Assembly: GCA_900467685.1 (NCBI GenBank)
Contig: UBQX01000029.1
Coordinates: 124,001-188,000, forward strand
DNA: 64,000 nucleotides
From: Hyphomicrobiales bacterium
Lineage (GTDB): Bacteria; Pseudomonadota; Alphaproteobacteria; Rhizobiales; Rhizobiaceae
Direction of reading: 5' to 3'
Positions 1-64,000 of the stretch are shown piece after piece. A program made the translations under genes and the position numbers. The notes under the pieces are model-generated. The model worked only from the letters and a program-made list of their open reading frames with translations. It ran no database searches and had not been told where the DNA came from. Each line of letters opens with the position of its first letter. The first letter of the stretch is position 1.

Positions 1-743
1 TATCGCTGGCGATCGTGCTGGGACTGGGCGTCTTGATCGGCCTGCTGCACGGATGGCTGGTCACCCGGCTTCACCTCCAGCCATTCGTCGTCACGCTCTG
101 CGGTCTCCTGATCTACCGTGGCGTGGCCCGCTTCTACACCAGGGATGGAACGGCGGGGTTCAGCTTCGGATCGGACTTCCCAATGCTCGAACACATCGTT
201 GCCGGGCGCACGGCCGGGATACCGCATTCGGTCCTCGCCTTTGGCCTGGCCGCGGTCATCGCATGGTTCATCCTGCATCGCACGGTGTTCGGCCGCCATC
301 TCTTCGCGGTCGGCAAAAACGAAGTGGCGGCGCGCTATGCGGGGATCGACACCCGCCGGGTGATCGTGTCCGCTTACGTGCTCTGCATTTTCCTCACCGC
401 CGTCTCGGCCGTCTTCTTCGCGATGTACACACGCTCGGTCCAGCCGGCGTCGCACGGGAATTTCTACGAACTCTACGGGATCGCGGCCGCGGTGCTTGGC
501 GGTTTTTCCCTGCGCGGCGGCGAAGGGTCCATTGTCGGCGTGGTGCTCGGTGTCATCCTGCTTCAGGTTCTGCAGAACCTCGTCAATCTGCTGGGTATTC
601 CCTCGTCGCTGAACTTCGCCGTCATGGGCAGCGTCATCCTCGTCGGCGTGATCGCGGACACGCAGATCAGCGCCTACCGGGAGCGGCGGCGGCATATGGC
701 AACAATGGCGGGCCTTGCGAAGCCGGCGGCGGACGCCGGCTGA
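1..743 (+). CDS. Sugar ABC transporter permease (RbsC-like), 5' end missing
   Basis: This is the C-terminal part of an inner-membrane permease of the ribose/monosaccharide ABC family (BPD_transp_2). The reading frame is open from the first base of the window, so the start codon lies outside. Visible features are several hydrophobic segments, the family-typical stretch GLLHGWLVTRLHLQPFVVTL near the beginning, and the closing QNLVNLLGIPSSLNF motif near residues 190-204 of the visible part. About 240 residues are present against roughly 320-340 for the family, so about a quarter is missing. Partner ATPase and binding-protein genes are not visible and probably lie upstream. The sugar cannot be named from the permease alone. 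Confidence 0.9.
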   Translation, partial: SLAIVLGLGVLIGLLHGWLVTRLHLQPFVVTLCGLLIYRGVARFYTRDGTAGFSFGSDFPMLEHIVAGRTAGIPHSVLAFGLAAVIAWFILHRTVFGRHLFAVGKNEVAARYAGIDTRRVIVSAYVLCIFLTAVSAVFFAMYTRSVQPASHGNFYELYGIAAAVLGGFSLRGGEGSIVGVVLGVILLQVLQNLVNLLGIPSSLNFAVMGSVILVGVIADTQISAYRERRRHMATMAGLAKPAADAG

Positions 744-865
744 GCGTTTCTCTATGTCGGTAGACTCCGTTCGACGGTGGCAGGCCGGGCGAGGCGGGAC
801 ATTGACTGAGGGCCGATCTGCTGACGGATGCGGACCGTCCAGAGGCATTTGAGTGCGGCCTCGTC

Positions 866-2239
866 CTAAGACCTGCCGTCTCCGGGACGAGACGCTGAGG
901 ACGTCGTGGCGATCGGGATGGTGACTTCCGCCTCGAAGCCGCTCGAGCGGCCGCGTGCCGGCGAAAGGAGCCGGAGTGATCCGTCTGTCCGCTCGCAGAT
1001 GGTCCGGACGATTGCCAGCCCCAGCCCGCTGCCCTCGTTTGTCTTGCCACCGCGCTCGAAACGATCTTCCAGCCGGGCCAGCAAGTCTGGCGGAATGGTG
1101 GTGGCCTCGTTGACGACACGCAGGACGCCGGTTTCATCGAACGAAACGTCAATGGGCTTCCCCGGTGCCCCGTGTCGTAGGGCATTCTCGATCAGATTGC
1201 GGACGAGGATTCCGAAGATGTCCGGGTCCATGTCGGAAAGGACCGGGGAACCGGGTCTCGAGAGCGCAATCTCCGCGTCGCCGGCCAGATGTCTGATGTC
1301 GCCGACCACGATGTCGAGAACCGGACGAAGATCGCCAGCCACATCCTTGCGCATTTGTCCGCCCTCGACACGAGCAAGCTGCATCAGTTTCTCGGACAGC
1401 CGGGCCAGGCGTTTCAAGGTTGCTTCGATCTCGCCCGCGCGCCGGCGCACGTTTTCGTCGGAGGTTTCACTTCGCAGGCGTTGGGACTGCGCTATGGCAC
1501 CGGCCAGCGGTGTGCGCAATTCATGCGCGGCGTTGGCGGCAAAGGTCCGCTCGGCTTCGAATGCTGCGCGCAATCTCGTCAGGAGCTGATTGAGCTCGGC
1601 CACGGCGGGTTCGAGTTCGGCCGGCGGGGCATGTTCGACAGCGATGGGCGACAGGTCATAGGCGCCACGGGCAGCAAGCGCGCCGCTGAGTTCCCGCACC
1701 GGTGTCAGGCTGCGGCGCACGGCAAAGGCGATGCCGAGGAGGCTGAGCGGGATCATCGCAACGAGGGGAAGGCCGAGAGAGAGCTGCATCCGCCAGGCGA
1801 GCTGCTGTCTGTGTGCGAGGGGTTCGGCCACGGTGATCGTGATGCTGCCGCGCAGGGCCTCTTCGCTGTAGAAGCGATAGTTGCGATCCTCGCTGAAGCC
1901 GACCCCCGCAAAAGCCGGGAAAATGGAGGCGTCTGCCTTATGCGATTGCAGCAGAACCTTGCCGTCAGCATTGCGCACCACATAGGTGAAGAACTCGTCA
2001 TGCGCCCGCACGCTTGCCATTTCCTGCGGCGCCGCATCGTCGTCCTCGCGCCCCAGAATGTCGATCACGGCAACGGGCAGGATGCGCTGGGCGGTTTCCT
2101 GAAGGGCGGAGTCGAATTCCATCCCCATTTCTCGCGCCGTCAGCGCGGAGGTCAGCGTCGCCACGCCGATCCAGAGCAGGGCGATCAGGAGCCCCAGCCC
2201 GATCGAAAGCCGTGCCTGCAGCGAGCGAAGGCGCATCAT
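866..2239 (-). CDS. Sensor histidine kinase (QseC/PmrB-like)
   Basis: Inner-membrane sensor kinase of 457 residues that would autophosphorylate on His and pass phosphate to the regulator encoded just upstream. TM1 is at about residues 11-33 and TM2 at 153-174, enclosing a periplasmic sensor of about 120 residues, followed by HAMP. The H-box AAHELRTPLAG carries H239, and the C-terminal ATPase has N-box NLIENALRHG and G-box EGSGLGLAIVR. The start overlaps the response regulator stop as ATGA, so the two are translationally coupled. The system is divergent from a cluster of exported PepSY/flavin proteins, which suggests these as its targets. The signal is unknown; metals or redox stress are guesses based on His/Asp-rich neighbours. 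Confidence 0.93.
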   Translation of the reverse strand: MMRLRSLQARLSIGLGLLIALLWIGVATLTSALTAREMGMEFDSALQETAQRILPVAVIDILGREDDDAAPQEMASVRAHDEFFTYVVRNADGKVLLQSHKADASIFPAFAGVGFSEDRNYRFYSEEALRGSITITVAEPLAHRQQLAWRMQLSLGLPLVAMIPLSLLGIAFAVRRSLTPVRELSGALAARGAYDLSPIAVEHAPPAELEPAVAELNQLLTRLRAAFEAERTFAANAAHELRTPLAGAIAQSQRLRSETSDENVRRRAGEIEATLKRLARLSEKLMQLARVEGGQMRKDVAGDLRPVLDIVVGDIRHLAGDAEIALSRPGSPVLSDMDPDIFGILVRNLIENALRHGAPGKPIDVSFDETGVLRVVNEATTIPPDLLARLEDRFERGGKTNEGSGLGLAIVRTICERTDGSLRLLSPARGRSSGFEAEVTIPIATTSSASRPGDGRS

Positions 2240-2895
2240 GGCGAACCGAGGCGGTAGCCGAGCCCCCGCTCCGTCGAGATGATGGTCTGGCCGAGTTTCT
2301 TGCGCAGACGGCTGACGTGAACCTCGATCGTGTTGCTTTCAACCTCGTTGTTGAATGAGTACAGGCTCTCCTCCAGCTGCCCCTTGGTCAGGAGCTGTCC
2401 CGGACGCTGCAGGAAGGTTTCGAAGAGAACCCATTCACGCGCGGTCAGCTGGACGGGCTTGCCATCCCGGTAAACGCTGCGTGCTGCCAGATCGACCTCT
2501 AGCGGTCCGATCACCACCAGCGGATTGGGATTGCCGCTATAGCGCCGGGCAACGGATCTGATGCGCGCCGACAGTTCGGCCAGATCGAAGGGTTTGACGA
2601 GATAGTCATCTGCACCTGCGTTCAACCCCTCGATCCGGTCGGACACCTGGTCGAGGGCGGTCAGGATGATCACCGGGGTCACGTCGCCTCGTGTTCGCAA
2701 CGCCTTTAAGAAGGTGATCCCGCGCCCATCCGGCAGCATCAGGTCGAGCAGGATGAGATCATAGCTTACGGTTGCCAGCGCATCGCCGGCTGCATCGAGC
2801 CGCGTGACCCAGTCGGCCCCATGACCGTCCGCGACGATCTGGTCGCGTATGGCGGCACCCAGCACCGTGTCGTCTTCAATCAGCAGGACTCTCAT
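2236..2895 (-). CDS. OmpR-family response regulator (QseB/PmrA-like)
   Basis: 219-residue transcription factor with an N-terminal receiver domain (acidic pocket EDD at residues 8-10, phospho-acceptor D51 in LLDLMLPDG, conserved K near residue 101 in VKPFD) and a C-terminal winged helix (about residues 125-219, ending RGLGYRL). It is the first gene of a two-gene operon with the kinase. The gap to the divergent PepSY gene contains 11-bp direct repeats of GGCTTCAGGTC at 2970-2991. An 11-bp period is what OmpR-family dimers recognise, so auto-regulation and control of the flavin cluster are likely. Confidence 0.93.
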   Translation of the reverse strand: MRVLLIEDDTVLGAAIRDQIVADGHGADWVTRLDAAGDALATVSYDLILLDLMLPDGRGITFLKALRTRGDVTPVIILTALDQVSDRIEGLNAGADDYLVKPFDLAELSARIRSVARRYSGNPNPLVVIGPLEVDLAARSVYRDGKPVQLTAREWVLFETFLQRPGQLLTKGQLEESLYSFNNEVESNTIEVHVSRLRKKLGQTIISTERGLGYRLGSP

Positions 2896-2946
2896 GCCGC
2901 ATCCCTTGGTTCTTCTGAACCTCCTTATGTATCATCCGGCTGATCC

Positions 2947-2991
2947 GAACCTGAAGCGAGCGGGGCCCCGGCTTCAGGTCGGCTTCAGGTC
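2947..2991. promoter_or_regulatory. Candidate response-regulator binding site (direct plus inverted repeats)
   Basis: Two adjacent copies of GGCTTCAGGTC (2970-2980 and 2981-2991) follow an inverted copy GAACCTGAAGC (2947-2957). They lie between the divergent two-component operon and the PepSY gene. The exact 11-bp period fits tandem OmpR/PhoB-type binding. Binding is inferred, not shown. Confidence 0.6.
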
Positions 2992-3037
2992 CGCCGACTA
3001 AAGGAGGACCGGTAAACCCTTTCGATGGAATGAGATC

Positions 3038-3355
3038 ATGCCGAAGGCCGCCGCATTTGCCGCCCTGATCCTCGCCTTCGGCCTTTCTGGTCGGGCAATG
3101 GCCGATGACGAATGCTGGGCCCCGATGACGGATTGGCAGCCGCGCCAGGCCGTTGAAACGCTTGCGCAAAAGCAGGGTTGGGCGGTTCGGCGCATTACGG
3201 TTCACGAAGGGTGCTACAGGGTCTTCGGTCACGACCAGTCCGGCCGGGACATTCGCATCACGCTCAATCCCGTCACGCTGGAAATCCTGAATGATCATGA
3301 GCGCGGCGATCATGAAGCCGACGGTCATGGCGAGAACAAGCACCGGCACGACTGA
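3038..3355 (+). CDS. Small exported PepSY-domain protein with His-rich tail
   Basis: 105-residue protein with a signal peptide (residues 1-22, cleavage after RAMA) and one PepSY domain whose hallmark residues are visible (GW..RRI.VHEGCYRVFG, then RDIRITLNPVTLEIL). Two Cys residues (in DDECW and EGCY) could form a disulphide. The last 18 residues are rich in His and Asp/Glu (NDHERGDHEADGHGENKH), which suggests metal binding. Similar small PepSY proteins often sit beside PmrAB/QseBC-like systems. It is divergent from the two-component operon and follows its repeat-containing promoter. The exact function of such proteins is not established. Confidence 0.8.
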   Translation: MPKAAAFAALILAFGLSGRAMADDECWAPMTDWQPRQAVETLAQKQGWAVRRITVHEGCYRVFGHDQSGRDIRITLNPVTLEILNDHERGDHEADGHGENKHRHD

Positions 3356-3471
3356 CCTCTCCTGACGGCCACTCTCCCGAATTCGCCTCCGGTATGTCGC
3401 CTTCCGCCTGCCGCACCGCCGGGAGGAGGATGTAGTGCATGCGCGCATTGCCCCACCGTCGGCTCGCTGTT

Positions 3472-3541
3472 TCCTGACGGCTGCCTGAAGCAAATTTTCC
3501 TCCGCCGTCATCGAAGCCTCAGCTTGGCCGCGCAAAACCTG
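3472..3541 (+). promoter_or_regulatory. Upstream control region, copy A
   Basis: About 70 bp upstream of the Asp-rich gene that matches, with few changes and one single-base indel, the region at 3971-4040 in front of the DUF2271 gene. Shared blocks are TCCTGACG, CTGAAGC, CCTCC, CGAA-CCTCAGCTT and GCGCAA. The CTGAAGC block is the inverse of the GCTTCAG unit at 2970. It is probably a duplicated promoter/operator for the same response regulator. Confidence 0.55.
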
Positions 3542-3567
3542 CGGGTCACGATGCCAAGGAGCTTTCC

Positions 3568-3903
3568 ATGACCCGCAAATACAAGTTGATCGGCCTGACG
3601 GCGGCGCTTGCGACAGCCGTCGCGCTGCCGGCGCTGGCCGCCTACTCGCTCACGGATCAGTCCCGCCGGACCGGCGAGGTTGAGACAGAACAAACATCCC
3701 GCCCGCACGCCTTGATGCTTGCAGACAATGATGGCAGCCATGGCCAGTCTCACGATCGACATCACTCCGATGATGACGAAGACGACGATGATGACGATGG
3801 TGGAAGCGCCCGTTCGATGCCTGCGCCTGCGCCCACGGGCGAGCCCCCGGCGAACGGCCTTTTCAACAAGGGCTCCAGCAAACCGCAGGTTCAGGTGAAC
3901 TGA
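3568..3903 (+). CDS. Exported Asp/His-rich small protein, unknown function
   Basis: 111 residues. A signal peptide is clear (residues 1-25, MTRKYKLIGLTAALATAVAL then PALAAYS). The centre (about residues 50-78) carries HGQSHDRHHS followed by a run of acidic residues (DDDEDDDDDD). The C-terminus is Pro/Gly/Ser-rich and probably disordered. No domain is recognised. Such His/Asp stretches commonly bind divalent metals, but this is inference. An SD-like AAGGAG lies upstream of the ATG. Its promoter region is a near-copy of that of the next gene, so it is likely co-regulated with the flavin cluster. Confidence 0.7.
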   Translation: MTRKYKLIGLTAALATAVALPALAAYSLTDQSRRTGEVETEQTSRPHALMLADNDGSHGQSHDRHHSDDDEDDDDDDGGSARSMPAPAPTGEPPANGLFNKGSSKPQVQVN

Positions 3904-3970
3904 ACCCGCGGGGAAGCGGCGGCCCAATCCAGACCCGCATGGGCGGCCGCTTCCTTCACTTTCGCTGCCT

Positions 3971-4040
3971 TCCTGACGACAGGCTGAAGCGCATTCGCCT
4001 CCCCGCGTCAGCGAAACCTCAGCTTCGCAGCGCAACACTT
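3971..4040 (+). promoter_or_regulatory. Upstream control region, copy B
   Basis: Near-copy of 3472-3541, here just upstream of the DUF2271-flavoreductase-apbE operon. The conserved blocks and the CTGAAGC unit match copy A, which suggests both genes answer to the same regulator. Confidence 0.55.
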
Positions 4041-4061
4041 CCCCCGACCCAAATACAGGAG

Positions 4062-4538
4062 ATGGACATGAAAAGACTGCTGACCGTCCTGGCGATGACC
4101 ACTGCGCTGACCGTTCCAGGCCTTGCGCTGGCCGGCCAGGTGACGTTGACCACCACCATGACGAAATATGGCGGCAACAATGCCTATGTCGTGATGTATG
4201 TCACGGATGCGCAGGGCAAATATGCCGGGACGCTCTGGATGGCTGGTGGACGCGCCAAGTATTACCGCCACCTGACGGACTGGTATCGCGCCACCGGTGG
4301 AAATTCCTCCGAAATCAGCGGCATCACCGGTGCCAGCGTCGGCTCCGGACGGGAACTGAAGGTGACGCTCGATCTCGCCGACGCGCTGTTTGACGCTGGC
4401 TATGAGTTGCACATCGATTCCGCCGTCGAAGACATGCGTGAAAGCCCCTCCGAAGTGAAGGTGCCGCTGACGAAGGCGGGGGCTGGAAAGCCGGTCCGCG
4501 GATCGCGCTACATCGCCAATTTCCAGTATCAGATGTGA
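4062..4538 (+). CDS. DUF2271 periplasmic protein, possible flavin-carrying partner
   Basis: 158-residue exported protein. The ATG at 4062 is chosen because it follows AGGAG and begins a proper signal peptide (MDMKRLLTVLAMTTALTVPG, cleavage after LALA); the frame is open further upstream but without signal-peptide character. The rest matches the DUF2271 pattern: a beta-rich start (QVTLTTTMTKYGGNNAYVVM), the central WMAGGRAKYYRHLTDWYR, and the C-terminal RGSRYIANFQYQM. Residues 86-92 read SGITGAS, resembling the (S/T)GA(T/S) element to which ApbE attaches FMN in other proteins. It is first in an operon with the PepSY flavoreductase and ApbE, so a role as an extracytoplasmic flavin or electron acceptor is plausible but not proven. 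Confidence 0.82.
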   Translation: MDMKRLLTVLAMTTALTVPGLALAGQVTLTTTMTKYGGNNAYVVMYVTDAQGKYAGTLWMAGGRAKYYRHLTDWYRATGGNSSEISGITGASVGSGRELKVTLDLADALFDAGYELHIDSAVEDMRESPSEVKVPLTKAGAGKPVRGSRYIANFQYQM

Positions 4539-4550
4539 TCGGGTTCCGTC

Positions 4551-6761
4551 ATGCTGCGCTTCATTCACCGCTGGCCCGGGCTGCTTGCTACGATCCTTCT
4601 GATCTGCGTTTCGCTGAGCGGCGCTGCGCTCTCCGTCTTCCCGGCGCTTGACAGTCTCTCGACGCCCGCGCAGGCGGAGCGCAATCTTGATGCTGCGACC
4701 GTCGCGGCCCGGATCCAGGCCACTCATCCGGGCGTGACGGAAATCCGCGTTTCGCCCGCAGGCCGGATCACGGCCTCCTGGTTTGACGAGAGCAATCAAT
4801 CGCAGTCCGCCGTTATCGACCCGGCAACCGGCGCCTCGGTGGGAGCCGTGGAAACACCGGCTTTCGAGCGCTGGCTGAAGAACCTTCACCGGTCTCTTTT
4901 CATGGGCGAGGCAGGACGCATGATCGCGGCTTTCGGCGCCCTGACAATGCTGATCCTTTCCGTGTCCGGTGTTTTCCTCGTCGTCCGCCGTGTCGGTGGA
5001 TGGCGGCGCTTCTTTTCGCCGCTCAAGGGTCCGACGGCCGGACGCATCCATGTCGAACTGGCGCGTTTCAGCGTCGCCGGGCTGCTTCTCTCGTCGCTGA
5101 CGGCGCTGTGGATGAGCGCATCCACATTCGGCCTGCTTCCCGAAAGCCCAGAAGGCCCAGCCATGCCCGCAGTCACGAGCGGTCGCACCGGCTATCCGCT
5201 TGCGGAGATGAATACGCTCAAGACCTTGCCCATCGACGCGTTGCGCGAACTGACCTTCCCCGCGGCCAGTGACGCAGGCGATTTCTTCACGCTCAAGACC
5301 ACCGAAGGCAGCGGCTATATCGATCAGGGCGACGGCAAATTGCTGGGCTGGGGCGACGCGAGTCCCTGGGATCGCATCGGCGATATGGTGATGATGCTGC
5401 ATACGGGGCGCGGGGCGGCATTGCTTGGGCTAATCCTCGGCGTCATGTCGCTTGGCGTGCCCGCAATGGCAATCACCGGCGCCGTCCAATGGTGGGCCGG
5501 CCGTAACGCACGACCGCGCGTCCGTGGCAATGCCGCTGCCGGTCGCGCCAGCACGGTCATCCTGGTCGGCAGCGAAGGCGGCACGACCTGGGGTTTCGCC
5601 GCCACGCTGCACGCCGCCCTGACCAAGGCCGGCGAACATGTCCATGTCGCTCCGTTGTCGACGTTCGAACCGGACCGATACGCTGCGGCAAGCCGGATCG
5701 TGATCATGGCGGCCACCTATGGCGATGGAGATGCCCCGGCCTCTGCGCGCAATTTTCTCGACCGGCTTGCGACGGCCACGCCCGTACCGACCATTCCAGT
5801 CGGCGTGCTTGGCTTCGGAGACCGCAGCTTCCCACATTTCTGTGGCTTCGCGCGCGAGATTGAAGCGCAGTTGGACAGAGCCGGCTGGAACCGGTTGCTT
5901 CCCTTCGACACCATTGACCGGCAATCGCCGCAGGATTTTGCCCGCTGGGGTCGCAACCTGGGTGTGGCACTCGGAATCCCGCTCGACCTGCATCATGCGC
6001 CGGTCGTGCCGCAACTGACCGGATTGACGCTGATTTCGCGTCGGGATTACGGCGCGGCCGTCCAGGCGCCTGCCGCCATACTTCGCTTTGCGGTTCCGCC
6101 ATCGACGATGTGGGACCGGCTGCTGGGCCGTGTTCCGCGCTTTGCGGCTGGCGATCTTGTCGGCATTGTTCCGCATGGGTCGAACACACCGCGCTTCTAT
6201 TCGCTGGCCTCCTCTTCGCGAGATGGCTTCGTGGAGATCTGCGTCCGCAAGCATCCCGGCGGGCTCTGCTCCACCCGCCTTGTCGATATGATGCCCGGCG
6301 ACAAGGTCCATGTCTTCTTCCGCAACAATCCGGGCTTCCGTCCGGCCAGGGGCAGAAAGCCGGTCGTGCTGATTGGCGCCGGTACCGGCATCGGACCGCT
6401 CGCGGGGTTCATCCGCGCCAATGATGCAAAGCGCCCCATGCACCTGTTCTTTGGTGCCCGGCATCCGTCGAGCGATGTCTTCTATGCACCCGAGATAGAC
6501 CGCTGGCTGAAGGAGGGCAGACTCTCCTCCGTCGAGACAGCCTTCTCGCGGACGGCAGCGCGAAGCTACGTCCAGGATGCCATGCGCCGGGATGCCCCGC
6601 GTCTTGCCGCGCTCATCGCCTCCGGAGCACAGATCATGGTGTGCGGCGGCGCGGACATGGCGGCGGGCGTCAAGGCGGTGCTGAGCGACATTCTCGCCCC
6701 TCTCAACCTGACGACTGCGAAGCTGAAAGCTGAAGGGCGCTATGCCGAAGATATCTACTGA
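4551..6761 (+). CDS. PepSY-TM / flavodoxin / FAD-NAD(P)H reductase fusion
   Basis: 736-residue membrane flavoprotein. The N-terminal half is a PepSY-associated membrane module with TM segments near residues 9-30, 122-147, 172-195 and 285-311 and a PepSY-like periplasmic loop after TM1. Residues about 330-475 form a flavodoxin-like FMN domain (TVILVGSEGGTTWGFA; MAATYGDGDAP; GFGDRSFPHFCGFA). Residues about 480-736 form a CysJ/FNR-type FAD and NAD(P)H module (RFYSLASSS; GGLCSTRL; LIGAGTGIGPLAGFIR; MVCGGADMAAGV). It should take electrons from NAD(P)H through FAD and FMN on the cytoplasmic side and send them across the membrane. It lies between the DUF2271 and apbE genes, overlapping the latter by 20 bp. 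Confidence 0.9.
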   Translation: MLRFIHRWPGLLATILLICVSLSGAALSVFPALDSLSTPAQAERNLDAATVAARIQATHPGVTEIRVSPAGRITASWFDESNQSQSAVIDPATGASVGAVETPAFERWLKNLHRSLFMGEAGRMIAAFGALTMLILSVSGVFLVVRRVGGWRRFFSPLKGPTAGRIHVELARFSVAGLLLSSLTALWMSASTFGLLPESPEGPAMPAVTSGRTGYPLAEMNTLKTLPIDALRELTFPAASDAGDFFTLKTTEGSGYIDQGDGKLLGWGDASPWDRIGDMVMMLHTGRGAALLGLILGVMSLGVPAMAITGAVQWWAGRNARPRVRGNAAAGRASTVILVGSEGGTTWGFAATLHAALTKAGEHVHVAPLSTFEPDRYAAASRIVIMAATYGDGDAPASARNFLDRLATATPVPTIPVGVLGFGDRSFPHFCGFAREIEAQLDRAGWNRLLPFDTIDRQSPQDFARWGRNLGVALGIPLDLHHAPVVPQLTGLTLISRRDYGAAVQAPAAILRFAVPPSTMWDRLLGRVPRFAAGDLVGIVPHGSNTPRFYSLASSSRDGFVEICVRKHPGGLCSTRLVDMMPGDKVHVFFRNNPGFRPARGRKPVVLIGAGTGIGPLAGFIRANDAKRPMHLFFGARHPSSDVFYAPEIDRWLKEGRLSSVETAFSRTAARSYVQDAMRRDAPRLAALIASGAQIMVCGGADMAAGVKAVLSDILAPLNLTTAKLKAEGRYAEDIY

Positions 6762-7653
6762 CCTCATCCGTCACGCGCTGAACGGACCGACCATGGGCAC
6801 CCGCTGGTCCGCGACATTCTTTGCGGACAAGCATGTGGACATTGACGGTCTTCAGGAGGCGTTTCAGGCATCCGTCGATGACGTGGATCTGCTCATGTCG
6901 ACATGGAAACCCGACAGTGCCCTCATGCGCTTCAACGCAGCTCCGGCGAATGTCTGGCTCAATCTGCCGGACCGCTTGCTGGAGGTGCTTGAGTTCGGTC
7001 TGGAGGTCGGTCGTCAGTCCGGGGGTGCCTTCGACATGGGTGTCGGCGATGCGGTCTCCGCCTGGGGCTTTGCCGCAGACTGTGCGGATCCGGACAGGAT
7101 AAAGACAGCACTGTCCGTTCGCCGCAAACCTGCCCATGAGATACTTGAAATTGATCGCCCGAAAGGCCTTGCGCGCAAGTCTGCTGCGATCCAGCTCGAC
7201 CTTTCGGGAATAGCGAAAGGTTACGGGGCCGATCGGCTCGCAGAGGTCGCCAGAGAGGCCGGCCTGGAGAGTGGTCTCTTCGCCATCGATGGAGAGCTTG
7301 TCGTCCTTGGAAAGCGGCCCGATGGCGGCGACTGGGCGGTGGCGGTCGAGAGCCCCGATTACGCGATGCGCAGCGCGCATTCCATTCTGGAACTGCACGA
7401 CGTGGCCGTCGCGACATCCGGCGATTATCGCCACTGGATCGATGTAAACGGACGGCGCCTGTCACATACGATGGACCCGCGACGCGGCGCCCCTCTGCTG
7501 GAAAGCCCTGCATCGGTGACGGTTCTGGCGTCCAGTTGCATGGCAGCCGACGCCTGGGCCACCGCCTTCATGGTGCTCGGCGAGGCGCAGAGCAAGCCGC
7601 TGGCACACAAGCTGGGACTTCAGGTTCTATATATCGAGAGAGCCGAGGCCTAG
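6742..7653 (+). CDS. apbE: FAD:protein FMN transferase (ApbE)
   Basis: 303-residue ApbE-family enzyme that moves FMN from FAD onto Thr/Ser of partner proteins. Motifs visible: GPTMGTRWSATFF at the start (family MGT), GGAFDMGVGDAV, the nucleotide region LDLSGIAKGYGAD, SHTMDPRRGAP, and the metal-binding ADAWATAF near residue 273. No signal peptide or lipobox is seen, unlike many periplasmic ApbE proteins, so either a membrane-proximal cytoplasmic location or an unusual export route must be considered. The start overlaps the end of the flavoreductase by 20 bp. Its likely clients are the DUF2271 protein and/or the flavoreductase. A strong terminator follows at 7701-7735. Confidence 0.93.
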   Translation: MPKISTDLIRHALNGPTMGTRWSATFFADKHVDIDGLQEAFQASVDDVDLLMSTWKPDSALMRFNAAPANVWLNLPDRLLEVLEFGLEVGRQSGGAFDMGVGDAVSAWGFAADCADPDRIKTALSVRRKPAHEILEIDRPKGLARKSAAIQLDLSGIAKGYGADRLAEVAREAGLESGLFAIDGELVVLGKRPDGGDWAVAVESPDYAMRSAHSILELHDVAVATSGDYRHWIDVNGRRLSHTMDPRRGAPLLESPASVTVLASSCMAADAWATAFMVLGEAQSKPLAHKLGLQVLYIERAEA

Positions 7654-7700
7654 TTTCTCTTCTCCAGCCATCAAAGCATGGCGATGGCGCGGCAATGGCG

Positions 7701-7735
7701 GGCTGAGCAGGGTCGAGGTCTGGCCCTGCTCAGCC
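7701..7735 (+). terminator. Stem-loop terminator after apbE
   Basis: Perfect 12-bp stem GGCTGAGCAGGG / CCCTGCTCAGCC (7701-7712 and 7724-7735) with an 11-nt loop, followed by TGATATTTTC. It closes the DUF2271-flavoreductase-apbE operon. Confidence 0.82.
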
Positions 7736-7750
7736 TGATATTTTCAGGAA

Positions 7751-7954
7751 TTGCCGATGTTTCAGCTGCCCCTCGCGTATTTCAGGCGGCGGCTCGGAGT
7801 GATCGACATGGCGTTGCTGAGCGTTATCCGGCGCTGGCATTTTCCAGAACAAATATCGCTTCGGGAGATTTGCCGCGGGACCGGTTTATGGAATGCCATC
7901 CGCGAATACCTGCGAGCCGGCGGCGTGGGAAACTGGTACCGTTCAATCCCATGA
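7751..7954 (+). pseudogene. IS21-family transposase (IstA) N-terminal remnant
   Basis: A 67-residue open frame whose middle part reads like the N-terminal HTH of IS21 IstA proteins: LLSVIRRWHFPEQISLREIC then RGTGLWNAIREYLRAGGV, compared with the family pattern SIREIARRTGLSRNTIRKYLR. The match breaks off after AGGV and the frame stops soon after; no catalytic domain, istB or IS ends are present. It is read as a decayed insertion-sequence scar between two convergent operons. The rest of the 350-bp gap holds two hairpins and no other gene that I can support. Confidence 0.6.
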
Positions 7955-7980
7955 AGGCAACGCCTGCCCTCATGGGATTG
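7944..7980 (-). terminator. Inverted repeat, probable terminator of the importer operon
   Basis: Perfect 11-bp arms CAATCCCATGA (7944-7954) and TCATGGGATTG (7970-7980) with a 15-nt loop, directly beyond the stop of the leftward phosphatase gene. There is no long T-run, so it may instead be a remnant of the neighbouring IS scar. Confidence 0.5.
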
Positions 7981-8002
7981 TTCAAACACATCGGTTCACG
8001 CT

Positions 8003-8824
8003 TCAGCCCTGCGCGACATCGTGCGTCTGGTGGATTTCGACCAGTTCGTCAAAACAGGAACGGTTGCTTGCGAGCACCGGCTGGCCTTCGAACAGATTGC
8101 TGCCATCGACATCAAAGGGGAGGCTCGCGCCGCCTGCTTCCGTCACCAGGCAGAAGCCTGCCATGCAATCCCATGCCCGCATGCGCGGCTCGTAATACCC
8201 GACCAGGCGACCAGAGGCGACATAAGCCAGCATGAGTGCGCCCGAACCGTTGCGGATGAAGTTGCCGCCACGCGACAGCAGGTCGGCAATGATGGCGCCG
8301 ACCCGCTGCGGCGTGACGTAGGAGTTGGAGCCGATGCCGGTGAGTGCGTTTTGCAGGTTTCGCTTCGGATCGAGCGCCAGGCGCACGCCATTCAATGTTG
8401 CGCCCTGACCCTTGGCGGCCGCGTAAATTTCCTGATGGCAGGGCGCGGAGATCACGCCGATCACCGGGGCGCCATCGCAGATCACCGCGATGGAAACGCA
8501 CCATGACGGCATGCCGTTGACGAAGGGCGCCGTGCCGTCGATGGGGTCGACCACCCAGGTGAAGCCCGATTTCCCCTCGTGATAGCCGTGCTCCTCACCG
8601 AGAAATCCATCCTCGCCGAAGGCCTCCTCCACGCGGTCGCGCAGGAAGCGCTCGACATTCTGGTCTGCGATCGAGACCACGTCGTGAAGATCGCGCTTTG
8701 TTTCGATCACCAGCGTGTCGCGGCGGTTGAAATAGTCGAGCGCCATGGCACCTGCCGATTCAGCCAGCGACTTCGCCAGTTCGAACCGTGCTGCGATCGC
8801 TGCATCTCTTTCCGTCATCTGCAT
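8003..8824 (-). CDS. Inositol-monophosphatase-family phosphatase
   Basis: 273-residue Mg-dependent phosphatase of the IMPase/histidinol-phosphatase/FBPase-like family. Metal and catalytic motifs are present: FLGEEHG, DPIDGTAPFVNG (DPxDGT), and RAWDCMAGFCLVTEAGG (WDxAG-type). The start MQMTERD at 8824 is chosen because AGGAA lies just upstream; the longer frame begins at 8854. It is the last gene of the leftward operon behind an AfuABC-like importer. If that importer brings in sugar phosphates, this enzyme could dephosphorylate them. The precise substrate cannot be read from sequence; inositol phosphate, histidinol phosphate or sugar phosphates are all possible. Confidence 0.88.
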   Translation of the reverse strand: MQMTERDAAIAARFELAKSLAESAGAMALDYFNRRDTLVIETKRDLHDVVSIADQNVERFLRDRVEEAFGEDGFLGEEHGYHEGKSGFTWVVDPIDGTAPFVNGMPSWCVSIAVICDGAPVIGVISAPCHQEIYAAAKGQGATLNGVRLALDPKRNLQNALTGIGSNSYVTPQRVGAIIADLLSRGGNFIRNGSGALMLAYVASGRLVGYYEPRMRAWDCMAGFCLVTEAGGASLPFDVDGSNLFEGQPVLASNRSCFDELVEIHQTHDVAQG

Positions 8825-8863
8825 ATTTTCCTGTTGTTTGCCGTCTTCAATCAAATTCGATTC

Positions 8864-9925
8864 TCACGCGCCGACAAGGGCGATGCCCTTGCTCTTGAAA
8901 CCAAGTGAGACCTCGGTTGCCACAGGCAACTGTTCGTCCGACTCATGATCGGTGATGAACAACGTGCCAACGGCTGTTTCCACTTCATATTCCATATGCG
9001 CCCCGAGATAGGACGAATGCAGGATTCGGCCGGGAAGCCCCGGATTGCCGACCGAGCCTATGCGGATTGCGCCCGGGCGAACGGCGAGGCGACGCGCGTC
9101 CGGCCCTGCGGTCCCGCGCGGGACACGAAGATCGAGATTTCCAACCCTGACCAAAGCCATTCCGTCTTCCTCGCCCGCTATCTGGCAGTCGATGACATTG
9201 GCTTCTCCCATGAAGTCGGCAATGAAGGAGGATGCGGGTGCGCCATAGAGCTCCTTCGGCGTGCCGATCTGGGCAATTTCGCCATCCTTCATGACGATGA
9301 TCTTGTCGGAAACGGCGAGCGCCTCGTCCTGATCGTGGGTGACGTAAACGGCGGTGAAGCCGAGCCGCTGCTGCAATTCGCGGATCTCGGTGCGGACCCG
9401 GCGGCGCAATCTTGCGTCGAGGTTTGAAAGCGGCTCATCGAGCAGGAGGACCTGCGGCTCCAGAACAAGCGCGCGGGCGACCGCCACGCGCTGCTGCTGG
9501 CCGCCGGAGAGTTCGGCCGGCAGACGGTGGCCCATGCCGGCGAGGCCGACCACGGCGAGACCGTCCTCAGCCTTCTCCATAGCTTCGCGCTTGCGCAGGC
9601 CCGAGGAGAGCAGGCCGTATGCGACGTTATCGAGGGCGGTCATGTGCGGAAACAGGGCGTAGGACTGGAACACCATGGAAACGTCCCGCTCATTGGCCGG
9701 CAGCATGGTCACATCCTGGTCGCCGATGAGAATGCGTCCGGCTGTCGGATGCTCCAGCCCCGCCAGCATGCGCAGCGTCGTCGTCTTGCCGCAGCCGGAG
9801 GGGCCAAGCAGGGTGACGAGCGTTCCGGGCTCGATGGAAAGCGACAGGTCGGGAATGGCGGTGAACGCGCCGAAGTTCTTGCGGACGTGTTGGAAAACAA
9901 CAGAACCGGGTTTGACCTTGATCAT
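8864..9925 (-). CDS. ABC transporter ATPase (AfuC/FbpC-like)
   Basis: 353-residue importer ATPase. Walker A is GPSGCGKTTT, the signature LSGGQQQRVAVARAL, Walker B VLLLDEPLSNLDA, and the H-loop VTHDQDEAL; a TOBE-type C-terminal domain follows (about residues 240-353). The start at 9925 overlaps the permease stop as ATGA, so it is translationally coupled; the same frame is open further upstream inside the permease gene but that part is a shadow. It belongs to the ferric/sugar-phosphate/phosphonate ATPase branch and powers the fused permease encoded upstream. Confidence 0.93.
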   Translation of the reverse strand: MIKVKPGSVVFQHVRKNFGAFTAIPDLSLSIEPGTLVTLLGPSGCGKTTTLRMLAGLEHPTAGRILIGDQDVTMLPANERDVSMVFQSYALFPHMTALDNVAYGLLSSGLRKREAMEKAEDGLAVVGLAGMGHRLPAELSGGQQQRVAVARALVLEPQVLLLDEPLSNLDARLRRRVRTEIRELQQRLGFTAVYVTHDQDEALAVSDKIIVMKDGEIAQIGTPKELYGAPASSFIADFMGEANVIDCQIAGEEDGMALVRVGNLDLRVPRGTAGPDARRLAVRPGAIRIGSVGNPGLPGRILHSSYLGAHMEYEVETAVGTLFITDHESDEQLPVATEVSLGFKSKGIALVGA

Positions 9926-12159
9926 GCGATTTTCTCCTCGCGCAGAGTGTTGGAAGCGGGGCGCTGAGCGCCTGCGACGCGGTTCTCGCGGCGCAGGCGC
10001 CGTTCGCCCACGACGAACTGGAAGCCCGCGATGACAGCGATCATGACGACGATCAGCATGGAGCTGTAGGCGATGGCGACGCCGTATTCGCCATTCTCCA
10101 CCAGGCCGACGATATAGGATGTCGCCATGTTGTACTGGGCGCTGACGAGGAAGATGACGGCGCTGATGGATGTGATGGCGCGCACGAAGGAATAGACCAG
10201 CGCCGCCGTGATCGCCGGTCGCAGCAGGGGCAGGACGACCTTGCGGATGGTCCTGAAACTGTCGGCCCGCAATGTCAGCGAGGCCTCGTCCAGGCTCTTG
10301 TCCAGCTGCGTCATCGCGGCAATGCCGCCGCGCACGCCAACCGGCATGTTGCGGAAGACGAAGCAGGCGATCAGGATGACGGCGGAGCCCGTCATTTCCA
10401 GCGGCGGCAGGTTGAAGGCCATGATGTAGCTGACGCCGATGACGGTGCCGGGGATCGCGAAGCTCATCATCAGGGCAAATTCGAACAGGTTGCGGCCGAC
10501 GAATTTCTGGCGAACGATGATGTAGGCGGTCAGCAGGCCGACCGCTGCCGTCAGGGGTGCGGAAATCAGGGCGATTTCCATCGTCGTCCAGAACGAATTC
10601 CAGGCGACGCCTGTCCAGGCCAGCGATCCATCGCGGATCGTGACGGAGAAGGCGCGCGTGTAGTGTTCGATCGTCAGCGAATTGTCGAGGCCCCAGGTCT
10701 TCACGAACCCGCCGACGAGGATCATGCCGTAGACGACGACGGTGAAGATCATCCATGGGACGACGATGGCGTGAACGCCGATGGAGAGCGAACGGGGCAG
10801 CGCGATATGGGCCCCGCTGTCGCCCTTGCCGGTCACCGTCGCGAAATTCTTTCCCGATAGCCAGAAGCGTTGGGCGAGGAAGGCAGTCAGGGTGAAGCAG
10901 AGGAGAATGACGGCAAGCACCGCAGCGCGCGACGCGTCATTCTGCGATCCGACGACGGCGAAGAAGATCTCCGTCGACAGCACGCCATGGCTGCCGCCCA
11001 GCACCAGCGGGTTGCCGAAATCGGCCATGCTTTCGATGAAGCCGATGAGGAAGGCATTGGCAAGGCCAGGCTTCATGAGCGGCAGGGAAACGCGCCAGAA
11101 GGTGCGCCAACGGTCCGCCCGCAAGGTTTGCGACGCCTCTTCCATCGACGGGCTGACGCCTTCGACCACGCCGATGAGGACGAGGAAGGAGATCGGGGTA
11201 AACGAGAGGACCTGTGCAATCCAGATGCCGGTCATGCCGTAGAGCCAGCGGCCCGGTTCGACGCCGAACAGATGCGACGCCGCACTCGTGACGATTCCGG
11301 CGCGGCCGAAGAGCAGCGTGAGGGCAAGACCGATCACGAAGGGTGGCGTGATGATGGGGAGCACGGTGAGCAGGCGCAGACCCTTCTTGAAGGGGAAGCG
11401 TGTGCGGGTTGCGACCAGCGCAAAGGCAAGGCCGATCGTGGTCGAACCCGCAGCGGTGGCAAGCGCCAGAGTGAGGGTTCGCCATGCCACGCCGCAGCGG
11501 CCGGCGCCCGTCACGCAGGACAGGCTCCAGATGCCCGGATCCTGCAGGTTGCGGATAAAGCCGGAAGGATTGAAAGAGCCGTCGAAATCCTGGAACGCGC
11601 CGACCATCATGCTGCCGATGGGATAGAAGACGAAAACCGTGACGAGGAAGATCAGGAGGCTGATGCTGGAGACAATGAAGGCATCGCCTTTCATGAAACC
11701 CCGCTCGGCCAGACCGAAGGACGCGACGAGCACATAGACCAGCGCCAGTGTTACGGCACCCGCACCCATCGAAGGCTGACCCGTGGCCATCGCGCCGAAT
11801 AGCCTCTCCGTGAAGGACCAGTTCCAGCCCGAATGACCAATCGCCAGACCCTGGGCCGTCATGAACAGGATTCCCGCCGCTCCAGCGACGACAAGCAAGT
11901 TGGCCCGGCGCATCGGGTCGCGCACGAAGCGGGCGCAGCCAGCCATCACGAGCAAAAGCACCGCGACGAGCAGCCATGGCCTTCCGAATGCAGCGATCTG
12001 AAGGACTGCCGGTGCGCTCTTGGGCGAGACCAGAAATGACGAAATCCAGCTGAAGCTGAAGAAACCGTCGTCAATGCGATACCAGGGGAGGGCAACCAGC
12101 GCTGCGGCTCCCAGGGCCAGAACGATGTCCAGCCGTCGATTGCCATGTTTCACGGCCAA
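9922..12159 (-). CDS. Fused ABC permease (AfuB/FbpB-like)
   Basis: 745-residue inner-membrane protein with two tandem permease modules, as in FbpB/AfuB. Each half carries an EAA loop: MEEASQTLRADRWRTFWRVS in the first and LDEASLTLRADSFRTIRKVV in the second. About twelve to fourteen hydrophobic segments are visible, including an N-terminal extension with extra TM segments (residues about 15-175). It works with the ATPase at 8864-9925 and the binding proteins at 12238-14400. A GC-rich stem-loop precedes it at 12198-12226, a common way to give more binding protein than permease. Confidence 0.92.
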   Translation of the reverse strand: MAVKHGNRRLDIVLALGAAALVALPWYRIDDGFFSFSWISSFLVSPKSAPAVLQIAAFGRPWLLVAVLLLVMAGCARFVRDPMRRANLLVVAGAAGILFMTAQGLAIGHSGWNWSFTERLFGAMATGQPSMGAGAVTLALVYVLVASFGLAERGFMKGDAFIVSSISLLIFLVTVFVFYPIGSMMVGAFQDFDGSFNPSGFIRNLQDPGIWSLSCVTGAGRCGVAWRTLTLALATAAGSTTIGLAFALVATRTRFPFKKGLRLLTVLPIITPPFVIGLALTLLFGRAGIVTSAASHLFGVEPGRWLYGMTGIWIAQVLSFTPISFLVLIGVVEGVSPSMEEASQTLRADRWRTFWRVSLPLMKPGLANAFLIGFIESMADFGNPLVLGGSHGVLSTEIFFAVVGSQNDASRAAVLAVILLCFTLTAFLAQRFWLSGKNFATVTGKGDSGAHIALPRSLSIGVHAIVVPWMIFTVVVYGMILVGGFVKTWGLDNSLTIEHYTRAFSVTIRDGSLAWTGVAWNSFWTTMEIALISAPLTAAVGLLTAYIIVRQKFVGRNLFEFALMMSFAIPGTVIGVSYIMAFNLPPLEMTGSAVILIACFVFRNMPVGVRGGIAAMTQLDKSLDEASLTLRADSFRTIRKVVLPLLRPAITAALVYSFVRAITSISAVIFLVSAQYNMATSYIVGLVENGEYGVAIAYSSMLIVVMIAVIAGFQFVVGERRLRRENRVAGAQRPASNTLREEKIA

Positions 12160-12197
12160 CCTCTTGATGAAAATAGGAATGCCCTGCGGGCAATGGA

Positions 12198-12226
12198 GCC
12201 GGCAGCGCGTCTGGCGCGCCGCCGGC
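12198..12226 (-). promoter_or_regulatory. Intra-operon stem-loop between binding protein and permease
   Basis: GCCGGC-A-GCGCG / CGCGC-C-GCCGGC with a 5-nt loop and one mismatched pair. It sits in the 78-bp gap after the binding-protein gene with no T-run, consistent with an mRNA 3'-end stabiliser or partial terminator. Confidence 0.5.
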
Positions 12227-12237
12227 GTTGCGTTCGG

Positions 12238-13263
12238 TCAGTTGGCCACCGCGCCGATTTCCTTGTCCCAGCGCTCCAGCAGAGCCTTGCGCTTCGCCGG
12301 TTCGCCATAGGTCTTGAAGTCGTAATCGATCAGCTTGATGTCCTCGAATTTCGGCGCTTCCTTCGGGATCTCCGCCGACTTGTTGGAGGGGAGCTGGAAG
12401 GACTTGGCGTCCTTCATTCGCGACTGCACGGGTGCGGTCAGCGCCCAGTCGTACCAGATCTTGGCGTTCTCCATGTTCTGGGCGCCCTTGACGATCGACA
12501 TCGAGCCGATCTCGTAGCCGGTGCCTTCGCACGGTGCGACTGACTTGACCGGGAAACCTTCCGCAGCCTGCGCCACGGCGTCATGCATGAAGACGATGCC
12601 GAGCGCCGTCTCGCCACGGGCTGCCGCCTTCACGGGGGCAGAACCGGACTTCGTGTATTGCGAGACGTTGGCATTCAGCTTCTTCAGGTAGTCGAATGCC
12701 TTTTCCTCGCCCATGATCTGCACCAGGGAGGCGAGGGCGGTATAGGCGGTGCCCGACGAATTCGGGTTTGCGATCTGGATCTCGCCCTTCAGTTCCGGGG
12801 CAAGGAGATCGGCCCAGCACTTGGGCTCCTTGAAGCCCTTGGACTTGAAGATGTCGGTGTTGTAGCCCCAGCCCAGGGCGCCGGCATAGACGCCAACGGT
12901 CTTGTAGCCGGCGCTTTCCGCCTGCTTCTTTGCCCAGTCCTGCAATTCGTTCAGCATGGGCGACTTGTATTCGGCGGTCAGGTTTTCCGAGGCGGCCTGA
13001 AGGTGAGGGTCACCGGTGCCTGCCCACCAGACATCGGTCTTGGGATTGCGGGCTTCGGCGCGGATCTTGGCATAGGCTTCGCCGGACGACATGCGCACCA
13101 TGTTGACCTTGATGTCATGAGACTTCTGGAAGTCGGCGGTCATCTGCTCGCAGATCACGACGTCTGCGGCACAGATGAGGTTCAGCTCACCCGCTGCATG
13201 CGCGGGCAGAGCGCTGAGGGCAGTTCCTGCAAAAAGCAGGCTCGAGAAAAGTGTCAGTCGCAT
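12238..13263 (-). CDS. Periplasmic binding protein (AfuA/SBP_bac_6 type), first copy
   Basis: 341 residues with a signal peptide (1-24, ending LPAHAA). The start at 13263 follows AGGAGGA; an open extension to 13356 has no signal character. The fold markers of the AfuA/FbpA group are visible: DVWWAGTGDPHLQAASENL, IANPNSSGTAYTALASL, IVFMHDAVAQ and APCEGTGYEIGS. H227-D228 and E251 have the same 24-residue spacing as the sugar-phosphate-binding His-Asp...Glu that I recall from AfuA (mature H205, D206, E229). This favours hexose phosphates over ferric iron; FbpA-type Tyr-Tyr iron ligands are not evident. It is encoded directly upstream of the permease. Confidence 0.88.
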   Translation of the reverse strand: MRLTLFSSLLFAGTALSALPAHAAGELNLICAADVVICEQMTADFQKSHDIKVNMVRMSSGEAYAKIRAEARNPKTDVWWAGTGDPHLQAASENLTAEYKSPMLNELQDWAKKQAESAGYKTVGVYAGALGWGYNTDIFKSKGFKEPKCWADLLAPELKGEIQIANPNSSGTAYTALASLVQIMGEEKAFDYLKKLNANVSQYTKSGSAPVKAAARGETALGIVFMHDAVAQAAEGFPVKSVAPCEGTGYEIGSMSIVKGAQNMENAKIWYDWALTAPVQSRMKDAKSFQLPSNKSAEIPKEAPKFEDIKLIDYDFKTYGEPAKRKALLERWDKEIGAVAN

Positions 13264-13374
13264 GGTGTTCCTCCTGTTGCTTGCGTCTGAATGTCTGTCG
13301 AAGGGCAAGGCTTCGCCGGTCGGCGCCAAACGAAGTGGAGCCGGGGCCGATGTCATGCCGTGATGTCGGGTCGT

Positions 13375-14400
13375 CTATTGTGTTGCCGGATGAAACTCCG
13401 TCTCGAAGCGCGAGAGAAGCCGCGCTCGCTCCTCGGGCGAACCGAATGTTGCGAAGTCGTAGTCCACCATCTTGATCAGCGAGATATCCGGCGCGCCGTC
13501 GGGCAGTTTTGTCCGGGAGTTCGATGGTACCTGGTTTTGTCCCGCCGCCGCACCGGTCGCCTGGCCTTCCGGGCTCAGGGCGAAGTCGACAAACTGCCGT
13601 GCGGCCTCAAGCCTGGTTGTCCCCTTGACGATGCTGACAGCACCGATTTCATAGCCCGTGCCCTCACAAGGCGCCACGATGACCAGCGGCGCGCCGGCCT
13701 CCTTCTGGGTCACCGCATCGTGCATGAACGATATACCGATGGCGATCTCGCCGCGTCCGGCAGCCTTGACCGGGGAAGCGCCGGCCTTCGTGTATTCCGC
13801 AATATTCCGGTTCAGTGCACGCATGTATTCGAAGGCCTCTTCCTCGCCGAAGAGCTGGATGAGGGTGGCGAGCGTCGTGAACGCCGTCCCCGACGAGTTC
13901 GGATTGCCCGCCAGAATTCGGCCCCGATAGGCCTCGTTGGTCAGGTCCTTCCAGCAATTCGGGGCCGGCAGGCCCGCCTTGGCTACAAGCACCGAATTAT
14001 AGGCGAAACCGAGCGCCCCGGCGTAAATGCCGGCCGACTGTCCATGCGACATGGTGAAGAAATTCTGCGCCCAGGGCAGAACATCGTCCTCGTTTCGCGA
14101 CGTGTAAGGTTCGAGGAGATTTTCGGACGCAGCCTGGAGATGGGTATCCCCGGTGCCACCCCACCAGACATCGACCGTCGGATGATCCTTCTCGGCGCGG
14201 AGCTGATCCAGAATTTCGCCCGTGCTTTTGCGCTCGATAGCGACGGACAGGCCGCTTCGGGTTTCGAATGCCGTCTTCATGGTGGCGCACCAGGCCTCAT
14301 CGACGCCACACAGCACCTTCAGCGTGTCAGCTGCAGGCGCAGGGCTGGTCGACATCGCCAGCCCTATCAGGCCGGATGCGATCGCCAAGATCGGTTTCAT
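13375..14400 (-). CDS. Periplasmic binding protein (AfuA type), second copy
   Basis: 341 residues, paralogous to the protein at 12238-13263 along the whole length. The signal peptide ends near residue 24 (APAPAA region). The start at 14400 follows GGGAGGA. Shared blocks include DVWWGGTGDTHLQAASENLL, NPNSSGTAFTTLATLIQLFG, SFMHDAVTQ and APCEGTGYEIGA, and the H227-D228/E251 set is kept at identical positions. Two binding proteins ahead of one permease suggest a broadened substrate range, or one copy used as a sensor partner for the divergent two-component system at 14609-17445. Confidence 0.88.
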   Translation of the reverse strand: MKPILAIASGLIGLAMSTSPAPAADTLKVLCGVDEAWCATMKTAFETRSGLSVAIERKSTGEILDQLRAEKDHPTVDVWWGGTGDTHLQAASENLLEPYTSRNEDDVLPWAQNFFTMSHGQSAGIYAGALGFAYNSVLVAKAGLPAPNCWKDLTNEAYRGRILAGNPNSSGTAFTTLATLIQLFGEEEAFEYMRALNRNIAEYTKAGASPVKAAGRGEIAIGISFMHDAVTQKEAGAPLVIVAPCEGTGYEIGAVSIVKGTTRLEAARQFVDFALSPEGQATGAAAGQNQVPSNSRTKLPDGAPDISLIKMVDYDFATFGSPEERARLLSRFETEFHPATQ

Positions 14401-14608
14401 TGAAAATCCTCCCGCCGAAGCCTCCCCGCTTCCTGCTGCAACAAACATGGCAGATCGAACGGAGAGGGCAAGGGGCAGAATGGTTACCGTTCTTTCAGGG
14501 CTCCGGCCCGGATGTTTCAAATATTACAATTTTAAAAATCTCGTTCACGAGGGAATCTTTGAACATTTCCATCTGGCGACATATACTGCGCCAGGGGAGG
14601 AAGAGTTT

Positions 14609-15349
14609 GTGTTAAATCAGAAGGTTAACATTCTGATCGTGGAAGACGATCCGGATATGGCGGAACTCATCTCCGACCTGGTGGAGGCGGAAGGCTGGAC
14701 GCCGCATAGCGTCGCCTCCGCGGAAGCGGCAACCGACCTGCTCGCCCGCGAGATGATCCAGCTCGTGCTTGTGGACCATAATCTCCCGGGACTTTCCGGC
14801 CGCGCCTTTGCACAGCGCCTCAGGGCGCAGACGCAGATCGGTATCGTGATGGTGACGGCAGCCGGCAGCGCAACCGATCGTGTCCTCGGGCTGGAAACCG
14901 CTGCCGACGACTATGTCGTCAAGCCTTTCGAGCCGATCGAGCTCAGCGCACGGATCAAGGCCGTGCTCCGACGCACCGTCCCGACGCTGCGGCCGGAGCG
15001 GGAGCCGGAGCGCGATCATGACCAGGCGGCCCTCAGGCTCGGCGACTGGACCGTGGACATCGTCGCGCGCCGCGCCGTATGTCTGAGCGATCGCAGCAAG
15101 ACCCTGACCTCGGCCGAATTCGCTCTGCTTGAGGTTCTCGCCGAAACGCCGAATGTCCCGGTTAGCAGGGCCCATATTCTCGATAGGCTCGGCGCGGAAA
15201 GCCAGCGGTTCATCGATCGCAACGTCGATGTGCTGGTCCTTCGCCTGCGCCGCAAGATCGAGCGCAATCCAGACCTGCCGCAGCACATCCAGACCCGCCG
15301 CGGCAAGGGCTACGTCCTGCACACCAGCGACGCAGAGCTTGCCCCGTGA
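14609..15349 (+). CDS. OmpR-family response regulator
   Basis: 246 residues. The GTG at 14609 is chosen because GGGGAGGA lies 7 nt upstream and the receiver domain begins at once (VNILIVEDDPDMAEL); the frame is open far upstream but antisense to the binding-protein gene. Phospho-acceptor D56 (VDHNLPG), conserved VKPFEP, and a C-terminal winged helix ending RGKGYVLHT. It overlaps the kinase gene as GTGA. It is divergent from the importer operon, so it probably controls uptake of the imported compound. Confidence 0.92.
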   Translation: MLNQKVNILIVEDDPDMAELISDLVEAEGWTPHSVASAEAATDLLAREMIQLVLVDHNLPGLSGRAFAQRLRAQTQIGIVMVTAAGSATDRVLGLETAADDYVVKPFEPIELSARIKAVLRRTVPTLRPEREPERDHDQAALRLGDWTVDIVARRAVCLSDRSKTLTSAEFALLEVLAETPNVPVSRAHILDRLGAESQRFIDRNVDVLVLRLRRKIERNPDLPQHIQTRRGKGYVLHTSDAELAP

Positions 15350-17445
15350 TTAACCGGCCATTTCTCTCGTCGATTGCGTTCCGGCTTCCCTTTGCTATCG
15401 CGTTTATCTGCGTCTCCGTGATCATTCTCTCCGGCGTCGCGATCTTCGGCCTGCAGAAAGCGCGGACCGAGATGGCCGACTACAGCCTGCAGGCCTTTGC
15501 AAGCCTCGCCCGCGCATCGCTGGTATCGCGCCAGGTCTCCGACCTCGTTTCGAGTGCGCCTTTCCTGATGAACGCCACATCGCCCTATCGTGTCTCGAGT
15601 GAAAGCCGGGCGGTGGTCGCGCAGGTCGACGGCCTGCTGGCCGCCATCCGTTCAGGCAAGGGCGCGAAATTGACGGAAGGCTTTTCCAGCACCCACATCC
15701 TTGAGCTTCTTGAGGGCGTGCGGGCCCAGACGCTCAATCTCGCGGCGAACGCCGATGCCGCGCAGGTCTTGAAGGCAGAGGCAGCCGCAGCGCTCGGGGA
15801 AATAGCCACCCGGTCGGAAGTCACCGACGTCGCTCTGCGGGGACGGCTGAATGCCATCGTGCAGTCCGCCTCCAACTCGGACAGCCTGTTCCAGCTGGGG
15901 GAGTTGAAGCGCCGCTATGTCGGGGAGACGGCGTCACTGATGCAGGGTGGAACAACCAGTCAACCGACACTGCCGCCCGCGCTGGACCCCTATGAGCGTG
16001 TCTTCCATGCGCAGACCAGCTATCTGGTCGAGATGTTTGCGATCCGGGGCGCGGTTGCCCGGCTGCATTCCGTCTCGCGCGACCTGTCGCATGCCACCGA
16101 AACGCAGACCTATGCCGTCGCGCAGGGCCTTAACGAGGGGCTGACCTCGGCTTCCAATGCCTTGAGCCGGCTTCTCGTGATGATCGCCATGGCCTCCGTC
16201 GTCGTGCTGGTCATGGCCACCGTGTCGATCCGCTCCGTCATGCGTGTTTCGCGCGGGATCGTCGCGCTGTCTCACGGCATGAACAGTCTCGCGAAGGGTG
16301 AGCCGAATGTTGCACTCCCCGCCTATGCCGGATCGGAAACCGAGCTCGTGCAGCTCTCCGATGCCTTCCGGGCCTTCCGGGAAAGTGTCGACCGCGTTTC
16401 GCGGCTGCGGAGGACGGCGGAGGCTGCCGCCCGCACCATCCGATCGACCTTCCGAACCATGAACGAGGGCATCGCGCTCTTCGACAGGACCGGCCGACCG
16501 ATCACCATGAACAGGCGGATCATCGAACTCGTGGGGCGTACGGGCTCGTCACGCAAATATCCGCTCCGGCGTTTTGTCGAAACGATCCCAGGGATTGACC
16601 CGCATCTGCTGCCCACACAGAACGATCCAGGCACACTGGGCGAACGCATGGTCGTGCGCCAGCGGAATGACCAGCAACAGGTCATCGAGGTTGCGGTGTC
16701 GCGGCAGCCCGATGGCGGTATTGTTCTTCTGGCGCGCGATGTGACACTGCTGGACCGGCAGGAGGCGGAAGCGGTCAAATCGCAACGTCTGGACGGCATC
16801 ATGCGCATGACCCATCAGATCAGCCATGAAGTCGGCAACATGATCGGCATCATCACTGGAAGCCTTGGCCTTCTGGAGCGTGAGGCGACATTCAACGACC
16901 GTCAGCTGCGGCACATCAAGCGCATCCGCAAGGCAGCGGATCGCGGCAACGCCCTTGCCAGCAGCATGCTTTCGGTCGGCAGCCAGCAGCCCATCAGGCC
17001 GAGCGAAACCGACGTCACTGCCTTGCTTCGCGGCATGGCCGACGTGCTTGAAATCGCCGTCGGATCTGCCTGCCCCGTCGTCCTCGACATCGAGGAGGCC
17101 TTGCCGACGGTCGAGCTTGATGCCGCGATGTTCGAGCAATCCGTCCTCAATCTCTGCCTCAACTCGGCAGCCTCCATGCCGGAAGGGGGCACCATCCGCG
17201 TTGCTGCCAAACGCGACCAGAACCATCTGCTCGTCAGTGTCGCAGATGAGGGCATCGGCATGGAGCCGGAGGCTGTCGACAAGGCGTTCGAGCCCTATTT
17301 TACCACGCGTGCCGAGGCCGGAGGCGCAGGCTTGGGCCTCGCCGTCGTTTACGGTTTCATGCGCCAGAGCGGTGGCGAAGCGCGCATAGAATCCAAGCTC
17401 GGAACAGGGACCGTGGTGGAATTGCGTTTTCCTTTGGGTCAATGA
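15346..17445 (+). CDS. Sensor histidine kinase with periplasmic sensor and PAS-like domain
   Basis: 699 residues, GTG start overlapping the response-regulator stop. TM1 at about residues 12-33, a long periplasmic sensor of about 240 residues, TM2 at about 278-302, then HAMP, a PAS-like region (about residues 365-470, with TFRTMNEGIALFDRTGRPI), the H-box (QISHEVGNMIGIITGS, H494), and an ATPase with N-box LNLCLNSAASM and G-boxes ADEGIGMEPEAV and GGAGLGLAVVYG. The large periplasmic domain suits sensing either a ligand or a loaded binding protein. It is convergent with nothing and is followed by a 249-bp gap without a gene that I can support. Confidence 0.92.
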   Translation: MINRPFLSSIAFRLPFAIAFICVSVIILSGVAIFGLQKARTEMADYSLQAFASLARASLVSRQVSDLVSSAPFLMNATSPYRVSSESRAVVAQVDGLLAAIRSGKGAKLTEGFSSTHILELLEGVRAQTLNLAANADAAQVLKAEAAAALGEIATRSEVTDVALRGRLNAIVQSASNSDSLFQLGELKRRYVGETASLMQGGTTSQPTLPPALDPYERVFHAQTSYLVEMFAIRGAVARLHSVSRDLSHATETQTYAVAQGLNEGLTSASNALSRLLVMIAMASVVVLVMATVSIRSVMRVSRGIVALSHGMNSLAKGEPNVALPAYAGSETELVQLSDAFRAFRESVDRVSRLRRTAEAAARTIRSTFRTMNEGIALFDRTGRPITMNRRIIELVGRTGSSRKYPLRRFVETIPGIDPHLLPTQNDPGTLGERMVVRQRNDQQQVIEVAVSRQPDGGIVLLARDVTLLDRQEAEAVKSQRLDGIMRMTHQISHEVGNMIGIITGSLGLLEREATFNDRQLRHIKRIRKAADRGNALASSMLSVGSQQPIRPSETDVTALLRGMADVLEIAVGSACPVVLDIEEALPTVELDAAMFEQSVLNLCLNSAASMPEGGTIRVAAKRDQNHLLVSVADEGIGMEPEAVDKAFEPYFTTRAEAGGAGLGLAVVYGFMRQSGGEARIESKLGTGTVVELRFPLGQ

Positions 17446-17694
17446 AGCCACTGTTCCTCAAACCGGGGTGCGCCAGGCTGTCACCGATGGCCTCTTGTCT
17501 GCGAGGGCTGAAGACAACGTGCCCCGACGATGGGCGGTCGAAGATGCCAAGCGGCCAATCCGGTTTTACGCGGCTTTCCAACTCTGAGAATATGGCCGCC
17601 TGCTTCCACCGATCCGGCTTCCTGTGTTACTGACGACGGCTCTTCGCAAGCCCTTCAGGTTTGCGCAACCGTCAGCCGAACATCGCGAGGCATC

Positions 17695-18849
17695 ATGTCA
17701 CTCCAGCCGCAGCATCGGATCTACATCTGCTTCTTCTTGTTCGCGATCTCCATGGGCGCCATGCTGTCACGCCTGCCCGACCTGCAGGAGAGCCTTCAGG
17801 TCGACAAGGCGCAGCTCGGGCTCACACTGATTGGCGCAGCCATCGGTGCGCTGGTGTCGCTGACGTTTTCCGCTCCGCTCATCGCACGTTTCGGGGCCCG
17901 CAAGACGGCGTTTCTGACAGTTCTCGGAACCTCCGCGCTGCTGGCGCTTGTTCCCTGGGCGGGTAGCGCAGCGCTCGTCTTTGCCATCCTTTTCTGCGAA
18001 GGGCTATTGTCGGGCGCGCTCGAGATCAATCTCAATGTCGAGATCGACCGCGTGGAGGCTGGGCTCGGAAAGGGCGTGATGAACCGCGCCCACGGCTTCT
18101 GGAGTCTCGGTTTCTTTGTCACCGCGCTTGTATCGGCCGCCCTGCGCCAGGCCGAGGTTTCGGTCCACTTGCATCTCGGCCTGACCTTCTTCTTTGTCCT
18201 CGTGGTGGGCAGCATCGCGATCGCCGGGATGCAGAACGCACCGGCACGTCAGACGGCGGAGCATGCCGAGGCGGATCACATCGCTCTTCCGACCCGCGGC
18301 CTCCTGCCACTCTGCGCCATCGGCATTGCTGCCTTCCTCGTCGAAGGCGCGGGGATCGACTGGTCGGCGATCTTCATGCGCGACGTCTTCCAGTCAGTGC
18401 CCTTCATCGGGGGGCTCGGACTGACGCTCTTCACCTTCTTCATGGCCGCCACTCGCCTTTTCGCAGACCACTTCGTCGATCGTTTCGGCGCGCGAAACGT
18501 GGCTTTCGTTCTGCTTGTGGTGTCAGCGGCAGGACTGACCGCCGTCTGGCTGGCACCGCACGAATACGTGGCGCTCCTCGGCTTCGCCCTGATGGGTTCG
18601 GGTTGCAGCGCAGTCTACCCGCTCGCCGTCTCGGCCGCCGCGCAGCGAACCGATCGAGCCTCTCATCTCAACGTCGCAGCAATCGCGCAGATGTCCTTCG
18701 TGGTGTTTTTCCTCGCCCCGCCACTCCTCGGCTTTATCGCCGAACATTTCGGCATCCGCTCCTCCTACCTCGTTTGTCTGCCGGTGATTATTCTGGCTCT
18801 GACCTGCGTCGGCGCGCTGTCGAACCAGCGTAAACTGGCGGTTGCCTGA
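17695..18849 (+). CDS. MFS transporter (YbjJ-like)
   Basis: 384-residue major facilitator protein with about twelve TM segments. The start at 17695 (MSLQPQHRIYICFFLFAIS) follows GCGAGG; the frame extends upstream without membrane character. Features: GAMLSRLPDLQESLQVDKAQ in the first loop, ARFGARKTAFLTVLG (MFS A-motif-like), and VDRFGARNVAFVLL after TM7. Similar proteins are annotated as YbjJ-type carriers of unknown substrate. It stands alone between the two-component operon and the leftward SDR operon. Confidence 0.85.
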   Translation: MSLQPQHRIYICFFLFAISMGAMLSRLPDLQESLQVDKAQLGLTLIGAAIGALVSLTFSAPLIARFGARKTAFLTVLGTSALLALVPWAGSAALVFAILFCEGLLSGALEINLNVEIDRVEAGLGKGVMNRAHGFWSLGFFVTALVSAALRQAEVSVHLHLGLTFFFVLVVGSIAIAGMQNAPARQTAEHAEADHIALPTRGLLPLCAIGIAAFLVEGAGIDWSAIFMRDVFQSVPFIGGLGLTLFTFFMAATRLFADHFVDRFGARNVAFVLLVVSAAGLTAVWLAPHEYVALLGFALMGSGCSAVYPLAVSAAAQRTDRASHLNVAAIAQMSFVVFFLAPPLLGFIAEHFGIRSSYLVCLPVIILALTCVGALSNQRKLAVA

Positions 18850-19061
18850 GGCGAGCGTGATCCGGCACCCTGTCGGTCGGAGCGGGCTGGGTGAACTATA
18901 GTTCGTGTGTTCGGAGGCTGTCACAAGCGGCTGACGGATCAGTTTGCCGGTCTGGCAAGCTTCTCAACATCCTGCCACGACTTCAAAAGTCGCAGCACCA
19001 TATAGTGCGCACTGGCGGCTGCGCCCGCCGCAGGACTCCGACGAAACACTTGGGGCCGACT

Positions 19062-19829
19062 TCAGTCTGCAGTCCAACCGCCATCAATGATCAGAGACGT
19101 GCCGGTCACCAGCGCCGAGGCATCTGAGGCGAGGAAGAGGATGCCGCCCATCAGGTCCTCGACCTGGCCGAGCCGGCCGAGCTTGATCTTGGCAAGCACG
19201 CTGTCGAGAAACGACTTGTCCTGGAAAAAGGGCTTCGTCAGCGGTGTCTCGATGAAGGTCGGGGCAATCGTGTTGCAGCGGATTCCATGAGGTGCAAGAT
19301 CGAGCGACATCGCCTTGCTCAAGCCTTCGATCGCCCATTTCGAGGCGCAGTAGAGCGTCCGCTTCGGCCCGCCGACATGACCCATCTGCGAGCCCATGTG
19401 GATGATCGAACCCTTGATGCCCGCCTCGATCATACCCTTCGCCACCGCTTGGGCCACGAAATATGCGGCCTTGAGGTTGAGATCGAGGACCGCGTCGAAG
19501 TCCTCTTCGGCCGCGTCGGTGATCGGCTTCGGCCGGTTGGTGCCGGCGTTGTTGACCAGGACGTCAAAGGGACCAGACCCCTCGATCCGTGATGCCGTCG
19601 CCGCGATATCCAGCACATCCAGCACCAGAGGTTCGGCACTGCCGCCAGCCGCCTTGATGGCAGCGGCGGCGTCTGTGATCTCGGCCTTCGAACGTGCGGC
19701 CAGCACGACATGGGCGCCGGCTTCAGCGAGCGCTGCGGCGGCCGCGAGCCCGATGCCGCGGCCAGCGCCCGTGACGAGCGCCCTTCGGCCATCGAGTCGG
19801 AAGGAGGGGGTTTTGGGCAGCGCGATCAC
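19062..19829 (-). CDS. SDR-family oxidoreductase
   Basis: 255-residue classical short-chain dehydrogenase. Cofactor motif [10 protein letters not shown] (residues about 21-30), NNAG, catalytic Ser in HMGSQMG, Tyr/Lys in YCASK, and a C-terminus typical of the FabG-like group ([13 protein letters not shown]). The GTG start at 19829 overlaps the stop of the HisD-like gene (GTGA), so the two are coupled. An oxidation of a hydroxy acid or polyol derivative next to the HisD-like step is likely, but the substrate is not readable. Confidence 0.88.
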
Positions 19830-21148
19830 GCGGCACCCTTTTCTTCGGCGCGACCGGCATAGGGCACATTGTCACCGCCGTAGCGGCGAACCCGCACATT
19901 GGCCTGCTCGGCATGGCCCTTGAAGCCTTCCAGATCGCAAAGACGCGAGCAATACCGTCCGACCTTGGCAGAGGCTTCGTCGGTCAGGACCTTCTGATAG
20001 GTGCAGGTCTTGAGGAACTTGCCGACCCAGAGGCCGCCGGTGTAGCGCGCCGCCTTCTTTGTCGGAAGCGTATGGTTGGTGCCGATGACCTTGTCGCCAT
20101 AGGCCACATTGGTGCGGGCCCCAAGGAAGAGCGCGCCGTAATTGGTCATGTTCTTGAGGAAATAATCCGGGTCGCGGGTCATGACCTGAACGTGCTCCGA
20201 GGCGATCTCGTCGGCGATCTTCACCATCTCCTCATCACTGTCGGCGACGATCACCTGGCCATAGGCCGCCCAGGACTTGGCTGCGATCTCGGCCGTGGGC
20301 AGGATCTTCAAAAGCCGTTCGATCTCGGCCATCGTGTCGCGCGCGAGCTTTTCCGAGGTGGTCAGCAGGATGGCGGGGCTGTCCGGCCCATGTTCGGCCT
20401 GACCGAGAAGATCGGTCGCGCAGATTTCGCCGTCCACCGTCTCGTCGGCGATGACCAGCGTTTCCGTCGGGCCTGCAAAAAGGTCGATCCCGACGCGGCC
20501 GAAGAGCTGGCGCTTGGCTTCCGCGACGAAGGCATTGCCGGGGCCGACGAGCATGTCGACCGGCGCGATCGACTTCGTCCCGATCGCCATGGCGCCGACC
20601 GCCTGAATGCCGCCGAGCGCATAGATTTCATCGGCGCCCGCCAGATGCTGGGCTGCGACGATGGCAGGGGCAAGTCCACCCTTGTAAGGCGGTGCGCAGG
20701 TGACGACGCGCGGCACGCCGGCGACTTTCGCCGTGATGACCGACATATGGGCGGACGCGAGAAGCGGATACTTGCCGCCCGGCACATAGCAGCCGGCCGC
20801 CTGGATCGGGATGTTCTTGTGGCCGAGGATGACGCCGGGAAGCGTCTCCACCTCGACGTCCTGAAGAGCAGCGCGCTGGATTTGCGCAAAATTGCGAACC
20901 TGCGCCTGGGCAAACTGGATGTCTTCGATATCCCGCTTCGACAGGGAGTTGAGGCAGGCGTCGATCTCAGCCTTCGACAGGCGATAATCGTCGCGGTCCC
21001 AGCCGTCGAACTTGATCGACAAGTCGCGCACGGCGTCGTCGCCCCGCTTTTCAATATCGGCAAGCGTTGCCTCGACAACCTCCCGAACCTTCCGGTCGTT
21101 CTCCGCAACGCTCGATGCTTCCATCCCGCGCTTCAACCACTTTGCCAT
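19826..21148 (-). CDS. Histidinol-dehydrogenase-like dehydrogenase (HpsN-type paralogue)
   Basis: 440 residues, zinc/NAD-dependent alcohol-to-acid dehydrogenase of the HisD superfamily. The zinc and catalytic residues align with HisD: Q and H in [11 protein letters not shown] in IASEHVQV, D in [14 protein letters not shown], and H in GFKGHAEQ. It starts after GGAGGAAC. No other his gene is nearby and the partner is an SDR, so it is a catabolic paralogue; HpsN (sulfolactate dehydrogenase) is the best-known example of such a role. An operator-like site lies upstream at 21193-21209. It is the first gene of a two-gene leftward unit. Confidence 0.87.
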
Positions 21149-21192
21149 GATGTTCCTCCACCCAGGTCTTGTTCGATGAGCTGCATACCCTT

Positions 21193-21209
21193 AACTGGTC
21201 ACATGTTCA
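21193..21209 (+). promoter_or_regulatory. Operator-like site 1 (upstream of the HisD-like gene)
   Basis: AACTGGTCACATGTTCA, a member of a family of seven 17-bp sites with consensus WNYTGGTYRNNYGTWYA found in front of every unit between 19 and 34 kb. Likely bound by a local regulator. Confidence 0.6.
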
Positions 21210-21294
21210 AAGATCGCGTTTTGGATAGCGACTATCGGAACTACAAATAGGTCATGCCATTGCAATTTGCGGGGCCGGCGGTAAATTCCCAGAC

Positions 21295-21311
21295 TGAACA
21301 ACTGACCAATT
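21295..21311 (-). promoter_or_regulatory. Operator-like site 2 (upstream of the DenD-like gene)
   Basis: On the minus strand AATTGGTCAGTTGTTCA, very close to site 1 (AACTGGTCACATGTTCA). It lies 23 bp before the start at 21334, where a repressor would block transcription. Confidence 0.6.
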
Positions 21312-21333
21312 AAAGAGAAGGGGAGGATGCTGG

Positions 21334-22257
21334 ATGAAGTGTGTGATTGTCGGGGCGGGCGGTTTTGTCGGAAGCCGGCTGGTGGAGACCATGCTGGCCG
21401 AAACCGGGTCGCTTCGCGAACTTGTGCTGGTCGATCAGGTCCTTCCGCCGTCTCACGCGGATCCCAGGGTCACACTGTTTTCGGGCGATTTCGCAGACCC
21501 CGGCCTGATGAAAAGGGCGACGGATGGGGCCGATAGCGTCATCCTCCTCGCCGCCATCCTCGGCGGTGCGGCAGAGAACAACTACGCGCTTGCCCGCAAG
21601 GTCAATGTCGATGCGACCTTGACCCTGTTCGAACATTTGCGGGACCGCAATCCGAAAACGCGCGTCGTCTTCGCTTCGACCATCGCGGTTTACGGCAAGC
21701 CGATGCCGGACATCGTCACCGACCACACGCCCACGTCCCCCGCGATGATCTACGGCGCGCAGAAATTGATGATGGAAGTGGCGCTCACCAATTTCGCCAC
21801 GCGCGGCTGGCTCGATGGCCTGTCGCTGCGACCTTCCGGCGTGATGGCGCGCGATGGCGCGGACGCCCGGCTGAAATCCGCCTTCATGAGCCGCGTCTTC
21901 TATGCCGTGATGCGCGGCGAGGATATTGCTTTGCCGGTCCATCCGCATTCGCGGACATGGCTGACGTCCGTGGATGCCGTGGCCCGAAATTTTGCCCATG
22001 GTGCAACATTGCCGGCGGACCGGCTCGGCAAGACCCGCGCCTTCACGCTGCCGGCGCTCAGCCTGACATTCGAAGAGCTGGTTGACGCACTCTATCGCCG
22101 CTTCCCAGAAAGTCGCTCGAAGGTCACCTACGAGCCTGAAGCCGATCTCGTCGCGCTGTTCGGCTCCTATCCGCCGCTTCGCACCGACGGCGCCGATGCG
22201 CTCGGCTTCATCCGCGACAGCGACGCGGACGATCTGGTGGCGAAGTCGTTAGGCTGA
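21334..22257 (+). CDS. NAD-dependent epimerase/dehydratase-family dehydrogenase (DenD-like)
   Basis: 307-residue extended SDR. Rossmann motif VGAGGFVGSRL at residues 5-15, catalytic Ser in ASTIAVYG, Tyr and Lys in YGAQK. It resembles D-erythronate dehydrogenase DenD and related sugar-acid dehydrogenases more than true epimerases (conserved LLAAILGGAAE and SLRPSGVMARDG). It starts after AGAAGGGGAGGA and is divergent from the HisD-like/SDR operon. The exact acid oxidised is inferred only from family resemblance. Confidence 0.82.
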   Translation: MKCVIVGAGGFVGSRLVETMLAETGSLRELVLVDQVLPPSHADPRVTLFSGDFADPGLMKRATDGADSVILLAAILGGAAENNYALARKVNVDATLTLFEHLRDRNPKTRVVFASTIAVYGKPMPDIVTDHTPTSPAMIYGAQKLMMEVALTNFATRGWLDGLSLRPSGVMARDGADARLKSAFMSRVFYAVMRGEDIALPVHPHSRTWLTSVDAVARNFAHGATLPADRLGKTRAFTLPALSLTFEELVDALYRRFPESRSKVTYEPEADLVALFGSYPPLRTDGADALGFIRDSDADDLVAKSLG

Positions 22258-22291
22258 GCCGAAGCGGCAATATCTGACCGGCAAAAGAATA

Positions 22292-22318
22292 AGGCTCGGG
22301 AAACGATTTCCCGAGCCT
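22292..22318. terminator. Bidirectional terminator hairpin
   Basis: Perfect 12-bp stem AGGCTCGGGAAA / TTTCCCGAGCCT with a 3-nt loop, placed between two convergent genes (ending 22257 and 22347). Confidence 0.8.
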
Positions 22319-22346
22319 CCATTGGCGCATATCTGTTCGCACGAAC

Positions 22347-23480
22347 TTACCGATACGGTTCGGCGATCGCCTTGATCGACGCGCCCATCAGGGCTGCCTG
22401 TTCCTGCATCGGCTGGCCGGTCATCTCCAGCTCGCCGATCTTCAGCGAATTGTTGACGACAAGCGAGGCGCGCGGAATGCGGCGGCTGTTGTAGTTCGCC
22501 AGCGCCTGCTCCACGGAAGGGCCCGACGTCAATTCGTCGCCGAGAACGATGGCGTCCTCGACGGCCGACCCTGCGCCGGAGGCGAGGTGTGGCGTGGTGG
22601 CGTGCACGGCATCGCCCAGCAGCACGACGCGGCCCTTGTTCCATGTGTCCGTCAGCAGAATGCTTTCCAGGGGGCGGTAGATGATCGGCGTTTCGGAAGA
22701 AATCGTCTCGCGCAGTGCGCCGGGTACATCGCCAAACCCTTCCATCAGGCCGCGCAGCAAGCCTGGCAGTTCCTCCTGCTTGCGCCGCGGATTGCCCGGA
22801 ACATGCTCCAGCAGATACATGTACATCTTGTCCGGCGAGCATAGTGTGAAGCCGATCTTCACCTTTTCGCTGAGATACATGCGGCCGCAGTCCCAGCCGT
22901 CCGGGATATCGAAGACCGCGCGCCAGCAGGCCTGACCGGTGAATGAGGGCTTTGGCGTGTCGGGGAAGATCATGCTGCGGACCTTGGAGAAGAGGCCGTC
23001 CGCGCCGATGACAAGATCGTAGCTGCCCTCTGTCCCATCGTTGAAGGCGACGTGTACCGCACTGCCTTTGTCTTCAAGGGTCTCGATGGTCACGCCGGTG
23101 CGGACCGTCGCTCCAGAGGCGAGCACCTTGCGTTTCATGATGGCGTGCAGGGCAGGGCGCAGGATGCCGCCTTCTGCCGGCACGTCCGGCGAATAGAGCC
23201 GCGGCATCGTCATGTTCTGAATGACATGGCCTTCCTTGGTGCAGAGCGTCACGCGGTCATAACAGTTGCCTTCCGCCATGATCTCTTTTGACAGGCCGAG
23301 GTCACTGAGGGCTCGCAATGTCAGCACGGAGAGTGTCACCCCCGTTCCATAGACCCCCCAGTTCGCGTCAATATCGATCAGATCGACGACGACGCCGGCT
23401 TCCCGCAGGCGCAGGACCGCTGCCATGCCGCCAACACCACCGCCAATCACCAGAACCTTGCTTACAACTGCTGACGTCAT
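22347..23480 (-). CDS. FAD-dependent aromatic hydroxylase-like monooxygenase
   Basis: 377 residues, PHBH-fold single-component flavin monooxygenase. FAD-binding VIGGGVGGMAAVLRL (GxGxxG) at residues 10-24, the second motif VIGADGLFSKVR, and the third motif VVLLGDAVHATTPHLASGAG. It starts after GGGAGGA. It should hydroxylate an aromatic or heteroaromatic acid with NAD(P)H and O2 before ring cleavage by the LigAB-like pair at 26265-27427. A clear paralogue sits at 42352-43482. Two GTTGGCCAAT repeats and an operator-like site lie just upstream. Confidence 0.88.
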   Translation of the reverse strand: MTSAVVSKVLVIGGGVGGMAAVLRLREAGVVVDLIDIDANWGVYGTGVTLSVLTLRALSDLGLSKEIMAEGNCYDRVTLCTKEGHVIQNMTMPRLYSPDVPAEGGILRPALHAIMKRKVLASGATVRTGVTIETLEDKGSAVHVAFNDGTEGSYDLVIGADGLFSKVRSMIFPDTPKPSFTGQACWRAVFDIPDGWDCGRMYLSEKVKIGFTLCSPDKMYMYLLEHVPGNPRRKQEELPGLLRGLMEGFGDVPGALRETISSETPIIYRPLESILLTDTWNKGRVVLLGDAVHATTPHLASGAGSAVEDAIVLGDELTSGPSVEQALANYNSRRIPRASLVVNNSLKIGELEMTGQPMQEQAALMGASIKAIAEPYR

Positions 23481-23508
23481 TCCACCATTCCTCCCATGTT
23501 GGCCAATT

Positions 23509-23525
23509 TGTACAGTTGGCCAATC
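23509..23525 (-). promoter_or_regulatory. Operator-like site 3 (upstream of the FAD monooxygenase)
   Basis: On the minus strand GATTGGCCAACTGTACA, matching the 17-bp consensus. The decamer GTTGGCCAAT occurs twice here, at 23498-23507 and 23515-23524. Confidence 0.55.
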
Positions 23526-23615
23526 AAACGGAAAAATGGATTGGTGAGATAGTATTTATCGGTGGGGCGGATACATCGAGGCCCTTCGGCAGCGTTTGTG
23601 CCGATAAAATCGTAT

Positions 23616-24536
23616 TCAACCGCTTACCTTGTCGCCTCCGACGATGTGCTGCACCAGTTGGGCGCGAGCCCATTTCAGGCATTCGTCGCTCTCGTTGAAG
23701 AGATGCCACTGGAGAGTCTCGTGGACGGGCGGAATATCGACGGGCGGGACGAGCAGCTTGAGCGGAAGAATCGCCGCAAAGGTCTCGGCCAACCTGCGGT
23801 GCATGAGAGCCAGGCGCTGCGTTCCGACGATCAGGTAGGGGATCGAAGAGTAGGACGATGTCGAGATGTCGACGGCGCGGTCGGCGCCGAAGCGCTGGGT
23901 GAACCACGCCTCGAAGCTGGGGCCGTTCTCGTTGAAATTGACGGTCACGTGCCGCATCTTCAGGAAGTCTTCCAGGGAAATCGTGTCGCCCTGAACGCGA
24001 TCGTTTCCGCTCCAGGCGACGACGCGATAGGTATCCGAAAAAAGTGGCACGCTCGGGTGGGACGGTGAAAGGTAGACGTCCGGCATCGCGAGGAACTCCA
24101 CTTCGCCGCGCTCCAGCCGCTCGCGCGGATTTTCTCTCGGCGTCAGAAGGTGGAAATTGAGGTCCGGCGCCATCGGCTGAATGCGGGTCAGGGCAGGGGC
24201 GATCGCGACGGTGATCATGTAATCCGAGGCGATGATGCGGATGTCCCGCCGCGCGGTCATGGGGTCAAATTCGGGCCGCTTGATGATCGTGCCTTCGACC
24301 TGGAGAAGGACGTTCCGCACGGCTGGCAGCAGTTCGATGGCGCGCGGCGTCATCACCATGTTGCGGCCCAGCTGGACAAGAAGCTCGTCTTCGAAATATT
24401 CGCGCAGCCGGGTCAGCGCGCCGGACGTGGCGGATTGGCTGAGAAAGAGCTTTTCCGCGGCGCGCGAAACGTTCCTTTCACTGAGCAGGCAGTCCAGAGC
24501 CACCAGCAAATTCATATCAAGTCCCTTGAAACGCAC
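23616..24536 (-). CDS. LysR-family regulator (NodD-like)
   Basis: 306-residue LTTR. The N-terminal HTH (residues about 6-65, LDMNLLVALDCLLSERNVSR then AAEKLFLSQSATSGALTRLR) and the C-terminal effector domain resemble NodD/NahR-type regulators. The GTG start at 24536 follows GGAGGAGA. It is a paralogue of the regulators at 40155 and 46846. It lies upstream of the monooxygenase on the same strand, and probably senses an aromatic acid. Confidence 0.9.
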   Translation of the reverse strand: MRFKGLDMNLLVALDCLLSERNVSRAAEKLFLSQSATSGALTRLREYFEDELLVQLGRNMVMTPRAIELLPAVRNVLLQVEGTIIKRPEFDPMTARRDIRIIASDYMITVAIAPALTRIQPMAPDLNFHLLTPRENPRERLERGEVEFLAMPDVYLSPSHPSVPLFSDTYRVVAWSGNDRVQGDTISLEDFLKMRHVTVNFNENGPSFEAWFTQRFGADRAVDISTSSYSSIPYLIVGTQRLALMHRRLAETFAAILPLKLLVPPVDIPPVHETLQWHLFNESDECLKWARAQLVQHIVGGDKVSG

Positions 24537-24718
24537 GATCTCCTCCTATCGGCTTCATGGATTGCGGCTGCGTCTTCCATCAACATTCCCGCAGCATCGG
24601 ACCGCATGCAGGGGTTCAAGCCTGCAGAGAGGCGCGGTGCGAGAGCCTTGCGCCAGATGACCAAGCGGGAACGGTTGGCGGTATTCGTTATCGGAAAGGA
24701 CGCGCGGATAGGGGGCGA

Positions 24719-25378
24719 TCAGGTTGTTTCGAGCGCCCTGAGACCGGCAAGCGAAAACTTCAACAGCAACTGATAGGTGACGTCCAGGTCGTCCCCCTTG
24801 AACTTGCCCGATGAGAGGGTGTCGACGCGGCGGTTCTTCGACACCGTCTGCAACATCAGGACAAGAATGAAGGAGAAGCCGCGGACAAGGTTCTCCTCGG
24901 GCACACGCGGTAGCAGCAGTTTCAGCTGGGCAAGATAGAGATTTGCCGTCTCGTCGAAATTTGTCCGCAGCTGGTCGAGCCAGCGTTCGTTGGATGAGAG
25001 CTTGGCCAGCAGCATGAGATAGGAGTGCCAGCCATCGTCCTCGCTCTGCATCTGCTCGAAAAGCGGGCTTATGAAGGTATCGAGAAGGGTCTCGACCGTC
25101 ATCCCGCCGCGATCGACCAGCGCCGCCAGCCGTTCACGGCGGATGCCGTTGAGAACGTCTGCCCGTCGGGCAATCACCTCGGTAAACAGGTTTTCCTTCG
25201 TGCCGAAATGATAGCTCGCCAGTGCAAGCGTCACCTCCGCTTCATTGGTGATGTCACGCAGCGACACCGCATCGAAGGATTGCTGGCCAAACAGCTTTTC
25301 AGCTGCGGCCAGGATCTTTTCGCGCGTCTGGTCGCCGTTCGATCGTGTCTGTATGGACTGTCCACCGCGCTTCTTCAT
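24719..25378 (-). CDS. TetR-family repressor
   Basis: 219 residues. The N-terminal HTH covers about residues 15-62 (TREKILAAAEKLFGQQSFDA then VSLRDITNEAEVTLALASYHFGT, split here). The C-terminal ligand domain follows the pattern of AcrR/CerR-type proteins. It is divergent from the cupin gene, and the gap holds operator-like site 4 with an 8-bp dyad. This makes it the first candidate for binding all seven sites in the 19-34 kb locus. A NodD-like LysR lies just downstream. Confidence 0.9.
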   Translation of the reverse strand: MKKRGGQSIQTRSNGDQTREKILAAAEKLFGQQSFDAVSLRDITNEAEVTLALASYHFGTKENLFTEVIARRADVLNGIRRERLAALVDRGGMTVETLLDTFISPLFEQMQSEDDGWHSYLMLLAKLSSNERWLDQLRTNFDETANLYLAQLKLLLPRVPEENLVRGFSFILVLMLQTVSKNRRVDTLSSGKFKGDDLDVTYQLLLKFSLAGLRALETT

Positions 25379-25499
25379 ATTCCCTCAGCCGATCCGCGTG
25401 ATCCGCGACCTTTCCGATTTCAATCAGTTTGCTCACTGCAAATCAACCAGACCGCCTATCAATGCAATGGGTACCGCAATTTAGGCATGGACACTTTAC

Positions 25500-25529
25500 C
25501 TTATTTGGTTGATTGTATAAACAAATAAG
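25500..25529. promoter_or_regulatory. Operator-like site 4 with dyad (TetR/cupin gap)
   Basis: ATTTGGTTGATTGTATA at 25503-25519 matches the 17-bp consensus and is framed by perfect 8-bp arms CTTATTTG (25500-25507) and CAAATAAG (25522-25529). A second, partial copy (CTGGTTGATTTG on the minus strand) lies near 25440-25452. Confidence 0.62.
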
Positions 25530-25594
25530 AAGCTGAAGCAAGCGCATTTTAGGGGCTCTGCTTCAAGGTCGGAACAGCAAGATAGAGGTATACC

Positions 25595-26170
25595 ATGTTG
25601 CCACCCATCCACCGTGTCGTCACCGGACATGACGACGAAGGCAGGGCCATCGTGGTGAGCGATGGTGCGCTACCCTCCGTCAACCGGCTCTCGTCGATAC
25701 CGGGCACGGTCTTTCATGAAGTCTGGTCGACGCAAGGCATGCCTGTCGTGCTCGGCAATACGCCGGACCCGACACTTGGCGCCTTGATGCTGCCGCCGCC
25801 GAAACACGGCACCCGGATGCGATTCGTCGATATCCCGCCGGATACCGAAGACTTCCTGAAGCATGGCGCCGCGCGCATGAAGGATGCGTTCAATGCCATC
25901 GGCGATGAGTCGGCATCGACCGTCGGACCCAGCTCACCGCATCCGCTGATGCACCGCACGGAGTCGATCGATTATGGCATCCTGATTTCCGGCGAAATCG
26001 TCCTTGTGCTTGACACCGAAGAGGTCGTGCTGAAGCCCGGCTCCGTTGTCATCCAGCGCGGCACCAATCATGCCTGGGCGAACCGCACCAGCGAAACGGC
26101 ACGCATGCTGTTCGTCCTCATCGACGGGCAATACGAGCCTGCGCTGGCAGCCAGCCTGAAGGATAGGTGA
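25595..26170 (+). CDS. Cupin-domain protein
   Basis: 191 residues with one cupin barrel in the C-terminal half (about residues 112-180). The metal-type motif is recognisable: HRTESIDYGILISGEIVLVL, then KPGSVVIQRGTNHAWANRT. The N-terminal half is not assigned. Proteins of this type occur beside aromatic dioxygenases and may act on or sequester a pathway intermediate. It is divergent from the TetR gene and convergent with the LigAB-like operon; two hairpins at 26182-26225 separate them. Confidence 0.75.
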   Translation: MLPPIHRVVTGHDDEGRAIVVSDGALPSVNRLSSIPGTVFHEVWSTQGMPVVLGNTPDPTLGALMLPPPKHGTRMRFVDIPPDTEDFLKHGAARMKDAFNAIGDESASTVGPSSPHPLMHRTESIDYGILISGEIVLVLDTEEVVLKPGSVVIQRGTNHAWANRTSETARMLFVLIDGQYEPALAASLKDR

Positions 26171-26181
26171 CAGGCGACCGT

Positions 26182-26225
26182 CGCGGAACTTTTCCGCGTC
26201 GCAAGGGCGGACCCGATGGCCCGCC
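26182..26225. terminator. Hairpins between convergent genes
   Basis: CGCGGAA-CTT-TTCCGCG (26182-26198) is a perfect 7-bp hairpin. A second GC stem GGCGG...CCGCC (to 26225) runs into TTTG. Together they probably end the cupin gene and the leftward LigA gene. Confidence 0.5.
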
Positions 26226-26264
26226 TTTGACGCACGCGCCATCGGAATTTCCAGGAGACCGATC

Positions 26265-26552
26265 TCAGGTCTCGATGTCGCCGAGTTCCAGACCCTTGAG
26301 GCGCTCGACATAGTCCAGCATGAACTGGAAACTCCAGCCGCCGTTTACCTGGATGGCGAAAGAGTAGAGCAGGAAGGGATGGGCTCCCAGCGAGAAGATG
26401 GCCCTGATGTCCTTCCCCGCCAGAGCCGAACGCTCTTCCTCGGTGAGTTCCTCGCCGGCAATGTGAGACAACGCATCCGCGTCGAAATGTGACCTGTAGG
26501 CCGGGTCACGACCATACATCCAGAGAACCTTGTCGATGGCATAGCGGGTCAT
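26265..26552 (-). CDS. Protocatechuate 4,5-dioxygenase alpha-subunit-like protein (LigA-like)
   Basis: 95 residues, small helical subunit of class III extradiol dioxygenases. The start at 26552 overlaps the LigB-like stop (ATGA). Helical pattern and residues such as YGRDPAYRSHFDAD, LTEEERSALAGKDIRAIFSL and GAHPFLLYSFA fit the LigA family, which caps the active site of LigB. It is encoded after the catalytic subunit, the reverse of the usual ligAB order. Confidence 0.82.
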   Translation of the reverse strand: MTRYAIDKVLWMYGRDPAYRSHFDADALSHIAGEELTEEERSALAGKDIRAIFSLGAHPFLLYSFAIQVNGGWSFQFMLDYVERLKGLELGDIET

Positions 26553-27427
26553 GCGCGCTCTCCATTCAGGGCAGCCTCGTTCCAGTGGAGGAAGGCGCAT
26601 GCTGGCTGCGCCGTCGTCGCCACCATTTCCGCAAAGCTTGGTCTCGCCCCGCGCGCCAGACCAAGGGCGAAGACGTAACCAAGAAATCCGGGCGTTCCGT
26701 TACCGGTCGCATAGAGCTGGTCCCAGGTGCTGCGCTCGACGATGCCGTCGATATTGTTTTCCCGGATCAGGGACCATGTGGTGCGATCCCATTCGCTCTC
26801 GGGTTCCTGGACACTGCGCATCATGCCCGGACCACCGACGCTGTTCGACATGTGCCCCGTCGCAATGACGGCAACGCGCTTGTCGCTGCCATCATCTTCG
26901 ATGGCCTCCGCGACAATGCTGCCCACCTGCCGGTAACGCCAGCCCGGCGGGACCGGCGGCGCCAGCAGGTTGATGAACAGGGGCACGACCGGCAGATCGT
27001 CCTGCGGGCGCAGGAAGTTGAGCGGAATGGTGAAGGAATGATCTGCGATGAACTCGTCCGAGTAGGAGAAGTCAACGCCGCGCTCCAGCCCGCCCTTCAG
27101 GATTTTGCGGGCAAGCGCGCCGTCGATCGGCAGATCGGTTTCCTTCAGGCCCCATGCGCCTGTTTCCGAGGGAAAGGGCCCTTTGAGTCGGGTCGCCTTG
27201 CCGACCATGAAGGTCGGCATGTTGTTCATGAACCATTGCCCGAAGTGGTCGGAGCCGACAACGACGATTGCGTCAGGTGCAGCTTTCTCAAGCTCTTGCC
27301 GGAGAGTTTCCATGTGGGCCAGCGCGGGAAGCGCGCCGGGATCCGCCTTCCCCACCGCCGCTAGGCGCTGGGCAATCGGCAGGGTCGGGTCATGCGGGAC
27401 TGCGGTAAGGCTGACTATACGTGCCAT
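26549..27427 (-). CDS. Class III extradiol dioxygenase-like catalytic subunit (LigB-like)
   Basis: 292 residues of the LigB superfamily, which cleaves catecholic rings with Fe(II). Two iron-ligand His are at the canonical positions, H12 (VPHDPTLP) and H61 (GSDHFGQW), and H130 (IADHSFT) and H192 (ATGHMSN) match LigB H127 and H195. The third ligand, Glu242 of LigB (in GSEGVELVMW), has no counterpart: the aligned stretch reads GNGTPGFLGYVF. It may use another acid or have a changed function. It is flanked by LigA-like and NTF2-like genes in one leftward operon headed by operator-like site 5. Confidence 0.82.
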   Translation of the reverse strand: MARIVSLTAVPHDPTLPIAQRLAAVGKADPGALPALAHMETLRQELEKAAPDAIVVVGSDHFGQWFMNNMPTFMVGKATRLKGPFPSETGAWGLKETDLPIDGALARKILKGGLERGVDFSYSDEFIADHSFTIPLNFLRPQDDLPVVPLFINLLAPPVPPGWRYRQVGSIVAEAIEDDGSDKRVAVIATGHMSNSVGGPGMMRSVQEPESEWDRTTWSLIRENNIDGIVERSTWDQLYATGNGTPGFLGYVFALGLARGARPSFAEMVATTAQPACAFLHWNEAALNGERA

Positions 27428-27436
27428 GACGCAGGC

Positions 27437-28114
27437 TCACAGATAGATGCGGACGGCGTGCAGACGTCCCGGTGTGGAACTGCGCTGATAGAGGGCAATC
27501 GCCGGACGGCCGCTCGGCATGTAGACCTCGCCGACGCAGGTCGTTCCGTCGTCCGTGAACTGGCAGTAGCGGACCTTGATGCCGGTGTTTCCCATCATCT
27601 TGGAGAAATCCTGACGCAATTCCTCCCGGCCCTTGAATGTCTCGCCGTTGGAATGGCGGAAATAGCCGTCCGTGTCGAACAGGTCGAGGACTTCCTCGAG
27701 CTGGTTCCCGCCCAGCGCCTTGAAATAGGTGAAGAGGACATCCTGTTCCGAAGTCCACGGATGGATACCCTCGACTACCTCGAGAATCGGAGCCCGATCC
27801 TCGACGAGATGGTGGTCCGAATAGACCCGCACCACAGAGCCGCCGGTCCCGTTGCTCTCGAACATGAAGCCGACCGGGAGGTACTCCCTGCTGCCGTCGC
27901 CGGGAATGAAGTGATATTCCTCGAAACGGCGATTGCCGGCCTCCGTCGCGCCTTGGAAGCGGACCTCGCTCCACAGTGCGTTGCCGGGCCAAAGCTTGCT
28001 GGACGCCTCAAAGGTCGCAGCATCGCTATCGCCCGTGAACATGTCGTTGACGCGCTCCTGAAGCCGCAGCTTGCCGATCAATGCGTCGCGTGCACTCAAT
28101 TCTCTATCACTCAT
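27437..28114 (-). CDS. NTF2/SnoaL-like double-domain protein
   Basis: 225 residues. The start at 28114 follows GGGAGGA; the frame is open to 28219 but that part lies over the promoter. Two NTF2-like alpha-beta folds are suggested: residues about 1-110 (dioxygenase beta-subunit-like pattern) and 112-225 (HPWTSEQDVLFTYFKALGGN, FDTDGYFRHSNGETFKGREE). No catalytic motif is conclusive. As the first gene of the LigB-LigA operon it may be an isomerase/dehydratase of a pathway intermediate. Confidence 0.72.
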   Translation of the reverse strand: MSDRELSARDALIGKLRLQERVNDMFTGDSDAATFEASSKLWPGNALWSEVRFQGATEAGNRRFEEYHFIPGDGSREYLPVGFMFESNGTGGSVVRVYSDHHLVEDRAPILEVVEGIHPWTSEQDVLFTYFKALGGNQLEEVLDLFDTDGYFRHSNGETFKGREELRQDFSKMMGNTGIKVRYCQFTDDGTTCVGEVYMPSGRPAIALYQRSSTPGRLHAVRIYL

Positions 28115-28151
28115 ATCTTCCTCCCGGTATCGGTGTTGTGGCCGCACTATA

Positions 28152-28168
28152 ACTTGGTTGGTCGACCA
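28152..28168 (+). promoter_or_regulatory. Operator-like site 5 (upstream of the LigAB operon)
   Basis: ACTTGGTTGGTCGACCA, the most symmetrical of the seven sites; it contains the palindrome TGGTCGACCA. Confidence 0.6.
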
Positions 28169-28335
28169 GTCAATATAGGGAGCCAAACGAAAGGCGTTTG
28201 AGATGTATGCGGCGTGCATCAGGCCCCATGTCTGCAGGGGTCGCGGACCGCGTCCCTAATACCCCGCCTGCCAGGGAATGGGCCTCGGCAGATGCTGGAG
28301 ACGCACACCTGTTTCGCCCAATCGCGCAAGAGCAC

Positions 28336-28382
28336 TTGACAATTGAGAGATCGACTGAAATTAATTGTACGATCAACCAATA
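28336..28382 (+). promoter_or_regulatory. Promoter with operator-like site 6 (upstream of the importer)
   Basis: A -35-like TTGACA (28336-28341) is followed by an AT-rich stretch. On the minus strand 28366-28382 reads TATTGGTTGATCGTACA, matching the 17-bp consensus. The site overlaps the expected start of transcription, as for a repressor. Confidence 0.58.
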
Positions 28383-28451
28383 AAGAAATGGGTCTGATGA
28401 CGGGTGATGAACGCACCATCAGGCGCTTCCGGTCAGGGGAGGACGCGGGAT

Positions 28452-29222
28452 ATGGGCGAGGGCTTTCGTCTTTTCATCTGGCAGGGGGTGGCCATCCTGT
28501 TCGTTGTCGCCATCTGGGCGCTGGGCAACGTAACGGGTCTCATTGATGTGGCGATCCTGCCGCCGGTCCAGATCGTCGGGTATCAGATCATCGCGGTGCT
28601 GGCCCGTCCGGAATTCGCCGCGGCCATGGGGCATACGGTTTTCGATGCACTGCGCGGACTGCTCATCGGGTCGATCCTGGCCATCCCGGCGGGGATTCTG
28701 ATCGGCATGTTCCCGGCTGTTGAGCGCGCAACGCGCATGCTGATCGATTTCGGCCGATCCTTTCCGGTGATCGCGCTCTTGCCGATCCTGGTTCTGCTGT
28801 TTGGTGCCACATCGGAAATGAAGGTCGTTGCCATTGCCATCGCCTGCTTCTTCCCGGTTCTGATCCAGACGATTTCCGGAGCCCGGCGTCTAGATCCGAC
28901 CATTGTCGATACGATCAGAAGCTACCGGATTCCGGCGCATCTGCGCTTCTTCAAGGTGCTGCTGCCGGCCGCCGGACCCTATATCAGCACCGGTCTTCGC
29001 ATTGCGACCACCGTTTCCATTCTCGTATCCGTCGGGGTCGAGATCGTGAGCCTGACGCCGGGGATCGGGCGGGAGATCTCGCTTGCCCGCAGCTACAACG
29101 AGACGGCGACCGCCTTCGCCTACATTTTCTTCTCCGGTCTTCTCGGCGTGTTGCTGACCTTTCTGTGGGATCGACTGGAAGCGCGCCTTCTCGGCTGGCA
29201 CCTGCGATCCACGGCGGAATAG
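28452..29222 (+). CDS. ABC transporter permease (NitT/TauT/SsuC type), first
   Basis: 256 residues with about six TM segments; BPD_transp_1 fold. The start at 28452 follows GGGGAGG; an ATG at 28404 is possible but less well placed. The EAA-like loop is near TIRSYRIPAHLRFFKVLLPA. It is the first gene of a four-gene importer (two permeases, ATPase, binding protein) that probably brings in the aromatic acid degraded by this locus. Confidence 0.9.
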   Translation: MGEGFRLFIWQGVAILFVVAIWALGNVTGLIDVAILPPVQIVGYQIIAVLARPEFAAAMGHTVFDALRGLLIGSILAIPAGILIGMFPAVERATRMLIDFGRSFPVIALLPILVLLFGATSEMKVVAIAIACFFPVLIQTISGARRLDPTIVDTIRSYRIPAHLRFFKVLLPAAGPYISTGLRIATTVSILVSVGVEIVSLTPGIGREISLARSYNETATAFAYIFFSGLLGVLLTFLWDRLEARLLGWHLRSTAE

Positions 29223-29227
29223 GGGGG

Positions 29228-30058
29228 ATGTTCGTGCGTTACGTCGTCGTTGATATCGTTGTCGACCTCCTGCGGTCGATCTGGCTGCCGGTATGTCTGG
29301 TTCTCCTGTGGCTCTATGCGTCCAGCGGCTCGACCTCGGTCTATTTCCCGCCGCTGGCCGAGATCTTCGCCACGCTGGTTCGTGAAATCGTCCACGGCGA
29401 TCTTGGCCGGCATCTGTTGCTCAGCCTCTCCAACCTGGCAGTCGGCATGGCTTTCGCGATCGTTTTCGGCGTGGCCTGCGGACTCGTCATCGGTCGGGCC
29501 GAAACATGGCGCCGGATCTGGTCGCCAACGCTGAATTTCCTGCGCGCGGTGCCGCCTGCCGCCATCGTGCCGATCATCATCATAGCGCTGGGCGTCGGAG
29601 CCGCGCCGAAGATATTCGTGATCGCGCTGGGCAGTTTCTGGCCCATCCTCTTGAACACGATCGACGGTGTCAGGGGCACCTCGCCCGCGCTCATCGAGAC
29701 GGCGCGCGCCTATCGCATCCCGGCCTTTCTCTTCGTCTTCCGCGTGGCTCTGCCCGCCGCATTGCCGCAGATCATGGCCGGCATCCGCGTCGCGCTGGCG
29801 GTTGGGCTGGTGCTGATGGTGATATCGGAATTCTTCGGGGCGGACGCAGGCATCGGGTTCTACATCACCGACGCCTCCACCCGCTTCGCAATCCAGGAAA
29901 CATGGGCCGGAACTCTGCTCGTCGGAGCGATGGGCTATGTTCTCAGCTCACTTTTCCTGCAACTCGAGCGGCGGCTCCTCTTCTGGTACTTCCAGGAAGA
30001 CGGGCAAGCCTCCAGCAAACGTAAGGGCCGACGAAACAAGGTCGGAGGAGGACAATGA
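29228..30058 (+). CDS. ABC transporter permease (NitT/TauT type), second
   Basis: 276 residues, same fold as its neighbour; EAA-like loop TARAYRIPAFLFVFRVALPA. The ATG at 29228 abuts the SD-like GGGGGG, so a GTG at 29234 (spacing 6 nt) may be the real start. It overlaps the ATPase gene as ATGA. Two non-identical permeases imply a heterodimeric channel, unlike most SsuC homodimers. Confidence 0.9.
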   Translation: MFVRYVVVDIVVDLLRSIWLPVCLVLLWLYASSGSTSVYFPPLAEIFATLVREIVHGDLGRHLLLSLSNLAVGMAFAIVFGVACGLVIGRAETWRRIWSPTLNFLRAVPPAAIVPIIIIALGVGAAPKIFVIALGSFWPILLNTIDGVRGTSPALIETARAYRIPAFLFVFRVALPAALPQIMAGIRVALAVGLVLMVISEFFGADAGIGFYITDASTRFAIQETWAGTLLVGAMGYVLSSLFLQLERRLLFWYFQEDGQASSKRKGRRNKVGGGQ

Positions 30059-30858
30059 ACATCATGACCCCTGTGAAGCCTCCAATGCCTGCACGAGCGA
30101 AATCGCTGTCCGTTGAAGGTCTGAGCAAAAGCTATGGCAATATCCATGTCTTGTCCGATCTCAATCTGCGGGTGGAGCCGGGTGAGGTCATTGCCATCGT
30201 TGGCCCTTCCGGGGCCGGCAAGACGACGCTTTTGCGCTGCCTGTCGGGGCTGATGCCGCCGACATCGGGCGGAGTGAAAGTCGGTGGCGAACCGGTGCGG
30301 GAGCCGGTTGCCGAGATCGGCCTCGTCTTTCAGGATTATCGCGGCTCGATGTTGCCCTGGATGCGCGCGGTCGAAAACGTCGCCTTTCCCTTGCAGGGAA
30401 AGGGTGTGCCGAAAGCCGAACGCCTGGCCCGAGCCCGCGCCTGCCTGGAGGATGTCGGCCTGCCCGACGTCGGCGAACGCTATCCCTGGCAAATGTCCGG
30501 CGGCATGCAGCAGCGCGTCGCGATAGCGCGCGCGATCGCCTATGACGCGCATATCCTTCTGATGGACGAACCCTTCGGCTCGCTTGACGCCCAGACGCGC
30601 TTCGATCTGGAAGACCTGGTTCTGTCGTTGCGCAAGCAGCTGGCCATTTCCATCGTCGTCGTCACGCACGACATCGACGAAGCCGTCTATCTGGCCGACC
30701 GCGTGATCGTTCTCTCGGGCCATCCGGCGACCGTCATCGACACTGTCGATATCGAGCTTGGTGCAAACCGGGACCAGATCACCACCAAGGCCGACCCACG
30801 CTTTGCCCAATACCGGAGCCGGATTCTCGAACAGATCCGGCGGCCCGCAGCGGCATGA
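30055..30858 (+). CDS. ABC transporter ATPase (NitT/TauT type)
   Basis: 267 residues. Walker A GPSGAGKTT, Q-loop VFQDYRGSMLPW, signature MSGGMQQRVAIARAI, Walker B ILLMDEPFGSLDA, H-loop VTHDIDEAV. The MLPW after the Q-loop is typical of nitrate/taurine-type ATPases. It is coupled to the upstream permease through an ATGA overlap. Confidence 0.93.
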   Translation: MNIMTPVKPPMPARAKSLSVEGLSKSYGNIHVLSDLNLRVEPGEVIAIVGPSGAGKTTLLRCLSGLMPPTSGGVKVGGEPVREPVAEIGLVFQDYRGSMLPWMRAVENVAFPLQGKGVPKAERLARARACLEDVGLPDVGERYPWQMSGGMQQRVAIARAIAYDAHILLMDEPFGSLDAQTRFDLEDLVLSLRKQLAISIVVVTHDIDEAVYLADRVIVLSGHPATVIDTVDIELGANRDQITTKADPRFAQYRSRILEQIRRPAAA

Positions 30859-30885
30859 ATTCGTAAAACTCAGGAGGAGGAGAGA

Positions 30886-31845
30886 ATGAAAAACATGACA
30901 AGCAGAAGGTATGTTCTCGGGATGGCCGCGGCCGTTCTCGCAGCAGGGTTCCTGCCGGGCACCATGGCCCAGGCAGCAGACACGGTGATCCGCGTCCTGC
31001 GATCGCCGGTCGGCACCTTTCAGGGATTGTACATTGCCGAGCAGCAGGGCTACTTCAAGGAAGCCGGTCTGAAGGTCGAAATCACCGTCGGTGGCGCACC
31101 TTCGCAGAATATCGCACAGCTGCAGGCCGGGCAGACCGACATCATCATGTCGGGTTCGTTCGATGTCGTAACGGCTGCTGCACGCGGCCTGCCAGTTCTG
31201 GCAGTGCTGAACACGCAGGATCAGGGCGATGTGCCGACGACGGGATTGCTCGTTCCGCCCGCAAGCGCGATCAAGAGCGTCGCGGATCTGAAAGGCAAGG
31301 CCGTGGGCCTGCCCGGTGGCGCCCAGAGCACGCAAGGCCTGATGCTTTTCAGGGCGCTGGAAAAGGCCGGCATGACCAAGGACGACGTCCGCGTCGTCAA
31401 TCTACCTTTCGACGCGATGATCGAAAGCGCCGAGCGCGGAAGCGTTGACGCGATCGTTCCGATCGGACTGTTCTATTCTCTCGCTGAAGCCAAGAAGTTC
31501 CGCGTGATCGATGGAGTCTATCCGGAGATCAAGGGAAGCCCGGCCGTGATCTTCGTCTCATCGAAGAGTTTCGTGACCGAAAAGGCAGACGCGATGAAGG
31601 CCTTTAACGCCGCCATGCTCAAGGCCTACGAATACGGCAACGCGCATCCGGATGTCATTCGCGAGATCGATGCGGCGCAGACGAAAATGCCGCCGGATTA
31701 CATCAAGACCCGCTACATCGCGCCGTTCACCGGTTCCTTCCAGAGAGACATCTGGGTGAAGGCGGCGGCAGACATGCATCGCTTCGGCTTCATCCCGAAG
31801 GCCGTGACGGAAGCCGACTTCATCTGGTCCGGCGCCCCGAAGTGA
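30886..31845 (+). CDS. Periplasmic binding protein (NMT1/SsuA-like)
   Basis: 319 residues with a signal peptide (1-31) that contains SRRYVLG, close to a twin-arginine motif, so Tat export is possible. The body follows the NMT1/THI5 pattern: GLYIAEQQGYFKEAGLKVE, GGAPSQNIAQLQAGQTDIIM, LKGKAVGLPGGAQS. It starts after GGAGGAGGAG and is the last gene of the importer operon; a strong hairpin follows. The ligand is probably a carboxylated aromatic or sulfonate. Confidence 0.9.
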   Translation: MKNMTSRRYVLGMAAAVLAAGFLPGTMAQAADTVIRVLRSPVGTFQGLYIAEQQGYFKEAGLKVEITVGGAPSQNIAQLQAGQTDIIMSGSFDVVTAAARGLPVLAVLNTQDQGDVPTTGLLVPPASAIKSVADLKGKAVGLPGGAQSTQGLMLFRALEKAGMTKDDVRVVNLPFDAMIESAERGSVDAIVPIGLFYSLAEAKKFRVIDGVYPEIKGSPAVIFVSSKSFVTEKADAMKAFNAAMLKAYEYGNAHPDVIREIDAAQTKMPPDYIKTRYIAPFTGSFQRDIWVKAAADMHRFGFIPKAVTEADFIWSGAPK

Positions 31846-31858
31846 CGCCCTGAAATCG

Positions 31859-31890
31859 AACGGGCCGCCTCGCTTCGGGTGCGGCCCGTT
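31859..31890 (+). terminator. Terminator after the importer operon
   Basis: Perfect 10-bp stem AACGGGCCGC / GCGGCCCGTT with a 12-nt loop, followed by TG. It separates the importer from the following SDR, which may be partly read through. Confidence 0.75.
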
Positions 31891-32023
31891 TGCACGCATG
31901 CGCCAGCCCGCGAGCCAGATCCGACCCGCGCCGGGCGGCGATACGGCCATCAGCGCGGATGCCCCGGCGGTCGCGCATCCTGCCGGCCTCGATGCGCTGG
32001 CGTTCCCCTATCAGTCAGAGGAA

Positions 32024-32830
32024 ATGCCCATGACCCCATCGCCTGATGGCAAGGATTATCGCACGATGTTCGGCCTCAAGGGGCGAACGGTGCTTGTCAC
32101 GGGTGCCTGTGGCGGGCTTGGCTCGGCGATCGTTGATCTTTTCGTTTCCGCCGAGGCGCGGCTGATCCTGTCCGATATCGACGAGCCGGCACTCACCGAC
32201 AGGGTCGCTTCCATCAACGCACCCGGTTCGGGCCATGCGGCCCTTCCGCTTGATCTTTCGGATCTGTCCGCCGTTCGGGCACACATGAGGGCGCTGGTGG
32301 CACGAGGCGACGTGCCCGATAGCCTCATCCTGAATGCCGGCATGCAGGGTCCGGCCGGCCCGATCGGCGAAGTCGGCCAGGATGACTGGGATCGGGTGAT
32401 GACGGTCAACCTCGCCAGCGCCCATGCCATCTGTTCTGAAATCCTGCCCGCGATGGCGGAGAGAGGTGGCGGGTCGATCGTCTTCATGGCTTCGATCGCC
32501 GGTCTGCGCGGCAACAAATCGATCGGCCTCTACGGGTTGACCAAAGCCGCGCTTTCCCAATTCGCGCGCAATCTCGCTGTCGAATGGGGTCCGCGGAATA
32601 TCCGCGCCAATGCCATTGCACCGGGTCTCACGCGCACGCCGCTCGCCCGCGACCTCATGGCGAACGCGGCCTTCATGGAGCGCCGCATGTCCATGACGCC
32701 GCTCCGCCGCGTTGGCGAACCTGAGGAGATTGCCGCAACGGCCCTCTATCTCTCAAGCTCCGCCGGTGCCTTCGTGACCGGCCAGACGATTGTCGTGGAC
32801 GGCGGCACATTGATCACCGACGGCGGCTGA
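32024..32830 (+). CDS. SDR-family oxidoreductase
   Basis: 268 residues. The start is ATG 32024 or 32030; AGAGG lies just upstream, and the longer frame to 31898 crosses the terminator. Motifs: VTGACGGLGSA (cofactor), LILNAG, MASIAG (Ser), YGLTKAA (Tyr/Lys), and IVVDGGTLITDGG at the end. The classical FabG-like fold points to a dehydrogenase of a ring-opened or alicyclic intermediate. It lies between the importer and the lactonase gene. Confidence 0.87.
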   Translation: MPMTPSPDGKDYRTMFGLKGRTVLVTGACGGLGSAIVDLFVSAEARLILSDIDEPALTDRVASINAPGSGHAALPLDLSDLSAVRAHMRALVARGDVPDSLILNAGMQGPAGPIGEVGQDDWDRVMTVNLASAHAICSEILPAMAERGGGSIVFMASIAGLRGNKSIGLYGLTKAALSQFARNLAVEWGPRNIRANAIAPGLTRTPLARDLMANAAFMERRMSMTPLRRVGEPEEIAATALYLSSSAGAFVTGQTIVVDGGTLITDGG

Positions 32831-32956
32831 GGGCTGGACCAGGGCCTCGGTCTGCAGAACCGCCGCCTTGCGACGCATCACCGGCGAATGGATCGACTGG
32901 AGGCTCGAGTTGAACAACACCGCCCCGCAACGCGTTGACAAGAAAACCGAAACAGT

Positions 32957-32973
32957 ATTTGGTTGAACGTATA
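32957..32973 (+). promoter_or_regulatory. Operator-like site 7 (upstream of the SMP-30 gene)
   Basis: ATTTGGTTGAACGTATA, almost identical to site 4 (ATTTGGTTGATTGTATA), 29 bp before the start at 33002. Confidence 0.62.
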
Positions 32974-33001
32974 ACTAACTAAATGGTAGCAGGAGTCTTT
33001 C

Positions 33002-34012
33002 ATGTCGAACCCCCTCAAAGGCTTCACGGTCAACCGTGCCGACATTCGTTTCACAGGGCATGACCTGCAACGCCCGGAATGCATTCTGGCCGAACGCGAC
33101 GGCACCCTCTGGTCGGCGGATGCGCGGGGAGGGGTGGTGCGGATCGCGCCGGACGGAAGCCAGGAACTCATCGTCCAGACCGGTCTCGAACAGGTCGGTG
33201 GCGGCTCCTTCGAAGACCGCTATGTCAACACGCAAGGCAGCCTGCCGAATGGGCTGGCATTCGACGCCGAGGGCAATTTCCTGATCGCCAACTTCGGCAC
33301 CGACCGCCTGGAATTCATGCGCCGGAATGGCGAGAGCAAGGTGCTGATCGACCAGATCGACGGCCGGCCGCTCGGCAAGGCCAATTTCGTGACCCGCGAC
33401 AGCAAGGGCCGTTTGTGGCTGACGGTCACGACGCAGACGATCCCGTGGACCGACCACGTCAAAACCAACAGCCGCGATGGCTATATCGCACTGATTGACG
33501 ACAAGGGCGTGCGAATTGTCGCAGACAATCTGTGCGGAACGAACGAGCTGCGCTTCGATGCGAAGGAAGAATGGCTCTATGTCGCCGAAACGACCTCTCG
33601 CAACATCACGCGGTTCCTCGTCCATCACAATGGCGACCTGACAAACCGGGAGATTTACGGCCCCAGCAATGTCGGCGGGTTCTGCGACGGCATCGCGTTC
33701 GACGCCTATGGAAATCTCTGGTCGACGCTCATCATGTCCGATCGGCTGATCGCCATCACGCCCGAAGGAGAATTGCTGACCATCCTGGACGACGGCGATG
33801 CGGAGAAGACGGCCGAACTCGATCGTGCCTGGGAAGAGGGCCGCGTCACGCCCGACGTGATGGCCGCCGCCACCGGCACGCTGTGCCCATGGATGGCGAG
33901 TCTGACTTTCGGCGGACCGGACCTGAAAACCGTCTACCTCGGATCGCTCCGCGGCGATCGCATTCCCTACTTCCGCAGTCCGGTCGCTGGCTTGCCGTTG
34001 ATTTACTGGTGA
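33002..34012 (+). CDS. SMP-30/gluconolactonase-family hydrolase
   Basis: 336-residue six-bladed beta-propeller lactonase-type protein. It starts after GCAGGAGTC. Family signs are ECILAERDGTLWSADARGG, GSLPNGLAFDAEGNFLIANF, CGTNELRFDAKEEWLYVAET and GGFCDGIAFDAYGNLWSTLI, which hold the usual Glu/Asn/Asp metal ligands. It probably opens a lactone made downstream of ring cleavage. It is the last unit of the site-1-to-7 regulon. Confidence 0.85.
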   Translation: MSNPLKGFTVNRADIRFTGHDLQRPECILAERDGTLWSADARGGVVRIAPDGSQELIVQTGLEQVGGGSFEDRYVNTQGSLPNGLAFDAEGNFLIANFGTDRLEFMRRNGESKVLIDQIDGRPLGKANFVTRDSKGRLWLTVTTQTIPWTDHVKTNSRDGYIALIDDKGVRIVADNLCGTNELRFDAKEEWLYVAETTSRNITRFLVHHNGDLTNREIYGPSNVGGFCDGIAFDAYGNLWSTLIMSDRLIAITPEGELLTILDDGDAEKTAELDRAWEEGRVTPDVMAAATGTLCPWMASLTFGGPDLKTVYLGSLRGDRIPYFRSPVAGLPLIYW

Positions 34013-34092
34013 AGGCGGTTTGGTAGATTTGCCGGAGGGGGTCTCGACGGTGGGGACGAATTTGCCCCTCACCTGGCCGCACCCTCTCCACC

Positions 34093-34195
34093 GTCATCCT
34101 CGTGCTTGTCACGAGGATCTACTGACGAGCCCGAGCAACGAACGGTGCGGTGTGAATTCGGCGTAGCAGATCCTCTGGACAAGCCAGAGGATGAC
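34093..34195. repeat. Inverted pair of palindromic intergenic repeats
   Basis: Two copies of a hairpin unit in opposite orientation. 34096-34118 is ATCCTCGTG-CTTGT-CACGAGGAT and 34170-34192 is ATCCTCTGG-ACAAG-CCAGAGGAT; each has a perfect 9-bp stem and 5-nt loop, flanked by GTC/GAC. The stems differ by compensating changes. This resembles the mosaic repeats scattered between rhizobial genes. Confidence 0.7.
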
Positions 34196-34773
34196 GACCG
34201 CGAGAGTTGTGCCAATTGTGCCTCAAGTGAGCGCTACTAAGAAAAAATTTCGTCCCTCAATTTCCGCACCCTAAGCAAACCCCTTATCCTACAAGCCTTC
34301 CGCTGCCGGATGGGCCCGCGACGACGGGCCCAGGCGGGAGGAGAGCTTGGTGATGTCCCTCGTAACGTGCGGAGGATGTCATCAGGGGGCGCGGGCGGCG
34401 GTGGATGCGACACATCCCTCGAAACGACTCCCCCGATGGGCTGCGAATAGCTCGGCGGCCAGGCTGCGCCTGAGAACCCGTCTGCCTCCGCAGGCGGTTT
34501 AGCGAGGCGGCCCGCGCTTGAGGAATGGAGTCGGATGAGGCTCCCCTTGGTAATCTCGACGGGTCGCGCTGGCGCTCCGCCGTTATTTTTAAACTACCAT
34601 TCAGGGCGGCGCGTCAGCGTGGCTCTCCGGAAGCTGATGCCCAGAGACAGGGGCGGAAGCGATAGAACCGGAGGCAAACTCGGGAAAGGTTTTTGTCCCG
34701 AGGGTTTTGGCGTGGCAGAGCGCCTGTCCTCTCCCACAAGGAGATAGGAGGTCGCGCGCGTCGCAAGCCGGCC
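34196..34773. other. Non-coding gap with repeat-like sequence
   Basis: About 580 bp without a gene that I can support. It contains GC-rich low-information sequence of the kind found in rhizobial intergenic repeats, with a weak stem near 34732-34750 (CCTCTCC...GGAGATAGG). A 70-codon open frame at 34535-34747 lacks a ribosome site and protein-like composition. The gap separates the two catabolic loci. Confidence 0.5.
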
Positions 34774-35751
34774 TCAGGCCGCCTTGACGACCTTCTGGTC
34801 AATCGCCCCGAAGACGGGTGTGCCGTCGGGCAGGAAGACTTCCATCTTCACGGTATCGCCGAAGGCCATGAACGAAGTCTTGGCCTCTCCGAGATCGAGC
34901 ATCTCGATGCCACGGCGCTCGGCGATGCAGCTGGAGCCGATCTCACGGTAGTTCGCGTTGGAGACGGTGCCGGACCCGATGATCGTGCCGGGAACGAGAT
35001 CGCGCGAATAGGCCGCATGGGCGACGAGGTCGTCGAAGCCGAAACCCATGTGATAGCCGTTGGCTGCGCCGAACCGGTCGCCGTTCCAGAAGACATTGAG
35101 CGGCAGATCGACGCGGGCATCGCGCCAGGCGGCTCCGAGCTCGTCGGGCGTGACGGCGACCGGGGCGACCGAGCAGGGGGGCTTCGCCTGAATCCAGCCG
35201 AAGCCGGTCTTCATCTCGACGGGGGCCAGCTTCCTGAGGCTCCAGTCGTTGACCTGGACCAGCAGGCGGATGTATTTCGTGGCGTCCCTGGCGCTCGTTC
35301 CAGCCGGAACCGCGCTGACGACGACACCGAATTCGCCCTCGAAATCGATGCCGTCATCAGTCGAGGGAAATGGCACGTCGGCCGTCGGCGCATAGAACCG
35401 GTCGGACACGCCCTGATACATCAGCGGCTTGGTGGCTTTCTCCTTCTTGTTCATGCCGAAGACGATATCCATGAGATCGCCATGGCTCTCGAATGCGGAG
35501 CCGTCGAGCCATTGCCAGGCGCGCGGCAGCGGAGCCAGCGCATCGGCCTGGTTGAAGGAGGCTGCATCCTTCTCCTGACCGCTATTGAGGCTGTCATATT
35601 GGGCCTTCAGATCGGCCTCGATGGTCTCCCAGGCTTCCAGGGCTTCTTGCATCGTGGTCGCGGCGCGAGCCGCAACGGTCTTGGTCAGGTCGCGCGAAAC
35701 AATATGCAGCCGGCCGTCCGGCTTGCCGTTCTTCAGGGTGGCAAGTTTCAT
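34774..35751 (-). CDS. Fumarylacetoacetate-hydrolase-family protein
   Basis: 325 residues, FAH fold. Metal-ligand acidic residues are visible in DFEGEFGVVVS, and the C-terminal half has VQVNDWSLRKL, PCSVAPVAVTPDELG, and GSGTVSNANY(R)EIGSSCIAERRG near the end. FAH enzymes hydrolyse C-C bonds of 1,3-diketones or decarboxylate/isomerise meta-cleavage products. The start follows AGGAG. It is the last gene of a six-gene leftward operon with the importer and cyclase, so it acts on a ring-opened product. Confidence 0.88.
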   Translation of the reverse strand: MKLATLKNGKPDGRLHIVSRDLTKTVAARAATTMQEALEAWETIEADLKAQYDSLNSGQEKDAASFNQADALAPLPRAWQWLDGSAFESHGDLMDIVFGMNKKEKATKPLMYQGVSDRFYAPTADVPFPSTDDGIDFEGEFGVVVSAVPAGTSARDATKYIRLLVQVNDWSLRKLAPVEMKTGFGWIQAKPPCSVAPVAVTPDELGAAWRDARVDLPLNVFWNGDRFGAANGYHMGFGFDDLVAHAAYSRDLVPGTIIGSGTVSNANYREIGSSCIAERRGIEMLDLGEAKTSFMAFGDTVKMEVFLPDGTPVFGAIDQKVVKAA

Positions 35752-35808
35752 CTATCAGTCTCCTGTGGTGGGGCGTCGGCGCCCATGGAATAGCGTCGGT
35801 TCGGGTGC

Positions 35809-36582
35809 TCAGTCTTCAAGGATCGCCACGGCGCGGCACCAGCCGGCGGAGGCCTTTTCGACCTTCACCGGGAAGCAGGAAACCGTGAAGCCGGTCGAGG
35901 GCAGGGCCTCGAGGTTCGAGAGCTTCTCCATGTGGCAATAGGCCTGCTCTGCGCCGGCCTTGTGGCCTTCCCAGAACAGCGCGTAGTCGCCGGTCTCTTC
36001 GATCTTGCGGCGTGTGTGAGCAAATGGCGCGTCCCAGCTCCAGCCGTCGATGCCCGTCACGCGAACGCCCCGGCTGGTGAGATAAAGCGTCGCCTCGCGG
36101 CCCATGCCGCAGCCGCGCATGAGAAAGTCATCCTCGCCGTAGCGGGTGCCGGCGGCGGTGTTCACCAGCACGATGTCGAGCGGCTGCAATTCGTGGCCAA
36201 TGCGCTTCAGCTCGGCCTCGACATCGGCTGCGGTGCAGACATAGCCGTCCGGCTTGTCGCGGAAATCGAGCTTTACGCCCCTGCCAAAGCACCATTCCAG
36301 CGGCACCTCATCGATCGTCCAGGAGCGTTCGCCGCCGTTCATGGTCGGGTGGTAATGCCAGGGCGCGTCAAGATGGGTGCCCGCATGGGTCGTCATTGCG
36401 ACTTCCTCCGACGCGCAGCCCTTGCCCTCCAGCTGCTTGTCGACCGGGACGCCCGACATCTGCTCGAACTCCAGCGCGCCGTGGTCATGGTCGTGATAGA
36501 CGATCTGCGGAGTGAGCCCCGGCGGGTCCGACTTGATGCCGGATTTGAGGGCGACGGAAATGTCGATGAATCTGCGGGCCAT
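35809..36582 (-). CDS. Cyclase-family metal hydrolase (KynB/isatin-hydrolase-like)
   Basis: 257 residues. The hallmark HxGTHxDxPxH is present as THAGTHLDAPWHYH near residue 65, binding Mn or Zn. The start at 36582 (MARRFIDIS) is better spaced from AGGAG than the ATG at 36588. Family members open lactams or amides such as N-formylkynurenine or isatin, so the locus may treat an N-heterocycle or amide; this is inference. It lies between the binding protein and the FAH-type hydrolase. Confidence 0.87.
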   Translation of the reverse strand: MARRFIDISVALKSGIKSDPPGLTPQIVYHDHDHGALEFEQMSGVPVDKQLEGKGCASEEVAMTTHAGTHLDAPWHYHPTMNGGERSWTIDEVPLEWCFGRGVKLDFRDKPDGYVCTAADVEAELKRIGHELQPLDIVLVNTAAGTRYGEDDFLMRGCGMGREATLYLTSRGVRVTGIDGWSWDAPFAHTRRKIEETGDYALFWEGHKAGAEQAYCHMEKLSNLEALPSTGFTVSCFPVKVEKASAGWCRAVAILED

Positions 36583-36652
36583 GGGCATGCTCCTGTGTAT
36601 TGACTGTCTGCATGCCGGACGATCTGTCCGGCATGCCTAATCTCGGGCGGGG

Positions 36653-37597
36653 TCACTCGCCCGGATAGCGGATGGTGAAGGCCTTCAGGTCCACATCCTT
36701 CGTGGTCAGGCCGCGATGCTTGGCCAGATCATTCCAGAACTGGAAGCTCTTCTCGGGATCGAGATGATTGGAAAGGTTGGGCCAGGTGAGATTGGCAACA
36801 ACCGGCGGCGGCAGCGTCGTGTATTTGGCGAGGCTTTCGCGTGCTTCCTTGTCGTGGGTCTTGATGAATGCGACACTCTCGTCGAGGGCTGCCTGAAAGC
36901 CTTCGACTTCCTTCTTGTGGGCGGATGCCCAGCTGGGGGTGACGGTGTAGATGCTGGCAACCGTTCCGGCCGGAATGATATCCAGATAGTTGCCGATGAG
37001 CGTGCCGCCAGCTGCCTCGACAGCGCGGCTGGCAAAGGGATCGACGCTTGCCACACCATCGACCTGGCCCGCCTTCAGTATGTCGGCCGATTGGGGCAGC
37101 GTGATCTCTACAATGTTGATCTTCTTCGAGTCGCCGCCATTGCGGTCCACCCATTCGCGCATGACGACATCGAGCAGGCCGCCGACGCCCGGCACGCCGA
37201 TCTTCTTGCCGGCGAGGTCCTTCGGCCCCTTGATGCCGCTGGTCTTGGACACGACAAGGCCAGCGGCGCTCGGATCGGGGAAGACATTGGTGGAGGCGAT
37301 AGCCTGCAGGTCGACACCGTTCTCGATCGCCTGAAAGACGACGACGGGCGTTGGAATGCCGATCTGCGCGGAGCCGGAGACCAGCGCCGTCACGATGATG
37401 GAACCGTTCTGTGCGAGCTTCAGGTCGACATCAAGGCCATGCTTTTCAAAGAAGCCCTGGTCCTTTGCGACGAATGCCGCCACGTTTGGGGCGGAGGCCG
37501 TATACATGAGCGTGACCTTTTCGGCAGCCAGCGCTGTCACGGATGACAGAGCCAGGGCGGCCGTGGCCAGTAACGCTCTCCTGATCGATCGTTTCAT
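36653..37597 (-). CDS. Periplasmic binding protein (NMT1/SsuA-like)
   Basis: 314 residues with a Sec signal (1-24, ALSSVTALAAEK). Binding-protein pattern: VAAFVAKDQGFFEKHGLDVDL, QNGSIIVTALVSGSAQIGIP, DLAGKKIGVPGVGGLL. It starts after GGGAGGAAC. It serves the two permeases and ATPase encoded upstream (37648-40003) and is followed by two hydrolases in the same operon. Confidence 0.9.
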   Translation of the reverse strand: MKRSIRRALLATAALALSSVTALAAEKVTLMYTASAPNVAAFVAKDQGFFEKHGLDVDLKLAQNGSIIVTALVSGSAQIGIPTPVVVFQAIENGVDLQAIASTNVFPDPSAAGLVVSKTSGIKGPKDLAGKKIGVPGVGGLLDVVMREWVDRNGGDSKKINIVEITLPQSADILKAGQVDGVASVDPFASRAVEAAGGTLIGNYLDIIPAGTVASIYTVTPSWASAHKKEVEGFQAALDESVAFIKTHDKEARESLAKYTTLPPPVVANLTWPNLSNHLDPEKSFQFWNDLAKHRGLTTKDVDLKAFTIRYPGE

Positions 37598-37647
37598 TCT
37601 CGTTCCTCCCGAGGTTTGGTCAATTCAGTTCGCCGGTCAGAGGCTGG

Positions 37648-38421
37648 TCAGTGCGCGGGTGCGGGCTGCCAGCGCAGCAGGCGGCGTTCGAGCGCCGTCA
37701 GCGCTACATTGGTCACGAGACCGATCAGCCCCAGCATGATCACGCCGGCAAAGATGTCCGGTGCGCGGAAGGCACGCGCAGCCAGAAGGATGCGGCTGCC
37801 AAGCCCGCCCTGCACGGTGATCATCTCGCCGACGACAGCGAGGATGAGGGCGATGGTAAGCCCCAGCCGCAGGCCGCCGAGTATGTCGGGCATGGCAGCG
37901 GGCAGGGCAATCTTGTAGACGCGCTCGAAAGTATTGAGCCGCATGACGCGGGCAACTTCATCGAGGCGCGGATGCACGTTTGAAAAGCCGTGGATCGTCG
38001 TCAGCAGCATCGGCCAGACAGAGCCGAATGCGACCAGCAGCAGGATCATGTTGTCTGTCATGCCGAGGAATACGATCGCAACCGGGGCGATCGCCGAGGC
38101 CGGCAGCGGGCGGATCAGTTCCAGCGTCGGCGCGATCCAGGTCCGCGCCAGCGGCGAAATGCCGATGGCCGCGCCGAGTGCAATGCCGACAATCGAGGCG
38201 ACAAGCCAGCCCACGACCATGCGCAGCACGGTTTCGCCCATTTCGGTAAAGAGCTTGCCCGAATTGTAGTCACGCATCAGCGCGGCAAAGGCGCGATCGG
38301 GGCCGGGCAGGAAGACCCTGGAGACATAGCCCGTGTTGGCAATCCATTGCCAGAAGAATACCACGGCAATGGTCACGAGCAGGCTGGCAAGAAGCCAGGC
38401 GAGGTTGGCACGGGACGTCAT
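37648..38421 (-). CDS. ABC transporter permease (NitT/TauT type)
   Basis: 257 residues, about six TM segments. EAA-like loop ARVMRLNTFERVYKIALPAA. The start overlaps the stop of the other permease (ATGA). Paralogous to the permease at 38418-39179, forming a heterodimer. Confidence 0.9.
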   Translation of the reverse strand: MTSRANLAWLLASLLVTIAVVFFWQWIANTGYVSRVFLPGPDRAFAALMRDYNSGKLFTEMGETVLRMVVGWLVASIVGIALGAAIGISPLARTWIAPTLELIRPLPASAIAPVAIVFLGMTDNMILLLVAFGSVWPMLLTTIHGFSNVHPRLDEVARVMRLNTFERVYKIALPAAMPDILGGLRLGLTIALILAVVGEMITVQGGLGSRILLAARAFRAPDIFAGVIMLGLIGLVTNVALTALERRLLRWQPAPAH

Positions 38422-39179
38422 TCTTCACCTCTCCGGAGCGAATGGAAGGGAAAGAGCTTGCGCTCCGTCCTCATCAGCGCCCAGTTCAAGGTCCAGCCGA
38501 TGAGGCCGATCCAGAAGAGGATCGCAAACATGTCGGCAGGGCGTAGCGACTGGCCCGCAAGCATCAGGTTGTAGCCCAACCCCTGCGGATTGGCGGCGAT
38601 CTCCACGGTGACCGAGACGATCAGTGCGACGCCCGCTGCCAGCCGCATGGCGACGAAAAGGCGCGGAAGCACGGCCGGAAAGACGATCTTGAACGTCCGC
38701 TGCACCGAAGTCAGCCGCATCACCCGGGCGACTTCCATCAGGCGCGGGCTGATCTGGCGGATCGCGCTTTCGGTCAGAAGCAGAACCGGGAAGAAGCAGG
38801 CGAAGGCGATGATGGAAATCTCCATCGGATAGCCGAAGCCGAATACCAGCAGCGCAATGGGCAGGATGGCGACCGCGGGCACCGGCCGAAGCACCTCCAC
38901 GGTGATGCGGGCCAGCCGCGAAAGCGGCGGCAGAAGGCCGAACAGAAAGCCGGCTGCAACGCCGAGGCCCGCGCCAACGGCAAGTCCACCGGCTGCAGCC
39001 GTCAAGGTCATGACTGTGGCGCGCAGAATGGATCCGTTCGAGATCCCGGCCGCGAAGGCCGCGGCGATCTCCACGGGAGCAGCCAGCGTGTCACTGTGGA
39101 TCCCGACGGCAAGAGCCGACACCTGCCAAAGGATCAGCAGGAGAATGGGCAAGGCAAAACCCTTCAGAGCCTTCATCAC
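38418..39179 (-). CDS. ABC transporter permease (NitT/TauT type)
   Basis: 253 residues. EAA-like loop ARVMRLTSVQRTFKIVFPAV, about six TM segments. The start overlaps the ATPase stop (ATGA), so ATPase and both permeases are translationally coupled. Confidence 0.9.
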   Translation of the reverse strand: MMKALKGFALPILLLILWQVSALAVGIHSDTLAAPVEIAAAFAAGISNGSILRATVMTLTAAAGGLAVGAGLGVAAGFLFGLLPPLSRLARITVEVLRPVPAVAILPIALLVFGFGYPMEISIIAFACFFPVLLLTESAIRQISPRLMEVARVMRLTSVQRTFKIVFPAVLPRLFVAMRLAAGVALIVSVTVEIAANPQGLGYNLMLAGQSLRPADMFAILFWIGLIGWTLNWALMRTERKLFPFHSLRRGEE

Positions 39180-40003
39180 TCGTACCTCAGGACGAAGTCG
39201 AAAAGCTTGCGACGAAGCGCCAGGAATTCCGGCTCCTCGCGGGTGGTCAGCTGGTTGCGCGGACGGGCGAGCGGCACGTCGATCAGCTCCGCGATGCGAC
39301 CGGGATTGGGCTCCAGCGCAATGACGCGGTCGCCGAGATAGATCGCTTCTTCGAGATCGTGCGTGACGAAAAATGCGGTGACGTTGGACTCCGAGACGAT
39401 GGAGAGGATCTCGTCCTGAAGCTTCTGCCGCGTCATGGCGTCCAGCGCGCCGAACGGTTCATCCATCAGGATGACGGAGGGGTTCTGGGCCAGGCATCGG
39501 GCGATCTGGAGACGCTGCTGCATGCCGCCCGACATTTCGGAGGGAAATTTGTCCGCGTGTTTCGACAGGCCGACCTTGCTCAGAAGTTCCGCGATGCGGT
39601 CCCGCCGCTCCGCTCTCGGCATGCCGGCCGCTTCCAGCGCCAGCGAGACATTCTGGGAGGCCGTGCGCCACGGCAGCAGGGCGTTGGCGTAATCCTGAAA
39701 CACGATGGCAATGTCGCTTGCCGGTTCCCTCTGCTCCTTGCCGCGATAGGAGACCGTTCCGCGCGAGGCCTGGATGAGACCGGAGAGTATCCGCAGCAGC
39801 GTGGTCTTGCCGCAACCCGACGGGCCGATCACGCAGACGAACTCGCCTTCGCCGATCTCGACGTCAATGTCCCGAAGAACCTCGTTAGAGCCGAATGTCA
39901 GCCCGACGCCCTTCAGCGAGATCAGGGGCTTGCCCTTCGTTTTCGCACTCGCCGGCGGTGTGTTGGCAAGTTTGCGGTCAAGCCGATGCAGCGTTGCGGT
40001 CAA
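39176..40003 (-). CDS. ABC transporter ATPase (NitT/TauT type)
   Basis: 275 residues, TTG start at 40003 preceded by GAGGAGGAG. Walker A GPSGCGKTT, Q-loop VFQDYANALLPW, signature MSGGMQQRLQIARCL, Walker B VILMDEPFGALDA, H-loop VTHDLEEAI. First gene of the six-gene leftward operon; divergent from a NodD-like LysR gene, with a near-perfect palindrome in the shared gap. Confidence 0.92.
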   Translation of the reverse strand: MTATLHRLDRKLANTPPASAKTKGKPLISLKGVGLTFGSNEVLRDIDVEIGEGEFVCVIGPSGCGKTTLLRILSGLIQASRGTVSYRGKEQREPASDIAIVFQDYANALLPWRTASQNVSLALEAAGMPRAERRDRIAELLSKVGLSKHADKFPSEMSGGMQQRLQIARCLAQNPSVILMDEPFGALDAMTRQKLQDEILSIVSESNVTAFFVTHDLEEAIYLGDRVIALEPNPGRIAELIDVPLARPRNQLTTREEPEFLALRRKLFDFVLRYE

Positions 40004-40114
40004 GTTCTGCTCCTCCTCATGGCGTTTCCGACGCAGCGCCTTTTCAGGCGCGTCCGGTTCCTCCTGCCATCTCCTTTCTTGACGCTAGGCAGACGGTGGG
40101 GATATGTCCAATGA

Positions 40115-40134
40115 ATAGGAAATATATTTTCTAT
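40115..40134. promoter_or_regulatory. Palindromic operator between importer and LysR gene
   Basis: ATAGGAAATATATTTTCTAT is a 20-bp palindrome with a single mismatched pair, in the divergent gap 40004-40154. AT-rich dyads of this kind are typical of LysR activators. Confidence 0.6.
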
Positions 40135-40154
40135 GATTTTGGGTAATACGAAAA

Positions 40155-41060
40155 ATGCGCTTCGACAATCTCGACATGAACCTCATCGTGGCGCTGGAGG
40201 CGATCCTGCGGCTCCGCTCCGTCAGTGCGGCGGCAGAGGAACTGAACCTGACACAGCCCGCATTGAGCCGTGCGCTCGGGCGTCTTCGCGCCCATTTCAA
40301 CGATCAGATCGTCGTGCCGCTCGGCCGGCAGATGGTGCCGACGGAGTTTGGCGAGAACCTGCACGGACTTGCCCGGCAGTTGCTGGAGGAAATGCGTGTC
40401 TTCGTCGACATGCGCGCCCATTTTGATCCCTCCACGGCACGGCGGGATGTGACCATCATGGCCTCCGACTATGTGATCCGCGTCTTTCTCGCCAAGGCCG
40501 CGCAGCGCCTGGCTGCCGTCGCGCCGGGGCTCACGCTGCGTTTCATCACCATCGATGCGCCGACGGATGTCATGTTCGAGCAGACGGCGATCGATTTCCG
40601 CATCGTGCCCACCATGGCTCTGATGGCCGACCACCCGAGCGGCCAGCTGTTCACCGACGACTTCGTCTGTGTTGCCTGGGAGGACAATCCGCATATCCGC
40701 GACGGTCTCGATGCGGAGACCTATCTCGGTCTCAAGCATGTCACCACGGCCTTCGGCTCAAGAGGTCGCGACAGCCATTTCGAGCGTGTGCTGAAGGACC
40801 AGAGGATCGATATCGAGATTGCGATGTCGATGCCGAATTTCGTGCTTTTGCCGGAATGCCTCGTCGGCACGCCCTATCTTGCGACCATCCATTCGCGCGT
40901 TGCGGCCATGTTGCCGGCCTCGCTGCCGGTGCGCACATTTCCCGTGCCGATCGCCGTTCCGCCCGTTGTGGAACATCTGCAATGGCACCACCTGCGCCGC
41001 CACGACAGTGCCTCCCAATGGATCCGGCAGTTCCTGATCTCCATGGCTGCCGAAATGTGA
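40155..41060 (+). CDS. LysR-family regulator (NodD-like)
   Basis: 301 residues. HTH at about residues 6-65 (NLIVALEAILRLRSVSAAAE then ELNLTQPALSRALGRLR). The C-terminal effector domain resembles the paralogue at 23616. No strong SD. It probably controls the divergent importer-hydrolase operon through the palindrome at 40115-40134 and may sense the imported aromatic. Confidence 0.9.
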   Translation: MRFDNLDMNLIVALEAILRLRSVSAAAEELNLTQPALSRALGRLRAHFNDQIVVPLGRQMVPTEFGENLHGLARQLLEEMRVFVDMRAHFDPSTARRDVTIMASDYVIRVFLAKAAQRLAAVAPGLTLRFITIDAPTDVMFEQTAIDFRIVPTMALMADHPSGQLFTDDFVCVAWEDNPHIRDGLDAETYLGLKHVTTAFGSRGRDSHFERVLKDQRIDIEIAMSMPNFVLLPECLVGTPYLATIHSRVAAMLPASLPVRTFPVPIAVPPVVEHLQWHHLRRHDSASQWIRQFLISMAAEM

Positions 41061-41138
41061 GGACTGCAGCGGCACCGCGAAAACCCGCGGTCGTCAGAGC
41101 TGCACCGAATCCCGATCCGCCGGCAGACGCGAAGGGTG

Positions 41139-42257
41139 TCACGCCGCCTTTGCCTTTGTGAACAACCCTATCGAGATGGCCGCGACGAAGACGGCGGCGA
41201 TGCCAAGCGCGCCGAAGCCGAGATTTTCGCCCAGGGCTCCGCCGGCAATGGGGCCGAGTGCCGCACCGATCATCAGCGTTGCCGGCGTGGCGGCGACGGC
41301 GCGACCCGAAGGATCGAGCTTGGCGAGCAGGCCGAAGGCGAAAGTATGGGTGAAGATCTGAACTGCGACGAAGATCGCGGCGGCAGGCGCCCAGAAGACG
41401 AAGGCCGTCGCGCCCGTCACGATGAGTGCGAGCACCGCCTGCACTGCCGGGCCGAGCTGCACCACGACCGTTGCCGGAACGCGGTTCTGCAGCAAGGCGG
41501 CCAGCGGCGCGGGGAAAACGAAATTGACGATGCCAAGCGCGATCAGCACGCCGAGCACATTGGCCGGATCGAAGCCGCGCGACTTGCCGATGACCTCGAC
41601 GAAGGAGAAGACCATGGCCTGATTGAAGGTCATGACGCTGATGCCCAGGATCGTGAACCAGACAGCCCGGCTGAAGGTCGGCAGGGTCTCGGCTTCTGCA
41701 GATACCGGATTGCGGAAGAGGACGGCGCAGGCGACGGTCGCGAGCGTCATCACGCCGCCAAACACCTGGAACATCACGGGTCCGCCATGGCTGATCAGCA
41801 ATTGCGGGATGGCGCCCAGAAGCACGATTCCGAAGAGGCCGATGGAAATCCCGGCAGTTGCGAAGAGGCGGTGCGGGTTTTCAGCGTGCCCCATCGTGCC
41901 GTGCACCATGGAAAGTGCCGCGCCGACCGAGATGCCGGCTGTCAGGTGGAGCACCGCCAGCGGTACGAAGCCCGACTGGGTGGAGGCGAGGAAGAAGGAC
42001 AGGGCGGCAAAGGCAAAACCGCCTGTGGCGACGACGCGCTGATTGACCCGGTTGAACCGATGGGCGGCAAGGGCGCTGGCCGCGACTGCGCCAAGCAGGA
42101 AGAGTGTGGCAATACCGCCTGCCTGCTGCGGGCTGAAGCCGAAGCGCTCTACCAGCGCGCCGACCCACACCGGAAGTGCGATGAGATCGAGCATCCCCGC
42201 GCAATGCGCGATGACGAGCGCGACGACCGCGCCCTTTCCGAATTTCTGTCCCGCCAT
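41139..42257 (-). CDS. MFS transporter
   Basis: 372 residues with about twelve TM segments. MFS loop SALAAHRFNRVNQRVVATG after TM2 resembles the A motif. It starts after AGAGGAGAGG. It is the last gene of the leftward operon that starts at 46663, and may import or export a pathway substrate. Confidence 0.85.
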   Translation of the reverse strand: MAGQKFGKGAVVALVIAHCAGMLDLIALPVWVGALVERFGFSPQQAGGIATLFLLGAVAASALAAHRFNRVNQRVVATGGFAFAALSFFLASTQSGFVPLAVLHLTAGISVGAALSMVHGTMGHAENPHRLFATAGISIGLFGIVLLGAIPQLLISHGGPVMFQVFGGVMTLATVACAVLFRNPVSAEAETLPTFSRAVWFTILGISVMTFNQAMVFSFVEVIGKSRGFDPANVLGVLIALGIVNFVFPAPLAALLQNRVPATVVVQLGPAVQAVLALIVTGATAFVFWAPAAAIFVAVQIFTHTFAFGLLAKLDPSGRAVAATPATLMIGAALGPIAGGALGENLGFGALGIAAVFVAAISIGLFTKAKAA

Positions 42258-42351
42258 GACCTCTCCTCTGTTCTGTCAGTGCGCCCTTATGATGCGCGCG
42301 ACCTCCTCAATCGCAGCGCAAGCGCTTGTTATTTCCCGGTTCAATGCCGGA

Positions 42352-43482
42352 TCAGATCGGCCCTGCCAGCGTCTTCATGGAAACCTGCATGATGGAGGCA
42401 TGCTCCTCGCGGCTGCCGCCTTCGATTTCGATGTCTGCCAGCCGGCCGGAATTCTCGACCACCATCCGGCAGCGCTCGTAGCGGCGCTCCTCGAATGCGC
42501 TGAGCGCGGGGGTGAGCGCGGCTCCGGCCGACAATTCCTCGGCAAGCACCATGGCGTCTTCGATGCCGATGCAGGCGCCGGCGGCCAGATGCGGTGTGGT
42601 GGCGTGGACAGCATCGCCGATGAGAACGACACGGTTTGCAAACCAGGGGCGTGGCAGCAGCATCTGTTCAAGCGGCCGGTAGACGATCTGGTGTTCGGAC
42701 GAGAGTTCCGATGCGATCTTACGGATGATCGGCGAGGGGAAGCGTTCCAGAAGCGCGCGCAGCGTGGCAACGAAGGTTTCCGGCGCGACATGATCGTTGG
42801 TGGCGCGATCTTCGGTGAGGAACAGGTAGACCGTGTCCTCGGTCACGCGGTTCATGCCGACCTTCAGCTTCGGACCCATCCACATCGTTACCGTGTCGAC
42901 GCCCTCCGGCCTCGGGAGGACGGCGCGCCAGACCGACTGGCCGATGAAGCGCGGCTTCGGCGCCTGCGGGAACACCTTGGCGCGCACCGCGGAATAGAGA
43001 CCGTCCGCGCCGATCACGAGATCGTAGCGGCCCTGTGTACCGTCAGAGAAGGTCACGGAAACGCCATCGGCGTCCTGGCTGAGATCCGTGAAGGTCAGTC
43101 CAAGGCGGACATTCGTTGTCGAAGCGCGCACGGCCTCAGACAGGATCTTGGCAAGCGCCGGGCGCATGATCGCGCCGCCGCCGGGCAGTTCCGGTCCCGC
43201 CACGCGAGGCGTCGGAAGCGTGACGAGCACCTGGTCCTGCGGCCCGCGCATTTCGACGCCGTCGGTTGCATAGCCGACCTCAAGGAAACGCTCGATCAGG
43301 CCAAGCTGCTTGATGACCCGAAGCGTCGAGCCGTGCAGGCTGATGCCCGCGCCATAGGAGCGCCATTGCGGGTCGATTTCCACGAGATCGACGGAAAAAC
43401 CGTTGCGCGACAGCTGCAGCGCGGCCGTCATGCCGGCAAAGCCGCCGCCGATGACCAGAACCTTGTTGATACCTGAATTCAT
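42352..43482 (-). CDS. FAD-dependent aromatic hydroxylase-like monooxygenase, second copy
   Basis: 376 residues, PHBH fold. GxGxxG as VIGGGFAGMTAALQL at residues 9-23, second motif VIGADGLYSAVR, third motif VVLIGDAVHATTPHLAAGACIG. It starts after AGGAGGAG and overlaps the Rieske gene stop (ATGA). It is a full-length paralogue of 22347-23480. It hydroxylates an aromatic acid before cleavage by the VOC dioxygenase two genes upstream. Confidence 0.88.
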   Translation of the reverse strand: MNSGINKVLVIGGGFAGMTAALQLSRNGFSVDLVEIDPQWRSYGAGISLHGSTLRVIKQLGLIERFLEVGYATDGVEMRGPQDQVLVTLPTPRVAGPELPGGGAIMRPALAKILSEAVRASTTNVRLGLTFTDLSQDADGVSVTFSDGTQGRYDLVIGADGLYSAVRAKVFPQAPKPRFIGQSVWRAVLPRPEGVDTVTMWMGPKLKVGMNRVTEDTVYLFLTEDRATNDHVAPETFVATLRALLERFPSPIIRKIASELSSEHQIVYRPLEQMLLPRPWFANRVVLIGDAVHATTPHLAAGACIGIEDAMVLAEELSAGAALTPALSAFEERRYERCRMVVENSGRLADIEIEGGSREEHASIMQVSMKTLAGPI

Positions 43483-43844
43483 GCTCGTTTCTCCTCCTGC
43501 GCTGCGGCGACAAAGATTTCCCCTTCGTCGCTGATCGCCAGCGCAATGCGTGTCAGTTGCTGTCCAAGGCAGGGGCCGAGGACACATTCGCCGCTTTCCA
43601 TGTCGAACAGCGCGCCGTGTGAATGGCAGGCGAGATGCGTCTTTTCACCGTTGAGATAGGCGTCGGTCTTCCAGGCCATGGGCGTGCCGCCCGGATAGTG
43701 CGGGCAGGCGTCGAGCCAGGCATGCAGCATGCCGTTGCGACGCAGGACGACGATCTTGCGCCGGTAACCGTCCAGTGGACCAAAGCCGCGCGCCTCGCCC
43801 TCGGCGATGTCTTCCACGCGACAGAGCAGCTGTGCTGACGCCAT
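43479..43844 (-). CDS. Rieske [2Fe-2S] ferredoxin
   Basis: 121 residues. Cluster ligands are visible as CPHYPGG (CxH) and CHSHGALF (CxxH), giving Cys2His2. The start at 43844 (MASAQLLCRVEDIAEG) follows GAGG; the frame continues upstream only as a shadow of the dioxygenase. Stand-alone Rieske ferredoxins feed oxygenases or repair extradiol enzymes whose iron has oxidised; both fit here because the flanking genes encode a monooxygenase and an extradiol dioxygenase. Confidence 0.88.
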   Translation of the reverse strand: MASAQLLCRVEDIAEGEARGFGPLDGYRRKIVVLRRNGMLHAWLDACPHYPGGTPMAWKTDAYLNGEKTHLACHSHGALFDMESGECVLGPCLGQQLTRIALAISDEGEIFVAAAQEEKRA

Positions 43845-43863
43845 GACCTCGAACTCCGTTCCG

Positions 43864-44808
43864 TCAGGGCTTCGCGCCGGGCGGCGGACCGCCGGGGGCC
43901 CACTTCTCGCGCATTTCGAAGAGCACGATCTGGGAGGCTTCCGCCCCCATGGGCGCTTCGCGGGCGATCCATTCGTCGTCATGCTTGTCCATGTCGGCGT
44001 CATATTCGAAGTGACAGCCGAGCGGGCTGTTGAAGTACCAGAACCAGTTCGAACCGAACTTGTGGCGACCGGGACCCCAGAAGCTCTGGTAACCCTTCTT
44101 CACGAAGCGCGTGCCGGCCACCATCAGCTCGGTCGGACCACCCATATGGAAGGCGAGGTGCTCGCAGCCCTTCATGTAATCCGGCGTGCGGATGAAGAAG
44201 AGCGTGTGGTGATCGTCATTGGCCTTCGGACGCAGGAATGGACCTGCACCCTTCAGCACATCGGTGATGACGAAGCCGAGGCGGCCGCAATAGAAGTTTG
44301 TGGCCACTTCGATATCGGGAACGAAAAGCACGACGTGGCTCAGCATGCGCGGTGCGGCGGGCATTTCTTCCCAGACGCCGATCTCGTTCGGCTTGCGCTG
44401 CGCGGGCGCGCCCGGCGCGTTGATCTTCTCGGCCGGCATCACGAGTTCGCGGCGCTTCGTGACCTGGAATTTCAGCTCGAAGCCGTGATCGTCCTTCGTC
44501 TCGATGGAACCATCGGCCAGACGCGTGACGCGGCGATCCTTCGACAGTTCCGCCTCGATGGCGTCCAGATCTTCGCTGGCGCGAACGCCATAGACCTGCT
44601 GGCGCAGCATGTTGGACGTGGGAAGCGGCGGAGGCAGCGTCGGGTCGGACTTGTGCCGGACAATGATGCCGCTTCCGTCCAGCGCTTCAAAAAGGCCGCC
44701 CTTGTCCGTCACATCGACGGGCTTCAGGCCAAAGGCGGTGAGATATTCGATGGAGGCGGCGAGATCGTCGACGCCGAAGACAAGATAGTCGGGACCGATA
44801 ATGTTCAT
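43864..44808 (-). CDS. Type I (VOC) extradiol dioxygenase
   Basis: 314 residues, two VOC domains as in 2,3-dihydroxybiphenyl/catechol 2,3-dioxygenases. The Fe ligands of the C-terminal domain are all present: H158 (LSHVVLFV), H217 (CEHLAFHMG) and E268 (CHFEYD). The start at 44808 follows GAGGA. It lies between an EthD gene and a Rieske ferredoxin and should cleave the diol made by the adjacent hydroxylase. Confidence 0.88.
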   Translation of the reverse strand: MNIIGPDYLVFGVDDLAASIEYLTAFGLKPVDVTDKGGLFEALDGSGIIVRHKSDPTLPPPLPTSNMLRQQVYGVRASEDLDAIEAELSKDRRVTRLADGSIETKDDHGFELKFQVTKRRELVMPAEKINAPGAPAQRKPNEIGVWEEMPAAPRMLSHVVLFVPDIEVATNFYCGRLGFVITDVLKGAGPFLRPKANDDHHTLFFIRTPDYMKGCEHLAFHMGGPTELMVAGTRFVKKGYQSFWGPGRHKFGSNWFWYFNSPLGCHFEYDADMDKHDDEWIAREAPMGAEASQIVLFEMREKWAPGGPPPGAKP

Positions 44809-44837
44809 GGTTTCAAATCCTCGAAGTCGGCGCCGGA

Positions 44838-45494
44838 TCAACCGGCGTTGAGAACGTATTCGTTGGCGATGGCGATGGAGATATTGCCGGCTTCCGCCGG
44901 CAGGCGGTCGCGGCAGCCTTTGGCAAAGGCGAGCCCCGCCGCCTCATCGGCCAGCCGGAAGATGTCGACGCCCTTGACCGAATGGGGTACTGCGGGAATG
45001 CAGCGGCTATGTCCGAGGACGGTTCCGGCGCCCGCACGCAGTGCGTCACGCAGCGCGGCGGTCGTCGGCACAGATCCATGCCAGAAGAGGAAAATCTTGA
45101 CGCGGCCTGGCGCCTGACGGTCAGGCTCGACGACGATCTCTTCGTTGACCGGAATGCCGACAACACGTTCGGGATCAACCATGCGGGGCTCGTCGGGCAA
45201 CAGATGCGTCTTGTAAAATTCCGTCTCGCGGCCCGCCTTGAGCGCCGCCAGATCCGGCGTCCAGATCTCGGTGACAAAGTCGGGTCCGAGCGCGAAGGGC
45301 TCCGGCTGACCTTCGCCGCCGGGGAAAATGCCGTCGAAGACATGGTTCTGGACATAGCGCCGCGGCGCGTTTTCCGGGTCCGCGGCGATATAGTCCAGCA
45401 CGAGCCGGCCGTGGATGTCCTTCATATGATGGCGATGTTCGGCAAGGGTCTGGCCGCGCCGACGGCGGCCCGCCATCAGGATCTTGAAACTCAT
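44838..45494 (-). CDS. EthD-domain protein
   Basis: 218 residues. The N-terminal half has the EthD pattern (FKILMAGRRRRGQTLAEHRH, then RRYVQNHVFDG), and the C-terminal half may be a second ferredoxin-like repeat. EthD-type proteins help degrade ethers, aromatics and polyketides, and some are cyclases or decarboxylases. It overlaps the hydrolase gene (ATGA), which links it closely to the ring-opening step. Confidence 0.8.
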   Translation of the reverse strand: MSFKILMAGRRRRGQTLAEHRHHMKDIHGRLVLDYIAADPENAPRRYVQNHVFDGIFPGGEGQPEPFALGPDFVTEIWTPDLAALKAGRETEFYKTHLLPDEPRMVDPERVVGIPVNEEIVVEPDRQAPGRVKIFLFWHGSVPTTAALRDALRAGAGTVLGHSRCIPAVPHSVKGVDIFRLADEAAGLAFAKGCRDRLPAEAGNISIAIANEYVLNAG

Positions 45495-46663
45495 GCCGCA
45501 CCGTCCCGAGCCGTGCGGCCGCCCAAAGTCTCGGCAACCCAGTCGGCGATATAGGCGCCGGCATTGGCGGAGTTGTCGAAGCTCGAATGCTGGACGCCGC
45601 CGGTGCGGGCGTCGAAGATCTTCAGCTCGCGCTTCGGGCTGTTGACGAGCTGCTCATAGGTCGCATGCGCCCATTGCAGCGGGATCTGGCTGTCTTTCTC
45701 GCCATGGGTCACGAGGAAGGGCACCTTGATGCGGTCCAGCACGCCATCGAGATGGACATTTTCCGCGATGCGCATGAAGTCATCCATGTCCTTCGCGCCC
45801 CAGACCCACATGACATGGCTCCAGTAATGCGGGACGGGGAAATTGCCTTCCTTGGCGAGGCGCTTCTTCTGCACATCGCGCCAGTCGTGGTTCGCACCCC
45901 AGACCACGCCGCAGGCAAAGCGCGGCTCGAAAGCGACGGCGCGCGGGCAATAGTAACCACCGAGCGAAACGCCTTCCATGCCGATGCGCTTTGGGTCAAT
46001 TTCCGGGCGGGTTTCGAGCCAGTCGACCACACGGCTTGCCCAGTGCTCGCTGTCGAAGCGGGCCGTGAGATTGTGAAGCCGCAGCGCCTCGCCGGTGCCG
46101 GGCTGATCGACGATCAGCGAGCCAACGCCGCGCTTGGCGAGCCAGGCAGGCAGACCGACGAGGAACTTCATTTCCTTGGTGCTGTCGAGGCCGTTCACCT
46201 GAACCAGGATCGGCTGCGGGCCGGTAACGCCTTCTGCGGGTACGTAAAGCGCGGAAAGATGCTTGCCTTCATAAGGAATTTCGACGCGGCGGCAGGTCGA
46301 GCCAGAGAGCTCCAATCCCTTCGCGAAGGTAGACAGGAAGCGCTGATAGAGCGCCACGCGACCTTCCGAGCCGTGGGCCAGCATGCGCTCGGCGGTCAGC
46401 ATGTAGTTGCCGGCGCGGATCAGCTTGTCACCGGCCGAGATCAGGCGACCGCGCGCCTCGTCTTCGTCGGCGAGACCGACCAGCTTGTCGGCCATGTCGA
46501 TCCAGGTCTGGCGGAAAGCCTGGGTGCCTGCGGCGTCGGGTGCCTTGGCCGCCTCCTGGAGAGGCGCACACATCTCCTCGATTTCCCCCATGCGCGCGCC
46601 CATCTCGATCGACAGATTGACCGAAAGGTTCCAGACATAGTTGGTGGGAAAATACTTGAACAT
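45491..46663 (-). CDS. Alpha/beta hydrolase (C-C hydrolase-like, DHPON/FrsA type)
   Basis: 390 residues. An N-terminal helical region (about 1-130) precedes an alpha/beta hydrolase core. Nucleophile Ser in GMEGVSLGGYYC, the acid in THGEKDSQIP, and the His in GGVQHSSFD. The overall shape resembles 2,6-dihydroxypseudooxynicotine hydrolase and FrsA-type enzymes. It is the first gene of the operon (start after GAGGAGAC), and probably hydrolyses the meta-cleavage product. Confidence 0.85.
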   Translation of the reverse strand: MFKYFPTNYVWNLSVNLSIEMGARMGEIEEMCAPLQEAAKAPDAAGTQAFRQTWIDMADKLVGLADEDEARGRLISAGDKLIRAGNYMLTAERMLAHGSEGRVALYQRFLSTFAKGLELSGSTCRRVEIPYEGKHLSALYVPAEGVTGPQPILVQVNGLDSTKEMKFLVGLPAWLAKRGVGSLIVDQPGTGEALRLHNLTARFDSEHWASRVVDWLETRPEIDPKRIGMEGVSLGGYYCPRAVAFEPRFACGVVWGANHDWRDVQKKRLAKEGNFPVPHYWSHVMWVWGAKDMDDFMRIAENVHLDGVLDRIKVPFLVTHGEKDSQIPLQWAHATYEQLVNSPKRELKIFDARTGGVQHSSFDNSANAGAYIADWVAETLGGRTARDGAA

Positions 46664-46845
46664 GGCGTCTCCTCAGCTGTCCCGGCCTTGTGGCCTCGGT
46701 CTTCGGGAAAACGCGTTGCACCTAGACCTTCTCAGCCGTGCGCCTCACTCCTCCCGGACGCAGACTTAACGAAGATCAAGACGTTTACAAAATTGCTTCG
46801 ATGAATGATTTATATTGATGCGGCAAATACATTGGATGCTCCTGC

Positions 46846-47763
46846 ATGCGCTTCAAGAACCTGGACCTGAACCTACTCGTGGCCCTCGACACCCTGATCA
46901 GGGTGCGCAATGTGAGCCGGGCGGCGGACGAGATGTTCATCACGCAGTCGGCCATGAGCAATGCGCTGGGACGGCTGCGGGACTACTTCGACGATCCGCT
47001 GCTGATCCAGGTCGGGCGCACGATGGAACTGTCGCCGCTTGCCGCCTCGCTTGAGCCTTCGCTGCGCGATATCATCGTGCGCATCGAGGCGGCCATCGTC
47101 TCCACGCCCTCCTTTGTGCCGGAAGAGGCAACGCGAACGATCAGCCTCATCGTGTCGGATTACACGCTGAGCACCATCATGCCGCCGTTTCTGCAACTGG
47201 TGATGCAACAGGCGCCTCGTCTGCGCATCGAGTTCAAGCCGCAGCAAAATCTGCCGCATCTGCTCCTGGAGCGGGGAGAGGCCGACCTCCTCATTGCGCC
47301 GACGGTCTTTTCCTCTCCGAACCACCCTTCTGAAGTGTTGTTTGAGGACCCGATCTGCTGCGTCGTGGCGGCGGAAAGCCCATTTTCAGGTCATCGGTTG
47401 ACGGAACAGGAGTTCCTTTCGGCGGGGCATGTAATCATGCAGCCGCCAAACGGGGGCGAGAGCTTCGCGCAGCGGATCTGCGACGAACTCGGTCTGCGCA
47501 TCCGTGTCGAGGTCGCCAGCTTTTCTTTCGCCTCGCTTCCGCTCCTCGTGCGCCAGTCGAACCGCATTGCCCTGGTGCAGCAAAGTCTTGCGCAAAGCAT
47601 GATGGACCTCGGCGGCGTGCGGATCATGGAGCCACCGGTCGCGATGCCAAGACTCGAGCAGTCGATGCAGTGGCATAGTTACCGTACCCGCGACCCCGCA
47701 CTGTCGTGGATTCGAGAACAGGTTCGGATCGCGGCGAAACTGGTTCACGGGACGGCGGGCTAG
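46846..47763 (+). CDS. LysR-family regulator (NodD-like)
   Basis: 305 residues. HTH MRFKNLDLNLLVALDTLIRV then RNVSRAADEMFITQSAMSNA; NodD/NahR-like effector domain. Divergent from the hydrolase-EthD-dioxygenase-Rieske-hydroxylase operon, which it very likely activates. Paralogue of the regulators at 23616 and 40155. Confidence 0.9.
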   Translation: MRFKNLDLNLLVALDTLIRVRNVSRAADEMFITQSAMSNALGRLRDYFDDPLLIQVGRTMELSPLAASLEPSLRDIIVRIEAAIVSTPSFVPEEATRTISLIVSDYTLSTIMPPFLQLVMQQAPRLRIEFKPQQNLPHLLLERGEADLLIAPTVFSSPNHPSEVLFEDPICCVVAAESPFSGHRLTEQEFLSAGHVIMQPPNGGESFAQRICDELGLRIRVEVASFSFASLPLLVRQSNRIALVQQSLAQSMMDLGGVRIMEPPVAMPRLEQSMQWHSYRTRDPALSWIREQVRIAAKLVHGTAG

Positions 47764-47828
47764 GCTGGGTAGGTACGGGGGCGCCGCAGGGATAAGGGAA
47801 TTGGCTACACCTAAGCCGAGGGGCAGAA

Positions 47829-47851
47829 GGGCGCCGGCCTAACCGGCGCCC
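47829..47851. terminator. Stem-loop between convergent genes
   Basis: Perfect 9-bp stem GGGCGCCGG / CCGGCGCCC with loop CCTAA, between the LysR gene (ends 47763) and the flavin monooxygenase gene (ends 47861). Confidence 0.65.
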
Positions 47852-47860
47852 CTCGTCATT

Positions 47861-49663
47861 TCAGGACAGGTGATGCGGCTTCGTCATGCCGTAGACCGGC
47901 GTGTCGATGCCCACCTGACGGGCCTTGAGTTGCAGCGAGAGATATTGCGAATAGTGGCGCGACTGGTGCAGGTTGCCGCCGTGGAACCACAGCGCCTCCT
48001 GCTGCGTCGGCTTCCACATGTTGCGCTGCTCTCCCTCCCACGGGCCGGGGTCCTTGGTCGTGTTGGAGCCGAGACCCCAGCACTTGCCGACCTTGTCGGC
48101 GACCTCGCGCGAGATGAGATCGGCGGCCCAGCCGTTCATCGAGCCGTAGCCGGTGGCGTAGACGACGAGATCGGCCGGAAGCTCTGTGCCGTCCTTAAGC
48201 ACCACCGCATTTTCGGTCAGGTGCGACACGTCGGAGCCCGACTTCAGCTTGATCGAGCCGTCGATGACGAGATCGCAGGCCCCAACATCGATGTAATAGC
48301 CGGACCCGCGCCGCAGATATTTCATGAACAGGCCGGAGTCGTCATCGCCGAAGTCGAGCATGAAGCCGGCCTTTTCGAGTGCCTTGTAGAACTCGGCATC
48401 CTTCTCGCGGATCTGGTTGTAGATCGGGATCTGGAACTCATGCATGATCCGGTAGGGGAGCGAGGCGAAAATGAGGTCGGCCTTGCGTGTGGTCATGCCG
48501 CCCTGAACCGCGCGCTCCGAATAGAGATCGCCCAGGCCAATCTCCATCAGCGAGTCCGACTTGACGATATGGGTGGACGAACGCTGCACCATGGTCACAT
48601 CCGCACCGGCTTCCCAGAGCGCTGCGCAGATATCATGCGCCGAGTTGTTCGAGCCGATGACGACCACCTTCTTGCCGGCATAGGCGTCCGGGCCCGGATG
48701 CTGCGAGGAATGCTGCTGCTCACCCTTGAAGACATCCTGGCCCGGAATTTTCGGCACATTGGCCTTGCCGGACATGCCGGTCGCCAGCACCAGCTGCTTG
48801 GGCTTGAGAACGACTTCCTGGCCGGCGCGATCGACGATGACGGTCCATTCGCCGGTCGTCTCGTCATATTGGGCGGATTTGCAGGTGGTGGAGCCCCAGT
48901 AATTCAGCTCCATGACCTTGGTGTACATTTCCAGCCAGTCGCCCACCTTGTCCTTGGGGGTAAAGACCGGCCAGTTTTCCGGGAAGGGGATGTACGGGAG
49001 GTGGTCGTACCAGACGGGGTCATGCAGGCAGAGCGACTTGTAGCGCTTGCGCCAGCTATCCCCGGGTCGCTCGTTCTTCTCGATGATGATCGCCGGCACG
49101 CCAAGCTGGCGCAACCGCGCGCCAAGCGCGATGCCGCCCTGGCCGCCGCCGATGATGACGACATAGGGTTGGGTGGAATAGCCAAGTTCGGCGGCTTCGT
49201 TTTCGCGCTTTTCCTTCCAGGTCTTGCGGTTGCGGTCATGGCCGTGTTCGGCGCCCATCGGGCGGCGCACGCCCTTCGGCTCTTCATGACCTTTCAGCTC
49301 GGTCATGGTGGTGAGCAGCGTCCAGATCAGCCCGTCCTTCAGGCGGATATGACCGTAGCCGCGCGCCACGGCGGTTTCGAATTCGAACCAGCCGTCGGTG
49401 ACGCCGCCGGCTTCTGACGCTGCTTCCTTGGTGTCCTGTACGAAGTTGGAAGGTTTGGTCGCGGCAAGCTGGCTTTTCAGCATGTCGCGCACCTGCTCGT
49501 GACCTTCCATGGTCTTCAGGTTCCAGGTGAAAGTCACCAGATCGCGCCAGTAGCATTCAGCTTGAAACAGGTTGACGGCTGCGTCGATGTCGCCGCTGGC
49601 GAGCGCCTTTTCGAGTTTTGACAGAACCGTGTCGATCTTGGTTCCTGGGGTGATGTCAAGCAT
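47861..49663 (-). CDS. Flavin-containing monooxygenase with NTF2-like N-terminus
   Basis: 600 residues. Residues about 1-130 look like an NTF2/SnoaL fold. FAD site VIIGGGQGGIALGARLRQLG near residue 168, the FMO-type motif FKGEQQHSSQH, and the NADPH site VVVIGSNNSAHDICAAL. The FMO motif ends in His instead of the usual Tyr/Phe. It resembles YUCCA-like and Baeyer-Villiger-related enzymes of soil bacteria. It starts after GGAGGAG, 123 bp downstream of the alcohol dehydrogenase, so probably co-transcribed under the sigma-54 promoter. Confidence 0.86.
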   Translation of the reverse strand: MLDITPGTKIDTVLSKLEKALASGDIDAAVNLFQAECYWRDLVTFTWNLKTMEGHEQVRDMLKSQLAATKPSNFVQDTKEAASEAGGVTDGWFEFETAVARGYGHIRLKDGLIWTLLTTMTELKGHEEPKGVRRPMGAEHGHDRNRKTWKEKRENEAAELGYSTQPYVVIIGGGQGGIALGARLRQLGVPAIIIEKNERPGDSWRKRYKSLCLHDPVWYDHLPYIPFPENWPVFTPKDKVGDWLEMYTKVMELNYWGSTTCKSAQYDETTGEWTVIVDRAGQEVVLKPKQLVLATGMSGKANVPKIPGQDVFKGEQQHSSQHPGPDAYAGKKVVVIGSNNSAHDICAALWEAGADVTMVQRSSTHIVKSDSLMEIGLGDLYSERAVQGGMTTRKADLIFASLPYRIMHEFQIPIYNQIREKDAEFYKALEKAGFMLDFGDDDSGLFMKYLRRGSGYYIDVGACDLVIDGSIKLKSGSDVSHLTENAVVLKDGTELPADLVVYATGYGSMNGWAADLISREVADKVGKCWGLGSNTTKDPGPWEGEQRNMWKPTQQEALWFHGGNLHQSRHYSQYLSLQLKARQVGIDTPVYGMTKPHHLS

Positions 49664-49786
49664 GGTTTTCTCCTCCGTAAATGCTTGGGTAGGGTGGTTT
49701 GGAACGCCCGCGAGGACGCTCCGGAAAGCCGTGGCCGTCCCATCCTGCCGGGCTCCTCTCCCGGTGCAGGCGATGGCGGCAAAGGC

Positions 49787-50860
49787 TTATTTCGAAAGAT
49801 CGATCAGCATCTTGATCTGCGTGCCGGCCGGATCGAGCAGGACGTCGAAACCTTCCTTCACGGCGGTGTCGAGCGTGATGCGCTTGGTGACGATCTTCGT
49901 GGCGGGCAGAAGGCCCGAGGCGATCAGGCGGATGACGCGCGGCCAGTAATGGGTCGGATATGCCCAGGAGCCCTTGATCTCGAGGTCGCGGAACGTGACC
50001 TGGAACCAGTCGATGGGGTTTTCATGCGGGTGCAGGCCGGTCTGCACAACGACGCCCTGCTTGCGTGCGGCATCGACGCAGGCCTTCAGCGCATGCTCGT
50101 TGCCGACGCATTCAATGGCGACGTCGCATCCGACATTGCCTTCCGTCAGTGAACGGACGACATCGCCGACATTGTCTCGCTTCGGGTTGATGGTGACGAC
50201 ATCGGGGATGACACTTTTCGCCAGATCGAGCCGGGCGTCGTTGAGGTCGGAGACGAAGAGCTGAGCGGCACCTGCGGCCCGTGCCGCCAGAAGCGTCAGC
50301 ATGCCGATCGGGCCGGCGCCGGTGACGAGAACGCTGTTGCCGGCGGTCACGCCGCCGCGGTCGCAGGCATAGACGGCAACGGCGGTCGGCTCGACAAGGG
50401 CGGCTTCCTCATCCGTCATCTCGTCAGGGATTTTCTGGACGTTGTATTCGTTGACGAGGGCTGCTTCCGCCATGCCGCCGCCGTCCCAGCTCAGGCCCAC
50501 CAGCGCAAGCTGCGTGCTGAGATGGAAGAGGCCGCGATCGGCGAAATAGTCGCCCTTGCGCGGCATGACGAGCGGCTGGATCGAAACGCGGTCGCCGACC
50601 TTGACGGAGGTCACGCCCTCGCCAATCGCCTCGACCACTCCGCCGAACTCGTGGCCGAGAACCTGCGGCCCGTGTGCCCCGGTATAGGGATGCGGCTCGG
50701 TTGGAATGAAGATCGGGCCGTAGCTGTATTCGTGAAGATCGGTCCCGCAAATGCCGACGAAGCGGTTGCGGACCAGAACCTGGCCCGGCCCCGGCTGTTT
50801 CGGCTCTGGAATATCCTCCAGACGCAGGTCCTTGGCTGCATGAAATCGGAGCGCGCGCAT
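49787..50860 (-). CDS. Zinc-dependent alcohol/2,3-butanediol dehydrogenase-like protein
   Basis: 357 residues, MDR family. Catalytic zinc ligands: Cys in GICGTDLHEY, H-E in GHEFGGVV, Glu in VEPTAVA. The cofactor motif is VTGAGPIGMLTLLAA. The four structural-zinc Cys of classical enzymes are absent in the loop PLVMPRKGDYFADRGLF, as in some sub-families. It starts after GGGAGG and is preceded by a good sigma-54 promoter. It is the likely first target of the activator at 51025-52929, oxidising a secondary alcohol or diol. Confidence 0.9.
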   Translation of the reverse strand: MRALRFHAAKDLRLEDIPEPKQPGPGQVLVRNRFVGICGTDLHEYSYGPIFIPTEPHPYTGAHGPQVLGHEFGGVVEAIGEGVTSVKVGDRVSIQPLVMPRKGDYFADRGLFHLSTQLALVGLSWDGGGMAEAALVNEYNVQKIPDEMTDEEAALVEPTAVAVYACDRGGVTAGNSVLVTGAGPIGMLTLLAARAAGAAQLFVSDLNDARLDLAKSVIPDVVTINPKRDNVGDVVRSLTEGNVGCDVAIECVGNEHALKACVDAARKQGVVVQTGLHPHENPIDWFQVTFRDLEIKGSWAYPTHYWPRVIRLIASGLLPATKIVTKRITLDTAVKEGFDVLLDPAGTQIKMLIDLSK

Positions 50861-50897
50861 GTTTCCTCCCTGGGCTGCTCTTGATGAAAGACAAGGG

Positions 50898-50913
50898 AGC
50901 AACGCGCATGCCA
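50898..50913 (-). promoter_or_regulatory. Sigma-54 (-24/-12) promoter
   Basis: On the minus strand TGGCATGCGCGTTGCT has the invariant GG-N10-GC spacing and differs from TGGCACN5TTGCW at one base. It lies about 38 bp before the dehydrogenase start. Confidence 0.75.
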
Positions 50914-50975
50914 GAGCGGCACGCAGAGCGGACAAGCTGAAATCATTGGGTTTTTATGCGCGGGCCGAGCAAGCG

Positions 50976-50995
50976 GCGCCACAGCTGTTGCGCCA
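50976..50995. promoter_or_regulatory. Candidate upstream activating sequence for the sigma-54 activator
   Basis: GGCGCCACAGCTGTTGCGCC is a 20-bp palindrome with one mismatched pair, about 60 bp upstream of the -24 element. It partly overlaps a second dyad GCTGTTGCGCCACAGC. Confidence 0.6.
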
Positions 50996-51024
50996 CAGCC
51001 GTAGCGGTCGCCACGGTGCGGCGC

Positions 51025-52929
51025 TCAATGGTGCCGGTCGATGCCCAGCCGCCGCATGCGGCGATGCATGGTGGTGCGGTCAATGCCGAGCCGCCTAGCC
51101 GCCTCGGAGACATTGCCTTTGCAGGCGGCGAGAACGGTCCTGAGGTCCTGCTCTTCTCGCATGCCTGCTTCTGTGCAGCCGTCTGAGGCGAGCGAAGCCG
51201 GATGCACCAGGTGGTCTGGCAGATCCTCGACCTCGATCATACCGTCGTCGCGAAGGGCCGCAGCAAAGGCGACGGCATTGTCCAGTTCGCGAATGTTGCC
51301 CGGCCAGCGATAAGCCAGCATCAGCATCCTGGCCGCAGCCGAAAGCCGCAAAGCCTGTCCCGGCTGGCTGTGTTTTTCCAGAAGCCGGTCGAGCAGCCAT
51401 GGCAGATCCTCGCGCTCGCTCAGGGGTGGGAGCTGGAGCACGGCCGCATTCAGCCGGTAGTAGAGGTCCTGCCGGAAAGTGCCGGCGGCAACCATGTCGG
51501 CGAGCGGCCGGTGGGAGGCGGAGACGACACGAAACGCAATCTTGCGCGCGACCGAGCCGCCGACCGGCATCACCTCGCCCTCTGCCAGAACTCTCAGCAG
51601 GCGGCTTTGCGCTGCAAAGGGCATGTCGCCAATCTCGTCGAGGAAAAGCGTTCCGCCCTCGGCTTCCTCGATCAGACCCTTGCGGCCCTTTGCGAGTGCA
51701 CCGGTAAAGGCGCCCGCAGTATAGCCGAAGAGTTCGCTTTCGATCAGTTGTTCGGGGATCGCCGCGCAATTGACCGCGACGAAGCGGCCGGAAACGCCGC
51801 TGACGTCGTGGACGATGCGCGCCAGATGCTCCTTGCCGGTCCCCGTCTGGCCCTGAAGCAGGATGGGCAAACGGCTAGGCGCGAGCTTTTCGATCTTGCG
51901 CCGCAGATTGACGAGTGATGGAACCTGTCCGCCAAGCCGCGCCATGGCGGGAAGCGTCCGGCCCTGTCTTGGGAGAGCGACGCCCGATACACGCTGTTGC
52001 GGTTCAATGGCATGGGCATAAAGGATCGTTCCGTCACGCACGGCAATGCGCCTGTCCTGTGGCAGGCTCGCGCGTGTCAGGGAGGCGAGTTCGTCCAGGT
52101 CGGCTTCGAAAAAGTCGGTGACGGGCTGACCGATGAGCAGTTCGGGCATGCGCCAGTCAATTCCGCCCGAACCGGCCAGCAGTCGTGCTCCGCCATGGGT
52201 CATGCCGGTAATGCGGCCGCTGGAGTCCACGGAGATCGCGGCCTCAGGATCGACATCGAGAAATTCCGGTGCGCCGGCAAAGCGCAGCACCAGATCGTGG
52301 CGGCTGTTCGCCATGAGATTGGCAAGCTCGATCCGCCGCACGGTGGACGAAACGAGGTGGCGCGCCATGTTCTGGCTGGTCTTGAGGATCGGGGAACTCA
52401 GAAGGGAAATATCGAGAACGGCCGTCAGCTCGCCTTTCGTGTCGTAGATCGGCGCGGCGGTGCAGGAAAGCGGCGTATGGGTGATGTCGAAATGGTCGGT
52501 CTGGTGGATCGTCAGCGCCTCGCCGGTGGCAATGCAGGCGCCGACCGCGCAGGTGCCGGCCCGCGGCTCCGACCATTCGGATCCGAGGTAAAGCCCGGCC
52601 TTGCGCAGGTTGTTGTTGAAGGAGGGGTCGCCGAGGAACTCGACGGTTACACCCTTTCGATCCGACAGAAGGAGCACGTAATTCTGCTCGGCCACCTGCC
52701 TGTAGAGCTTTTCCAGCCCCGAACGGGCAATATGGACGAGATCTTCGGCCTGCTGGCGATGTTCACGCAGCTGTCGTTCCGAAACGATGACCGCTTCCTG
52801 CGCGCGCGTCGGGTCAAGCTGATAGGTGTCCAGGCAGCGCCGCCAGGACTCCACGACGATCGCATCGCGGCCTGTATTGCTGCCTTGCCATACGCGCTCG
52901 ATTTCCTTGATGTGATCTCGAAAACCCAT
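51025..52929 (-). CDS. Sigma-54-dependent activator (AcoR-like)
   Basis: 634 residues from the start chosen at 52929 (MGFRDHIKEIERVW); no SD is obvious and the frame is open to 53160, so the start is uncertain. An N-terminal GAF-like sensor is followed by an AAA+ domain with Walker A GQTGTGKEHLAR, the sigma-54 contact loop GAFTGA in FGYTAGAFTGALAKG, and Walker B-like GGTLFLDEIGDM. The C-terminal Fis-type HTH is NVSEAARRLGIDRTTMHRRM. It sits directly upstream of the dehydrogenase and its -24/-12 promoter. Confidence 0.92.
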   Translation of the reverse strand: MGFRDHIKEIERVWQGSNTGRDAIVVESWRRCLDTYQLDPTRAQEAVIVSERQLREHRQQAEDLVHIARSGLEKLYRQVAEQNYVLLLSDRKGVTVEFLGDPSFNNNLRKAGLYLGSEWSEPRAGTCAVGACIATGEALTIHQTDHFDITHTPLSCTAAPIYDTKGELTAVLDISLLSSPILKTSQNMARHLVSSTVRRIELANLMANSRHDLVLRFAGAPEFLDVDPEAAISVDSSGRITGMTHGGARLLAGSGGIDWRMPELLIGQPVTDFFEADLDELASLTRASLPQDRRIAVRDGTILYAHAIEPQQRVSGVALPRQGRTLPAMARLGGQVPSLVNLRRKIEKLAPSRLPILLQGQTGTGKEHLARIVHDVSGVSGRFVAVNCAAIPEQLIESELFGYTAGAFTGALAKGRKGLIEEAEGGTLFLDEIGDMPFAAQSRLLRVLAEGEVMPVGGSVARKIAFRVVSASHRPLADMVAAGTFRQDLYYRLNAAVLQLPPLSEREDLPWLLDRLLEKHSQPGQALRLSAAARMLMLAYRWPGNIRELDNAVAFAAALRDDGMIEVEDLPDHLVHPASLASDGCTEAGMREEQDLRTVLAACKGNVSEAARRLGIDRTTMHRRMRRLGIDRHH

Positions 52930-53208
52930 AAAGACATCGGCTTGAGGGCCGCCTCCCGTGATCCTCAAGACGGGAGCATAACCGCAATGACGCGCAGCGC
53001 CTAATGCTTCGTCTGCGCGCATCTCATTTTCCGCCGCCCGGTGGCGCAAATTCGGAAAGTCTGTTGGAACGCAGCGCCGCTGACCGTTCATGATCAGGGC
53101 CGGGGAAGGCTCGACGGGCTCGGGGAGCCTGCAGAACAGCAAGACGTGAACGGCCTCCACCGAAGGCGGAGGCCGTCATCTCACAAGTTCAGCAATGACA
53201 TGACGCTG

Positions 53209-55542
53209 TCACGGCAGCCGGTAGGCGATGACGTAGTCGCCGGCCTTGGTGCCGATGGAACCGTGACCTCCGGCTACGAGCAGAACGTATTGCTTGTCGT
53301 CGCTTCCGGTATAGGTCATGGGCGTGGCCTGTCCGCCAGCGGGAAGGCGGGCTTCCCAGAGTTGTTTGCCGGTGGTCAGGTCGTAGGCGCGGAAATAATC
53401 GTCCACGGCTGCGGCGAGGAAGGCAACGCCGCCCTGCGTGATGATCGGGCCGCCGATGCCCGGGACACCGAGCTTGAAGGGCAGGGGCAGTGGCGTCATG
53501 TCATAGACCGTGCCGTTCTTGTGCTTGTAGGCGATCTCGCCTGTCCGCAGGTCTGCGCCTGCGACGTAACCCCATGGCGGCGCCTGGCAGGGCACCTGGA
53601 GAGGCCCGAGGAACGGCTTGAGAATGACCGCGTAGGGCGCGCCTTCATTCCGGTTCAGGCCCTGCTCGCTCCCCTTGACCTGCCCTTTCGGCGGCACCTC
53701 GGCGCGCGGGACGAGTTGCGAAATGAAGGAGAGGTAGGTGGGCATGCCGAACATGACCTGCCGCTGCGGGTCGACCGCGATGCTGCCCCAGTTGAAGGTC
53801 CCGAAATTGCCGGGATAGACGATCGTGCCCTGGAGCGACGGCGGCGTGTAACGGCCTTCGTAGCGGTATTGATGGAACTCGATCCGGCAGGCCAGCTGAT
53901 CGAACAGGGTCAAGCCCCACATGTCCCGCTCCTGCAAGGGCGGCGGATTGAAGCTGAGCGCGGAAACCGGCTGCGTCGGTGCGGCATGGTCCTCCGGAAT
54001 GGTGCCGCCCGGTGCCGGAACTTCCTTCACGGGCAGGATCGGCTCACCGTTGCGGCGATCGAGAACGTAGATGTCGCCCTGTTTCGTCGGAGCGACGAGT
54101 GCCGGAACCGTCGTGCCGTCCTTGGCGGTCAGGTCGACCAATGCCGGCTGGGCGGGAACGTCCATGTCCCACAGGTCGTGGTGGACGGTCTGGCGAACCC
54201 AACGCACGGCTCCGGTATTGATGTCCAGAGCAACGACAGACGAGGAGTACTTCTGGACATTCTCGCTTCGGCCCATGCCCAACTGGTCCGGGACCTTGTT
54301 GCCAAGCGGGATATAGACGAGGCCGAGGCTTGGATCGGCACTGAAGACCGACCAGCTGTTGGGCGAATTGGTGGTGTAGGTCTGACCGGCCGGGATCGGG
54401 GTCGTCTGATCCGGATTTCCGGAATCCCAGTTCCAGATGAGCGCGCCGGTTGCGACGTCGAAGGCGCGGATGACACCGGACTGCTCGGTCGTCGAATAGT
54501 TGTCGTTGACCGCACCGCCGATGATGATCTTGTTGTCCACGATAAGGGGCGGCGAGGTCGAATAGTAATAGCCCGCGGGATCGTATTTCATGCCCTGCTC
54601 GAGATGCAGTTCGCCGTTGGTGCCGAACGATCGGCAGACTTGGCCGTTCGTTGCGTCCAGCGCGATCAGCCGCGCATCCGACGTCGGCAGGTAGACGCGC
54701 TGCGAGCAAGGCGCATCTGCTGCAGCCGCAGCATCGCGATAATAGCTGACACCGCGGCAGGTCTGGTGCTGGCGATCGCCATTGAGGCCGACCTTGGGGT
54801 TGAAGGTCCACTTCTCCTTGCCCGTTGTGGCGTCGAGCGCAATGGCGTGATTGTGGGGCGTGCAGAGGTAGAGCGTGTTGTCGATCTTCAGCGGCGTGAC
54901 CTCATAGGTCGTTTCTCCGACATCGTCCGGGCCTTTCATGTCACCGGTCCGGAAACGCCAGGCTTCCTGAAGATTGCTGACATTAGTGGTGTTGATCTGG
55001 TTGAGCGGCGAATAGCGCTGTCCGAATTCCGTGCGGCCATAGTCCGTCCAGTAGCCGGCGGCGGCTTTCGCCCCGAGGTTCGGCGTTTGCGCCACCACAT
55101 CGGTCGGCAAGGTGCCGCCGATAGCATGGGGGTCGTTGAACATGGAGACGACTGCCACAACAATCGCGATGGCCAGCGAGGCAACAAGCTGTCCGGCATA
55201 AAGCCCGGCTCGGCCCTCCGCGCGGCCCTCGCGCAGCGGTCGCACGATCCACGGCATGGCAAGCCAGATACCGAGGAGAATGATGATCCCGCCGCGGGGC
55301 ATGAGAGCCCACCAGTCGAAGCCGACTTCCCAAACTGCCCAGAGGAGGGCGATGATCACCAGAGCTGCATAGAGCCAGAGCGCGGTCGCGCTACGTCTCC
55401 AGAGGAACAATGCCGTCAGCAGGAACATGATGCCGGCAAAGGCATAGAACCAGCTTCCGCCCAGAAGGAGGAGCCAGACGCCGCCGCCGCCGATAACGAG
55501 GCCAATGATCGCGAAAATGAAGGAGGTGATGGTCAGCAACAT
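53209..55542 (-). CDS. gcd: Membrane-bound PQQ-dependent glucose dehydrogenase
   Basis: 777 residues. Five TM segments occupy residues 5-140 (for example LLTITSFIFAIIGLVIGGGG and ALWLYAALVIIALLWAVWEV), followed by a long eight-bladed PQQ propeller facing the periplasm. PQQ-type repeats are visible in KIDNTLYLCTPHNHAIALDA, TGALIWNWDSGNPD and GDIYVLDRRNGEPI. It oxidises glucose or other aldoses to the lactone and passes electrons to ubiquinone. Length matches E. coli Gcd (796). The start at 55542 precedes TM1; the open part upstream lies over the small membrane gene. PQQ biosynthesis genes are not in the window. Confidence 0.92.
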   Translation of the reverse strand: MLLTITSFIFAIIGLVIGGGGVWLLLLGGSWFYAFAGIMFLLTALFLWRRSATALWLYAALVIIALLWAVWEVGFDWWALMPRGGIIILLGIWLAMPWIVRPLREGRAEGRAGLYAGQLVASLAIAIVVAVVSMFNDPHAIGGTLPTDVVAQTPNLGAKAAAGYWTDYGRTEFGQRYSPLNQINTTNVSNLQEAWRFRTGDMKGPDDVGETTYEVTPLKIDNTLYLCTPHNHAIALDATTGKEKWTFNPKVGLNGDRQHQTCRGVSYYRDAAAAADAPCSQRVYLPTSDARLIALDATNGQVCRSFGTNGELHLEQGMKYDPAGYYYSTSPPLIVDNKIIIGGAVNDNYSTTEQSGVIRAFDVATGALIWNWDSGNPDQTTPIPAGQTYTTNSPNSWSVFSADPSLGLVYIPLGNKVPDQLGMGRSENVQKYSSSVVALDINTGAVRWVRQTVHHDLWDMDVPAQPALVDLTAKDGTTVPALVAPTKQGDIYVLDRRNGEPILPVKEVPAPGGTIPEDHAAPTQPVSALSFNPPPLQERDMWGLTLFDQLACRIEFHQYRYEGRYTPPSLQGTIVYPGNFGTFNWGSIAVDPQRQVMFGMPTYLSFISQLVPRAEVPPKGQVKGSEQGLNRNEGAPYAVILKPFLGPLQVPCQAPPWGYVAGADLRTGEIAYKHKNGTVYDMTPLPLPFKLGVPGIGGPIITQGGVAFLAAAVDDYFRAYDLTTGKQLWEARLPAGGQATPMTYTGSDDKQYVLLVAGGHGSIGTKAGDYVIAYRLP

Positions 55543-55544
55543 GA

Positions 55545-55685
55545 TCAGCCGTTCCCCTGGTTGATTGCGTGGGGCGAAGGCCGCTCGTTGGCGGGCTGGT
55601 TCGTCGTGGCGTTGGTTGCGAAATAGAGAATGGCGGCGACGATCAGGACGATGACGACCGCGGCCCATAGTAGCCGGTTACTCAT
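55545..55685 (-). CDS. Small single-span membrane protein
   Basis: 46 residues beginning MSNRLLWAAVVIVLIVAAIL: one TM helix (residues 5-22) and a short polar Asn/Pro-rich tail. It ends just 2 bp before the gcd start, so it is probably co-translated with it. No family is recognised. It could assist membrane assembly or electron transfer of the dehydrogenase, but this rests only on position. Confidence 0.6.
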   Translation of the reverse strand: MSNRLLWAAVVIVLIVAAILYFATNATTNQPANERPSPHAINQGNG

Positions 55686-55860
55686 GAGGTGCTCCCGATT
55701 GGTTGTCGGTAAAACACCCCGTACGCGCAATTTGTTCCTCAAAAGAAAGAGCCACGACGCATGCGCCGTGGCTCTGGGTTATTGCGCTCCCGCGACCTGC
55801 TGCTGGTCGTTGCAGATTTTATCTTCTGCCTCTTCCGCGCAAGGCCGCTGGCATCGGCGC

Positions 55861-56796
55861 TTACGCGCCGTAGCGGTTGGCGTACCAGGTCTTGAAGAGC
55901 TTGTACTGGTTTTCGATCTGGCGCTGCTGCGAAGCGCTGAGCTTGTCGGTTTCGTTGAAGTGAAGCTCGTATTCACGCTCGCCGTTCAGAACCATCAGAT
56001 ACTTGTAGTGCAGGACGAGATCGGCGCCCTCGTCATAGGTCGAAAGCACCATCAGCGCTTCTTCCAGTTCGCGGGCTTCCGCGCGTGCCTTGGCATCCCC
56101 GGCGGCGGCCTTTTCGCAAAGGTCGATCAGGTGCAGGACTTCCTTGGGCAAAGCATTGCCGACGCCGGTGATCGCGCCGCCCGCGCCGCAATTGACGAAG
56201 CCGTGATAGACGCCGGTGTCGACGCCGACCATGAGCGTCAGGCTGTCATCGCCCGAAGTGATGTGTTCGGCCGCATAGGTCATGTCGGCCTTGCCGCCGA
56301 ATTCCTTGAAGCCGACGAGGTTCGAATACTTGGCGCGCAGTTCGAAGAAAAGATCGGCGCGGGTCGCGAAGCCATAATAGGGGCTGTTGTAGATGACGGC
56401 GGGAAGGCCGTTGGCGGCTTCCAGAATCGCCGAGAAATGGTGCTTCTGTGCGCTGACCGAGGTGCCGCGCGACAGAACCCGCGGAATGACCATCAGGCCC
56501 GCAGCGCCCACCTTGGCGGCGTGGGCGGCGTGTGCCGCGGCCGCCTTGGTGTTGACCGCGCCGGTGCCGACGACCACCGGGATGCCGGCCTCTGCCAGAC
56601 GGCGCACGCCTTCCTGCCGTTCCGCATCCGTCAGCAGTGGCCAGTCGCCCATGGAGCCGCAATAGACGACGCCCGACATGCCGAGGTCCATCAGTTCGCG
56701 GCCCTTGCGCGCCAGCGCATCGAAGTTCGGCGTGCGGTCAGCGTTGCAGGGCGTCATCAGTGCCGGGATGCAGCCCTTGAATACGGATGCGGTCAT
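55861..56796 (-). CDS. DHDPS/NAL-family class I aldolase
   Basis: 311 residues, TIM barrel. Schiff-base Lys in LVGFKEFGG and Tyr in VIYNSPYYG. The N-terminal GCIPALMTPCNADRTPNFDA and GSMGDWPLLTDAERQEGV replace the usual GTTGE of true DHDPS, so it is a catabolic member (aldolase or hydro-lyase for a pyruvate-type adduct or sugar acid). It starts after AGGAAA. A perfect palindrome at 56874-56887 lies upstream, matching one in front of the GntR gene. Confidence 0.85.
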   Translation of the reverse strand: MTASVFKGCIPALMTPCNADRTPNFDALARKGRELMDLGMSGVVYCGSMGDWPLLTDAERQEGVRRLAEAGIPVVVGTGAVNTKAAAAHAAHAAKVGAAGLMVIPRVLSRGTSVSAQKHHFSAILEAANGLPAVIYNSPYYGFATRADLFFELRAKYSNLVGFKEFGGKADMTYAAEHITSGDDSLTLMVGVDTGVYHGFVNCGAGGAITGVGNALPKEVLHLIDLCEKAAAGDAKARAEARELEEALMVLSTYDEGADLVLHYKYLMVLNGEREYELHFNETDKLSASQQRQIENQYKLFKTWYANRYGA

Positions 56797-56873
56797 GTCG
56801 GTTTCCTTTGGATTGCGAGGCCCGGGTTCGGGTCGGCCTATCGAGTTTTCTCGTCTTTAGCAGGTCTCTTCGG

Positions 56874-56887
56874 ATTTGTCGACAAAT
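56874..56887. promoter_or_regulatory. GntR operator upstream of the aldolase gene
   Basis: ATTTGTCGACAAAT, a perfect 14-bp palindrome. The core TTTGTCGACA recurs at 57764 in front of the GntR gene. Confidence 0.68.
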
Positions 56888-56976
56888 AAAATACAACAGC
56901 GCAGAGCGTGAAAAAGGGTTCGCCGGAAGCGGGCTCCGGATCGTCTTTCATGATTCCGGTCAGGTTTGTTTCTGGA

Positions 56977-57678
56977 TCAGATCTTCAGATCGGTGGTCTG
57001 CCGGCCGTCGCTGGCAATGTAGGAGCGGATTTGCCGCACGATCTGGTCGGCATGGGCGGTCGCCAGCCTGTCGGCTACGTCGACATCACGGTTGATGATC
57101 GCCTGGATCATGTCCTCGTGCTCGCTGACATATTGCCGGGGCAGGACGTCGTTGAACGACGAATAATAGAGCCGCAGGATGCGACGGCCTTCATCGAGAA
57201 GCCGGGTGAAGAGATCGACGTAATAACGGTTCTTGCCTGCGGCGGCGATTGCCACATGGAAGTCGCGGTTGGTAGCGATCATGCCCAGTACGTCGCGTTC
57301 GGCGACGGCCAAAGCGAAGTCCTTCTGAAGGTCGCGGATTTTGGCAATGTCATCCGTCGTGCGGTTGAGCGCGCCCAACCGTGTCGTGACCCGATACATC
57401 AGTGTCAGCGCATCGAAAAACTCGGAAAGGCCGAGAAAGTCGATATTGGAGACGATCGTCGCGCGGTTGGTCAGCGTGGTGATCAGCCCGTCTGCAGAAA
57501 GGCGCACCAGCGCTTCGCGGATCGGCGTGCGGGAAAGTGAAAAGCGGTCCGACAATTGCTGCTCGTCGATCGGGCTGCCGGGTGCCAGTTTCAGCTCTAT
57601 TATCTCGTTGCGCAGCGTCTCGTAGACGGTAGATACGCCATAGCCGCGCCGGTGGGTGACCTTCTCTGTCTCGTCCAC
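56977..57678 (-). CDS. GntR-family regulator (FadR subfamily)
   Basis: 233 residues, GTG start at 57678. N-terminal winged HTH at about residues 15-75 (GSPIDEQQLSDRFSLSRTPI then REALVRLSADGL), followed by an all-helical FCD domain with the expected D-H-H metal residues (for example TNRDFHVAIAAAG). It is immediately upstream of the aldolase gene on the same strand. Matching palindromes before both genes indicate control of the aldolase and of itself. Confidence 0.9.
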   Translation of the reverse strand: MDETEKVTHRRGYGVSTVYETLRNEIIELKLAPGSPIDEQQLSDRFSLSRTPIREALVRLSADGLITTLTNRATIVSNIDFLGLSEFFDALTLMYRVTTRLGALNRTTDDIAKIRDLQKDFALAVAERDVLGMIATNRDFHVAIAAAGKNRYYVDLFTRLLDEGRRILRLYYSSFNDVLPRQYVSEHEDMIQAIINRDVDVADRLATAHADQIVRQIRSYIASDGRQTTDLKI

Positions 57679-57763
57679 GCCTGAGCCCTATCCTGCGCTT
57701 GTTTCACTTCGTTAGAATGTACATCAGTACCGAAATGCGGGACGCGCTGCAAACAGTATATTT

Positions 57764-57775
57764 TTTGTCGACAGA
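57764..57775. promoter_or_regulatory. GntR operator upstream of the GntR gene
   Basis: TTTGTCGACAGA shares the core of the palindrome at 56874-56887. Its position 85 bp before the start suits auto-regulation. Confidence 0.55.
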
Positions 57776-57787
57776 TAGCGGTATATC

Positions 57788-58954
57788 TTAGGCCGTCCTT
57801 TCGATCGTCTGGATCAGACGACGTTGTGCCGGCGTTGGCAGCCAGCCCGTTCTTGTCGTCAGTCCGATAGGCCGTCGCGTGGCGGTGAGGTCGAAATCGA
57901 TTGGACGGAGGAGGCCGCGTTCTATTTCTGCCCGCACCTGTCCACCTGAGGCAAAGCCGAGATAATCGGTCTGACTGAGGATCTCGCGCATCAGGATCAG
58001 CGAGCCCGTCTCCACCAACTGCCTCGGCAGCAAAGCCTGATCGCCAAACAGCCTGTCGAAGTGCTGCCTGATCGGAGCCTCAGGCGCGCCGACAATCCAG
58101 GGATAGTGCGCCAGTTCCGCGAGATCGGGTTTGTCCTTGGCGAAGAGTGGGTGTCCGGGGCGCCCGATCATCACGGCCGTATCCTGGAACAGTTCCCTCT
58201 GTTCGACATCGTCGATGGGGGCTGGATAGCGTAGCGCACCAATGAGGAAATCGATGTCGCCGCGCCGCAGGCCGGAAAGAAGCTCTCCATAGGGGCCTTC
58301 CGTGATCAGGATCGTCTGGCCCGGTCGCTCCTTCTGGAACTTCACGATTGCCGTTGGCAGGATATGCGAGCGCGAGAGCGGCATTGCGCCAATCACGATC
58401 TTTGCCGCGGCCTCGGAGCGCAGTTCCGCAAGTTCTGCTTCCGCCTGAGACAATTCGGCCAGTGCCAAACGTGCGGCTTGGGCGAGGCTATGACCCAGCC
58501 GCGTGGCGACCGCTCCCTGGGCGGTTCGCTCGAACAGCTTGCGCTGGGCTTCCTGCTCCAGTTGCGTAATGGCGCGGTGGACGGTGGGCTGAGCCAATCC
58601 CAGTCTTTTGGCGGCCAGGGTGAAATTCTCCGCATCGCTGACGGCGATCAGCGCATCGATCTGTGCTGCCGTGATCGTCAGCTGCAGCCGCGGCGCAATT
58701 TCCGTCAGTACGCGGTCCAGCAGGAAGAAGGCACGGTCTACCCGCAGACGAAAGGTTTCGCCCGTCGGCGTCAGGAACAGGCCGTGGCGTGACCGATCGA
58801 AAAGGGCCGCACCGAGCGCTGCCTCCAGCTTGGAAATGGCTTGCGTGACGGCGGGCTGCGAGAGGTGCGCGGACGCCGCTGCGCGCGTGACAGACCCTGT
58901 CTCAGCGGCCGCCAGGAAAACCCGCAGATGCCTGAGGTTATGACGCATCGGCAT
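57788..58954 (-). CDS. LysR-family regulator with two tandem HTH domains
   Basis: 388 residues from ATG 58954 (58948 is also possible). Residues about 3-88 hold a LysR HTH (HLRVFLAAAETGSVTRAAAS then AHLSQPAVTQAISKLEAALG), and residues about 90-175 hold a second, divergent one (AQIDALIAVSDAENFTLAAK then RLGLAQPTVHRAITQLEQEA). An ordinary LTTR effector domain follows. It overlaps the DUF1932 gene by about 16 bp and is transcribed away from the galB operon, which it probably controls. Usual LTTRs have about 300 residues. Confidence 0.88.
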   Translation of the reverse strand: MPMRHNLRHLRVFLAAAETGSVTRAAASAHLSQPAVTQAISKLEAALGAALFDRSRHGLFLTPTGETFRLRVDRAFFLLDRVLTEIAPRLQLTITAAQIDALIAVSDAENFTLAAKRLGLAQPTVHRAITQLEQEAQRKLFERTAQGAVATRLGHSLAQAARLALAELSQAEAELAELRSEAAAKIVIGAMPLSRSHILPTAIVKFQKERPGQTILITEGPYGELLSGLRRGDIDFLIGALRYPAPIDDVEQRELFQDTAVMIGRPGHPLFAKDKPDLAELAHYPWIVGAPEAPIRQHFDRLFGDQALLPRQLVETGSLILMREILSQTDYLGFASGGQVRAEIERGLLRPIDFDLTATRRPIGLTTRTGWLPTPAQRRLIQTIERTA

Positions 58955-59846
58955 CCCGCGCCGATGGGGATATCGCATCGAGGATGCGGTCAGCGCGATC
59001 CGCAAGAGATGGCTCGCCGCCCTCAAGCTTGAGTTCAGCAATCTCTGCCTGCCAGTCGACAATGGCGCTCGACATCCTGTCGGGCAGGCCGAGTTCGCGC
59101 AAGGTGGCGGCCACTTCGCGCATCTCCGCTGCTCTTCGTTCGCCATGAACCATCATGCGTTCGAGATTGTAGGCGCTGCGCTTGTCCCAGTCGATGCCCG
59201 GATCTGACGCCTGCAGCGAAGCGATCACGGCCGCTTCGACACCTGCCTTGCGCGCGGCCAGCATCGCCTCAGCCGTCAGCGCTTCCAGCCCCTTGATCAT
59301 CACCGAGCGCAGCATCTTGATGGAAGAGGCTTCGCCGACCCGCCCGCCCGCCATGCGCGGCAGCATGCCCAGACGGGTGAGGAAAGGAAGCGCGGCTTCC
59401 GCCTCCGGTCCGCTCAACAGGATCGGCGTCTCATGCCTCTTCGGATGAACCGGCGCCATGACGGCGACATCGACGTAACGTCCGCCGGCCTTTTCTATAA
59501 CCTGCGCCGAGGAGGTCTTGGTCGCGGGCGAACAGGAATTGCAGTCGAAGAAGAAGGCGCCCGGCTTGATATGCGCCGCGCTCTCCCGCGCCGCCTCAGA
59601 TGCGCGGTCGGCGGTAACGAGGCTGAAGATTGCATCGGCATGCTTGACTGCATCGGCGTTGGAGGCGGCGAGCGTCACCGTTGCCGGCCCGGCTGCGGCT
59701 TCGAAGGAGGCGCGTGTCGCGGCATCGTTTGCCTTCGGGTCGTAGGCCGAGATGTGCGTTCCTTCCGGTCGCGCCCATCCGGAAGCAAAGGCCCGGCCGG
59801 CCTCGCCAAAGCCGATGACGGCGAGCTTGAAATTGTTGGTCTGCAT
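58938..59846 (-). CDS. NAD(P)-dependent beta-hydroxyacid dehydrogenase with DUF1932 domain
   Basis: 302 residues. Rossmann motif VIGFGEAGRAFASGW, followed by FDCNSCSPATK and the catalytic-Lys-type region EASSIKMLRSVMIKG; DUF1932 at the C-terminal end (about residues 200-270). Related enzymes act on 3-hydroxyacids or 6-phosphogluconate-like substrates. It is divergent from galB (start after GGAGGAGAC) and next to the dual-HTH LysR. It may oxidise or reduce an intermediate of the ring-cleavage pathway. Confidence 0.85.
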   Translation of the reverse strand: MQTNNFKLAVIGFGEAGRAFASGWARPEGTHISAYDPKANDAATRASFEAAAGPATVTLAASNADAVKHADAIFSLVTADRASEAARESAAHIKPGAFFFDCNSCSPATKTSSAQVIEKAGGRYVDVAVMAPVHPKRHETPILLSGPEAEAALPFLTRLGMLPRMAGGRVGEASSIKMLRSVMIKGLEALTAEAMLAARKAGVEAAVIASLQASDPGIDWDKRSAYNLERMMVHGERRAAEMREVAATLRELGLPDRMSSAIVDWQAEIAELKLEGGEPSLADRADRILDAISPSARDADAS

Positions 59847-59908
59847 GTCTCCTCCGTCCTCCCTGCCTTTGAACGAAACATGCGCCGGCCGTCAGGGTAA
59901 ATCCAGTG

Positions 59909-59928
59909 CCTATAGCAAAAACTTATGG
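59909..59928. promoter_or_regulatory. Candidate LysR site in the divergent gap
   Basis: CCTATAGCAAAAACTTATGG is an imperfect dyad (arms CCTATAG / CTTATGG) in the AT-rich part of the gap between the DUF1932 gene and galB. Plausible binding site for the dual-HTH LysR. Confidence 0.4.
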
Positions 59929-60003
59929 ATCGTCACGCGCTTTGGAATTGGCAAGAGCGGCTTTCGGGTAGACGTTGCTTCTCGGAATTCGTCGTGGGAG
60001 GAC

Positions 60004-60741
60004 ATGATGGCAGAAAAGAAAACCGCGCTGGTGATCAGCGCGCATGCAGCCGATTTCGTCTGGCGCTGCGGCGGGGCGATCGCGCTTCATGCGGCGCAAG
60101 GCTACGAGGTGACGGTGGTCTGCCTCTCCTTCGGTGAGCGCGGCGAATCCGCCAAGCTTTGGAAGCAGAAGGACATGACGCTGGAGCGCGTCAAGGCGGC
60201 ACGCCGCGCCGAGGCGGAGAGGGCGGCCGAAGCCTTGGGCGTCCATGATCTGATCTCGTTCGATCTCGGCGACTATCCGCTGCGGCTGACGGATGACGAC
60301 AAGTTCCGCCTCGTCGATGTCATCCGCGCCGTGCAGCCAGCCTTCATGATGAGCCATTCGCAATACGATCCCTACAACACCGACCACATGTATGCGACGC
60401 AGGTGGCTCTGGAGGCGCGCATGATCGCGCAGGCCTGGGGTCACAAGCCGGGCGAAAAGGTGCTCGGTGCGCCGCAACTCTATCTCTTCGAGCCGCACCA
60501 GACCGAGCAGATGGGCTGGAAGCCCGATGTCTTCCTCGATATCACGCCGGTCTGGGACAAGAAGCGGGCTGCCATCGAATGCATGGAGGGCCAGGAGCAT
60601 CTCTGGGACTTCTACACCCGCGTGGCACAGAACCGCGCCAACCATTTCCAGCGCAATTCCGGCGGCCAGTCCGGCGGGCGCGCCGCGCAATATGCCGAAG
60701 GCTTCCAATCCGTTTTCCCGCGCACGGTGGACACGCTATGA
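60004..60741 (+). CDS. galB: 4-oxalomesaconate hydratase (GalB, PIG-L family)
   Basis: 245 residues. PIG-L fold with the zinc motif in the GalB form SAHAADFVWRCGGAIALH (H14, D17) instead of AHPDDE. GalB hydrates 4-oxalomesaconate to 4-carboxy-4-hydroxy-2-oxoadipate in gallate and protocatechuate meta pathways. It begins after GGGAGGAC; ATG 60007 is an alternative. It overlaps the next gene as ATGA and heads a four-gene operon with the dioxygenase, GalC and GalD homologues, which supports the assignment. Confidence 0.85.
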   Translation: MMAEKKTALVISAHAADFVWRCGGAIALHAAQGYEVTVVCLSFGERGESAKLWKQKDMTLERVKAARRAEAERAAEALGVHDLISFDLGDYPLRLTDDDKFRLVDVIRAVQPAFMMSHSQYDPYNTDHMYATQVALEARMIAQAWGHKPGEKVLGAPQLYLFEPHQTEQMGWKPDVFLDITPVWDKKRAAIECMEGQEHLWDFYTRVAQNRANHFQRNSGGQSGGRAAQYAEGFQSVFPRTVDTL

Positions 60742-61703
60742 CCGAACCCTGTTTCGATATCGCCCATCTCGCCCATGTCGAGATGTATACCGACAAATTC
60801 GAGGAAAGCCTGGCCTTCTTCGTCAATGTCTATGGACTAACCCTGTCTAGTCAGGACGAGAATTCCGCCTATCTCCGCGCCTATGACGACTATGAGTTCC
60901 ACACGTTGAAGCTGACGCGGCATCACACGACCGGCGTCGGCCATATCGCCTATCGCGCCTCCTCGCCGGAAGCGCTGGAGCGGCGGGTGAAGGCCATTGA
61001 GGCGAGCGGCTACAGGGTGCTGGGCTGGGTCGATGGCGACAAGGGTCACGGACGCGCCTTCCGGTTCGAAGACCCGTTCGGCCATGTCTTCGAGATCTAT
61101 TGGGATACGGTGCGCTATGAGGCCCCCGAAGGCGAGCGCCCGGCGCTGAAGAATATCGCGCAGCGCTATCACGGACGCGGCGCCAATCCGCGCCGTCTCG
61201 ACCACTTGAACCTGCTCGCGGAAGACGTCAGCAAGTTCCGCGATTTCATCATCACCTGTCTCGGCTCGCGGGTGACGGAATATATCCAGCTCGACAATGG
61301 CCGCATCGGCGGCTGCTGGTTCACCATCAACAACAAGACCTATGATCTCGCCTGCACGGAAGAGCATGGCGGCGCATCCGGCCGGCTGCACCATGTGACC
61401 TATGCGACCGACACGCGCGAGGACATCCTGCGCGCCGCTGACATCTTCCTGGAAAACGGCGTCCATATCGAAACCGGGCCACACAAGCACGCGATCCAGG
61501 GCACGTTCTTCCTCTATGTGTGGGAGCCCGCCGGCAATCGCGTCGAGCTTGCCAATTCCGGGGCTCGGCTCATCCTCGCGCCCGACTGGAAGCCGGTCTG
61601 CTGGACCGAGACGGAGCGCAAGAAAGGCCAGGCCTGGGGCCTGAAAACCATAGAAACCTTCCACACCCACGGCACGCCGCCGACCGCGAAGAAGGATCAT
61701 TGA
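60738..61703 (+). CDS. Type I (VOC) extradiol dioxygenase, catechol 2,3-dioxygenase-like
   Basis: 321 residues. C-terminal Fe ligands are H156 (RLDHLNLL), H219 (LHHVTYAT) and E270 (NRVELANS), matching the C23O set. It is placed between galB and galC by ATGA and a 2-bp gap, exactly where a ring-cleaving enzyme would be needed. Known gallate and protocatechuate 4,5-cleaving enzymes are LigAB-type, so a type I enzyme here is unexpected. The substrate is likely a carboxylated catechol. Confidence 0.85.
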
Positions 61704-61705
61704 TC

Positions 61706-62377
61706 ATGGGGGTCGTGGTGCAGAATATCCCGCGCGCCGATCCGGCTGTCGTCGAGGGGCTTGCCCGCGCCGGTGTTGCCACGGTGCATGAGGCGCAGGG
61801 CCGCAAGGGCATGCTGGCGAGCTATATGCGGCCCATCTATGCCGGGGCATCGGTGGCCGGCTCTGCGATCACCATTTCCGCGCCGCCCGGCGACAACTGG
61901 ATGCTGCATGTGGCGATCGAACAGGTGCGGGACGGCGATCTTCTCGTTCTGGCACCGACCTCGCCGTGCGACAACGGCTATTTCGGCGATCTGCTGGCCA
62001 CTTCGGCCAAGGCGCGGGGCTGCCGTGGGCTGATCATCGATGCCGGCGTGCGCGATATCCGCGACCTGACGGCCATGGGCTTTCCTGTCTGGTCGAAGGC
62101 GATCTCGGCGCAGGGGACGGTCAAGGAAACCTTGGGTTCGGTGAATGTGCCGATCGTCTGCGCCGGTGCGCTGATCGAGGCGGGCGATGTGGTCGTGGCC
62201 GACGATGATGGCGTCTGCGTCGTGCGTTGCGTTGAGGCCGAACTCGTGTTGCAGGCGGCGGAAAAGCGGCTGGCGAATGAGGAGATGAAACGCAAGCGGC
62301 TGGCGTCGGGCGAACTCGGGCTGGACATGTACGATATGCGGGGCGCTCTCGCCGCCAAGGGGCTCAAATATGTCTGA
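61706..62377 (+). CDS. galC: 4-carboxy-4-hydroxy-2-oxoadipate aldolase (RraA family)
   Basis: 223 residues. RraA-like class II aldolase with [20 protein letters not shown] carrying the Arg and Asp of the active site, and [17 protein letters not shown] earlier. It cleaves CHA to pyruvate and oxaloacetate. It begins 2 bp after the dioxygenase stop and overlaps galD by 8 bp, giving a galB-dioxygenase-galC-galD order. Confidence 0.85.
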
Positions 62378-63428
62378 GGACGGCATCCCCTGCCTCTGGA
62401 TGCGCGGCGGTACTTCCAAGGGCGCGTATTTCCTTGCGGAGGACCTGCCCGCCGAACCGGGCAAGCGCGACCGATTGCTCCTCTCCATCATGGGCTCGCC
62501 CGATCCGCGCCAGATCGACGGTATCGGCGGAGCGGACCCGCTGACCTCCAAGGTGGCGATCCTGTCGAAATCCGGCCGGCCGGATGCCGATGTCGACTAT
62601 CTCTTCCTGCAGGTCTTCGTCGACAAGGCGCTGGTGAGCGATGCGCAGGGCTGCGGCAATATTCTCGCCGGCGTCGGCCCGGCGGCCATCGAGCGCGGGC
62701 TGGTGGCAGCGCGGGACGGCGAGACCGAAGTTCGCATTCATATGGTCAACACGGGCGAGGTCGCGGTGGCGCGTGTTTCAACGCCGGGTGGACGCGTGAC
62801 CTATCGCGGCGATACGGAGATTGCCGGGGTGCCGGGCAGCCATGCCGCCGTGCCTCTGCTCTTTGCCAACATTGCCGGCTCGCTGTGCGGCGCGCTTCTG
62901 CCGACCGGGAATGCGGCGGACGTCATTGATGGCGTCGAGGCGACGCTGATCGACAATGGCATGCCCTGCGTGATCCTGCGCGCTTCCGACCTGGGAATGT
63001 CTGGCAACGAGAGCCGGGATGAACTTGAGGCAAATTCGAACCTGAAGGCGCGCATCGAAGCAATCCGCCTGCAGGCGGGGCCGATGATGAAGCTCGGCGA
63101 CGTCACGGAGGCTTCCATGCCGAAGATGGTTCTCGTCTCTCCGCCTGGCGCCGGCGGGGCGATTTCGACGCGCTGCTTTATTCCCCATCGCGTCCACGCC
63201 TCCATCGGTGTCTTCGCCGCAATCACCGTCGCGACGGCCACGCGGCTGAACGCCGGACCCGCGGCGGCTTTGGCCAAGCAGCCAGAGGGCGGGGTGTATT
63301 TCATCGAACATCCCACGGGTTCGATGGAAGTCTTTCTCGATCTCGACGGAGCAGGGAATGTAAAGGGAGCGGGCTCCATACGCACCGCACGCAAGCTCTT
63401 CGACGGACGGGTTTTCCCGGCGGATTGA
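62370..63428 (+). CDS. galD: 4-oxalomesaconate tautomerase (GalD, PrpF family)
   Basis: 352 residues. PrpF-type start [20 protein letters not shown] and the second-domain [20 protein letters not shown]. GalD converts keto to enol 4-oxalomesaconate for GalB. Overlaps galC by 8 bp. PrpF proteins also serve methylaconitate isomerisation, but the neighbours favour GalD. Confidence 0.84.
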
Positions 63429-63789
63429 AAGCCAACGACGCTTGCGGTTAGCGCCTCACCTCACGGCTTCCCGACTGCCAATTCCGATTTGTCTCACAGA
63501 GGGCCGTGTCTACGGGTGGGGCTCAGACGTTGGCTTTCCCGAAAATACTACCGCCAACAAATCTCAATCTGCCGTAACGCCCGCAGTTGATACGTTCTGT
63601 CCCGGCGCGCACGGGCCTGAACGCAACTTTATCCACTTGACGGAATTATGAACTAACTGGTACATACATTCCAGTTCGGACCCGTTCGATTGTTGGGAGC
63701 GGTCCGGGGAGGGGATGCAGCGGCTGGTGCAACTTGAGGCTCGCGCCCATGCACACCGTCTGTCGCATGCCCGGTGCCGGGGAGGAATG
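63429..63789. other. Intergenic region with candidate promoter
   Basis: 361 bp without a convincing gene; a 69-codon frame at 63442-63651 has no ribosome site and poor composition. It holds a -35-like TTGACG (63637-63642), a -10-like TACATA (63661-63666), and the inverted repeat AACTGG (63655-63660) / CCAGTT (63671-63676), which would overlap the -10. It probably drives the amino-acid-type transporter at the window end. Confidence 0.5.
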
Positions 63790-64000
63790 ATGTCTTACAG
63801 CCTGGATTTTTCCGTCGTCATCGAACGACTACCCGAGCTTCTGCTCGCCTGCCTCGCAACGATCGGGCTTGCCATTGCCGGCATGGCGCTGGCGACGGTG
63901 ATCGGCGTTCTCGGCGTCATTGCGCGGCGCTCGCATATCGCATGGCTGCGTGCGATCGTCATCGGGTTTGTCGAGCTCATCCGCAACACCCCTTTCCTCG
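63790..64000 (+). CDS. Amino-acid-type ABC permease (HisM/GlnP-like), 3' end missing
   Basis: First 70 residues of a polar amino-acid permease: MSYSLDFSVVIERLPELLLA, one full TM segment and the family hallmark ELIRNTPFL just before the window ends. GGAGGA lies upstream; ATG 63787 is possible but too close to it. Partner genes are outside the window. It may import an amino acid or an amide-type aromatic related to the preceding cluster. Confidence 0.88.
   Translation, partial: MSYSLDFSVVIERLPELLLACLATIGLAIAGMALATVIGVLGVIARRSHIAWLRAIVIGFVELIRNTPFL

Follow-up and report, generated by a model that had tools for sequence, protein, structure and literature searches.

Seven units of a Rhizobiaceae gene cluster carry one operator-like motif in their promoters, and relatives keep this motif in similar places; one local TetR-type repressor therefore most likely switches the pathway. 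It is highly probable that the seven sites are the operators of a single local regulon, to which the TetR protein would bind and which would stay repressed until a small molecule releases TetR, with the tetR gene probably under its own control. That a local TetR-controlled regulon exists is very likely, and its mechanism would be of a known, ordinary kind. The cluster lies in the window, by which we mean the whole analysed stretch of 64,000 nucleotides.

The HisD-like dehydrogenase gene (19826–21148, minus strand), the closest PDB sequences of which are sulfopropanediol dehydrogenases, forms one unit with an SDR oxidoreductase gene (19062–19829, minus strand). Its operator (21191–21216, plus strand) is a weak match in sequence at a conserved position, with about 52 bp between it and the start of HisD. 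The adjacent gene (21334–22257, plus strand) encodes a DenD-like NAD-dependent epimerase/dehydrogenase, which scores below the DenD cut-off, and is preceded by an operator at 21287–21312 (minus strand), about 34 bp from the start. A degenerate operator (23505–23530, plus strand) lies about 38 bp from the start of the gene for a FAD-dependent hydroxylase of the aromatic-hydroxylase type (22347–23480, minus strand). The gap between tetR (24719–25378, minus strand) and a cupin gene (25595–26170, plus strand) contains the operator 25502–25527 (plus strand), about 136 bp from the tetR start and about 80 bp from the cupin start. The next unit encodes an NTF2-like protein, LigB and LigA (class III extradiol dioxygenase; 26265–28114, minus strand). 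Its start was placed at 28114, near residue 36, where GGAGG stands ahead of an ATG, and its operator (28151–28176, plus strand) is about 50 bp away. An ABC importer with an NMT1/SsuA-type binding protein, together with an SDR (28404–32830, plus strand), follows an operator at 28358–28383 (minus strand). The gene for an SMP-30/gluconolactonase-like protein (33002–34012, plus strand) has its operator at 32956–32981 (plus strand), about 34 bp from the start. The FAH and cyclase genes at 34774–36588 have no nearby site and were rejected as regulon members in this genome. Judging from its genes, the cluster probably breaks down an aromatic compound.

The sequence-only reading had described the motif as seven copies of a 17-bp element, and all seven sequences are present at the places and on the strands it named. 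The consensus it wrote, WNYTGGTYRNNYGTWYA, is exact at five of them (21193, 21295 on the minus strand, 25503, 28366 on the minus strand, and 32957); the sites at 23509 (minus strand) and 28152 have two mismatches each. A site does stand before each of the seven units, with its centre about 34–80 bp from the unit's start codon, and the claim that no further such promoter occurs between 19 and 34 kb agrees with the scores of the out-of-genus matrix described below, in which no other place there reaches 2 bits. The proposed length of 17 bp was too narrow, as the refined operator extends over about 20 bp with a consensus of about TTGGTYGRTYGWNCAANYAA. Scored against the whole genome (5,054,318 bases, 5.05 Mb, in 43 contigs), the written consensus has six exact matches, five of them in the window, and the reversed pattern has two. 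This count is circular because the consensus was fitted to the same sites, and relatives are therefore needed for a fair test. The sixth match (C20:110036) lies inside an ORF read as acyl-CoA-synthetase-like and was taken as a chance occurrence. With up to three mismatches, WNYTGGTYRNNYGTWYA matches 77 places in the window, no excess over the shuffle mean of 79.9. A relaxed dyad pattern with at most one mismatch finds four of the seven operators and three places elsewhere in the genome (two for its reversed control); the three remaining window operators are not caught by it.

The motif exceeds chance when it is scored with matrices made without the window sites. The out-of-genus matrix contains only 44 sites, all from genera other than that of the window, and ranks six of the seven operator places at the top of the window: 28358 (33.7 bits), 25502 (32.3), 28151 (32.2), 32956 (26.6), 21287 (15.7) and also 23505 (11.4). 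The operator of the ABC importer thus has the top window score. The seventh place, 21188, scores 7.5 bits, below a non-site at 46790 (10.1 bits). In 15 Markov nulls, 0.13 hits per 64 kb reached at least 10 bits and 0.4 reached at least 8 bits. The relatives' matrix was built from seven sites, one each from G456 and G416, two from G300 and three from G301, the last two genomes belonging to the window's genus. With this matrix 25501, 28357, 32955, 21286, 28150 and 21191 outrank everything else in the window except their own reverse strands. The 15.4 bits of 21191 are exceeded in one of eight Markov nulls, the best scores of which range from 9.2 to 17.8, and 23500 reaches 9.4 bits, the level of these nulls. 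Five sites thus stand by both matrices. The site at 23509 is backed by the out-of-genus matrix, not the relatives' one, and by its position; the site at 21193 is moderately backed by the relatives' matrix, not the out-of-genus one, and by its position.

A refined matrix, obtained through iterated rounds on 19 stretches, 517 kb in all, from 16 genomes, gives in-sample 58 sites in 18 of the 19 stretches with the consensus WWTTGGTYGRTYGWNCAANYAA. The reversed matrix and eight column-shuffled ones yield no site in the same stretches at an equal cut-off. A further matrix, fixed beforehand from six window sites and seven relatives' sites, was applied to 12 later-fetched stretches (259 kb), of which one and half of another had been picked by a motif hit and the remainder by TetR. 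It found 25 sites of at least 16 bits in 11 of the 12 stretches; the Markov nulls gave 0.6 sites, with one site in 3 of 60 null stretches. The motif is therefore present beyond chance in several promoters and is conserved in relatives, as would be seen in a regulon with a shared operator.

The refined operator has the dyad symmetry of a TetR operator, with 55% of the consensus columns pairing at the 20-bp centre. The right half is of the GACCAA type in 28 of the 58 sites and of the GTWYAA type in 23, and 16 sites read TTGGTY-N4-RACCAA. At least 6 of the 10 dyad positions pair in 37 of the 58 sites. The seven window sites vary widely in this respect, pairing at 8, 7, 6, 5, 4, 3 and 1 of 10 positions. 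Pairing at the centres 2 bp to either side is 51% and 47%.

A search with LigB found homologues in Rhizobium sp. C4 (92% identity), Rhizobium alvei (78%) and a distant MAG (39%). In a set of 394 genomes of the family, LigB proteins of at least 65% identity occur in the genome of the window and in seven others (G298, G456, G525, G531, G416, G483 and G300). In other Rhizobiaceae the motif precedes homologues of the same window genes, for several of them at a near-constant distance from the start codon; of 56 sites outside the window, 46 fall between −30 and 300 bp from where such a homologue starts. Spacing was taken from the operator centre to the start codon, with starts estimated by homology and the window included. 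For the NTF2-LigB unit it is 52, 52, 52, 52, 44, 44 and 40 bp, and the counterpart of the 28151 operator in G298 matches the earlier written consensus in full. The spacing before the DenD-like gene is 34, 34, 34, 32, 26, 36, 30 and 30 bp, this range of 26–36 bp being seen in G456, G300, G301, G381, G577, G641 and G606; it is 36–68 bp for homologues of 41–45% identity. The HisD-like gene has its site at 52, 54 and 52 bp (window, G381 and G577), the nearest site in G300, G641 and G606 is 170–230 bp away, and in R. alvei a site lies 41–66 bp from the HisD start. For SMP-30 the values are 34, 34, 36, 34 and 30 bp (30–36 bp in G298, G301, G381 and G577) and 54–102 bp in six more distant loci. A site 144–166 bp from the TetR start is also found in G301, G381 and G456. 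The spacing is inconstant for the ABC importer (−28 to 80 bp) and the FAD hydroxylase (38, 114 and 144 bp).

The closeness of the sites to start codons suggests repression. Overlap with promoters was dropped as a proof of repression because promoter-like matches are at chance level: two sigma-70-like matches occur in the region, no excess over the 3.1 in shuffles, and just one of them is at an operator (28173–28146). In R. alvei (G456), TetR (C44), HisD (C46) and LigAB/DenD/ABC (C9) are found on three separate contigs, each with a site, so the regulon would act in trans there. A site is located just past the tetR end in G416, G483, G525, G531 and G319, with none within about 300 bp of the tetR start; autoregulation through an adjacent site would therefore not be universal.

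The claim that one regulator, most likely TetR, serves all seven units is supported by the genome comparison, and binding of TetR to the sites is predicted. The protein belongs to the TetR family: its N terminus contains a TetR_N helix-turn-helix (PF00440, 47.8 bits, cut-off 24) and its C-terminal domain is TetR_C_30 (PF17939, 79.8 bits, cut-off 26.3). Orthologues of at least 49% identity occur in 18 of the 394 family genomes, including all eight with a LigB of at least 65% identity. Of the 18 orthologues, 17 share the helix VTLALASYHF; in G577 it reads VTLALVSYHF. Eight further genomes encode TetR homologues of 34–40% identity with other helices. In three of these a related palindrome-like match stands just before the start (8.9, 12.5 and 17.0 bits), TTGAACGATCGTTCAA being the match in L077; the other five have no match of at least 6 bits before the start. 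The motif co-occurs with the proposed TetR. A strict motif pattern, which was designed partly from genomes inside this test, is present in 10 of 18 TetR genomes versus 11 of 376 others (p=5.6e-10); for genomes unseen in its design the counts are 3 of 11 versus 11 of 376 (p=0.005), and the reversed control gives 2 of 18 versus 16 of 376 (p=0.2). The exception is G566: its TetR is 57% identical and has an unchanged helix, yet the surrounding 20 kb contain no site. Of the two regulators compared, only TetR accompanies the motif throughout, and the TetR encoded at 24719–25378 is the best candidate for the regulator.

The other regulator compared is of the LysR type (23616–24536, minus strand). Its gene is located inside the cluster, with no site before it here, and LysR could bind the sites as an activator or a repressor. 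Homologues of 45–69% identity neighbour sites in G381, G416, G483 and, in part, G531; in G456 such a homologue is adjacent to HisD. Against this, the sites are kept in G298, G300, G301, G525 and G577 without a LysR above about 41% identity, and in G319 and G641 without any LysR homologue at E<=1e-40. In G381, G416, G483 and G531 lysR itself sits behind a site, like a target, and the closeness of the sites to start codons, a position suited to a repressor, also disfavours it. LysR was rejected as the sole regulator because several site-bearing relatives have no close LysR homologue, and we regard this assignment as improbable. An arrangement in which the promoters are shared, TetR repressing them and LysR activating a subset wherever a strain encodes it, is a better possibility and still rather unlikely. 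Both genes are present in the cluster here and LysR is retained in a subset of loci, but the motif is independent of the presence of LysR.

Since the co-occurrence comparison spanned TetR and LysR only, the sites might be bound by a third regulator whose gene lies in another part of the genome, TetR being a mere neighbour. There is little probability in this, as TetR co-occurs with the motif even where it stands alone on a separate contig behind a site (G456). A chance or fitted origin of the motif could be argued from the two of seven sites that are two bases off the written consensus and from the matches with up to three mismatches, which are at chance level. The recovery of sites by matrices made without the window sites speaks against chance for at least five of them, and gene-specific positions are retained in other genera; we consider a chance origin extremely improbable. 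Repression by the local TetR is hence the reading we prefer.

We propose that TetR, a member of the TetR_C_30, PsrA/NicR-like group, would bind as a dimer to the operator of about 20 bp. Its targets would be the promoters of hisD-like/SDR, denD-like, the FAD hydroxylase, tetR/cupin, NTF2-ligB-ligA, the ABC importer and SMP-30. The seven units would be repressed until a pathway substrate or intermediate frees the operators, and TetR would probably control its own gene here through the site shared by tetR and cupin. The loci of the relatives differ in content. In G381 the site beside TetR faces a Peripla_BP_6/BPD_transp_2 importer instead, and the locus adds two proteins, of which the first is weakly like 2,3-dihydroxybiphenyl dioxygenase and the second resembles 2,6-dihydroxy-pseudo-oxynicotine hydrolase. 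The G416 locus adds a glyoxalase-fold protein and an amidohydrolase. The FAH gene adjoins DenD, in line with it, in G456, G300, G381 and G577. A wider reading, which we offer only tentatively, is that a PsrA-like TetR unites a modular aromatic pathway in which two importer types, two dioxygenase folds and several hydrolases are interchanged and dispersed over the genome from one rhizobial species to the next, with the units retaining their operator, often at a gene-specific distance, and that two TetR dimers may co-bind the overlapping dyad registers of this operator.

This analysis defines the gene set of an as yet uncharacterised Rhizobiaceae pathway, probably an aromatic one, and supplies a candidate repressor and a predicted operator for it. 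The operator can be used to find further pathway genes in related genomes, including scattered ones. As the inducer is probably a compound of the pathway, the regulator could lead to its substrate.

A literature search on TetR regulons, meta-cleavage TetR regulators, LigAB, HisD-like/FAH and NicR2, which reached a minority of subscription journals, gave no title or abstract opening that describes this regulon, nor did a search for the string TTGGTCGACCAA, the sole listed match of which concerns E. coli ler. The best PDB sequence match of TetR is NicR (5fgl, 5fhp; residues 20–216, E 5.8e-13), a likeness at the level of protein sequence; NicR acts in the nicotine catabolism of Pseudomonas. Among NCBIfam models the best hit is PsrA, but the score of 81.6 bits is below the cut-off of 300, so the protein is not classed as PsrA, although it may work like it. 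PsrA sites are, for example, TTCAAAC-N4-GTTTGAA, and PsrA represses its own promoter (PMC13104628). The TTGGTY-N4-RACCAA dyad has the same N4 spacing as the sites of the Pseudomonas PsrA, but the half-site sequence differs. The targets differ as well, being catabolic genes of an aromatic type here and fatty-acid genes in the case of PsrA. A comparative-genomic study of transcription factor regulons in Proteobacteria describes motifs that are mostly palindromic, 15–25 nt long and conserved before the operons of their factor (PMC5343134). The present regulon is absent from the compared portion of the transcription factor table of that study, and it is a result of the same kind as the regulons described there.

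The pathway of Rhizobium alvei is split across three contigs, C46 (stretch L119), C44 (L058) and C9 (L016), and each of the three parts is accompanied by its own predicted operator. The genes encoding FAH and a cyclase (34774-36588 in the window) adjoin the regulon and have no site. A FAH gene lies in line with the DenD gene, the promoter of which carries a site, in R. alvei and in the Rhizobiaceae genomes G300, G381 and G577.

At the G381 locus (L104), a Liv-type ABC importer (5637-9456) adjoins tetR and is located downstream of the same predicted operator as the window regulon. The NMT1-type importer is absent from the 40 kb of this locus that were seen. It is possible that the importer has been exchanged under one predicted operator.

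The TetR orthologue of G566 (L066, L111) has the same recognition helix as the window TetR, and no motif is found within the 20 kb surrounding its gene. Among the eight distant TetR homologues, three show a palindrome-like match directly upstream of the start codon: L077 (1411-1436, TTGAACGATCGTTCAA), L075 (1399-1424) and L072 (2156-2181).
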